In this document: positions 1 through 32,098 of the stretch, piece by piece
Position numbering within the stretch: position 1 is the first letter of the stretch
Layout: each line of letters begins with the position of its first letter
IMG/VR virus record: IMGVR_UViG_3300011253_000692
Location: 1 to 32,098 of that record
Strand: one strand, 5' to 3'
DNA from: a virus
DNA: 32,098 nucleotides
Notes under the pieces: model-generated
Seen by the model: the letters and a program-made list of their open reading frames with translations, nothing else
Told to the model about the DNA's origin: nothing
Databases searched by the model: none
Made by a program: the position numbers and the translations under genes

Positions 1-279
1 ACTCACGGAGACGGAGCAAAGCAAATAGACTTACCTTTACTAATGGCTAACGAAAGTAAAGATTGGAGCAATACAAAGCATAGATACATTTATACGCATC
101 ATGTACATCATAAAACAAGTAAGGACTTTATAGGTGTTACAGTTGAGAGCTTAAGAAGTCCTAGTGGTACTGATAGTTGGCATTCAAGAAATGGCTATAC
201 TGGAGTACCAAAAGCAGTAGAGGGTTTTCTACATTCAAAAGAAAACGGACAAGTCGCACGTTTAACACATATATTTTAA
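1..279 (+). CDS. Metallophosphoesterase, C-terminal part (continues from 31253-32098)
   Basis: This frame is open from base 1 and has no start inside the window before residue 15. It begins THGDG and contains HHVHH at residues 33-37. These match the last two metal-binding motifs of calcineurin-like phosphoesterases (GH and GHxH). The first motifs are found in the gene cut at the right edge (31253-32098), which has exactly 282 whole codons there and joins this frame without a shift, giving a protein of about 374 residues. The enzyme probably hydrolyses phosphodiester bonds in nucleic acid or nucleotides. It is followed by a terminator at 366-391. A separate short gene starting at Met 43 is much less likely. 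Confidence 0.85.
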   Translation, partial: THGDGAKQIDLPLLMANESKDWSNTKHRYIYTHHVHHKTSKDFIGVTVESLRSPSGTDSWHSRNGYTGVPKAVEGFLHSKENGQVARLTHIF

Positions 280-365
280 AAAAAAATGATAAAAAGTTTT
301 TTTATTAGATTTTTATTTATTAGTTTTATAGCAATTTTTAGATTATTTAGTTTAGTTAGTTAGAT

Positions 366-391
366 TAAGGGAGTTTAATCGCTCCCTTTTT
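366..391 (+). terminator. Intrinsic terminator after the metallophosphoesterase
   Basis: AAGGGAG (367-373) pairs with CTCCCTT (382-388) around an 8-nt loop, and the stem runs into five T (387-391). It separates the early/replication transcript that ends at 279 from the terminase operon starting at 411. The rest of 280-410 is AT-rich with no recognisable gene or TAnnTTTG promoter. Confidence 0.8.
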
Positions 392-410
392 CAAAATAAA
401 AAGATAGCAA

Positions 411-890
411 GTGTTAGAGGAATTATGTAAACATGATGAGTTTTTTAGAAGTGTTGCTATTAACATAAGCAAAGACAAAGCACTAGCTGATGATTTAGTT
501 CAAGAAATGTATTTATTAATACACGAATGTAATAATATTAAAAACCCTAAGTATTACGCAATACAAATAATAAAAAATCTATTCTTAAAAGAGTGTAAAA
601 GAACTAAGGCTATATCAATAGAAGATATAAACCAAGATTTTAAAGACGATGTAGATTATTTTAGTCCAGATGATAGCGAACAAGAAATAATAGATAAGGC
701 TAAAAGATTAAGTTATCCAAAAAAAGACTTGCTTATTGAAAGTTACGACAAAAGTTTGCGACAAATACAAAGCGAGTTTAAAATAGGTTACATGAGTACT
801 AACAGAGAACTAAAAAAAGCTCGTAAGGAAATACTAGGAGAAGACTATAAAAAACTTTATAAAAATAAAAGACGTAAAAGACATGGTTAA
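411..890 (+). CDS. RNA polymerase sigma-factor-like protein
   Basis: This is a 159-residue protein. Residues 20-65 look like sigma-70 region 2: KALADDLVQEMYL matches the region 2.1/2.2 helix that binds core polymerase, followed by an Ile/Lys-rich helix. Residues 100-142 have the helix-turn-helix character of region 4 (LIESYDKSLRQIQSEFKI). The C-terminus is very basic (KNKRRKR). The size fits an ECF-type two-domain sigma factor, although the sequence is divergent. Translation would start at GTG 411, because no ATG lies in frame nearby. It opens the terminase operon and overlaps the next gene by 8 nt. It may direct host polymerase to the late-gene element seen at 3062, 11065 and 13789 (inference). 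A related small DNA-binding protein of terminase operons remains possible. Confidence 0.6.
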   Translation: MLEELCKHDEFFRSVAINISKDKALADDLVQEMYLLIHECNNIKNPKYYAIQIIKNLFLKECKRTKAISIEDINQDFKDDVDYFSPDDSEQEIIDKAKRLSYPKKDLLIESYDKSLRQIQSEFKIGYMSTNRELKKARKEILGEDYKKLYKNKRRKRHG

Positions 891-1326
891 AGATGAAAAC
901 TATTATAATTCTTTAGATAAGAGAAGTAAAGAATATAAGCAATGGAAACTATCAAAAGAAACGTTTACAGAAAGCTTAGGTTTAGGTGATGTAGTAGATA
1001 GTATCACAAATAAAACAGGAATTAAAAAGGTTGTAAAGGCTTTTAAAAAAGATTGTGGATGCAATGAACGTAAACAGAAATGGAACGAGATAAGCTTATT
1101 TAAAAAAGGTTTAAAGCCTAGATGTTTTACGGATGAAGAGAAAGAACAGTATAAGGAGTTTTTTAATACACGAACTTTAAAAATAAGTAATGAGCAAAGG
1201 ATATTTATATCTAAATTATATGCTAGTGTATTTAACAGACCTTACTACGAGCCTTGCATAAATTGTAGTCCTAAGCCTTTAATTGCTATGATACAAAATT
1301 TAGATAAGGTTTATGAAAATATGTAA
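883..1326 (+). CDS. Conserved phage protein with CxC and CxxC motifs
   Basis: This protein has 147 residues. GLGDVVDSITNKTGIKKVV (residues 33-51) is followed by DCGCNERKQKWN (57-68) and, near the C-terminus, PCINC (124-128). The Cys pattern C58xC60...C81...C125xxC128 could bind a metal. The block from the Gly-Asp through the CGC-RK motif is familiar from hypothetical proteins of Bacteroidota phages, but its function is unknown to me. It starts at ATG 883, overlapping the sigma-like gene by 8 nt, and precedes the small terminase, so a packaging or late-gene role is possible (inference). Confidence 0.6.
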   Translation: MVKDENYYNSLDKRSKEYKQWKLSKETFTESLGLGDVVDSITNKTGIKKVVKAFKKDCGCNERKQKWNEISLFKKGLKPRCFTDEEKEQYKEFFNTRTLKISNEQRIFISKLYASVFNRPYYEPCINCSPKPLIAMIQNLDKVYENM

Positions 1327-1376
1327 TATAGAATGTGAATAACAATCAGAATAAACTGATTTTAACTAATTTTTGT

Positions 1377-1673
1377 ATGGATGGAAGAAAGAATAATAAA
1401 GGAGTAAAAGGAAATAAAGGAGGAGGTAGAAAACCAAAAGCAGATGAGTTGCGTTTTATTGAAAAACTAGACAATATAATTGATAGCGATGAAGCAATAA
1501 AAAAACTAATGCAACTAATAAAAGATGATAATTTTCCTGCTTTAAAATTATATATCGAGTATCGTTTTGGAAAGCCAAAAGAAGTTGTAGAAAATATAAA
1601 CCATAACTTTAATCAAGAATTAACAGACGAAGAAGCTAGACGAATTAAAGACATTTTAAATGAGAAATATTAA
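1377..1673 (+). CDS. terS: Terminase small subunit-like protein
   Basis: The protein begins MDGRKNNKGVKGNKGGGRK, a basic Gly-rich arm typical of small terminase/DNA-packaging proteins. It continues with helices and ends LTDEEARRIKDILNEKY. The subunit binds viral DNA to start packaging and recruits the large subunit. The frame is open from a GTG at 1335, which would add 14 unremarkable residues; ATG 1377 is preferred because the conserved Gly/Lys-rich arm starts directly after it. The gene abuts the large terminase, whose start codon follows the TAA without a gap. Assignment rests mainly on the N-terminal arm and position. Confidence 0.7.
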   Translation: MDGRKNNKGVKGNKGGGRKPKADELRFIEKLDNIIDSDEAIKKLMQLIKDDNFPALKLYIEYRFGKPKEVVENINHNFNQELTDEEARRIKDILNEKY

Positions 1674-3062
1674 TTGTTAAGCAATGAAGAGAAAGTATTA
1701 AAAGTAGCCTGTGAAGATAGTCTATTATTTTTTGCTAGATACATATACAAAGAAAACCATAATCGAAAGTTTATTTTATCAAAACATTTTGAAGAGATTG
1801 CAAAGTTTCTTGAGGATGTTTTTTTAGGTAAAATAAAAAGAGGTATTATAAATATGCCTCCAAGATATGGAAAGACAGAACTTGTTATTAAGATTTTTGT
1901 AAGTTGGTGTTTAGCAAAAGTAAATTATTCTAAATTTATACACTTATCTTATTCAGATGCTTTAGCCTTAGATAATTCAGCACAAACAAAAGAGTATATT
2001 CAAAGTGATGCGTTTCAGAAGTTATGGCAAATGGAACTAAAAAAAGACGCTCAATCCAAAAAGAAATGGTTTAACGAGTTTGGAGGTGGTATGTATGCTA
2101 CTGCTAGTGGTGGTGCAATTACAGGTTTTGGTGCAGGTGTAGATAATACACATGATTTTAGTGGTGCAATACTTATAGATGACCCATTAAAGCCAGACGA
2201 TGCTTTTAGTGAAATAGAAAGAAACAAAGTAAATAATAGATATAACAATACAATAAGGTCTAGAACTAACAAAGACGATACTCCTATTATAGTTATCATG
2301 CAAAGGCTACATGAAGACGATTTAAGTGGTTTCCTTTTAAATGGTGGTAGTGGTGAACACTGGGAACATTTATGTTTACCTGCTTTAAACGAATTTAACG
2401 AGCCTTTATATCCTCATAAACATACATTTGAGCAACTAGAAAGCATAAGACAAGCAGACCGATATACGTTTGCAGGACAATACCAACAAACACCTGCACC
2501 AGATGAGGGTGGAGAATGGAAAAAAGAATGGTTTGATATTATAGATAAGTCTGAAATACCTTTAAACTCTTTAAGGTGGGAGTTAATAATAGATGGAGCA
2601 TATACTAAAAACACAGCAAACGACCCAACAGGCTATCAAATAGGTGCAAAATACAAAGACGATTATATTATACTTTCATCAGTAGATAGATATTTAGAGT
2701 TGCCAGAACTTTTAAAAGACATTCCTAATTATATTACTTCTATTGGAGTTAATATATCTTTAATACTAATAGAGCCTAAAGCAAGTGGTAAGTCTTTAAA
2801 ACAAATGATAAGCAATAGTACTAGATTTCCTGTTGCAGAAATTAAAACAGATTTTGTAAATAGTTCTAAGATAGAAAACGTTAGAGCCTCTTCAAATTTT
2901 GTAGAGGGTGGTCGTGTTAAACTTGTTAAAGGTAGTTGGAATGATGCATTTTTAAATCAAGTTGGAACTTTTCCTAATGCTAAACATGATGAGCATATAG
3001 ATTTAACTTGCTACGGAATAGAAAGACACTTAATAAATACTTTCGGAATAGATGTAAGATAG
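1674..3062 (+). CDS. terL: Terminase large subunit (packaging ATPase and nuclease)
   Basis: This 462-residue protein starts at TTG 1674, directly after the preceding stop codon. The ATPase domain shows a Walker A variant PPRYGKTE (62-69), Walker B ILIDD (166-170) and a coupling motif VIMQRLHEDD (207-216). The RNase H-like nuclease domain has the expected acidic residues in IIDGAY (Asp 307), LIEPKASGKS (Glu 367) and AKHDEHID (Asp 439/443). The enzyme drives DNA into the prohead and cuts it to length. All key motifs are intact and the length is normal. The use of TTG is notable but there is no in-frame ATG before the conserved LLFFARY segment. Confidence 0.95.
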   Translation: MLSNEEKVLKVACEDSLLFFARYIYKENHNRKFILSKHFEEIAKFLEDVFLGKIKRGIINMPPRYGKTELVIKIFVSWCLAKVNYSKFIHLSYSDALALDNSAQTKEYIQSDAFQKLWQMELKKDAQSKKKWFNEFGGGMYATASGGAITGFGAGVDNTHDFSGAILIDDPLKPDDAFSEIERNKVNNRYNNTIRSRTNKDDTPIIVIMQRLHEDDLSGFLLNGGSGEHWEHLCLPALNEFNEPLYPHKHTFEQLESIRQADRYTFAGQYQQTPAPDEGGEWKKEWFDIIDKSEIPLNSLRWELIIDGAYTKNTANDPTGYQIGAKYKDDYIILSSVDRYLELPELLKDIPNYITSIGVNISLILIEPKASGKSLKQMISNSTRFPVAEIKTDFVNSSKIENVRASSNFVEGGRVKLVKGSWNDAFLNQVGTFPNAKHDEHIDLTCYGIERHLINTFGIDVR

Positions 3063-3090
3063 TAACAAAAAGACTTTTTTTTACTCTTAA
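3062..3090 (+). promoter_or_regulatory. Late promoter-like element, copy 1
   Basis: GTAACAAAAA (3062-3071), 11 nt, ACTCTTAA (3083-3090), then 4 nt and ATG 3095. The same two boxes with the same 11-nt and 4-nt spacings occur at 11065 and 13789. The GTAAC to CTCTTA distance resembles the -35/-10 spacing of ECF sigma promoters. It marks the first transcription unit after the large terminase. Confidence 0.6.
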
Positions 3091-3094
3091 ATAT

Positions 3095-3700
3095 ATGGAA
3101 GTAATTATACCAGAAAATATATCAGATATAACTTTAGAGCAGTTTCAAAAGTTTACTATTTTAAACGATAGAGAAATTGAAGATGAACACGAATACAACA
3201 AGCGTGTGGTTTCTATATTTACAAACATTAAATACAACCAGTCAGACAGAATTTCTAAAAAAGATTTTGAAAGTATCATTTTAGATATACTAAACGCTTT
3301 AAATAAAGAAGTTAGTTTTAGTAATACTTTTAAAATTGGAGACGTAGAATATGGTTTTATTCCAAACTTTGATGATATAACAGCCAAAGAGTTTTTTGAC
3401 TTGAATCTTTACAGGATTGACGATATTAAAAACTATCATAAGTTAATGGCTATTTTATACAGACCGATAACTAAAAAAGACGCTTTTAATAATTATAGTA
3501 TTGAGCCATACAACGGAACAGACAAGCACAGCGATAAAATGAAATATGCGCCTATGAATATCGTTAATGGATGCCTTGTTTTTTTTTCGAGTTTAGCCAG
3601 CGAATTGTCAAATCATACCCTGAAATATACAGCAGTACAACAAGCGAGGGAACTAGCGCAAGCGACTACTTCGATAAGTGGAAGTGGTATGCAACTTTAA
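3095..3700 (+). CDS. Tail assembly chaperone, zero-frame product
   Basis: MEVIIPENISDITLEQFQKF opens a protein of 201 residues. The frame is open further upstream, but ATG 3095 is chosen because it sits 4 nt after the conserved element at 3062-3090. Position between terminase and tape measure, plus the frameshift arrangement, fits the gpG/gpGT class of tail assembly chaperones, which coat the tape measure while the tail tube polymerises. A run of nine T at 3579-3587 lies at codons 162-165. Downstream of it, the -1 frame (to 3843) has the more protein-like sequence, whereas the zero-frame tail (SSLASELSNH onward) is short and could be the minor or spurious end. Confidence 0.7.
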   Translation: MEVIIPENISDITLEQFQKFTILNDREIEDEHEYNKRVVSIFTNIKYNQSDRISKKDFESIILDILNALNKEVSFSNTFKIGDVEYGFIPNFDDITAKEFFDLNLYRIDDIKNYHKLMAILYRPITKKDAFNNYSIEPYNGTDKHSDKMKYAPMNIVNGCLVFFSSLASELSNHTLKYTAVQQARELAQATTSISGSGMQL

Positions 3701-3843
3701 ACGAGTTAGCACATGGCAATATATTAAATTTTGAAAAAATATTAAATTTAAACGTACACGAAATTCACACGTTTTTAGCGCATAAAATAGATAGGGCTAA
3801 ATTAGAAGAGGAGTTAAGAAAACCAAATTTAACAAGATTATGA
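3571..3843 (+). CDS. Tail assembly chaperone, -1 frame extension (gpGT-like)
   Basis: This frame is not expected to start at its own ATG 3571 but to be reached by a -1 shift in the T run at 3579-3587. The extension reads FSQRIVKSYPEIYSSTT and then DYFDKWKWYATLNELAHGN, followed by a helical stretch ending KPNLTRL. The Trp/Tyr-rich segment resembles the W-containing helix that often follows the frameshift in tail chaperones of Bacteroidota phages. The stop (TGA 3841-3843) overlaps the next start in an ATGA. The overlap with the zero frame is about 115 nt. Confidence 0.6.
   Translation: MPCFFFEFSQRIVKSYPEIYSSTTSEGTSASDYFDKWKWYATLNELAHGNILNFEKILNLNVHEIHTFLAHKIDRAKLEEELRKPNLTRL
3579..3587 (+). 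other. Slippery T9 run, putative -1 ribosomal frameshift site
   Basis: In the zero frame the codons are GTT TTT TTT TCG, so 3580-3586 forms a T TTT TTT slippery heptamer. A -1 slip gives GTT TTT TTT TTC GAG and continues to a stop at 3843. The fusion would have 164 + 85 = 249 residues. A homopolymer sequencing error is the alternative explanation. Confidence 0.6.
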
Positions 3844-4304
3844 ACCAATATTCTGAATTACTACAATACATTTATAACCTTGCTATCGCAGACCCTTTTA
3901 TTAATACTGTTACGCAAGGAGATACAGATAAAATAGATTTAGACAAAGGCAATATATTTTCTTTGCTTCACATCGTTATAGATAGTGGTTCGTTTAGTAA
4001 TGGCTCTACTGTTTTATTTAGTGTAAGTTTAGACTGTTTAGCCCTTAGAAATATAAATAAAGCAGAAGTTATAAGCGATAAGTTTTGGAAGCAAGATAAT
4101 GAAGTAGATAACCACAACGAAACGTTAGCGAGTTTGAACAAATTGTGGACTATAATGTACAGAGACTTTGAAAGAAGAAACATAACAGCGAGCGAAAACC
4201 CAACACTAGAAAAAATATCTTTTGCAGGTAAAAATTTATACGATGGTTGGTCTTTGTCTTTTGAAGTAGAACTGCCAAACACAACGCTTAATCTATGCGA
4301 GTAA
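3840..4304 (+). CDS. Tail-associated conserved protein (probable tail completion)
   Basis: This protein has 154 residues. It contains TQGDTDKIDLDKGNIFSLLH (25-44), a pattern I associate with a protein family found in the tail modules of flavobacterial phages, and ends in beta-rich sequence FEVELPNTTLNLCE. It starts by ATGA overlap with the chaperone gene and overlaps the following tail-completion gene by 10 nt, so translation is probably coupled. The precise role is unknown; a head-tail joining or tail-terminator function is an inference from position. Confidence 0.6.
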   Translation: MNQYSELLQYIYNLAIADPFINTVTQGDTDKIDLDKGNIFSLLHIVIDSGSFSNGSTVLFSVSLDCLALRNINKAEVISDKFWKQDNEVDNHNETLASLNKLWTIMYRDFERRNITASENPTLEKISFAGKNLYDGWSLSFEVELPNTTLNLCE

Positions 4305-4807
4305 AAGACGTGTTAAATACGTTCGGTAAGCGTGTAATAAAACAAAGTAGAACAAATCTAACTAAGAAGAAAAAAAACGCTTCTAAGGGCTTATATAATA
4401 GTTTAAAGTATAACTTAAAAGTAAGTCAAAACAAATACGAATTGTATTTTGAAATGGAAGATTATGGTTCATTTATAGATAGAGGTGTTAAAGGTGTTGG
4501 AGGAACAAAAGCAAACGGAAAAAGGTGGCAAAAAAAGATTGTAACGAACAACGATTTTAAATATAAAAATAAAAAACCTCCTGCAAAAGCATTTGATAAG
4601 TGGATAGTAAGACGAGGTATTGCAAATAGAGACGCTGGAGGTCGTTTCACAAGTAGAAAAAGTACCTCGTTTGCTATCGCCAACAGTGTATATCATACAG
4701 GATTAGAAACGACTAACTTTTTTACTAAACCTTTAGAGAATGAATTTAATAAACTGCCAGACGATTTACTTAATGGAATGTTAGGCGAAATAGATATAAT
4801 ACTATGA
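4295..4807 (+). CDS. HK97 gp10-like tail completion protein
   Basis: This protein has 170 residues with a basic N-terminal half. DYGSFIDRGVKGVGG (residues 56-70) corresponds to the 'YGxFVExG' turn typical of gp10-like neck/tail-completion proteins. A later segment, FAIANSVYHTGLETTNFF, fits the family's second half. Such proteins sit at the head-tail or tail-terminator junction and stabilise the finished tail. The gene is tightly packed: 10-nt overlap upstream and ATGA overlap downstream. Confidence 0.65.
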   Translation: MRVKDVLNTFGKRVIKQSRTNLTKKKKNASKGLYNSLKYNLKVSQNKYELYFEMEDYGSFIDRGVKGVGGTKANGKRWQKKIVTNNDFKYKNKKPPAKAFDKWIVRRGIANRDAGGRFTSRKSTSFAIANSVYHTGLETTNFFTKPLENEFNKLPDDLLNGMLGEIDIIL

Positions 4808-5568
4808 TAAAAATATTATCACCATACTACATAAATATACCTTATGAAAGCCCAGTAACAGGCTTAGTATGTTCAGAGTTTACTCTAAAACTATATGTAT
4901 GGAATGGTCTTAAAACAGATATTCCAATAGATGCTAGTTATGAGATTACAAAGACAAATCCAGAGGGATTAACAACATCTACGCAAATAGATATATCAAA
5001 TCTTATAAGCACTTTTTTAGAATTCGAGCCTAAAACAGTAACAGACAACGAAATAATTAACGGAGATAATCAAGTATGGTATAGTGTAAGCGTATTTTAC
5101 ACAACAGAAAACACTAGTGAACTTTTAACGCCACAACTTCAAGAAACTAAACTAGCTTTAAAGGGTTATAATTACGGAATGAGTGGAGAAAATGCAGAAA
5201 CTCCAAGCGATAAAATACTAATGCAAGCGAGAGAGTTTAAAGTTGCTAGAGATAGCAAAGTAATAATACCTATTGAAATAGAAGAAAGTGTACCGCCTGT
5301 ACCTAGCATAGTTATAGACGCAGTAATTATAGTAAATAACTTTGATTATCAGATATATTTTACAGCGATAGGCACGTATAGTCAATTCTTCGTATCAATA
5401 ACAGCAGATGTCGGAGATACTACACCTCGTTTAGTTTACTTAAACGGAACAACAAGCCCACAAAATTTAGAGATAACAGAAATTAATGGTGTTACTGTAA
5501 AAATGTTTGGGTACGACACAGCTAGTGGAACTAACGTAACATCTAATACATTAAACGTAGCAACATGA
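4804..5568 (+). CDS. Virion structural protein, beta-rich (tail module)
   Basis: This 254-residue protein has strongly beta-type sequence, rich in Thr/Ser/Val/Ile. It opens MIKILSPYYINIPYESP and is organised around short beta strands, with a proline-rich hinge near residues 160-167 (ESVPPVPS) that separates two halves. The C-terminal half looks like an immunoglobulin/fibronectin-type sandwich (inference only). It lies between tail completion and baseplate-like genes and is joined to both by ATGA overlaps, so a tail or baseplate component is likely. I do not recognise a specific family. Confidence 0.6.
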   Translation: MIKILSPYYINIPYESPVTGLVCSEFTLKLYVWNGLKTDIPIDASYEITKTNPEGLTTSTQIDISNLISTFLEFEPKTVTDNEIINGDNQVWYSVSVFYTTENTSELLTPQLQETKLALKGYNYGMSGENAETPSDKILMQAREFKVARDSKVIIPIEIEESVPPVPSIVIDAVIIVNNFDYQIYFTAIGTYSQFFVSITADVGDTTPRLVYLNGTTSPQNLEITEINGVTVKMFGYDTASGTNVTSNTLNVAT

Positions 5569-6140
5569 TAACTATTATATCTTATCCAAATAACACGATT
5601 AACGAGAGTATAGCAGTACCTACAAGTATTGATAGTGCTGAACTTGTAAAGTACATTACAGTTAACGTAGAAGACGCAATAAATGAGGACTTTATAGAGG
5701 TTACTTATAATAGCGAGACTATCACATTACTAATTACGGATGAGTGCAGATACACTACATACGATATTAATTTTGTGAATAAAGAGGGCGCACAGCAAGT
5801 CTTTACAATGTTTAAAAAGCGAACCGATAATATAAGTATCACAAACGAAAAATACGAGAGTTTCAGAGGGCAACCATTACAAGGTAATCACCAATTTATA
5901 ACGTATAACACGCAAGCAAAAAAAGATTTTAAATTAAATAGTGGTTTTATTAGCGAAGACTTAAACGATACTATCACGCAAATAATGTTGAGCGATAGAT
6001 TATGGATAAGAGAAAACGACATATTAACTCCGATTATTTTAAAAGGCAAAAGTTTAAGTTATAAAACTAGACAAAACGAAAGGCTAATTAATTACGAGTT
6101 AAGTTTTGAATACGCTTTTAATGAGGTTAATAATATATGA
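5565..6140 (+). CDS. Distal tail/baseplate-like structural protein
   Basis: This 191-residue protein contains ECRYTTYDINFVNKEGA (residues 61-77) and a C-terminal segment TRQNERLINYELSFEYAF. Both are typical of a conserved structural protein in tail modules of Bacteroidota siphoviruses, usually followed by the large baseplate protein, as here. The probable role is distal tail or baseplate assembly, by position. It overlaps both neighbours by ATGA. Confidence 0.6.
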   Translation: MITIISYPNNTINESIAVPTSIDSAELVKYITVNVEDAINEDFIEVTYNSETITLLITDECRYTTYDINFVNKEGAQQVFTMFKKRTDNISITNEKYESFRGQPLQGNHQFITYNTQAKKDFKLNSGFISEDLNDTITQIMLSDRLWIRENDILTPIILKGKSLSYKTRQNERLINYELSFEYAFNEVNNI

Positions 6141-8476
6141 TAACAGCGATATACATAAATAACGATAGACTAGACTTGTTTCAAGATGAAAGTATTACTG
6201 TACAATCCTCTATTATAGACAGTCAAGATATTACTAAAAACACAGGAGACTTTACAAGAGACTTTACTGTACCTGCAAATGATAATAATAACGAAATATT
6301 TAAACATTATTATAATGCGACTATTGACAATTCTTTCGATGCAAGAACAAAAGTAGACGGAAAAATAGAACTTTCTGGACTACCTTTTAAGCGTGGTAAG
6401 TTTCAATTAAGGAAAGTATTAGTAAGAAGCAATAAGCCTTATGCTTACTCAATTAGTTTTAGTGGTAACGCTCAAGATATAAAAACAAAAGTAGGCAATG
6501 ATGAATTAACTGATTTAGATTTAACAGCGTTTGACCACGATTATAATAGTGCTAATGTAAAGTTAGGTTTAACAGATAGTTTGTTTAATGATGATATAGT
6601 TTATAATTTGTTAGCAAAGAAGCAACTGTACTATAATTCAGTTGCGTCAGACCAAACAAACACAAACACTTTAAGCAATATTGCATATAATAGTCCAAGC
6701 CAAACAAATGGTATTTTATGGAATGATTTAAGACCTGCCATAAAACTAAATAGAATACTTGATGCAATAGAGACAAAGTACGATATTAATTTTACAAATG
6801 ATTTCTTTGGAAGACAAGAGTTTGATAAGTTGTATTTATGGCTTAACAAAGACAAAACCAATGATATAGGCGTCACAAGTCAAAGAGTAGATTTTAATGG
6901 TGGTGATAGTGATAATGTAGATTTTACAACAGACATTGGAACGTTTAGTACTTATAATCAAAGTTATTGGGTACTAAGGTTGTTAGTCACGCCTTTAGTT
7001 GGTTTTGAAGATATACCTTATAAAATAAAATGTTTTAGAAATAATGAATTATTAGGTGTTTTAGAACGCACAGGAACGGCAGTATACCAACAGGTTTTGA
7101 TTAGTCAAAACTTTATAAACGAAGTATATTTTGAGATTGAAGTGTCCAATCCTTTTTCATACACAACAGAATTAAAACAAACTAAAAACTCTTTTGTGTT
7201 TGGAATACCAAATGAATATTATTATACAACGTCATCAGCAAACACAATTACATCAGAATTAAGTATAAAGAATAATTTACCTAAAATAAAGGTTATAGAC
7301 TTCTTAAAAGGCTTATTTAAGATGTTTAAATTAGTAGTTAATACGAAAGGCTCAAATACTATTTATGTAAACGATTTAAACAGTTATTACGCACAAGGAA
7401 AGTTAGTAGATGTTACAAAATATGTAGATTTTGAGAGTGTAGATATTGAGCGTGGAAAAATATTAAAAGAAATAAATTTTAATTTTGAAGAGCCTAAAAC
7501 TATTTTAGCAGAACAGTTTTTAGAGAATACAAATATTGCTTATGGTGATGAGGAGTTAAAGTTAGAAGATGCAAGTGGACAACCTTTAGAGGGCGAAACT
7601 TTAGAATATGAAGTACCTTTTGAGCAGTTTGTTTACGAAAGACTAAACGACACTACGACAAATGACGTTACAAATGTACAATATGGCGCAATAATAGACC
7701 AAGAGTTAAAGAGTGTAAACCCTAAAACAAACATTTTTTATAATGTATCACAAGACTTAGGCACTAATACAATCGCTTTAATAAACGATAGTAACACAAT
7801 AGAAGAGATTACAATATTAAACACACCATCGCATAGCATAGACTTCTTAAATATGCCTTTTTGCACAACTTTTGGAAGTGAGTTCAGTACATGGAATGGA
7901 AACTTAATGAGTAACACGCTTTATAATAATTATCATGCAGACTTTATAAAAAGTATTTTCAATATAAAAAGAAGAAGTTTTAAATTCAAGGCTTTATTAC
8001 CATTAAACATAATAACAAGTTTACAACTAAATGACGTTATAAAAATAAGGGAGGACTATTACAGGATTGATAACTACCAGACCGAAATAACAAAAGGAGA
8101 AACTACTCTTAATTTAATAAATAGTTTTGATAATAATTTAGTCGGTTTCAATGCAAGTCAAACAATATTTATAACGGATAGCGAAGCAAACAGACAAAGC
8201 ACTTATATAAATAAAGTTAGTAATAATACAACTACTTTAATAGATAATGGTTTTGGCACAAGTTGGGTTTCTACTTCTTACAATGGCAATATTTTAAATA
8301 TAGATTTAGACGAAAATACAACGCTTTCCGATAGGACTATTACAATACAATTACTAGAAGTCGATTTAAAAAAGACTATTGATTTAATTATAATACAAAA
8401 CAGAAAAAAAACATATAGAGCAGATAGCACTTTTATAACAACAGATACAAATTTAATAACAGCAGACAATGGCTAG
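6137..8476 (+). CDS. Large tail/baseplate structural protein
   Basis: This 779-residue protein has an N-terminus (SQDITKNTGDFTRDFTVPAN, residues 29-48) that is characteristic of the large tail protein family of Bacteroidota phages: a 'DiTK...fT..f.lP' stretch followed by NNEIFKHYYNA. It is rich in Asn and Thr with long beta regions. It likely forms the baseplate hub or tail tip that carries the fibre proteins. The last residues overlap the next gene by 8 nt. No enzymatic motif was seen. Confidence 0.65.
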   Translation: MITAIYINNDRLDLFQDESITVQSSIIDSQDITKNTGDFTRDFTVPANDNNNEIFKHYYNATIDNSFDARTKVDGKIELSGLPFKRGKFQLRKVLVRSNKPYAYSISFSGNAQDIKTKVGNDELTDLDLTAFDHDYNSANVKLGLTDSLFNDDIVYNLLAKKQLYYNSVASDQTNTNTLSNIAYNSPSQTNGILWNDLRPAIKLNRILDAIETKYDINFTNDFFGRQEFDKLYLWLNKDKTNDIGVTSQRVDFNGGDSDNVDFTTDIGTFSTYNQSYWVLRLLVTPLVGFEDIPYKIKCFRNNELLGVLERTGTAVYQQVLISQNFINEVYFEIEVSNPFSYTTELKQTKNSFVFGIPNEYYYTTSSANTITSELSIKNNLPKIKVIDFLKGLFKMFKLVVNTKGSNTIYVNDLNSYYAQGKLVDVTKYVDFESVDIERGKILKEINFNFEEPKTILAEQFLENTNIAYGDEELKLEDASGQPLEGETLEYEVPFEQFVYERLNDTTTNDVTNVQYGAIIDQELKSVNPKTNIFYNVSQDLGTNTIALINDSNTIEEITILNTPSHSIDFLNMPFCTTFGSEFSTWNGNLMSNTLYNNYHADFIKSIFNIKRRSFKFKALLPLNIITSLQLNDVIKIREDYYRIDNYQTEITKGETTLNLINSFDNNLVGFNASQTIFITDSEANRQSTYINKVSNNTTTLIDNGFGTSWVSTSYNGNILNIDLDENTTLSDRTITIQLLEVDLKKTIDLIIIQNRKKTYRADSTFITTDTNLITADNG

Positions 8477-9002
8477 ACAAAATATAGGAATAGGAACAAC
8501 AGCAAACGATGGTACAGGTGATGTATTACGTGATGCGTTTCAAAAAACAAATCAAAACTTTACAGAATTGTATGGAATTACAGGATGGGAAAGTAAATAC
8601 GAGGCGAGAGTTCAATCACTAACAGCATCAAATAATTTGATAACAATTTCAGGAACATCAGAAACAAATGGAGGTTTGACTTTATTAAATTCTGATGGTA
8701 AAGTTGTGCCTATAAATTTAAACGATGTTTTATCTATTGATTTTGGTTGTACTGTAATTACTCCATCAGGTACAGACAATTACATACATTTAAAATTTGT
8801 AGTTAATAGCGTTGTTTATAGAGCAATTACGATACCATTATTAAAAGGCAGAGATAATGATGATGCTATAAGTTTAAGTGCAAGTATGCCAGTAGGTAGT
8901 GATTTTAATACCAATGGAATGGAGGTATATATTGAGCCTAATATAGCCTTAGATATTAAAGATAAGTATATAAGTGTAAACAGAACACATTTAGGATTAT
9001 GA
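8469..9002 (+). CDS. Tail fibre/tip protein with NIGTTANDGTGD head motif
   Basis: Residues 5-37 (NIGIGTTANDGTGD... LRDAFQKTNQNFTELY) form a short motif that recurs at the N-termini of phage tail fibre or spike proteins, where it mediates attachment. The remaining 140 residues are beta-rich, ending YISVNRTHLGL, and could form a trimeric tip domain. The protein is 177 residues, short for a receptor-binding fibre. It overlaps the baseplate protein by 8 nt and the next small ORF by ATGA. Confidence 0.65.
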   Translation: MARQNIGIGTTANDGTGDVLRDAFQKTNQNFTELYGITGWESKYEARVQSLTASNNLITISGTSETNGGLTLLNSDGKVVPINLNDVLSIDFGCTVITPSGTDNYIHLKFVVNSVVYRAITIPLLKGRDNDDAISLSASMPVGSDFNTNGMEVYIEPNIALDIKDKYISVNRTHLGL

Positions 9003-9151
9003 TAACAGATATTATAAACCTACTCCAAAAAGCAGATTTTTACGGAGCAGGAGAATATACGGAAATTGCAAAAGGTAAACATCAATACGTTACTAATTAC
9101 AAAGGGTTTAAAAGAAAAATAAAAAGATTATGGCTATCAAGAAAACAGTAA
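8999..9151 (+). CDS. Small basic protein between fibre and tape measure
   Basis: This 50-residue ORF starts at ATG 8999 in an ATGA overlap with the upstream stop and runs 22 nt into the tape measure gene. The sequence MITDIINLLQKADFYGAGEY is followed by a strongly basic C-terminus (KRKIKRLWLSRKQ). No family was recognised. The overlap pattern matches the other coupled genes of this operon and fills an otherwise empty 127 nt, which supports it being real. Confidence 0.5.
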   Translation: MITDIINLLQKADFYGAGEYTEIAKGKHQYVTNYKGFKRKIKRLWLSRKQ

Positions 9152-11055
9152 TAATAGATGTAAACGTAGACAAGGGTATAAAAGACACCGAAAAATTAAA
9201 AGGTAATGTAAATGACTTATCTAAAGAATTTGATAAAACTAAAGGCAAATCTAGTTCGGCTTTTGGTGCTTTAGACAAGATGACAGGAGGAGCAATATCT
9301 AAATTAAAAGGTTTAAAAGGTTCTTTAGGTGGTGTGTCTTTAGGTTTTAAAAGCGTTGGAACAGCAATAGCAGCCAGTGGAATTGGTTTATTAGTTTTAG
9401 TTATTGCAGCAATAATACAGGCTTTTAAATCTAGCGAAGCAGGACAAAATAAGTTTGCAAAATTAATGGGAGTTATCGGTAGCGTAGTTGGAAACGTAAC
9501 CGATGTGCTTTCAGATTTAGGTGAGTTTGTTATAAATCTTTTTAGTGGAGATGGAGAAGCTATAAAATCAGCAGAACAATTTGGTAAAAAGATTTTCGAT
9601 GTAGTTGGTTTACCTATAAAAAATATTATAGATATTGTTAAAACAGCTAGCAAAGTATTAGGCAGTCTATTTAGTGGTGATATTGAGGGAGCAATAGACG
9701 ATTTAAAAAATGGTATATCAGATGTAAAAGGAAATTTTACAGAGGCAAAAGACGCTATAAATTCAGCAAAAGACTCACTTATAGAATTTGGAAAAGAAGC
9801 ATTAAGAGAGGCAGAAATAGCTAGTCAAATAGCAGAAGCTAGAGCAAATGCAGACAAAATAGATAGGTCTTTAATCGTAGAAAGAGCAGAGGCTGATAGA
9901 AAAATAACAGAATTAAGAGAAAAAGCATCTCGGAAAGACTTATATAGTTTAGCAGAAAGAAAAAAAGCCTTAATAGAAGCGTCTAAAATAAATGAGGATA
10001 TAACTGCAAAGGAAATAAAAAGCGCAGAAATAAGAAGAGACGCTATAATAGAAGAGAACAAATTATCTAAGTCTAATAAAGACGCTTTAAATGCAGAGGA
10101 AGAAGCTAAAGCTAAGGTTATTGAATTAGAAACTAAAAGACTAAACCTGCAAAAAAGACTAGGTACTGAATTATCTTCTATAAATGAACAACAAAGAGCA
10201 GAGGCAGAGGCTAGATTAAAAGCTAAACAAACAGAAATAGACAAAGAAAACAAGATAGAGCAAGATAAGGCAGATAAAGCAGAAAAAAAAGCCCAAGAAG
10301 ATTTATTAAAAGCCCAAGAAGATGAAAGAAAAACACTTCAATCCATTGAAGATTTAGAGAATGAATTTTTAGAGTCTAAACTAGAGAAACAGCAACTAGA
10401 ATTAAATGCAGTAAGAGAAAAATATTTCGGTATAATTGAAGCGGCAAGAGAAGCAGGACAAGAAACTTTAATTTTAGAAGAAGCCCAACAATCGGAAATT
10501 GATGCAGTCGAAAAAAAGTATGCAGATATAAAAGATGCAAGAGATAAAAAACAAAAAGACGAAGAGGAAAAAAGAGACCAAGCTGTTGCAAATGCAAGAA
10601 TAAGCACAGCAAACACAACAGCAAATCTAATAGCAGAACTAGCAGGAAAAGAAAGCGCAGTTGCAAAAGGTATAGCAGTAGCACAAACCACAATAGATAC
10701 ATATAAAGGTGCTACTTCGGCTTATTCATCTTTGTCAGGTATTCCGATAGTAGGACCAGCGTTAGGAGCGGTAGCAGCAGGAGCAGCAATTGCAGCAGGT
10801 GTAGCAAATGTAAAAAAGATTTTATCCACAGACCCTATAAGTAAGAGTGGAGCAAGCCCAACAACTTCTGGAGGAGTAGGTGGAGCATCGCAACCAAGCG
10901 CACCAAGTTTTAATTTAGTACAAGGCACAGGCACAAATCAAATAGCAGAAAGTATAGGCAACCAAAATAGACCTATTCAAGCGTATGTAGTTAGTGGTTC
11001 TGTTACATCAGCGCAAGAATTAGATAGAAACATTATAGAGAGCAGCACCATATAA
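9130..11055 (+). CDS. Tail tape measure protein
   Basis: This is a 641-residue protein. After a short N-terminal domain there is a Gly/Lys-rich stretch and a hydrophobic segment SVGTAIAASGIGLLVLVI (75-92), typical of tape measure proteins of Bacteroidota siphoviruses. A second hydrophobic region lies at about 100-170. Residues 215-490 are a long charged coiled coil (Glu/Lys/Ala-rich). A further hydrophobic, Ala/Gly-rich segment (GPALGAVAAGAAIAAG, about 543-558) precedes a Gly/Ser-rich tail. The protein sets tail length and passes through the host envelope during DNA entry. The length is modest, implying a relatively short tail for a siphovirus. Long reverse-strand open frames within the coil are shadows of its Ala/Lys/Glu codons. 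Confidence 0.9.
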   Translation: MAIKKTVIIDVNVDKGIKDTEKLKGNVNDLSKEFDKTKGKSSSAFGALDKMTGGAISKLKGLKGSLGGVSLGFKSVGTAIAASGIGLLVLVIAAIIQAFKSSEAGQNKFAKLMGVIGSVVGNVTDVLSDLGEFVINLFSGDGEAIKSAEQFGKKIFDVVGLPIKNIIDIVKTASKVLGSLFSGDIEGAIDDLKNGISDVKGNFTEAKDAINSAKDSLIEFGKEALREAEIASQIAEARANADKIDRSLIVERAEADRKITELREKASRKDLYSLAERKKALIEASKINEDITAKEIKSAEIRRDAIIEENKLSKSNKDALNAEEEAKAKVIELETKRLNLQKRLGTELSSINEQQRAEAEARLKAKQTEIDKENKIEQDKADKAEKKAQEDLLKAQEDERKTLQSIEDLENEFLESKLEKQQLELNAVREKYFGIIEAAREAGQETLILEEAQQSEIDAVEKKYADIKDARDKKQKDEEEKRDQAVANARISTANTTANLIAELAGKESAVAKGIAVAQTTIDTYKGATSAYSSLSGIPIVGPALGAVAAGAAIAAGVANVKKILSTDPISKSGASPTTSGGVGGASQPSAPSFNLVQGTGTNQIAESIGNQNRPIQAYVVSGSVTSAQELDRNIIESSTI

Positions 11056-11064
11056 TTAAAAAAT

Positions 11065-11093
11065 GTAACAATAACAAAAAAATTAACTCTTAA
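11065..11093 (+). promoter_or_regulatory. Late promoter-like element, copy 2
   Basis: GTAACAATAA (11065-11074), 11 nt, ACTCTTAA (11086-11093), then 4 nt and GTG 11098. One base differs from copies 1 and 3 in the upstream box; spacing is identical. It fills the 42-bp gap between tape measure and protease genes and fixes GTG 11098 as the likely start. Confidence 0.6.
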
Positions 11094-11097
11094 TTAA

Positions 11098-12231
11098 GTG
11101 AAGACATATCAAGCGACATACATTCCTAATAAAACCGATGGAGTTTTTGGAATTTCTTTAGTTGAAAATCCTGCAATGGAGGGCTTATTTATAGCCTTAT
11201 CTAAAAAGCAAGAAATAAAACTAGCAGAAGTAAACAAAGAACAACGTATCTTAATGGGTTTAGTTTTAGAACCTAACAAGCCTATTTACAGAAACCAAAA
11301 TGGTGAGGAGTTTAATATCGTGTTTAACGAAGATACTATAAAAGAATTATCATATAATTTCTTTAAAGCAGGTTACCAAAAGAATAGCACAATAGAACAC
11401 GAAAGTAAAATTAACGGAGTTACTTTTGTTGAAAGTTGGATTGTAGAAGATACCAAAAACGACAAATCTAATGCTTTTGGTTTTAGTTATCCTAAAGGCT
11501 CATGGGTTGCAACTATGAAAGTAGATAGCGATGAGATTTGGAACGACTATGTAAAGAGTGGTAAGGTTAAAGGGTTTAGCGTTGACGCTATGATAAACTT
11601 AGAGGAAATAAATTTAAAATCAAATATAACAATGGCAGAAGAAAAAACTTTAATAGATTTAATTAAAGAACTACCTGAAAAAATAGCCTTGTCTTTTAAA
11701 CCTAAAGAGGTTGAAGAAGTAGAGGTTAAACTAGGTATGATTAAAACCGATGATGGTTTAGAAATTCATTTCGATGGAGAAGAATTAAAAGAGGGCGACA
11801 TGGTTTACTCTTTAACACCAGAGGACGAAAAAGTACCTTTACCACAAGGCGAATACGTTACCGAATTAGGTGTTATTTCAGTAGATGAAAACGCAACAGT
11901 AGTATCTATAAAAAGTGCAACAGAAGAAGAAGCACCAGTAGAAGAAGCACCAGTAGTTGAGCCAATGGCAGAAGACACACCAACAGAAGCACCTAAAGGA
12001 GATTTAGGAGACGAATTAGAAAAGGCTATTAAATCTATTATGATTAAATATAGTGAGGAGTTTAACTCTAAACTTAAAACTATCAAAACAGAATTAAGCA
12101 AAGAAAACGAAACTTTAAAAGCACAGGTTTTAGAATTATCAAAAGCACCTGTAAAAAAAGCAATTTCAACACCAACACAAGCGACAACAAAAAAAGGAAG
12201 ATTAACACAATTTTTAAACAATAAAATATAA
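11098..12231 (+). CDS. XkdF-type prohead protease with C-terminal scaffold
   Basis: This 377-residue protein starts at GTG, 4 nt after a conserved element. The N-terminal 165 residues match the XkdF/S78-like prohead serine protease fold: STIEHE (97-102) with the putative catalytic His 101, VESWIVED (111-118) and KGFSVDA (158-164) with the putative Ser 161. Residues 180-377 are acidic, with a Glu/Pro/Ala-rich linker (about 275-300) and then a helical, coiled-coil segment, as expected of a scaffold. The protein would line the prohead, then digest itself and any delta domain. An in-frame ATG at 11632 (residue 179) in good context could yield a separate scaffold of 199 residues. Confidence 0.85.
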   Translation: MKTYQATYIPNKTDGVFGISLVENPAMEGLFIALSKKQEIKLAEVNKEQRILMGLVLEPNKPIYRNQNGEEFNIVFNEDTIKELSYNFFKAGYQKNSTIEHESKINGVTFVESWIVEDTKNDKSNAFGFSYPKGSWVATMKVDSDEIWNDYVKSGKVKGFSVDAMINLEEINLKSNITMAEEKTLIDLIKELPEKIALSFKPKEVEEVEVKLGMIKTDDGLEIHFDGEELKEGDMVYSLTPEDEKVPLPQGEYVTELGVISVDENATVVSIKSATEEEAPVEEAPVVEPMAEDTPTEAPKGDLGDELEKAIKSIMIKYSEEFNSKLKTIKTELSKENETLKAQVLELSKAPVKKAISTPTQATTKKGRLTQFLNNKI

Positions 12232-13164
12232 ATGGCAACAACAGTAACAGTAAATAGTAATTACAACGGAACGGTAGCAGGAGATATTATCGGAAAAGCT
12301 TTTAAAGAAGCAGACACATTAAGGCTAGGTTTAGTAAATGTACTACCAGACATCGACTACAAGGTATCAATTAGAAAAATATCTTACGGTAACGGAAGAC
12401 AAGACTACGCTTGTGGATTTACACCAGCAGGCTCTGTAACACTTTCAGAAGTGGCTTTAGTACCTAAGAAAATTAAAAATGAATTTGATATTTGTAAAGA
12501 AGATTTGCGTCAGATTTGGAGTTCTGCAACTATGGGCTTTTCAGCACATAACGACAATATGCCAGCAGATGTAGAACAAGCATTAATAGCAGAAGTTTTA
12601 GCAGATACAGCAGAGGCAACAGACAGCGATATTTGGGTAGGAGATGCAACAAATGATGGTGAGTTTGATGGCTTTACTACTCTTTGGGCAACTGATGGCG
12701 ATATTATAAAAGCAAATAACGGATTAGTTCCAATAGGTGCAGCTATTACAGAAGCAAACGTTGAGAGCGAATTAAAGAAAGTATTAACAGCGATACCAGT
12801 AGCGTTAAGACGCAAAGACTTAAACGTTGTTGTAAGTCCTGATGTATTTCAAGCATACAACTTTTATTTAGTTTCTAAAGGTATTGCAAACGATGGTACA
12901 GCAGACGACAAACAAGTAAAATTTGGTAAATACACAATTACAGAAGTAAACGGATTACCTGATAATACTATTGTAGTTTATGAGACTAAAAACTTAAACT
13001 TTGGGACAGGACTTTTATCAGACCACAACGAGTTAAGAATTAAAGATATGGATGAGTCGGATTTAAGCGGTCAAGTTCGTTATAAAATGGTTTACACAGC
13101 AGGAGTACAATATGTATATCCAACAGAGATTTTATGGTATGTAAGTACTGTAACACCTGCATAA
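12232..13164 (+). CDS. Major capsid protein (HK97 fold)
   Basis: This 310-residue protein starts directly after the protease/scaffold stop codon. The N-terminus is a typical capsid arm (MATTVTVNSNYNGTVAGDI). ALRRKDLNVVVSPDVFQAY (191-209) and the C-terminal VRYKMVYTAGVQYVYPTEIL are characteristic of the major capsid proteins of Bacteroidota siphoviruses. No N-terminal delta domain is apparent, consistent with scaffold being supplied by the upstream fusion. It is followed by a strong terminator at 13177-13203. Confidence 0.85.
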   Translation: MATTVTVNSNYNGTVAGDIIGKAFKEADTLRLGLVNVLPDIDYKVSIRKISYGNGRQDYACGFTPAGSVTLSEVALVPKKIKNEFDICKEDLRQIWSSATMGFSAHNDNMPADVEQALIAEVLADTAEATDSDIWVGDATNDGEFDGFTTLWATDGDIIKANNGLVPIGAAITEANVESELKKVLTAIPVALRRKDLNVVVSPDVFQAYNFYLVSKGIANDGTADDKQVKFGKYTITEVNGLPDNTIVVYETKNLNFGTGLLSDHNELRIKDMDESDLSGQVRYKMVYTAGVQYVYPTEILWYVSTVTPA

Positions 13165-13176
13165 TAATATTAATAT

Positions 13177-13203
13177 AAAGGGTTGTTAATTCAGCCCTTT
13201 TTT
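13177..13203 (+). terminator. Intrinsic terminator after the capsid gene
   Basis: AAAGGGTTG (13177-13185) pairs with CAGCCCTTT (13192-13200), 9 bp with one G-T wobble and a 6-nt loop, followed by a T run to 13203. It would cap the protease-capsid transcript. Confidence 0.85.
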
Positions 13204-13220
13204 AAAACATTTAAAATAAT

Positions 13221-13733
13221 ATGGCTTGTGATATAACAACAGGAAGAGAAAGACAATGTAAGACCAGTTTAGGAGGGGCTAAAAAAATATGGTTTTATAA
13301 CTATGTAGAAGACCCTTTTACAGTTGATACTGGTGAAGCAACAGGAATAAACCCACTTTTAACAGAGGTGTTTGAGTTTGAAATTGAGGGAGACGGTAAC
13401 ACGTTAGACCAAAATTTTATAGGCGAAAGACAAAACGGAACATCAGTCAATACTCAAACTTTAACTGCGATTTTCAAAAAACAAGATGCAAGAGCTTCTG
13501 CTAATTTTGATAGTTTAGTTAAAGGGCAACCTCAAGCAGTAGTACAAGATAGAAACGGAATCTATCACGCTTTAGGAATAGACGATGGCATGGATGTAAC
13601 CATTACTGCATCAACAGGAGGCGCAAAAACAGACTTAAACGGTTACACAGTAGTAGCAACTGCAACAACAGGAGATTTAGCACCTCTATTAGATAATGCA
13701 ACTGTAACAGCCTTTTTAGCTTTAGTAGCATAA
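13221..13733 (+). CDS. Major tail tube-like protein
   Basis: This 170-residue protein begins MACDITTGRERQCKTSLGGA, and the segment from ITTGR to GGAKKI is typical of tail tube proteins of Bacteroidota phages. Pro-poor, beta-rich sequence follows, with LVKGQPQAVVQDRNGIYHAL (92-111) and NGYTVVATA near the C-terminus. It is paralogous to 16332-16892 (shared I-T-x-G...C-K-x-S-L-G-G start, D-x-N-G-x-Y-x-x-L-G and L-N-G-Y-T). It lies alone between two terminators, as expected for an abundant structural protein. Confidence 0.75.
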   Translation: MACDITTGRERQCKTSLGGAKKIWFYNYVEDPFTVDTGEATGINPLLTEVFEFEIEGDGNTLDQNFIGERQNGTSVNTQTLTAIFKKQDARASANFDSLVKGQPQAVVQDRNGIYHALGIDDGMDVTITASTGGAKTDLNGYTVVATATTGDLAPLLDNATVTAFLALVA

Positions 13734-13755
13734 TAAAATAATTTCTTTAGATTTT

Positions 13756-13787
13756 AAAGCCTTGTATTTTCGTACAGGGCTTTTTTT
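13756..13787 (+). terminator. Intrinsic terminator after the tail tube gene
   Basis: AAAGCCTTGTA (13756-13766) pairs with TACAGGGCTTT (13773-13783), 11 bp with one G-T wobble and a 6-nt loop, followed by seven T (13781-13787). The late promoter-like element of the next gene begins 2 nt later. Confidence 0.9.
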
Positions 13788-13788
13788 A

Positions 13789-13817
13789 GTAACAAAAACA
13801 CGATTTTAAACTCTTAA
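13789..13817 (+). promoter_or_regulatory. Late promoter-like element, copy 3
   Basis: GTAACAAAAA (13789-13798), 11 nt, ACTCTTAA (13810-13817), then 4 nt and ATG 13822. It sits immediately downstream of a strong terminator, exactly where transcription must restart for the portal operon. That context is the best argument that the element is a promoter. Confidence 0.7.
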
Positions 13818-13821
13818 TTAT

Positions 13822-14151
13822 ATGAAAGTGTTTGACATTAATATACAAGAGCATACTATAATTTTAATACCTAGATTTTATCCTACTTCTACAATTAATG
13901 TAAATGTATATAAAGAGGGTAGTAATACTGTATATAATAAAAATTTAAGTCCTGAAAATTACATTATTAATAATGGTTATTTAAGTTTTATTTTAAATGA
14001 AAGTAATTTTATAGAACTACTTTGTAATAATTGTAAATACGAGATTAAAATTACAGAGAATGATAATGTAGTTTATAGAGGTAAAGCGATATCAACAAAC
14101 CAAAATACAGAAGACTACAAATTAACAAAAGACGTTTATATTTATGAGTAA
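13822..14151 (+). CDS. Beta-rich conserved structural-module protein
   Basis: This 109-residue protein has short alternating beta strands and ends NNCKYEIKITENDNVVYRGK followed by a Tyr-rich tail. The 'ng.viYRGk' ending is familiar from small proteins next to portal genes in Bacteroidota phages, where the function is unknown. It is the first gene of the unit controlled by the element at 13789 and overlaps the portal gene by 8 nt. Confidence 0.6.
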   Translation: MKVFDINIQEHTIILIPRFYPTSTINVNVYKEGSNTVYNKNLSPENYIINNGYLSFILNESNFIELLCNNCKYEIKITENDNVVYRGKAISTNQNTEDYKLTKDVYIYE

Positions 14152-15853
14152 TAAAAAAAGCGACATAAGGCTTATTCAAATGAATAACTATGTAAGACCT
14201 AAGTTAGACGAAAATAAGTCTAGAGATTGGGTTTTAAATGGCAAAAAAAATGAGTTTTATCAGTACATAATTGATAGAAATAATGGAAGCCCAACAAATT
14301 CTGCTATAAACAACTCTTATATAAACTTAATATATGGTAAAGGTATTTATTTAAAAAGAGGTTCAGCAAATGATTGGCTCGCTTTTATGACTGCTTTTAG
14401 ACCAAAAGAAATAAAAAAAATAGTAGCAGATTTTCAAATATTTGGCGAGGCTTCTTTTCAAAAGGTTAAAGCAAAAGGTAGAAACGAGTTTCCTTATTTT
14501 TATCACTTACCAAAAGAAAGAGTAGTGCCACAGATAGCAAATGAAGATGAGGAAATTGAAGGCTATTGGTATTCTAAAAATTGGGAAAAACACAGTTTAT
14601 CAGAAAACAAGCCAGAGTATTTTCCTGCTTTTGGTACTTCTAATGAAGAGACAGAAATATATTGCATAAAACCTTACAGAGCAGGCAAAGAATATTTTGC
14701 AGACCCTGATTATCTTGCAGGCTTACCATACGCTGAAATGGAGGAGGAGATAAGCAACTACTATGTAAGTCACATAAAAAATGGTTTATCATTTGGTTAC
14801 ATTATTAATATACCAGATGGCAATAGTTTAAGTCCAGAAGAAAAAGACGATTTAGAGCGTAAAATAAAATCTAAATTAACAGGCTCTAGTAATGCTGGAA
14901 AGTTTGTATTATCTTTTAATGGTCGTGATGCAGAAATAACAGTAACACCTTTACAAGTTAATGATGCTCATAAACAATGGCAATATTTAACACAAGAGGC
15001 AAGACAACAACTATTAACGTCTCATTTATGTACATCAAGTAGTTTAGTAGGTGTAAACACTACAAGTGGATTTAGTTCAACAGCAGACGAAATGGATATG
15101 GCAGAAAGCCAACTAATGAAGCGTGTAATTGCACCAAAACAAAACTACATTATAGAAGCCTTAGAGGATGTTGCAATGTTTATAGGTCTTAATATAGAAT
15201 TAGGATTTAAGCCACTTACAGAAGCGCAAAACACTATTAAAACAGAAATGAATAGCCATGTTTGTTGTAGTGATGAAAAAAAAAACGATATTGTAATTAA
15301 TGCAGATAGTTTAATTGCTTTAGGAGAAGATATAAGCGAGGATTGGGAGTTGTTAGACGAAAGAGCTTGTGAAGAAATAACATTAAAAGAAAGCGACTTA
15401 AATACTGTTTTCGAGTTTGCACAAACACCAAAGACTACTAATAAAAAAGACGTTCAAGATACAAGTTTGTTTAAGATACGATACAGATATAAAGGTAATC
15501 CAAACGGAGAGCGTGATTTTTGTAATAAAGTAATACAAGCTAATAAAGTGTATAGAAGTGAAGACTTAAACGCTAATTATAATTATAATGAGGACTTTGC
15601 ACCAAGTGGAAAGAGTAGTTATAATATATTTTTATACAAAGGAGGAGTTAATTGTAAGCATTTTTGGCAACGTGAGATATATTTAAAAAAAGGAAACGAC
15701 AAAATAAGTGTTAATAAGGCTAGAAAAATGATTTTAGAACTTGAACCAAGCGAAAGAAAAGACGCAATGTGGGAAAAAAACGACAAAAAAGTAGCACAAG
15801 TTGCTGAAAAGCAGAACAATTATTGGAGTTTAAAACCTAATTATAGAGCATAA
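14144..15853 (+). CDS. Portal protein with extra C-terminal domain
   Basis: This is a 569-residue protein. Residues 1-370 have portal features: an N-terminal segment with NSAINNSYINLIYGKGIYL (46-64), a clip-like region with EISNYYVSHIKNGLSFGY, and TTSGFSSTADEMDMAESQLM, typical of the wing/crown region in Bacteroidota phage portals. The dodecameric portal is the DNA channel at the capsid vertex. After a Cys-containing linker (HVCCSDEKK, about 370), residues 430-530 form an additional domain with FKIRYRYKG and GGVNCKHFWQREIYLKKG. I have seen it in head-module proteins of such phages, but its function is unclear. The portal lies after the capsid gene and far from terL, which is unusual. Confidence 0.85.
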   Translation: MSNKKSDIRLIQMNNYVRPKLDENKSRDWVLNGKKNEFYQYIIDRNNGSPTNSAINNSYINLIYGKGIYLKRGSANDWLAFMTAFRPKEIKKIVADFQIFGEASFQKVKAKGRNEFPYFYHLPKERVVPQIANEDEEIEGYWYSKNWEKHSLSENKPEYFPAFGTSNEETEIYCIKPYRAGKEYFADPDYLAGLPYAEMEEEISNYYVSHIKNGLSFGYIINIPDGNSLSPEEKDDLERKIKSKLTGSSNAGKFVLSFNGRDAEITVTPLQVNDAHKQWQYLTQEARQQLLTSHLCTSSSLVGVNTTSGFSSTADEMDMAESQLMKRVIAPKQNYIIEALEDVAMFIGLNIELGFKPLTEAQNTIKTEMNSHVCCSDEKKNDIVINADSLIALGEDISEDWELLDERACEEITLKESDLNTVFEFAQTPKTTNKKDVQDTSLFKIRYRYKGNPNGERDFCNKVIQANKVYRSEDLNANYNYNEDFAPSGKSSYNIFLYKGGVNCKHFWQREIYLKKGNDKISVNKARKMILELEPSERKDAMWEKNDKKVAQVAEKQNNYWSLKPNYRA

Positions 15854-16344
15854 TGGCAGAATTTTTATTTATAACACCAGAAGAACTAATACAAGGCACT
15901 ATTATAGGTGGCAACGTAGACGTAGATAAGTATATTACAAGCGTAGCAAACGCTCAAATACAAGTTATTGAGCCACTTTTAGGCACAGAATTATACGATA
16001 AGATTAAATTAGACGCTCAAAACGATACTTTAACAGGTTTATATGAGACTTTATACAATGATTTTGTCAAGCCTATAACGAAAGCAGAAGCAACAGCCGA
16101 ATATATAGAAATCAGTAGTTATATTTTAGATAATGGAGGGCTTTATAAACACCAAAGCGATAACGCAGAGATAGTAGATAAGGAAGAAACGCAATTTTTA
16201 GCAGGAAAATACCACGCTTTGGCTCAAATGTTTGTACAACGTTTTGAAAAATGGATATGTAACAATGAAATTGAGGAATATAAAACAACCCAAGACGAAG
16301 TAAACGCTCAAAATATTAAATTAACAGCAGGTTGGAAGTTATAA
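15853..16344 (+). CDS. Head-tail connector protein (DUF6712-like)
   Basis: This 163-residue protein begins MAEFLFITPEELIQGTIIGG, followed by NVDVDKYITSVANAQIQVIE and PLLGTELYDKI. This pattern (first-helix 'NvD.d......AQ...I.p.LGt.Ly') is that of head-tail adaptors in Bacteroidota phages. It would form the ring beneath the portal. It shares one base with the portal stop (TAATG) and overlaps the next gene by 13 nt. Confidence 0.7.
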   Translation: MAEFLFITPEELIQGTIIGGNVDVDKYITSVANAQIQVIEPLLGTELYDKIKLDAQNDTLTGLYETLYNDFVKPITKAEATAEYIEISSYILDNGGLYKHQSDNAEIVDKEETQFLAGKYHALAQMFVQRFEKWICNNEIEEYKTTQDEVNAQNIKLTAGWKL

Positions 16345-16892
16345 CAAGTGGATATACTAGAAAATGTAAAGATAGTTTAGGAGGATTAGATAAAATTTAT
16401 CTATTTTCTTTTGCTAAATATCCACGCTCGCAAATAGTAACTAACGAAAACGTTTTGACAAGTTTTCCAAACACGACTATTTATGCTTTTGAATACGTTG
16501 GAAACCCTGTTTTTGATAATAAAGGTAATGAAGATGCAGGAGGTAAATATTACGATGAGGATATTAGTTTTCAATTAGCAAAAATAAGCGACAATTTTAG
16601 TATATCTAAACTTTTAAAGAAAGATTTAAGAGCGATAATAAAAGATAAAAACGGTTATTATAGAATTTTAGGTCTTTATAATGGTTTAGAATGTGAAAGT
16701 ATCAAAGCAAGTGTAGGAACGTCTAAAAACTCTTTAAATGGATATACAATAGCCTTAAAAGGACAAGAAGAGCAAGAGGCTTTATATATTAATAACTTAG
16801 AAGATGCAGGTTTTACAGAAGATGGGTTTTATTTATTACAAGAAGATGGATTTTATTTATTACAAGAAAATGATTTTAAAATATTATTATAA
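16332..16892 (+). CDS. Second tail tube-like protein (paralogue of 13221-13733)
   Basis: This 186-residue protein starts at TTG 16332, 13 nt inside the connector gene. It has the same plan as 13221-13733: EVITSGYTRKCKDSLGGLDK at the start, LKKDLRAIIKDKNGYYRILG in the middle and NSLNGYTIAL near the end. Sequence identity looks low outside these blocks. The C-terminus carries a repeated EDGFYLLQ (see 16818-16889). It could be a tail tube variant, tail terminator or tube-decorating protein. Which of the two paralogues is the main tube subunit cannot be decided from sequence alone; the copy with its own terminators is the better candidate. Confidence 0.65.
   Translation: MEVITSGYTRKCKDSLGGLDKIYLFSFAKYPRSQIVTNENVLTSFPNTTIYAFEYVGNPVFDNKGNEDAGGKYYDEDISFQLAKISDNFSISKLLKKDLRAIIKDKNGYYRILGLYNGLECESIKASVGTSKNSLNGYTIALKGQEEQEALYINNLEDAGFTEDGFYLLQEDGFYLLQENDFKILL
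16818..16889 (+). repeat. 24-bp tandem repeat encoding EDGFYLLQ
   Basis: Two nearly identical 24-bp units (16818-16841 and 16842-16865, one base different) are followed by a decayed third unit (16866-16889, ENDFKILL). Since 24 is a multiple of three, the repeat is read in one frame. Similar 'EDGfyLLqE' tails occur on many phage tail proteins. Confidence 0.8.
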
Positions 16893-17917
16893 TGCCAGAT
16901 AAAAAAATAAGCGAATTAACAAGTGCATCGTTACCATTGTCAGGTAGTGAGGTTGTGCCAATAGTTCAAGATGGACAAACTAGAAAAGTGTCGGTAGATG
17001 AAATTGCAGAAGTTTCTACACAAACGTTAGACGAAGTATGTACTGAGGGCAATTTTACAAATTCAAATATAGGTATAGGAACAACATCTCCGAATACACT
17101 AATTGATGTATCAAGTGTTAATATTGGAGCAACTGCACCTACTGTAAGAATAACAAACACAAAGGAATTAGGAAACTGGGGTGGGGTTACAGATGATTTA
17201 GGTAGATTTGAATTCTTTACAGATGATGCTTCTGGTAACGCTCCTTACACTTTAGGTTATGTAGGAATAAAAAATGACAGAACATCATCAGGTACTCTAC
17301 CTAGTGGAGCAATGGTTCTTGCTACAACTACTTATAACGCTGTAAATGGAGCAGTGGAAAGAATGCGTATTACTTCAGACGGAGATGTAGGTATTGGAAC
17401 AACTACACCATCTTATAAACTAGATGTAAATGGTGACGGTAGAGTTGATGGTACGTTTAGATGTGTCACGCTTGTCCAAACATCACAAAGAAATCAAAAA
17501 GAAAACATAAATAATATTGATAAGTCTAAAGCTAAAGCAATACCATTTAAAGAATATACATACAAAAGTTCTATTGATGGTTCAGCTAGAAAGCGTTACG
17601 GTGTAATAGCTGAAGATATAGAAAACGATTACCCTGAACTAGTTCACACTGGGTCTGATGGTATTAAAGGTATTAACTATATTGACTTGCTTGTTAAGCG
17701 TGTAGCTGAACTTGAAAAAGAACTTGAAGATATATCATTAACGCCAGGACCAAAAGGAGATACAGGAGATACAGGACCACAAGGACCATCTGGAGCTGAT
17801 GGTAACGATGGAAATAGTCATTTAAGTAATGTAGACTCTATAACGTTTGACGAAAGAGCAAACCAATTGGTTCTTACAATAAATAGAACAGATTTTAGAT
17901 TTAGCCCAGTAAGATAA
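16892..17917 (+). CDS. Tail fibre with S74 intramolecular chaperone and collagen-like segment
   Basis: This is a 341-residue protein. The N-terminus KKISELTSASLPLSGSEVVP (4-23) is a common fibre attachment motif. Two GIGTT-P segments (61-66, 167-173) begin beta-helix-like repeats. Residues 198-280 match the peptidase S74 chaperone: SQRNQKENI (198-206) carries the Ser/Lys dyad (Ser 198, Lys 203), RYGVIAEDIENDYPELV follows, and a coiled coil RVAELEKELE (270-279) ends the domain. Unusually it is followed by a collagen-like GxY run (285-308) and a 30-residue tail. The S74 domain trimerises the fibre and then cleaves itself off. The protein probably recognises the host surface. Confidence 0.8.
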   Translation: MPDKKISELTSASLPLSGSEVVPIVQDGQTRKVSVDEIAEVSTQTLDEVCTEGNFTNSNIGIGTTSPNTLIDVSSVNIGATAPTVRITNTKELGNWGGVTDDLGRFEFFTDDASGNAPYTLGYVGIKNDRTSSGTLPSGAMVLATTTYNAVNGAVERMRITSDGDVGIGTTTPSYKLDVNGDGRVDGTFRCVTLVQTSQRNQKENINNIDKSKAKAIPFKEYTYKSSIDGSARKRYGVIAEDIENDYPELVHTGSDGIKGINYIDLLVKRVAELEKELEDISLTPGPKGDTGDTGPQGPSGADGNDGNSHLSNVDSITFDERANQLVLTINRTDFRFSPVR

Positions 17918-17987
17918 ATAAAAAAATTATTATAAATTACACATGGGATTACAAGTATTCGCAAACGAGGTTAAGGATTAAGCTTTA

Positions 17988-18515
17988 ATGAAAGTAGCAA
18001 TAGTTATAGGACATAATGAAAAAAGCAAAGGAGCGTATTCTAAACATTTTGGATTACATGAATGGGACTTTTACAATAAAGTAAACAAGTGTTTATTTAA
18101 TGCTCAAACATTTTGGCATGATAGTACTATAAGTGGCTACATTTCAAGAATTAAAGATACTGCAAACAGAATAAACAAAGAAAATTTTGATTTAGTTATA
18201 GAAATGCATTTTAATAGCTCGATACATAATAGCGCAAATGGTTGCGAGACTTTATACTATTATAGAAGTAAAAAAGCAAAGGAACACGCTCAAAGATTTT
18301 CAGACTTAGTAAACTATAAAACAGGAATAAAAGTACGTAATGGTGGTTTAAAAGCACTTACAAATAGAAACGATAGAGGCTTTGCAAGTGTATTTTACAC
18401 AAATGCACCAACTATTTTAATTGAGCCTTTTTTTGGTAACAATGAAAGCGACTGCAAAAAAATAGAAAGTCCTGCAAATTTAGCAAATATTATAAATGAA
18501 TTTATTTTGAATTAA
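17988..18515 (+). CDS. N-acetylmuramoyl-L-alanine amidase (endolysin)
   Basis: This 175-residue protein is a single Amidase_3 domain. The zinc ligands are visible as IGHN (His 9), LHEW (Glu 25) and EMHFNSS (His 74). The catalytic Glu is in TILIEPFFGNN (Glu 146). NSANGCETLYYY is also typical. The enzyme cleaves the bond between N-acetylmuramate and L-alanine of peptidoglycan to free progeny. There is no signal peptide, so it needs a holin-like protein for access. It is the first gene of the lysis cassette and shares one base with the next start. Confidence 0.9.
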   Translation: MKVAIVIGHNEKSKGAYSKHFGLHEWDFYNKVNKCLFNAQTFWHDSTISGYISRIKDTANRINKENFDLVIEMHFNSSIHNSANGCETLYYYRSKKAKEHAQRFSDLVNYKTGIKVRNGGLKALTNRNDRGFASVFYTNAPTILIEPFFGNNESDCKKIESPANLANIINEFILN

Positions 18516-18841
18516 TGAAATTAATAACAGAAAACTGGCAACTCATAACAGGTGGAATCGCTTCAATATTTGCGTATTTTGGTGGAATTAAAATGAAGTC
18601 TATAAACGAAAAAAAAGCCAGTTCAGAGGCTTTGAGTTCTATGCAAAAAGCATATAACGAATTTGTGTTAGACCAAAAAGAAAGATACAACGAATTAAAA
18701 GAGGAGTTAAAATATGTTAGGGAGCAGACAAAACACTTACAACAAGATAGTTTAGAGTTAAGAGCCGAGATAAAGCAATGGAAAGGTAGATATAATGCTC
18801 TTAAAAACGAGTTTAACAAGTATAGAGAAAAACATAAATAA
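18515..18841 (+). CDS. Small membrane protein with coiled coil, holin-like
   Basis: This 108-residue protein has one hydrophobic segment near the N-terminus (LITGGIASIFAYFGGI, 10-25) followed by a basic stretch and a long charged coiled coil (about 45-105). One membrane span with a soluble helical tail is seen in holin- or spanin-type proteins of phages of Bacteroidota. Its place directly after the amidase (one shared base) supports a lysis role. No specific family was recognised. Confidence 0.55.
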   Translation: MKLITENWQLITGGIASIFAYFGGIKMKSINEKKASSEALSSMQKAYNEFVLDQKERYNELKEELKYVREQTKHLQQDSLELRAEIKQWKGRYNALKNEFNKYREKHK

Positions 18842-18843
18842 CC

Positions 18844-19005
18844 ATGAGAAAAATGAGTATAGAAGACATGAGAGAGTTATTATATACTCTTATGCTAGAT
18901 AATAAATACGGATATTTGCAGATAACAGCATCAATGTCTATGAGTAAAGATAAAATAGTACTTTCAGTTTCTTACGATGAAGAAAGCGATACACATTTTG
19001 ACTAA
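18844..19005 (+). CDS. Small hypothetical protein in lysis cassette
   Basis: This 53-residue ORF starts 2 nt after the previous stop and overlaps the next gene by 29 nt. It reads MRKMSIEDMRELLYTLMLDN, followed by a Met/Ser-rich middle and an acidic end (DEESDTHFD). No membrane segment or known motif is visible. The tight packing between two coupled genes supports it. Confidence 0.5.
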   Translation: MRKMSIEDMRELLYTLMLDNKYGYLQITASMSMSKDKIVLSVSYDEESDTHFD

Positions 19006-19330
19006 ACAAAATATCATATTAATAATCGTTACAATAGCCTTTACATGGTTTTGTCTTTGGTTTTTTTCTAACGATGCAGATATTATGCGTCAAGTAAAAC
19101 AATTAGAGACGCAAAGAGACAGCCTTATAAACGCAAATAAGCGACTTTCTTTTAAAAGTGATAGTTTATATAGTTTAAAGCAAAAAGAAGTTGTTAAATA
19201 CGTTAAAATTAAAGAACAAATAAAAGATAAAGAAGATGAGACAAACAACGCTGTTAATAATGTTTATTCTTATGATGAACAAAAGTTGGACTCAATCATT
19301 CGAGCGTATAAACATACCCAAAGAAAATAA
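18977..19330 (+). CDS. Inner-membrane spanin-like protein
   Basis: This 117-residue protein has an N-terminal membrane segment (QNIILIIVTIAFTWFCLWFF, 11-30) followed by a periplasmic-type coiled coil (about 35-115). This is the layout of Rz-like inner-membrane spanins, which span the periplasm and fuse the membranes in the last step of lysis of Gram-negative hosts. Its 3' end overlaps the next gene by 95 nt in another frame, again resembling Rz/Rz1 architecture. No sequence family was recognised, so the call is based on topology and position. Confidence 0.5.
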   Translation: MKKAIHILTKQNIILIIVTIAFTWFCLWFFSNDADIMRQVKQLETQRDSLINANKRLSFKSDSLYSLKQKEVVKYVKIKEQIKDKEDETNNAVNNVYSYDEQKLDSIIRAYKHTQRK

Positions 19331-19610
19331 AGTAGAAGTCGTAAAAACACTTATTGCTTATCCTCTTTTATTAGATAATTTAAACTTAAACGAAAATCTA
19401 CTAGAAGCGAGCGACAAAATAAATCTATTATACGAAAAACAAATAGAGATTAAAGATACCCAACTCTTAAACTTAGAAGCGCAAATAAAAGCCTTAGAAA
19501 CAGAAAAACAACTTTTTAAAGTGCAACTAAGGAAACAAAAAGGTAAGAGCCTTAAAATAAGTGGTATTGCTTTACTTGTAATAGCGTCTTTAGTTATTAT
19601 GAATAAATAA
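19236..19610 (+). CDS. Spanin-partner-like protein with signal and C-terminal membrane segment
   Basis: This 124-residue protein begins with a hydrophobic signal-like segment (MRQTTLLIMFILMMNKSWTQ). A helical middle part (about 50-100) follows, and the C-terminus ends in a membrane span (SGIALLVIASLVIMNK, 109-124). No lipobox cysteine is present, so it is not a classic Rz1 lipoprotein. It starts 95 nt inside the preceding gene in a different frame. It may be anchored at its C-terminus and work with the upstream coiled-coil protein in lysis; this is inference. Confidence 0.45.
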   Translation: MRQTTLLIMFILMMNKSWTQSFERINIPKENKVEVVKTLIAYPLLLDNLNLNENLLEASDKINLLYEKQIEIKDTQLLNLEAQIKALETEKQLFKVQLRKQKGKSLKISGIALLVIASLVIMNK

Positions 19611-19667
19611 AATTATATTGGTAAAAAAAATATTTTTATGTTAAATTAGTTTTTATAATGGTTTTTT

Positions 19668-19682
19668 TGTAAATTGCGTAAA
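19668..19682 (+). promoter_or_regulatory. Shared upstream element TGTAAATTGCGTAAA, copy 1
   Basis: The identical 15-mer occurs at 31225-31239, and TGTAWATTGCG also at 27218. Here it lies 14 nt before the metallophosphoesterase start; the other full copy lies 13 nt before the second metallophosphoesterase. It could be a divergent TAnnTTTG-type -7 box (TAAATTGCG) or an operator. Confidence 0.5.
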
Positions 19683-19696
19683 AATTTTATTAAATT

Positions 19697-20407
19697 ATGG
19701 AGCAAAGACCTAGATTAAAAGGAAAAATTTTAAAGGCTTATAAAAACATAATTAAGAAACAAAACAGGGTTCTTATAATAGGCGATTTACACGAGCCATT
19801 TTGTTTAGACGAATATCTCCAACATTGCATAAATACTTACGAAAATTACAATTGTAATAAGGTTGTCTTTATAGGTGATGTTATTGATAACCATTATTCA
19901 AGTTATCACGAAAGCGACCCAGATGGATATGGTGCAGGAGAAGAATTAGAACGTGCTATTGATAGGTTGAAAAGATGGTATAAAGCATTTCCAGAGGCTC
20001 ACGTAACAATAGGTAACCACGACAGACTAATAAGACGCAAAGCCTTTAGTGGTGGTATTCCTAAAGCATGGATAAAAGAATACAGCGAGGTTTTAAATAC
20101 ACCGAATTGGAAGTTTGTCGATAGAGTTGTAATAGATAACGTTCAATACATACATGGAGAAAGTGGTAAGGCTATTAAAAAAGCAAAAGACGACATGATG
20201 AGTACTGCACAAGGGCATAGGCATACTGAATTGGGTGTTGAATATGCTGTTGGAGTTAGTTTTAAAGTTTTTGGTTTATCAGTAGGTTGTGGTATTAATC
20301 ATGAAACATACGCTATGGCTTATGGTAAGAACTTTAAAAAACCTGCTATAGGTTGTGGTGTTGTATTTGATGGTAAAATAGCATTGGCAGTACCTATGGA
20401 GCTTTAA
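19697..20407 (+). CDS. Calcineurin-like metallophosphoesterase
   Basis: This 236-residue protein has all the family's metal-binding motifs in order: IIGDLHEP (Asp 30, His 32), FIGDVIDNH (Asp 61), TIGNHD (Asn 107, His 108), YIHGE (His 153) and AQGHRHT (His 174, His 176). It should be a two-metal phosphodiesterase or phosphatase; the natural substrate is not visible. It stands alone between the lysis genes and the leftward genes, behind the element at 19668. It is unrelated in overall sequence to the larger metallophosphoesterase at 31253/1-279 apart from the shared catalytic motifs. Confidence 0.88.
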   Translation: MEQRPRLKGKILKAYKNIIKKQNRVLIIGDLHEPFCLDEYLQHCINTYENYNCNKVVFIGDVIDNHYSSYHESDPDGYGAGEELERAIDRLKRWYKAFPEAHVTIGNHDRLIRRKAFSGGIPKAWIKEYSEVLNTPNWKFVDRVVIDNVQYIHGESGKAIKKAKDDMMSTAQGHRHTELGVEYAVGVSFKVFGLSVGCGINHETYAMAYGKNFKKPAIGCGVVFDGKIALAVPMEL

Positions 20408-20455
20408 ACGTTTAAGTTTTTAATAAAACGTATTACATTTTGTAACTATATACAC

Positions 20456-20471
20456 TTGTTGTGCATAATAC
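20456..20471 (+). repeat. Inverted repeat A, left copy
   Basis: TTGTTGTGCATAATAC. Its reverse complement with one mismatch is at 20843-20858. Together they bracket the leftward nuclease-like gene, and the left copy touches its stop codon. Confidence 0.7.
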
Positions 20472-20815
20472 TAAAATAGTTCCTCTAATGGTAATAGTAT
20501 ACCTTTAGAAGTATTATTATCTCCACCTTTTTTATCTCTATTTGAGTTCAAATATTTTCTACACCTTTCCTTTAGAATAGTAGTTTCTATTAAATGGAAT
20601 GTATCACCAAAACAAAAACAATAAAAATCAGCAATGCTTTTAGATATTCCACTTCGTTTTCCTCTGCTGAAATATTCGACATAAACATTACCAGTCTTCA
20701 AGGCTTTTAAATCGTATTTAACCTCTATTGTCTTTGAGTTTAATATCTTGGCTAGTTCCTCTTCTTTAACTTGACCTACCTTTAAGTCATATTTAAAATC
20801 GTTATTATATTTCAT
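20471..20815 (-). CDS. PD-(D/E)XK nuclease-like protein
   Basis: This is a 114-residue protein on the minus strand. DLKVGQVKEEELAKIL (10-25) is followed by IEVKYD (30-35, the E-x-K of the fold), then NVYVEYFSRGKRSG (43-56) with a further Glu 47. This spacing of Asp, Glu, E-x-K and Glu is typical of small phage/plasmid PD-(D/E)XK endonucleases. The role could be host DNA attack, recombination or mobility. With its neighbour at 20907 it forms the only leftward block in the genome and is flanked by inverted repeats, which suggests a separately acquired 'moron' cassette. Confidence 0.65.
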   Translation of the reverse strand: MKYNNDFKYDLKVGQVKEEELAKILNSKTIEVKYDLKALKTGNVYVEYFSRGKRSGISKSIADFYCFCFGDTFHLIETTILKERCRKYLNSNRDKKGGDNNTSKGILLPLEELF

Positions 20816-20842
20816 TCTATTTAGTTTTTTTGTTAATAAACC

Positions 20843-20858
20843 GTACTATGCACAACAA
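20843..20858 (-). repeat. Inverted repeat A, right copy
   Basis: GTACTATGCACAACAA, the reverse complement of 20456-20471 with 15 of 16 bases matching. Only 5 nt separate it from inverted repeat B at 20864, so the two repeats form a composite junction between the two leftward genes. Confidence 0.7.
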
Positions 20859-20863
20859 CGTAT

Positions 20864-20877
20864 AAAGTGCATTAAAA
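20864..20877 (+). repeat. Inverted repeat B, left copy
   Basis: AAAGTGCATTAAAA, a perfect reverse complement of 21219-21232. The pair brackets the leftward gene at 20907-21140. Confidence 0.75.
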
Positions 20878-20906
20878 CGAAACCATATACAACACGTTGT
20901 AAGTAA

Positions 20907-21140
20907 TTATTTTGCTACTCTTTTTTCTATAAAACTACAACCATCGCATTGTTTTGTACATTTTTTTGTTTGATAATCTAAGTCCTCATCCTCACAATAA
21001 AACGCACTCACAACACTGTATAAATCAAATAAATCATTTATTAAATCTTTCTCATCGTCAATATGTATTATTTCTTTCTCTAAGTTATCGCCACTTTGCC
21101 AAAATCTGTTAAGCACTTTTTGTATTTTTAGCTTATTCAT
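20907..21140 (-). CDS. Hypothetical leftward protein with Cys cluster
   Basis: This 77-residue protein on the minus strand has an acidic middle and a C-terminal Cys cluster: CTKQCDGCSF (C61, C65, C68), plus C49. The cluster may bind a metal. No family was recognised. A TATCTTTG box (minus strand, 21168-21175) lies 27 nt upstream. It probably shares a transcript with the nuclease-like gene downstream of it. The gene is bracketed by the perfect 14-bp inverted repeat B. Confidence 0.6.
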   Translation of the reverse strand: MNKLKIQKVLNRFWQSGDNLEKEIIHIDDEKDLINDLFDLYSVVSAFYCEDEDLDYQTKKCTKQCDGCSFIEKRVAK

Positions 21141-21167
21141 AATTTATATTGTTTTAATTATTTTTTA

Positions 21168-21175
21168 CAAAGATA
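21168..21175 (-). promoter_or_regulatory. Host-type -7 box for the leftward genes
   Basis: On the minus strand this reads TATCTTTG, a match to the Bacteroidota -7 consensus TAnnTTTG. It lies 27 nt before the start of the leftward gene ending at 20907. A -33 TTTG at the right spacing is not clear. Confidence 0.5.
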
Positions 21176-21218
21176 AGCATTTTTCCACGCAAATAACTGT
21201 TTTTCATAAATAAGTGTA

Positions 21219-21232
21219 TTTTAATGCACTTT
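21219..21232 (-). repeat. Inverted repeat B, right copy
   Basis: TTTTAATGCACTTT, exact reverse complement of 20864-20877. It lies in the gap between the leftward and rightward early genes. Apart from the repeat and the two promoters, the roughly 200-bp stretch 21141-21336 holds nothing recognisable. Confidence 0.75.
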
Positions 21233-21300
21233 TCATATACTAAGCCAAACATACAAATAAAATAATTCAAATAAAATTTTTTTTAATAAAACTTTTTTTA

Positions 21301-21308
21301 TATATTTG
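21301..21308 (+). promoter_or_regulatory. Host-type promoter for rightward early genes
   Basis: TATATTTG matches TAnnTTTG. A T-rich -33 region lies about 20 nt upstream. The next start codon is at 21337. It is well placed to drive the early gene cluster. Confidence 0.65.
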
Positions 21309-21336
21309 TCCCATCAAACAATTAAAACTATAAATT

Positions 21337-21477
21337 ATGAGTTATTTTACAGACATTGACCCAATAGGAGAGAGCGACAACGAAAGCAATTGTTATTATT
21401 GTGGAGAGCCTTGCAATGGTTCTTTTTGTTCAAACGCTTGCGAAGATGCAGACTACAAAGAAAATTGCGAAGATTAA
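21337..21477 (+). CDS. Small zinc-ribbon protein
   Basis: This 46-residue ORF reads CYYCGEPCNGSFCSNACEDA at residues 19-38, a CxxCG...CxxxC arrangement typical of small zinc ribbons, and has a further Cys near the end. The rest is acidic. It is the first gene after the promoter at 21301. Such tiny zinc proteins are common among early phage genes, where they often bind host proteins; its partner is unknown. Confidence 0.65.
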   Translation: MSYFTDIDPIGESDNESNCYYCGEPCNGSFCSNACEDADYKENCED

Positions 21478-21478
21478 T

Positions 21479-21500
21479 AATTAACAACTTAAAACAAAGT
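21479..21500 (+). repeat. Leader motif AATTAAYAACTTAAAACA, copy 1
   Basis: The same 22 bases recur at 30932-30953 (one difference), and 18 of them at 30418 (one difference). All copies lie between small early genes. Confidence 0.5.
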
Positions 21501-21526
21501 AATTAATATAAATAAATAATAATATT

Positions 21527-21889
21527 ATGAATACAATAAAAGATTTTTTACAGGAATTAAACGATTTAAACAATAGCGATTTAGATTTATCTTACTACTA
21601 TAGCGATGGCATGAGCTTTGACGAGTACCACGAGGCAATATATGAAAGTATTTGTTCAAACGAAATCATATATTATTCAAAGGCTATGAAGTTTTTAAGC
21701 GAAAACGATAACTCCTTAACTTATAGTCTAAATTTAGCTTCAGAACTCGGTTATACTATTAACAACTTAAATAGTGAATTACTTGCTACTTTATTACACC
21801 AACAATATTTACACGATGAATTTAGCGAGTATTGGAGAGATATACAAAATTTTATGGAAGAATACGAAAACAATATAACTAACATATAA
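21527..21889 (+). CDS. Conserved hypothetical acidic protein
   Basis: This 120-residue protein is acidic and Tyr/Asn-rich. The segment NEIIYYSKAMKFLSENDNSL (45-64), followed by NLASELGYTINNLNSELLAT, is familiar from small proteins of Bacteroidota phages and plasmids without known function. It is predicted to be helical and cytoplasmic. It lies in the early cluster with about 50-60 nt leaders on both sides. Confidence 0.65.
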   Translation: MNTIKDFLQELNDLNNSDLDLSYYYSDGMSFDEYHEAIYESICSNEIIYYSKAMKFLSENDNSLTYSLNLASELGYTINNLNSELLATLLHQQYLHDEFSEYWRDIQNFMEEYENNITNI

Positions 21890-21949
21890 AAATAATAAAT
21901 TTATAAACGAACTAAATAAAAAATAGATAATTAACAATAAAAAAACATT

Positions 21950-22147
21950 ATGAAACTACACGAAAACACACAAAGAGAATTACTAATCACTACTAAAGAT
22001 AAAAGAATTATAGTAGAGACAAAAAACGATTTAATACAGAAAGAACTTAGAAAGCAACAGCAAGATTTTTTAATAGAACGTTTAATACTTATATTTTTAG
22101 GTATTGCGCTTGGATGTTGTTTAATGTACACTTTTTTAACAAACTAA
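21950..22147 (+). CDS. Small membrane protein
   Basis: This 65-residue protein has a charged N-terminal half and a C-terminal membrane span (LIERLILIFLGIALGCCLMY, 41-60). The orientation suggests an N-terminal cytoplasmic part. No family was recognised. Confidence 0.55.
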   Translation: MKLHENTQRELLITTKDKRIIVETKNDLIQKELRKQQQDFLIERLILIFLGIALGCCLMYTFLTN

Positions 22148-22173
22148 AACTAAACTAAATAAAAACTAAGATT

Positions 22174-22560
22174 ATGAATAAGGAGAAATTAACAATACTT
22201 TATAAAAAGTACGAACTTACAAAAGATGACGTTTACAAGCATCAGCACTATCTTATAATCACTAGAAGTGGAATAGATAAGATACAAGCAAAAGAAAAAA
22301 TATTTATTGATTACGAAGTTATAAAATGTGAAACTAACTTTTGTGTAGTAAAAGCAAATGCAAATAAAGACGATGCTAAAATACAAACTTTTGGAAGTGC
22401 TATAAAAGGAGCTAGTTTTAAAGACGGAAACACTCAAACATGGTACGTTATGGAAATGGCAGAAAAAAGGGCTATGAGTAGAGCAGTATTAAAACTAACA
22501 GGGTTCTATGAGTTGGGAGTTTTTGGAGAAGACGAAAGCGAAGATTTTAAAAGAAAATAA
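22174..22560 (+). CDS. Putative single-strand annealing-type recombination protein
   Basis: This is a 128-residue protein. YVMEMAEKRAMSRAVLKLTG (91-110) followed by GVFGEDESEDF resembles the 'AETRAigRAL' helix of ERF-like and related single-strand annealing proteins, and a similar small family is frequent in Bacteroidota phages. The N-terminal part has beta-rich sequence. It precedes RusA, HNH and SSB-type genes, consistent with a recombination/replication module. The protein is short for Erf and the call is tentative. Confidence 0.5.
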   Translation: MNKEKLTILYKKYELTKDDVYKHQHYLIITRSGIDKIQAKEKIFIDYEVIKCETNFCVVKANANKDDAKIQTFGSAIKGASFKDGNTQTWYVMEMAEKRAMSRAVLKLTGFYELGVFGEDESEDFKRK

Positions 22561-22580
22561 ATTAAATAAAACTAAATAAA

Positions 22581-22799
22581 ATGAAACTATTAAATGCAAC
22601 ATTTGAAGTAAGCAACGACTTAACAGAACACAAAATAAGAACACTTTTAGAAAGTCTAGGAGCGAAATATTTAAAAACAATACCTAACACCGACCATTTA
22701 AAAGAAGATGCGAACTATAAGAAATTAGTAAAAGCGAAAAAAGACGCTCAACTTCATTTAGATAGGTATATTAATAATCAAAATTTAAAAGCAAAATAA
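22581..22799 (+). CDS. Hypothetical protein
   Basis: This 72-residue, Lys-rich protein is largely helical. EVSNDLTEHKIRTLLESLGA suggests an amphipathic helix pair. No family was recognised. It follows the annealing-type gene by 20 nt and shares one base with the next start (TAATG). Confidence 0.5.
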   Translation: MKLLNATFEVSNDLTEHKIRTLLESLGAKYLKTIPNTDHLKEDANYKKLVKAKKDAQLHLDRYINNQNLKAK

Positions 22800-23002
22800 T
22801 GAAAACAATAGATATTAACGATATAGAAAATATAGAAGTTGACGGAGTAGATACAAAAGATTATCCTGATTTTAGCGATGCTTTTTTCTCTTATGCAATT
22901 TATAAAGATACTGGTATAGAATTAACAGAAGACGAACTAGAACAACTAGCCGAAGATTATCCTGAAAGATTAACCGAAATGGCTTTTCAATATTATATAT
23001 AA
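22799..23002 (+). CDS. Small acidic conserved protein
   Basis: This 67-residue protein is strongly acidic. EVDGVDTKDYPDFSDAFF (13-30) and LTEDELEQLAEDYPERL belong to a recurrent 'DgvD..DYPDF.DA' small-protein type found in phages of many hosts; function unknown. It is coupled to both neighbours by TAATG overlaps. Confidence 0.6.
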   Translation: MKTIDINDIENIEVDGVDTKDYPDFSDAFFSYAIYKDTGIELTEDELEQLAEDYPERLTEMAFQYYI

Positions 23003-23073
23003 TGCTTTACGACCTTAACGACATAATAGAAGCCAACGACTTTAAAATAAAAATTAAATGGAAAATATACTAG
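23002..23073 (+). CDS. Possible 23-residue micro-ORF
   Basis: ATG 23002 overlaps the preceding stop in TAATG, and the frame runs MLYDLNDIIEANDFKIKIKW to a TAG at 23071, overlapping the next gene by 16 nt. The packing suggests a translated link between neighbours. No independent support; it may be only a coupling ORF. Confidence 0.35.
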   Translation: MLYDLNDIIEANDFKIKIKWKIY

Positions 23074-23354
23074 AAAAGATAACATCTATTATAGAAACAT
23101 ACGAAAGTGGTTGTTTTAAAGACCTACACGTTATGCACAGAGAATTAACTTGTAATATGTACTACCTAAGTACTGAACAAGTAAAAGCACACCAAAATTG
23201 GAATAAACAGTACTATTTAAGTAATGAAAAGACAAACGCAGGTAAAGAGCGTGAATGTGATAAATTAATTCCTGAATTATATATGTGTCGAAAAATTATG
23301 GAAACAGCAAAAGGAGTTTCTATTGCTATGGGATACGAGATTAAAATGAATTAA
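23058..23354 (+). CDS. Hypothetical helical protein
   Basis: This 98-residue protein reads as a continuous helical protein with a C-terminal MCRKIMETAKGVSIAMGYEI. Small proteins of this kind lie beside recombination genes in Bacteroidota phages, but I cannot name a family. It contains four Cys without a clear metal-binding spacing. Confidence 0.5.
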   Translation: MENILEKITSIIETYESGCFKDLHVMHRELTCNMYYLSTEQVKAHQNWNKQYYLSNEKTNAGKERECDKLIPELYMCRKIMETAKGVSIAMGYEIKMN

Positions 23355-23372
23355 CAATAAACAATATTTATA

Positions 23373-23519
23373 ATGAAAGAAAAAATATTAGAAAAACACA
23401 AAAGCCTAAACCAATTTGCAAAAAAAATAGGTATCAAGCCTCAATTATTAAATTACTACATTAAAAGAGGAGACAAGCTAAACCCTTTAATTTTAGAACA
23501 TCTTAATAAAAATATATAA
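23373..23519 (+). CDS. Small helix-turn-helix protein
   Basis: This 48-residue ORF, HKSLNQFAKKIGIKPQLLNY (9-28), has the pattern of a Cro/XRE-type helix-turn-helix: LNQFAKKIGI as helix 2 and turn, KPQLLNYYI as the recognition helix. It is only large enough for the DNA-binding unit. It ends in a TAATG with the HNH gene. A regulatory role over early genes is plausible (inference). Confidence 0.55.
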   Translation: MKEKILEKHKSLNQFAKKIGIKPQLLNYYIKRGDKLNPLILEHLNKNI

Positions 23520-23809
23520 TGAAAAAACATACTAAAATATATATGAATGCTTTAGGTTATGATATTTCAGATTTTATGCCTTGCGAAATTACAGGAAAAA
23601 AAGGTGTAGATATACATCATATTGTTAATAGAGAAAATAGAATAGAAAATTTAATGTTATTAACAAGAGAAAAACACGCAGAACTAGGAGAAGTAAAGTC
23701 TAAAATGGTTTATTTATTAGAAACTCATAGACTATTTTTAGATGTTAATGGTGTACCTTTTGATAATAGTTGGTTTAACGAACAAATAAATAAATACGAG
23801 AACTTATGA
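23519..23809 (+). CDS. HNH endonuclease-like protein
   Basis: This is a 96-residue protein. PCEITGKKGVDIHHIVNREN (21-40) and ENLMLLTREKHAELG (43-57) give the HNH pattern: Cys 22 with Gly turn, His 33/His 34, Asn 44 and His 53. Only one of the usual structural Cys pairs is complete, so zinc binding may be lost. Phage HNH proteins act in DNA nicking during packaging or homing. This copy lies in the recombination cluster, not beside terL. Confidence 0.65.
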   Translation: MKKHTKIYMNALGYDISDFMPCEITGKKGVDIHHIVNRENRIENLMLLTREKHAELGEVKSKMVYLLETHRLFLDVNGVPFDNSWFNEQINKYENL

Positions 23810-24129
23810 GAATAGAAATAAAACCACTAAGCGTTAATGATGCGTGGAAAGGTAGAAGATTTAAAACAGACAATTATAAGAAATGGCAAAAAGAATTACT
23901 GATAATGTTACCACCTATTAAAATTCAATTCAAAGGTAATTTAAAAGCTGATTTTGTTTTTGGTTTCAGTAGTAAGGCAAGTGATATTGATAATCCTTTA
24001 AAGCCTCTTATTGATACGTTACAAAAAAAATATAAATTTAACGACAACCAGATACAAGAATTGAATGTTAAAAAAGAGATAGTAAAAAAAGGACAAGAAT
24101 TTATGTCTATTAATATTAGTGAAATATGA
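23806..24129 (+). CDS. rusA: RusA-like Holliday junction resolvase
   Basis: This 107-residue protein has the RusA pattern. SVNDAWKGRRFKTDNY lies near the N-terminus. The catalytic centre is SDIDNPLKPLIDTLQ (59-73: Asp 60, Asp 62, Asn 63, Lys 66, Asp 70). YKFNDNQIQELNVKKE follows, where the second Asp of the usual DD is Asn (Asn-Asp-Asn at 79-81). The enzyme resolves four-way junctions in replicating or recombining phage DNA. It overlaps both neighbours by ATGA. Confidence 0.85.
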   Translation: MRIEIKPLSVNDAWKGRRFKTDNYKKWQKELLIMLPPIKIQFKGNLKADFVFGFSSKASDIDNPLKPLIDTLQKKYKFNDNQIQELNVKKEIVKKGQEFMSINISEI

Positions 24130-24785
24130 TAAATATAACAAACGAAGATAATATGGAACTAATGGCGAGATATGAAGATAATTACTTTGACCTTGCTATT
24201 GTTGACCCTCCTTATGGAATTGACCACGCAAATAAAGCTGGTAAAATGGCAGGGCAACAATACGGAAAAGCAGCAGCAAAAAAAAGAAATTACGAGTCAA
24301 AAGATTGGGATACTAAAATACCTACTTTAGAATACTTTAATGAGTTGAAAAGAGTTTCTAAAAATCAAATTATTTGGGGTGGAAACTATTTTGCTCATTT
24401 GTTAGACCCTAAAAGTGGATGGGTGTTTTGGGATAAAGACAATGGTGATAATAATTTTAGCGATGGCGAACTTGCTTGGACTTCTTTTGATTGTGGTTTA
24501 AGAATGAAAAAAATAACTTGGAATGGAATGATACAGTACGATATGAAAAACAAAGAAGATAGATTTCATCCAACACAAAAGCCAATAAGGTTGTACGAAT
24601 GGCTTTTAGATAAATACGCAACTAAAGGAGATAAAATACTAGACACACATTTAGGTTCTGGAAGTATTTCTTTAGCGTGCCACAATAGAGATTTTAATTT
24701 AACAGCTTGTGAGTTAGACAAAGAATATTTTGATGCATCTATGAAAAGACTTAAACAACATCAACAACAATTAACACTATTTTAA
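24126..24785 (+). CDS. DNA N6-adenine (or N4-cytosine) methyltransferase
   Basis: This 219-residue enzyme has the catalytic motif DPPY (27-30), the HPTQKP box (148-153) and the S-adenosylmethionine-binding DTHLGSGS (173-180). The catalytic motif comes first, as in beta-class enzymes. It is complete, with no fused restriction domain and no restriction gene nearby, so it is a solitary methyltransferase that probably protects the phage from host restriction or marks DNA for other processes. It starts by ATGA overlap with rusA. Confidence 0.88.
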   Translation: MINITNEDNMELMARYEDNYFDLAIVDPPYGIDHANKAGKMAGQQYGKAAAKKRNYESKDWDTKIPTLEYFNELKRVSKNQIIWGGNYFAHLLDPKSGWVFWDKDNGDNNFSDGELAWTSFDCGLRMKKITWNGMIQYDMKNKEDRFHPTQKPIRLYEWLLDKYATKGDKILDTHLGSGSISLACHNRDFNLTACELDKEYFDASMKRLKQHQQQLTLF

Positions 24786-24786
24786 A

Positions 24787-25026
24787 ATGCAGAAAAAACT
24801 AGCTAAACTATTTGTATTAACAGATTTACTTTGTCAAGAGATAGACGACCCTGTTTTAGTTCCAAACAAAGAGACTAAAAAAATACAAGATAAAGCAAGA
24901 GAACTACAAGAGTTATTACTCCCAGTAGTAGACCGATTTTACGATAAAAAAGGAGTTAGTAAAAGCACTTTTTTTATAACGATGCAAAATAAATTTAATT
25001 ATAATTTTAATAAAGAATACAAATAA
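24787..25026 (+). CDS. Hypothetical protein
   Basis: This 79-residue helical protein starts 1 nt after the methyltransferase stop. IQDKARELQELLLPVVDRFY is followed by KKGVSKSTFFITMQNKFNYN. No family was recognised. It is the last gene before a host-type promoter at 25048. Confidence 0.5.
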   Translation: MQKKLAKLFVLTDLLCQEIDDPVLVPNKETKKIQDKARELQELLLPVVDRFYDKKGVSKSTFFITMQNKFNYNFNKEYK

Positions 25027-25047
25027 TTAAAAATAATTGTATTTTTA

Positions 25048-25079
25048 TTTGTGTATTACATATATGTTACTTATATTTG
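25048..25079 (+). promoter_or_regulatory. Host-type promoter (TTTG / TAnnTTTG)
   Basis: A -33 TTTG (25048-25051), 20 nt, and -7 TATATTTG (25072-25079) form the best Bacteroidota consensus promoter in the window. The next start codon is 28 nt downstream at 25108. Confidence 0.8.
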
Positions 25080-25107
25080 TAGTGTAATAATTAAATAACT
25101 AGAAAAT

Positions 25108-25314
25108 ATGACAACTTTAAACAACACTTTTGCAAAATTAACAATCGGAACAATAGTAACTTATAATGATATGGCTAATACAAATTTAGAATTTGTGATA
25201 TTAAATTCTTACTCTGATGATTTTGGAACTTGGGTAAATGTTATGAATTTAGAAACTAAAAACATTGAGCCAATGAAAGCAAGTACAGAAATAGGAACAA
25301 GATGGACAGCTTAA
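25108..25314 (+). CDS. Small conserved hypothetical protein
   Basis: This 68-residue protein contains FAKLTIGTIVTYNDMANTNL (9-28), a conserved-looking 'G..V.YNDMAN' segment seen in small proteins of Bacteroidota mobile elements, function unknown. It has its own promoter (25048-25079) and is followed at once by a strong hairpin terminator, so it could be highly and independently expressed. Confidence 0.6.
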   Translation: MTTLNNTFAKLTIGTIVTYNDMANTNLEFVILNSYSDDFGTWVNVMNLETKNIEPMKASTEIGTRWTA

Positions 25315-25469
25315 AAAAATATATAAACACCCACTTAAAATATCAAAGTGGGTGTTTTAAATTATATAAAAATAAGTATCATGGTTATTTTCATTTATCT
25401 GTTAAATCTAATATTTACGTTGATGAAAATTTTTGGACTTATATTAAAACAATAGATATAATAGAATAA
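25302..25469 (+). CDS. Small ORF overlapping a terminator
   Basis: This 55-residue ORF starts 13 nt inside the previous gene and ends in TAATG with the next. It encodes MDSLKKYINTHLKYQSGCFK followed by a Tyr/Phe-rich stretch. Its codons 9-19 are formed by the terminator hairpin at 25325-25357. Either the gene is read only when polymerase passes the terminator, or the frame is fortuitous. Coupling at both ends argues for it being real. Confidence 0.45.
   Translation: MDSLKKYINTHLKYQSGCFKLYKNKYHGYFHLSVKSNIYVDENFWTYIKTIDIIE
25325..25357 (+). terminator. Strong hairpin terminator inside a small ORF
   Basis: AAACACCCACTT (25325-25336) pairs perfectly over 12 bp with AAGTGGGTGTTT (25346-25357), with a 9-nt loop and a short T run (25355-25358). 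The stem is the most GC-rich of the region. Confidence 0.8.
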
Positions 25470-25651
25470 TGGCTTATATATACTTAAATAAAGAAAATAA
25501 TAAGGCTCGAATATTTGGAAGTATTACGAGCCTTTGTAATGCAACAGGAATAAAGCCTGATAACTTATATACTCAATTTAGCAGAAACAAGCTAAAAGAG
25601 TACGAAAACGATAAATACAGGATTGTAAAAACTAAAATAGAACGTGCTTAA
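25469..25651 (+). CDS. Small hypothetical protein, HTH-like
   Basis: This is a 60-residue basic protein. ARIFGSITSLCNATGIKPDN (13-32), followed by LYTQFSRN, looks like a small helix-turn-helix of the type found in short phage proteins that start with a two-strand beta hairpin (MAYIYLNKENN). The call is tentative; no known family. Confidence 0.5.
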   Translation: MAYIYLNKENNKARIFGSITSLCNATGIKPDNLYTQFSRNKLKEYENDKYRIVKTKIERA

Positions 25652-25677
25652 TTATTTAAAATTAAAAATAAATACAA

Positions 25678-25785
25678 ATGAATTTAACAGTAAACCACAT
25701 ACCAAAGAATTGGCAACCATTTAACGAATTAGCTTTTAACGAATGGTTAATATTTAAAATAAAAAACGTAAATTACAATAAATAA
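25678..25785 (+). CDS. Possible 35-residue protein
   Basis: ATG 25678 opens MNLTVNHIPKNWQPFNELAF and continues to a stop at 25785, 3 nt before the next start. It is Trp/Asn-rich with no recognised motif. Supported only by packing between neighbours. Confidence 0.4.
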   Translation: MNLTVNHIPKNWQPFNELAFNEWLIFKIKNVNYNK

Positions 25786-25788
25786 ATT

Positions 25789-25944
25789 ATGATAGAAATA
25801 AACAAAGACTTATTATTTAACTTCAAAAAAGTTGCACAAGAGCGTTATAAACTAACGAAAATAATCGAGGGACACAAAATAGAATTAATACTAACTAATT
25901 CAGAAGCAAGGCAAATTATTGGAATAATAGACAATGAACTATAA
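25789..25944 (+). CDS. Small hypothetical protein
   Basis: This 51-residue ORF starts with MIEINKDLLFNFKKVAQERY and ends with a helix SEARQIIGIIDNEL. Charged helical protein with no known family. It lies 3 nt after the previous frame. Confidence 0.45.
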   Translation: MIEINKDLLFNFKKVAQERYKLTKIIEGHKIELILTNSEARQIIGIIDNEL

Positions 25945-25982
25945 AATATTTATGCTTTTTATTGATTATATTAACAAATAAA

Positions 25983-26186
25983 ATGAAAACACCAAAACAC
26001 TATAATAATGATAATGGAAGTCTTTATAGTTTCGCTTTATCACACGAATTAAACGCATACGAATTTGATATAATTAAAAGAATTGTGAGGTGCAGAAAAA
26101 AAGGAAACCAATTAGAGGACTTAGAAAAAACAAAAATAGTGATAGATTTATATATCGCTGAACAATTAACAATTAAAAACAATTAA
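25983..26186 (+). CDS. DUF3310-like protein
   Basis: This 67-residue protein reads KTPKHYNNDNGSLYSFALSH, then YEFDIIKRIVRCRKKGNQLE and DLEKTK. The 'HY...(i)..y..R..kKg...eDL.K' pattern is that of DUF3310, a family of small phage proteins that includes nucleotide kinase-like T7 gp1.7. Start at ATG 25983 is preferred over an in-frame TTG at 25962 because the family motif begins directly after it. It lies 2 nt before the SSB-type gene. Confidence 0.65.
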   Translation: MKTPKHYNNDNGSLYSFALSHELNAYEFDIIKRIVRCRKKGNQLEDLEKTKIVIDLYIAEQLTIKNN

Positions 26187-26188
26187 AA

Positions 26189-26566
26189 ATGAGTGAATTA
26201 AAAGTAAGTGGTAAGATTGTAAAAATCTTAGAAAAAGTAACAGGAACTAAAAAAGATGGTTCTGGAGAATGGGTTAAACAATCTTTTGTAATTGATAATG
26301 GTGAGCAATACAATAACCTTTCAGCGTTTGAAATGTTTGGAGAAGAAAAAGTAGAAAATCTAAACAAGTATAACAAGGTAGGCGATAATGTAGAAGTGTC
26401 TTTTAATATTAATTGCAACGAATGGCAAGGAAAGTATTACACGACTTTACAAGCCTGGAAAGTTTGGAAAGCAGAAAGCAACGCTCAAAAAGTAGCAAAT
26501 GAAGTAGGTGCAAATTTTGAGCCTGTAAAAGATTTATTAGAAGCAACAGATGACCTGCCTTTTTAA
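26189..26566 (+). CDS. DUF3127 single-stranded DNA-binding-type protein
   Basis: This 125-residue protein starts with a beta-strand pattern of an OB fold (ELKVSGKIVKILEKVTGTKK) and contains KQSFVIDNGEQYNNLSAF. It ends with an acidic tip TDDLPF, as in bacterial SSB proteins, which recruits partner enzymes. DUF3127 proteins are common in Bacteroidota and their phages and are thought to act as SSB equivalents. It stands upstream of a terminator at 26580-26608. Confidence 0.85.
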   Translation: MSELKVSGKIVKILEKVTGTKKDGSGEWVKQSFVIDNGEQYNNLSAFEMFGEEKVENLNKYNKVGDNVEVSFNINCNEWQGKYYTTLQAWKVWKAESNAQKVANEVGANFEPVKDLLEATDDLPF

Positions 26567-26579
26567 AATTAACTAATAT

Positions 26580-26608
26580 AAGAGCGTGTTTAACTATGCG
26601 CTCTTTTT
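26580..26608 (+). terminator. Intrinsic terminator after the SSB-type gene
   Basis: AAGAGCG (26580-26586) pairs with CGCTCTT (26599-26605) around a 12-nt loop; T run at 26604-26608. It ends the early cluster before the DnaA-like gene. Confidence 0.8.
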
Positions 26609-26621
26609 AAAACTAAACTAA

Positions 26622-27209
26622 ATGGAATTAGAACAAATAAAAAATATAGTAGATAAAGTAGTAGGTTTTGATATTACTGCAAAAAAAAGACAGATAGAAT
26701 ATGTAGATGCAAGGCGCATATTTTATAAGATAGCACGAACTAAAACTAAACATAGTTTTGCTTCTATTGGAAACTTTTTAAATAGAGACCATGCGACAGC
26801 CTTACATGGAATTAAACAATTTGATATTTTAATAAGCCAAAACGAGTTTTTAAAGTATCATTACGACTTATCATTAAAGATTATAAAAGACAATGGTTTC
26901 GATGCCTTAAAAGACGCTAAAACGCTTAAAGAAATAAAAAAGTCGTACACATCATTAATCGAAGACAAAAATATTGAGTTGAAAAAAATTGCTTTAGAGT
27001 TAGAAAATCTAAAAAAACAGAAATTAGAAACTGTTACAAGAATTGAAAGCAATGTTAATAACCCTATTGTAAGAGACTTGTTGAGTAGAGACGATGAAAC
27101 TATTAACTTTATAGCAGAAACACGCTTAAAACCTGCTTTAAAAATGTTAGATAGTAGAATTACTCATAAAGATTTATTAAAAAATAGACCAAAAAGCCAA
27201 TATATTTAA
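26622..27209 (+). CDS. DnaA domain IV-like DNA-binding protein
   Basis: This is a 195-residue protein. Residues 28-68 (VDARRIFYKIARTKTK, then FASIGNFLNRDHATALHGIK) match the C-terminal DNA-binding domain of DnaA, including the signature RDHxTxLH that contacts the DnaA box. The AAA+ domain is absent. Residues 100-160 form a charged coiled coil (EDKNIELKKIALELENLKKQ). The protein could bind phage or host origin sequences, or titrate host DnaA sites. It lies just upstream of the replication operon. Confidence 0.8.
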   Translation: MELEQIKNIVDKVVGFDITAKKRQIEYVDARRIFYKIARTKTKHSFASIGNFLNRDHATALHGIKQFDILISQNEFLKYHYDLSLKIIKDNGFDALKDAKTLKEIKKSYTSLIEDKNIELKKIALELENLKKQKLETVTRIESNVNNPIVRDLLSRDDETINFIAETRLKPALKMLDSRITHKDLLKNRPKSQYI

Positions 27210-27217
27210 TTTATTTT

Positions 27218-27228
27218 TGTATATTGCG
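27218..27228 (+). promoter_or_regulatory. Shared upstream element TGTATATTGCG, copy 2
   Basis: It matches TGTAWATTGCG at 19668 and 31225 and is preceded by a T run. If it is a promoter box, the transcript would begin about where the structured leader 27234-27320 begins. Confidence 0.45.
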
Positions 27229-27233
27229 ATTTA

Positions 27234-27320
27234 GTTACCGTCTGACATTATAGTAACGTAAAAAATAACAAAAGTCCTATAATGAAATTGAAGTCAGACG
27301 CAATGGATTTATAGGGCTTT
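27234..27320 (+). ncRNA. Structured leader with two alternative stems
   Basis: Stem A: CGTCTGAC (27239-27246) with GTCAGACG (27293-27300), extended inside by ATTATAG (27247-27253) with CTATAAT (27277-27283). Stem B: AAAGTCCTATAA (27271-27282) with TTATAGGGCTTT (27309-27320), one G-T pair. Both use 27277-27282, so they cannot form together. A smaller GTTAC/GTAAC pair (27234-27238/27253-27257) is also possible. No ORF of note occupies 27210-27366. Confidence 0.5.
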
Positions 27321-27366
27321 ATGTATTAATTTAATAGTTTATAGGTATCTTAAAACCTTTAATATT

Positions 27367-27588
27367 ATGGCTAAAATAGATTTAAAATTCTTAGATTGCA
27401 ATCGCCATTGCCAATCAGACTTTATAAAAGTAGAGTATATTACAGGTGAGGAATGTATTGAAGATGAATTTATAAGAATTAGTGGTATTTTTATGAATGA
27501 TGATGAGTTTTCTATAGATTTAGATAAATCCACAGCAATTAAATTCGCTAAAACTTTACGAACTGAAATTAATAAAATACAATCGTAA
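27367..27588 (+). CDS. Hypothetical protein before the replication genes
   Basis: This 73-residue acidic protein contains VEYITGEECIEDEFIRISG and an end helix KSTAIKFAKTLRTEINKIQ. It is probably an alpha/beta protein. No family was recognised. It follows the structured leader and overlaps the next start by one base (TAATG). Confidence 0.55.
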   Translation: MAKIDLKFLDCNRHCQSDFIKVEYITGEECIEDEFIRISGIFMNDDEFSIDLDKSTAIKFAKTLRTEINKIQS

Positions 27589-28277
27589 TGGCAAAAGAAC
27601 TTCCTTATTTTCAATTCGAGCCAGCAGAATATTTAACAGGAGATATATCTTTTTGTTCTTTATCAGCACAAGGTTTATTTACTATCCTTTGTAGTTACTA
27701 TTGGCAAAGGTCTTGCAAACTTTCTAAAGACCAATTTTTAAGACGTATAAATAACCCTAAAGAGTTTCAAGAGTTAGTAGATGAAAATGTAATACAATTA
27801 GAAGATTTTAATATTAAAATCAAGTTTTTAGACGAACAATTAAGTAAAGTTACAAAACAAAGTAAAACCAATAGTGTAAACGGTTCTAAAGGTGGTAGAC
27901 CTAAAAAAATAAACCCAAAAGAAACCGAAACAAAACCGAAATTAAACCGAAACGAAACCGAAACAAAAGGCATAAGAGAAGATAAGATAAGAGAAGATAA
28001 GATAAAAGAAAAAGAGAAAATTATTACTATTAACAACAAATTTTTTTTAGAAAATTGTAAAAAAAGTATTCAATGGTTAGAAACTACTGCAATGCAAAAA
28101 CAAGTTAAATTAGAAACTATTATTTTGTATTTAGAAAAATTTGATTATCATTTAATAGAACATCAAGAACAAAAAGAAACTTTAAAGGATTATAAAAGTC
28201 ATTTTGTATATTGGCTGAATAAACAAAACTTATCAAATTACAGGAAAAAAGTAATCGGTAAAACAAATCAAGTGTAA
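27588..28277 (+). CDS. O-like replication initiation protein (DUF7833-type)
   Basis: This 229-residue protein has an N-terminal winged-helix-like domain (YFQFEPAEYLTGDISFCSLS, 7-26, then KLSKDQFLRRINN). This start is typical of phage replication proteins in Bacteroidota. Residues 100-147 are a low-complexity, charged linker. The C-terminal part (YLEKFDYHLIEHQEQKETLK and HFVYWLNKQN) resembles the domain that loads the helicase. It should bind the origin and recruit the primase-helicase encoded directly downstream (one shared base). The linker coincides with the direct repeats at 27911-28001. Confidence 0.75.
   Translation: MAKELPYFQFEPAEYLTGDISFCSLSAQGLFTILCSYYWQRSCKLSKDQFLRRINNPKEFQELVDENVIQLEDFNIKIKFLDEQLSKVTKQSKTNSVNGSKGGRPKKINPKETETKPKLNRNETETKGIREDKIREDKIKEKEKIITINNKFFLENCKKSIQWLETTAMQKQVKLETIILYLEKFDYHLIEHQEQKETLKDYKSHFVYWLNKQNLSNYRKKVIGKTNQV
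27911..28001 (+). other. Candidate replication origin: 11-bp iterons and AT-rich tandem repeat
   Basis: Four perfect AAACCGAAA cores start at 27922, 27933, 27944 and 27955, each 11 bp apart. A weaker copy in phase (AAACCCAAA) starts at 27911. They are followed by two identical 15-bp AT-rich units ATAAGAGAAGATAAG (27972-27986, 27987-28001). An 11-bp period is not a multiple of three, so adjacent copies encode different residues (ETET, KPKL, NRNE) and the repeat is conserved as DNA. Iterons inside the initiator gene next to an AT-rich stretch resemble the lambda O origin. Confidence 0.6.
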
Positions 28278-30085
28278 TGGGAGTATTAATAAATGGTTTT
28301 GAAGTTGAAAACTTTAACGTGTACGGAATACCAACAAAGGCAAAAACAAGCACTTGTCCTAAGTGTTCAGAACATCGTAAAAAGAAAACAGATAAATGTA
28401 TGTCTGTATTTTGGGACACTGGTTTAGGTCAATGTGCTCATTGTGGAGAAACAGTACAACTACATACTTACAAAAAAAAGAATATGACTAAAGAATATAC
28501 AAAACCTGTTTTAAGCTCTTTTAAACAAGATTTTAGCGAAGCTCTAATAAAATATAGTGTAGATTTTAGAGGTGTTTCTAAAACAACTTTAAAACGATTT
28601 AAAATAACCGAAGCAAAAGAGTGGATGCCAAAGGCTAAAAATATAGTAAATTGTATTTTATTCAATTACTACGTTGACAACGAATTAATAAATATTAAAT
28701 ATCGTGCAAAAGGTAAAGACTTCAAGCTTTATAAAGATGCTGAAAAAGTTTTTTATAATTTAGATAATATTAAGACTTCTAAAGAATGTGTTATAGTAGA
28801 GGGCGAATGGGATGCCTTGTCTTATGGTGAAGCAGAAATAAACAACGTGGTAAGCGTTCCAAATGGTTTTAATTTAAAAGGCGAAACGCATTTAGATTAT
28901 TTAGATAACTATACAGATTATTTTGAAAATAAAAAAACTATTTATATTGCAGTAGATAACGATGAAGCAGGGCAAAAAGGACAAAAGGAACTTATTAGAC
29001 GTTTAGGAGCAGAAAAATGTAAAATAGTAGACTTTAAAGATTGTAAAGATGCAAATGATTATTTGATTAAATATGGTAAAGAAGCTTTAAAACAAACTTT
29101 ACAAGATGCTAAAGACGTAAAAATAGAGGGTTTATTTTCGGCTTACGATGTAAAAGATAGTATGCTAAACTCTTACAGGAACGGACAAAAAAGAGGCACA
29201 ACTACTTATGTTAATTGCCTTGATATAGCATGGACTTGGAGAGGTGGAGAAGTTAATTTATGGACTGGTTATCAAAATGAGGGTAAAACATTAATGTTAA
29301 ATCAATTATGTGTTATACGTTCAATTAATGAGGATGCAAAAGTAGGAGTTTTTAGTCCAGAAAATATGCCTTTAGATGATTTTTACAACGATATTATAGA
29401 AATGTATATCGGTAAAAGTGCAGACCCTTACTATTCTAAAAATTATATGAATGAAACGGAATTTAACAAAGGTTTAGAATTTTGCGAAAACAATTTCTTT
29501 TTAATATATCCTGAAAAAGATTTTAAATTAGAAAGTATTTTTGAGCGTGCTAAATATCTTGTAAAGAAAAAAGGAATAAGAACTTTAATAATAGACCCTT
29601 ATAATACAATAGAACATAAGATAAGAAGTGGAGAGCGTGAGGACTTGTATATAAGTAGATTTATGGCTCAATTAAAAAGATTTGCAGTAGAATATGATTT
29701 AAGTATTAATCTTGTAGCACACCAATTAACAGCCAGAGCGAACGAAAAAGATGGAGGTCGATATTATAAACCTAATCTTAACAATATTAAAGGAGGTGGA
29801 ACTTTTGCAGATAAAGCAGACAACGTTTTAATAGTTTGGAGACCTAACAGAGCCTTAGACTTTAAAGATAGAGAAGTTATATTTGCTAGTCAAAAGATTA
29901 AAAAACAAAAATTAGTAGGTATTCCACAAGATGTAGAGGGTATTTTATTTGATATTAGAACTAATAGATATGTCTTTCAAGGAGAAAAACCTTTAGAAAA
30001 AAAAGAGCCAAAAAAAGAAGATTTTAGACTTCCATTAATAGACAATACAGAAGCGTTTGCAGATGCTGATGAAATACCATTTTAA
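28277..30085 (+). CDS. Primase-helicase (T7 gp4/Twinkle-like)
   Basis: This is a 602-residue protein. The zinc-binding domain has CPKC (27-30) and CAHC (53-56). The TOPRIM domain has VIVEGEWDAL (172-181) and IAVDNDEAG (224-232). The RecA-like helicase domain has Walker A GYQNEGKT (331-338), Walker B TLIIDPYN (436-443) and the LVAHQ motif (479-483). It primes and unwinds the phage fork. The C-terminus ends ADADEIPF, resembling an SSB acidic tip. Length and order of domains are complete. Confidence 0.92.
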   Translation: MGVLINGFEVENFNVYGIPTKAKTSTCPKCSEHRKKKTDKCMSVFWDTGLGQCAHCGETVQLHTYKKKNMTKEYTKPVLSSFKQDFSEALIKYSVDFRGVSKTTLKRFKITEAKEWMPKAKNIVNCILFNYYVDNELINIKYRAKGKDFKLYKDAEKVFYNLDNIKTSKECVIVEGEWDALSYGEAEINNVVSVPNGFNLKGETHLDYLDNYTDYFENKKTIYIAVDNDEAGQKGQKELIRRLGAEKCKIVDFKDCKDANDYLIKYGKEALKQTLQDAKDVKIEGLFSAYDVKDSMLNSYRNGQKRGTTTYVNCLDIAWTWRGGEVNLWTGYQNEGKTLMLNQLCVIRSINEDAKVGVFSPENMPLDDFYNDIIEMYIGKSADPYYSKNYMNETEFNKGLEFCENNFFLIYPEKDFKLESIFERAKYLVKKKGIRTLIIDPYNTIEHKIRSGEREDLYISRFMAQLKRFAVEYDLSINLVAHQLTARANEKDGGRYYKPNLNNIKGGGTFADKADNVLIVWRPNRALDFKDREVIFASQKIKKQKLVGIPQDVEGILFDIRTNRYVFQGEKPLEKKEPKKEDFRLPLIDNTEAFADADEIPF

Positions 30086-30088
30086 ATT

Positions 30089-30298
30089 ATGATGACACCT
30101 ATAAAAAAAAGAGATTATTTAAAATCTATTGGTTATGATTTTTTTCCTAATAAACAAGATAACGAATATTATAAAATAGACGTTTGGATTAATGACAGCT
30201 TTTATAAAAGTAGTAACAGCGATTTTAAATGTTGGCATGATGGAATTAATAAAATAGTTAGTATCTTTTATGAACGTTATAAGGATAAAGAATTTTAA
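30089..30298 (+). CDS. Hypothetical protein
   Basis: This 69-residue protein starts 3 nt after the primase-helicase stop with two consecutive ATG codons; either could be used. KKRDYLKSIGYDFFPNKQDN and DFKCWHDGINKIVSIFYERY are visible, with no known family. It is rich in aromatic and Lys residues. Confidence 0.5.
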   Translation: MMTPIKKRDYLKSIGYDFFPNKQDNEYYKIDVWINDSFYKSSNSDFKCWHDGINKIVSIFYERYKDKEF

Positions 30299-30393
30299 CG
30301 TGATGCACATATGATTTGTTGCCTAAACATACTCGTTTTATAATCTTTTAAAATATTTTTTTTAAAAATATGCTATAATTAAATAAATTGTAT

Positions 30394-30401
30394 TATATTT
30401 G
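30394..30401 (+). promoter_or_regulatory. Host-type -7 box
   Basis: TATATTTG matches TAnnTTTG and lies 40 nt before ATG 30442. A -33 TTTG is not clear. The gap 30299-30441 holds no gene. Confidence 0.6.
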
Positions 30402-30417
30402 TATATACTTAAAATAT

Positions 30418-30437
30418 AATTAATAACTTAAAACAAA
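30418..30437 (+). repeat. Leader motif AATTAAYAACTTAAAACA, copy 2
   Basis: AATTAATAACTTAAAACAAA lies directly before ATG 30442; related copies are at 21479 and 30932. Confidence 0.5.
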
Positions 30438-30441
30438 TATT

Positions 30442-30705
30442 ATGACAACTTATCAAGACTTCGGAACATTATTACAATATTTAGAAAACAACGTTAAAAT
30501 TGAAAATGGTTTAATTTTAGAAAACACTAAAAAGTATAGCATTGATAGAAAAGTGAATGGTAAATTTGAAAACATAATTTTATCTCAATATAGAAATAGT
30601 GAAGACTTAATTTTAGTAGAAACTAATGATTATGCTTTTACAGTTTCAAGATGGAATGATACTTTTACGATTAGCCAACAAATAACAAAAGGAACAAGTA
30701 AATAA
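30442..30705 (+). CDS. Hypothetical protein
   Basis: This 87-residue protein is mostly beta-strand in pattern (NGLILENTKKYSIDRKVNGK, then DLILVETNDYAFTVSRWNDT). No family was recognised. It is the first gene after the promoter at 30394. Confidence 0.55.
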   Translation: MTTYQDFGTLLQYLENNVKIENGLILENTKKYSIDRKVNGKFENIILSQYRNSEDLILVETNDYAFTVSRWNDTFTISQQITKGTSK

Positions 30706-30748
30706 AACAAAAGGAGTTGTAAAAGCCTCCCAATTAAAAACAAACATT

Positions 30749-30922
30749 ATGCAAGATATAAACATACCGATAAACGAATTTAAACTTTTAGTAAGAGCGA
30801 TGTATCAATTAGAGTCTATTACAATAGCGAGTACAGAATATACAATGGAAAAAAGCATCGAAAGAGCAAAAGAAACAATAGAAGAGATAAAGAAACTAGA
30901 AAATAGTAACTATAAATTTTAA
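30749..30922 (+). CDS. Small helical protein
   Basis: This 57-residue ORF begins MQDINIPINEFKLLVRAMYQ and continues as a Glu/Lys-rich helix (KSIERAKETIEEIKKLENSN). No family was recognised. It lies between two copies of the AATTAAYAACTTAAAACA leader motif. Confidence 0.5.
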   Translation: MQDINIPINEFKLLVRAMYQLESITIASTEYTMEKSIERAKETIEEIKKLENSNYKF

Positions 30923-30931
30923 TAAATAAAC

Positions 30932-30953
30932 AATTAACAACTTAAAACAGAGT
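30932..30953 (+). repeat. Leader motif AATTAAYAACTTAAAACA, copy 3
   Basis: Matches 21479-21500 at 21 of 22 positions. It lies about 40 nt before the small ribbon-helix-helix gene. Confidence 0.5.
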
Positions 30954-30990
30954 GTAATTTACAATAAACTAAAAACATCTTAAAGAAACT

Positions 30991-31125
30991 ATGAAACAAC
31001 CAATATCAGCAAGAATAGAAAAAAATATTTTAAAAGACTCTAAAGCAGTAGCTAAACTCGAAAATAGGAGTTTTAATAATTTGCTAGAAACTGCATTAAT
31101 AACCTACTGTAAGGATAAATTGTAG
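30991..31125 (+). CDS. Small ribbon-helix-helix (Arc/CopG-like) protein
   Basis: This 44-residue ORF, KQPISARIEKNILKDSKAVA (2-21), then KLENRSFNNLLETALITYCK, follows the ribbon-helix-helix pattern: a short polar beta strand, helix A, a turn, and helix B starting with the 'S.n.lle.al..y' motif. Such proteins bind DNA as dimers and are frequent phage regulators. It lies directly upstream of the second metallophosphoesterase and the element at 31225, which it might control (inference). Confidence 0.65.
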   Translation: MKQPISARIEKNILKDSKAVAKLENRSFNNLLETALITYCKDKL

Positions 31126-31224
31126 TTAACGACCGTGTATGGTTAGTGCAATAGCATTAAATATATATTATGTTAAAATAATTAACTATTTTTGTATAAA
31201 AATATCTTTTTTAATAAAAAAAAA

Positions 31225-31239
31225 TGTAAATTGCGTAAA
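31225..31239 (+). promoter_or_regulatory. Shared upstream element TGTAAATTGCGTAAA, copy 3
   Basis: Identical over 15 bases to 19668-19682 and placed 13 nt before ATG 31253. A TATTTTTG box fitting TAnnTTTG lies at 31187-31194. The rest of 31126-31252 is AT-rich without a gene. Confidence 0.5.
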
Positions 31240-31252
31240 CTTAAATAAAATT

Positions 31253-32098
31253 ATGTCTAAAAAAACAAAAACAAGAATAAGACTTTATGATTATGAAGCA
31301 GAATTTTTAGGAATAGTACCTAACAAGAAATGCACAGGAGAAAATAAAGCAAGATACAGCCTAAACTCTAAACAATTAGAACAACTAGATTATGCAAGAG
31401 ATAATGGTATTGTAGAAAGTTGTAACAATTTACAAGTAGACCCAACAACAGTAAAGCACTTATGGAAAAAAACAAAACAAGAAAGTGTATTTGTTAAAAA
31501 TCCATTATTTGTATCTCAAGCAGAAAAAACTTACCTAGATTTAAGAGATACAATATTAAGCGATTTAAAGAAGTTTGAACCTAAATTTAATATAATACAA
31601 AGAGATAAGATAAAAGACGCTCATTTGTTAGTTATAGACCCTGCAGACATACATATAGGAAAACTTTGCAGAGCGTTTGAAACAGGAGACGAATACAATA
31701 GCAAAATAGCAGTTAAAAGAGTTTTAGACGGAGTAGACGGAATACTTCAAAAGGTTAAAGGTTTTAATATAGATAAGATTTTGTTTATAGGTGGTAACGA
31801 TATATTACACATTGACACGCCTAAGCGAACCACAACGAGTGGAACTCCACAAGATACAGACGGAATGTGGTATGATAATTTTTTAATCGCTAAACAACTT
31901 TATGTAGATGTATTACAAAGGCTTTTACCAATAGCAGATGTGCATTTTACTTTCAATCCAAGCAACCACGATTATACAAATGGTTTCTTTTTAGCTGATG
32001 TTATTCAAACGTATTTTAGAAATTGCAAAAATATTACTTTTGATTGTAGTATAACACATCGCAAATACTTTAAGTATCATAATAATTTAATAGGCACA
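31253..32098 (+). CDS. Metallophosphoesterase with N-terminal HTH-like segment, cut by the window edge
   Basis: There are 282 codons in the window and no stop. Residues 40-72 (KQLEQLDYARDNGIVES, NLQVDPTTVKHLWKK) look like a helix-turn-helix. The phosphoesterase domain shows DPADIHIGK (Asp 132, His 134), FIGGNDILHID (179-189) and NPSNHDYTNG (Asn 238, His 239). The remaining motifs (THGD, HHVHH) are found at the left edge of the window in the same frame, so the gene closes the circle with 1-279. A DNA-related phosphodiesterase function is plausible (inference). Confidence 0.88.
   Translation, partial: MSKKTKTRIRLYDYEAEFLGIVPNKKCTGENKARYSLNSKQLEQLDYARDNGIVESCNNLQVDPTTVKHLWKKTKQESVFVKNPLFVSQAEKTYLDLRDTILSDLKKFEPKFNIIQRDKIKDAHLLVIDPADIHIGKLCRAFETGDEYNSKIAVKRVLDGVDGILQKVKGFNIDKILFIGGNDILHIDTPKRTTTSGTPQDTDGMWYDNFLIAKQLYVDVLQRLLPIADVHFTFNPSNHDYTNGFFLADVIQTYFRNCKNITFDCSITHRKYFKYHNNLIGT

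Follow-up and report, generated by a model that had tools for sequence, protein, structure and literature searches.

Three late gene blocks of a phage of Bacteroidota type are probably (roughly 0.77) opened by dedicated promoters for a phage-encoded ECF sigma factor, ORF 411-890, which would direct the synthesis of leaderless or nearly leaderless mRNA. The proposed promoter is a two-part element, GTAACAAWAA-N11-ACTCTTAA-N4-start, present in the window (the whole stretch of DNA analysed, 32,098 bases) as exact plus-strand copies at 3062-3090, 11065-11093, and 13789-13817. The spacings of N11 and N4 are identical in all three copies, as an earlier note had claimed, and the start codons that follow ACTCTTAA at N4 are ATG 3095, GTG 11098, and ATG 13822. 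The second site is the only one with GTG, which is preceded by A instead of T.

With up to three mismatches allowed, the pattern has four matches in the window, a number reached in none of 100 shuffles (shuffle mean 0.55), and the reversed pattern has none. The fourth match, at 8084, carries three mismatches, lies inside a coding gene, and is not counted among the sites. Either box taken singly is not above chance frequency in the window; the signal is carried by the paired spacing and not by the single boxes. A matrix of 32 columns, built from 54 sites of other phages and none from the window, with the start codon left out, ranks the three sites at the top of the window with scores of 21.4, 19.2, and 16.6. 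The next window position scores 9.1, and the best score in 20 Markov copies of one strand is 15.4. The upstream box contains the AAC expected of ECF-type promoters, and TAACAA or near variants occur in nearly all sites of the wider set. The downstream box is more variable with respect to the CGT or GT of typical ECF −10 elements, position −11 being G in 36 of 47 phages and either A or C in the remaining 11; the window box ACTCTTAA has C at this position and reads CTC, without CGT. The Bacteroidota housekeeping −7 box, TAnnTTTG, is absent from all three sites, in keeping with what had been proposed. A scan of the window for TTG-N-TAnnTTTG returns a single plus-strand match, at 25049; its three minus-strand matches all fall within genes on the plus strand. 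The plus-strand match (25049-25079, TTG-N20-TATATTTG) falls in a gap between early-region genes and is a candidate early promoter.

Positions of the predicted promoter boxes, the sigma factor gene, and the late blocks in the window
Feature	Coordinates	Strand	Evidence and remarks
ECF-type sigma factor, 159 aa, GTG start	411..890	+	Pfam, NCBIfam, fold, orthologues; likely reader of the element
−35-type box, site 1, GTAACAAAAA	3062..3071	+	Pattern scan, matrix
−10-type box, site 1, ACTCTTAA	3083..3090	+	Predicted +1 at A of ATG 3095; register and T/purine statistics
First late block	3095..11055	+	phrog_32199 gene 3095-3700, tail-type genes, tape-measure-like ORF 9130-11055; ORFs, PHROG families
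−35-type box, site 2, GTAACAATAA	11065..11074	+	Pattern scan, matrix
−10-type box, site 2, ACTCTTAA	11086..11093	+	4 nt before GTG 11098; pattern scan, matrix
Second late block	11098..13733	+	Prohead protease, capsid-type gene, 13221-13733; ORFs, families
Intrinsic terminator	13756..13787	+	12-pair stem 13756-13783, then T-run; ends second block
−35-type box, site 3, GTAACAAAAA	13789..13798	+	Pattern scan, matrix
−10-type box, site 3, ACTCTTAA	13810..13817	+	Predicted +1 at A of ATG 13822; pattern scan, matrix
Third late block	13822..20407	+	13822-14151, portal 14144-15853, further same-strand genes; 3′ limit guessed from gene order

Each site heads a same-strand block of structural (late) genes. 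The second block begins with the prohead protease (11098-12231, Peptidase_S78_2) and the capsid-type gene (12232-13164), and the portal protein of the third belongs to phrog_33693 (E 5.5e-140). The T-run of the terminator between these blocks stops one base short of the 13789 copy, so that this copy directly follows an intrinsic terminator. The label of tail chaperone previously given to the gene at 3095 is not supported by a named family; the gene falls in phrog_32199, for which no function is listed. An ORF in another frame, 3571-3843, overlaps the end of this gene by about 130 nt, and a frame-overlap layout of that kind is known from programmed frameshifting of tail assembly genes. For the small terminase-like ORF, whose listed start is GTG 1335, translation probably begins at ATG 1377 (MDGRKNNKG...). 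The matching gene of relatives has a late-type site 25-30 nt upstream, and none scores there in the window.

The earlier note overlooked the protein that probably reads the element, the product of ORF 411-890. Its sequence matches Pfam Sigma70_r2 (PF04542; E 1.8e-6, 28.1 bits, cut-off 24), and the NCBIfam model TIGR02937, sigma70-ECF, spans residues 7-141 with E 1.5e-8, below its curated cut-off; the Pfam search gives no region-4 match. An AlphaFold model made from a 40-sequence alignment (mean pLDDT 84, pTM 0.44) contains two helical domains, residues 2-64 and 88-142, and the pTM value is read here as two domains loosely placed. The leading PDB matches of the model are mostly ECF sigmas, and regions 2 and 4 are each matched well separately. 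Region 2 superposes on that of SigR over 63 residues at 1.5 Å, residues 85-143 on the −35 domain of SigC over 59 residues at 1.9 Å, and residues 84-149 match E. coli σE region 4 bound to −35 DNA. The protein thus has only regions 2 and 4 in its 159 residues, with neither 1.1 nor 3, the composition of group 4 (ECF) sigmas. ECF sigmas are also found by sequence profile search. As a single query the protein finds no relatives; a scan with the sigma alignment yields 264, of which 80 were kept, and none were found in the species-genome collection. The PHROGs entry for the family (phrog_31712) gives no function. Some 0.8 kb separates the sigma gene from the large terminase gene downstream. A cognate anti-sigma encoded beside an ECF sigma gene is common, not universal, and the product of the neighbouring ORF, 883-1326, has no Pfam or NCBIfam match.

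A predicted promoter of this two-box, start-codon-fused design recurs in dozens of related phages despite their divergence. A portal search provides 58 loci. In the close group (47-61% portal identity), TAACA precedes the pre-portal gene in 20 of 21 contigs examined, mostly 32 nt before the ATG, and the element also precedes many protease orthologues. Sigma orthologues are found in seven of the eight fetched contigs longer than 28 kb, and all seven have a site before the phrog_32199 orthologue; the eighth long relative, G012, has no detectable sigma, other genes in its place, and no site before the three genes. Sigma-bearing contigs retain TAACAA as the −35 box. The second box is nearly constant within a phage and differs between phages, reading CGTTTTAAT, CGTTTATAT, AGTTATAAT, or TGTTATTAT in relatives and ACTCTTAA in the window. 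The check that had been suggested, for the pattern upstream of orthologous genes in relatives, is therefore borne out for its place and its distance from the start, but not for the second box. An exact-pattern scan of IMG/VR gives 38 matches, most of them one recurring coding repeat, and none in the start-codon register of the window with a long reading frame. The exact 18 bases are therefore specific to the window phage rather than conserved.

A second contig sample, chosen by the phrog_32199 gene instead of by the sigma, bears on co-occurrence. Among the contigs in this sample that carry the sigma, 22 of 29 score positive directly before the phrog_32199 gene, and the other seven have no scored site at that position. 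The site is also present in five of seven fragments (incomplete contigs) in which no sigma was detected; five fragments of this kind include at least 3.5 kb of upstream sequence. In one contig, L240 (1-4640), the late site is present and the sigma position of close relatives holds kinase-like and oxidoreductase-like ORFs; its sigma gene may lie at another locus. Good promoter-matrix matches also occur inside the sigma gene of one clade (L134 4459, L137 5642, L139 6214, L141 1283). The matching DNA codes for conserved residues (NDFYVIIVIRN), and these matches were discounted as probably due to chance, the alternative being an internal promoter. A further −35 variant is seen in L225 (5265), L248 (4371), and L258 (3174), in which GACATTA replaces TAACAAA ahead of a CGTTATA box in the same ATG register.

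Comparison of sigma and promoter sequences suggests co-variation between the −35 bases and region 4, and between the −10 bases and region 2. The strongest correlations of bases −33/−32 are with region-4 columns; for −12/−11, the highest-ranking columns fall in region 2. Mutual information over all columns is confounded by kinship, and only this pattern, in which each box is paired with its own sigma region, is used here. Among phages with ATAACAA, 18 of 20 have Gly at residue 128, the start of the predicted recognition helix, as against 0 of 19 among those with GTAACAA. On a weak tree made from region 2 only, each trait (residue 128 and the −35 base) changes about five times, and the five independent pairs taken from this weakly resolved tree are unsupported; the co-variation of residue 128 with the −35 box is therefore only suggestive.

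The position of the element relative to the start codon points to leaderless transcripts. The ATG is at offset 0 in 56 of 119 distinct sites, at 1 in eight, at 2 in five, and at −1 in two; none of the 119 has an ATG at offset 3-6. The promoter thus lies at a fixed distance that places the predicted +1 on the start codon. T directly precedes the ATG in 84% of promoter genes versus 40% of 911 other genes. When the last three promoter columns are omitted from the matrix, sites scoring at least 17 without a near ATG still carry T (18 of 25) and a purine (24 of 25) at the corresponding promoter positions. Bacterial transcription usually starts with a pyrimidine at −1 and a purine at +1; as the T/purine step is kept at leadered sites, +1 is predicted at the A of the ATG. 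Other genes of these phages keep A at −12/−11, where A promotes initiation in Flavobacterium johnsoniae (PMC6847099); promoter genes do not, because the −10 box occupies those positions. The proposal of leaderless or nearly leaderless mRNA in the earlier note agrees with both the fixed ATG register and the T/purine step, as a prediction from sequence. A smaller group of sites, such as those for the protease of G001, G016, and L050 and for the small terminase-like gene of G014 and others, lies 12-30 nt from the start codon, so leaderlessness would be usual, not obligatory. For comparison, 5.5% of mapped mRNAs in F. psychrophilum are leaderless (PMC9723704).

These observations suggest a mechanism in which host RNA polymerase carrying a host sigma would transcribe the early genes, and the phage sigma, once made, would bind the host core polymerase. 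Region 4 would contact GTAACAA and region 2 the ACTCTTAA-type box, redirecting the polymerase late in infection to the three structural operons at 3095, 11098, and 13822. Transcription would then begin on the start codon itself, at the A (ATG) or the G (GTG), and each operon's first gene would be translated from a leaderless or nearly leaderless mRNA, as follows from the distance between box and start. The earlier proposal of a late promoter with ECF-like spacing is supported in silico by same-position elements in relatives, a phage ECF-type sigma, and the co-occurrence of the two.

The closest competing explanation retains the promoter and its sigma and places the start a few bases away, or invokes mRNA processing, to give a short leader. 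Initiation by ECF holoenzymes can indeed vary by 1-2 nt, and the ATG is shifted by −1, 1, or 2 in 15 of 71 near-ATG sites. The lack of any ATG at 3-6 and the fit of T at −1 and purine at +1 to the A of the ATG, in a step that persists at leadered sites, make this explanation improbable. Less probable again, and in our view very unlikely, is that a host ECF sigma reads the sites and the phage sigma has another role. Flavobacteria do have more than one ECF sigma, an ECF motif that includes a CGT box is present in F. psychrophilum (PMC9723704), and some fragments carry the site without a detected sigma. Against a host reader, the −10 box diverges phage by phage yet is constant within a phage, the boxes appear to co-vary with the sigma, and the one complete-looking relative without the sigma, G012, is also without the sites.

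Placement directly before start codons could also reflect a translation signal acting in the mRNA, or an operator for another late regulator, in place of a promoter. This is the least likely of the three, with very little probability left to it: the element stands at block starts, once right behind a terminator; it displaces the A-rich −12/−11 context of other genes; sites of relatives 12-30 nt from start codons keep the T/purine step; and a sigma gene accompanies the element. Late promoters recognised by the phage sigma remain the preferred reading, although the missing CGT in the window −10 box, the GTG start preceded by A, the fragments that have a site and no detected sigma, and the seven sigma-bearing contigs with no scored site before the phrog_32199 gene count against it.

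The design may extend beyond the lineage. In a distant portal group (25-29% portal identity) the trained matrix finds no match, and the group has an ATG-fused two-box motif of its own, TCAAATAAA then TCTATTATATAnT before the ATG, at 14 sites in one register; some members encode weakly similar sigma-like proteins (L070, L073), from which, together with the motif, the wider reach is suggested. Examples of this unrelated-looking motif, TCAAATAAA-N-TCTATTATATAnT-ATG, are at L066 4314 and 7511, L085 3898 and 7070, and L089 252 and 3474, among others, and in a further group the gene lies ~13 nt downstream.

A likely role is thereby gained for phrog_31712, a family listed without function, and sequence alone predicts how a phage lineage common in the environment organises its late transcription. 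Dozens of naturally diverged sigma-promoter pairs provide material on how ECF sigmas choose their boxes. Whether phages whose hosts lack Shine-Dalgarno leaders rely on leaderless mRNA for the proteins they need most also becomes a testable question, and isolated relatives are available in P12024S and P12024L, which grow on a marine flavobacterium. A broader idea, which we consider rather doubtful, is that a whole Bacteroidota phage lineage uses a dedicated sigma, with promoters fused to start codons, to shift its virion genes to leaderless translation, such that late messages would bypass leader-dependent host initiation in a phylum with few leaderless mRNAs, and sigma and boxes would co-evolve into many distinct pairs.

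Promoters of this kind are already known, since phiEco32 and 7-11 (Kuravirus-type) likewise encode ECF-like sigmas with matching middle or late promoters before structural genes, and experiments are reported to show that the sigma of phiEco32 binds the polymerase of its host (PMC7881722; PMC4331800). Their promoters consist of a single motif, tAATGTAtA (in 7-11, a TGATGT core with TATA), without a TAACAA −35 box (PMC4331800), unlike the window sites with GTAACAAWAA and ACTCTTAA. Start-codon fusion is not described for these phages, which infect Enterobacteria and have C3 podophage virions (PMC7881722; PMC4331800). Host ECF promoters of Flavobacterium (motif SM6, F. psychrophilum) share the CGT-type −10 box of many relatives, but they serve host genes and are mostly leadered (PMC9723704), and the window box reads CTC. 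The late promoters of the giant phages AR9 and phiKZ are also short AT-rich motifs, AACA-N6-TA/G in AR9 with the start at its last base; these are read by a phage multisubunit polymerase, and AR9 leaders are 26-491 nt long (PMC5312081). The isolated Nonlabens phages P12024S and P12024L (Inhavirus) have the same gene order, a Sigma-70 region 2 protein (gp33) ahead of the terminase, and at least six ATG-fused two-box sites of nearly the same geometry. They differ in the −35 box (AAAACAAA), the −10 box (CGTTAATA), a diverged sigma region 4, and site placement, the phrog_32199-type gene having no site. The open literature yielded no transcription study of these two phages and no description of the present promoters, subscription papers being outside the search. 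Relative to the known systems, the features that look new are the lineage itself, a promoter of two boxes whose −10 element varies, and fusion to the start codon in a phylum where mapped leaderless mRNAs are few.
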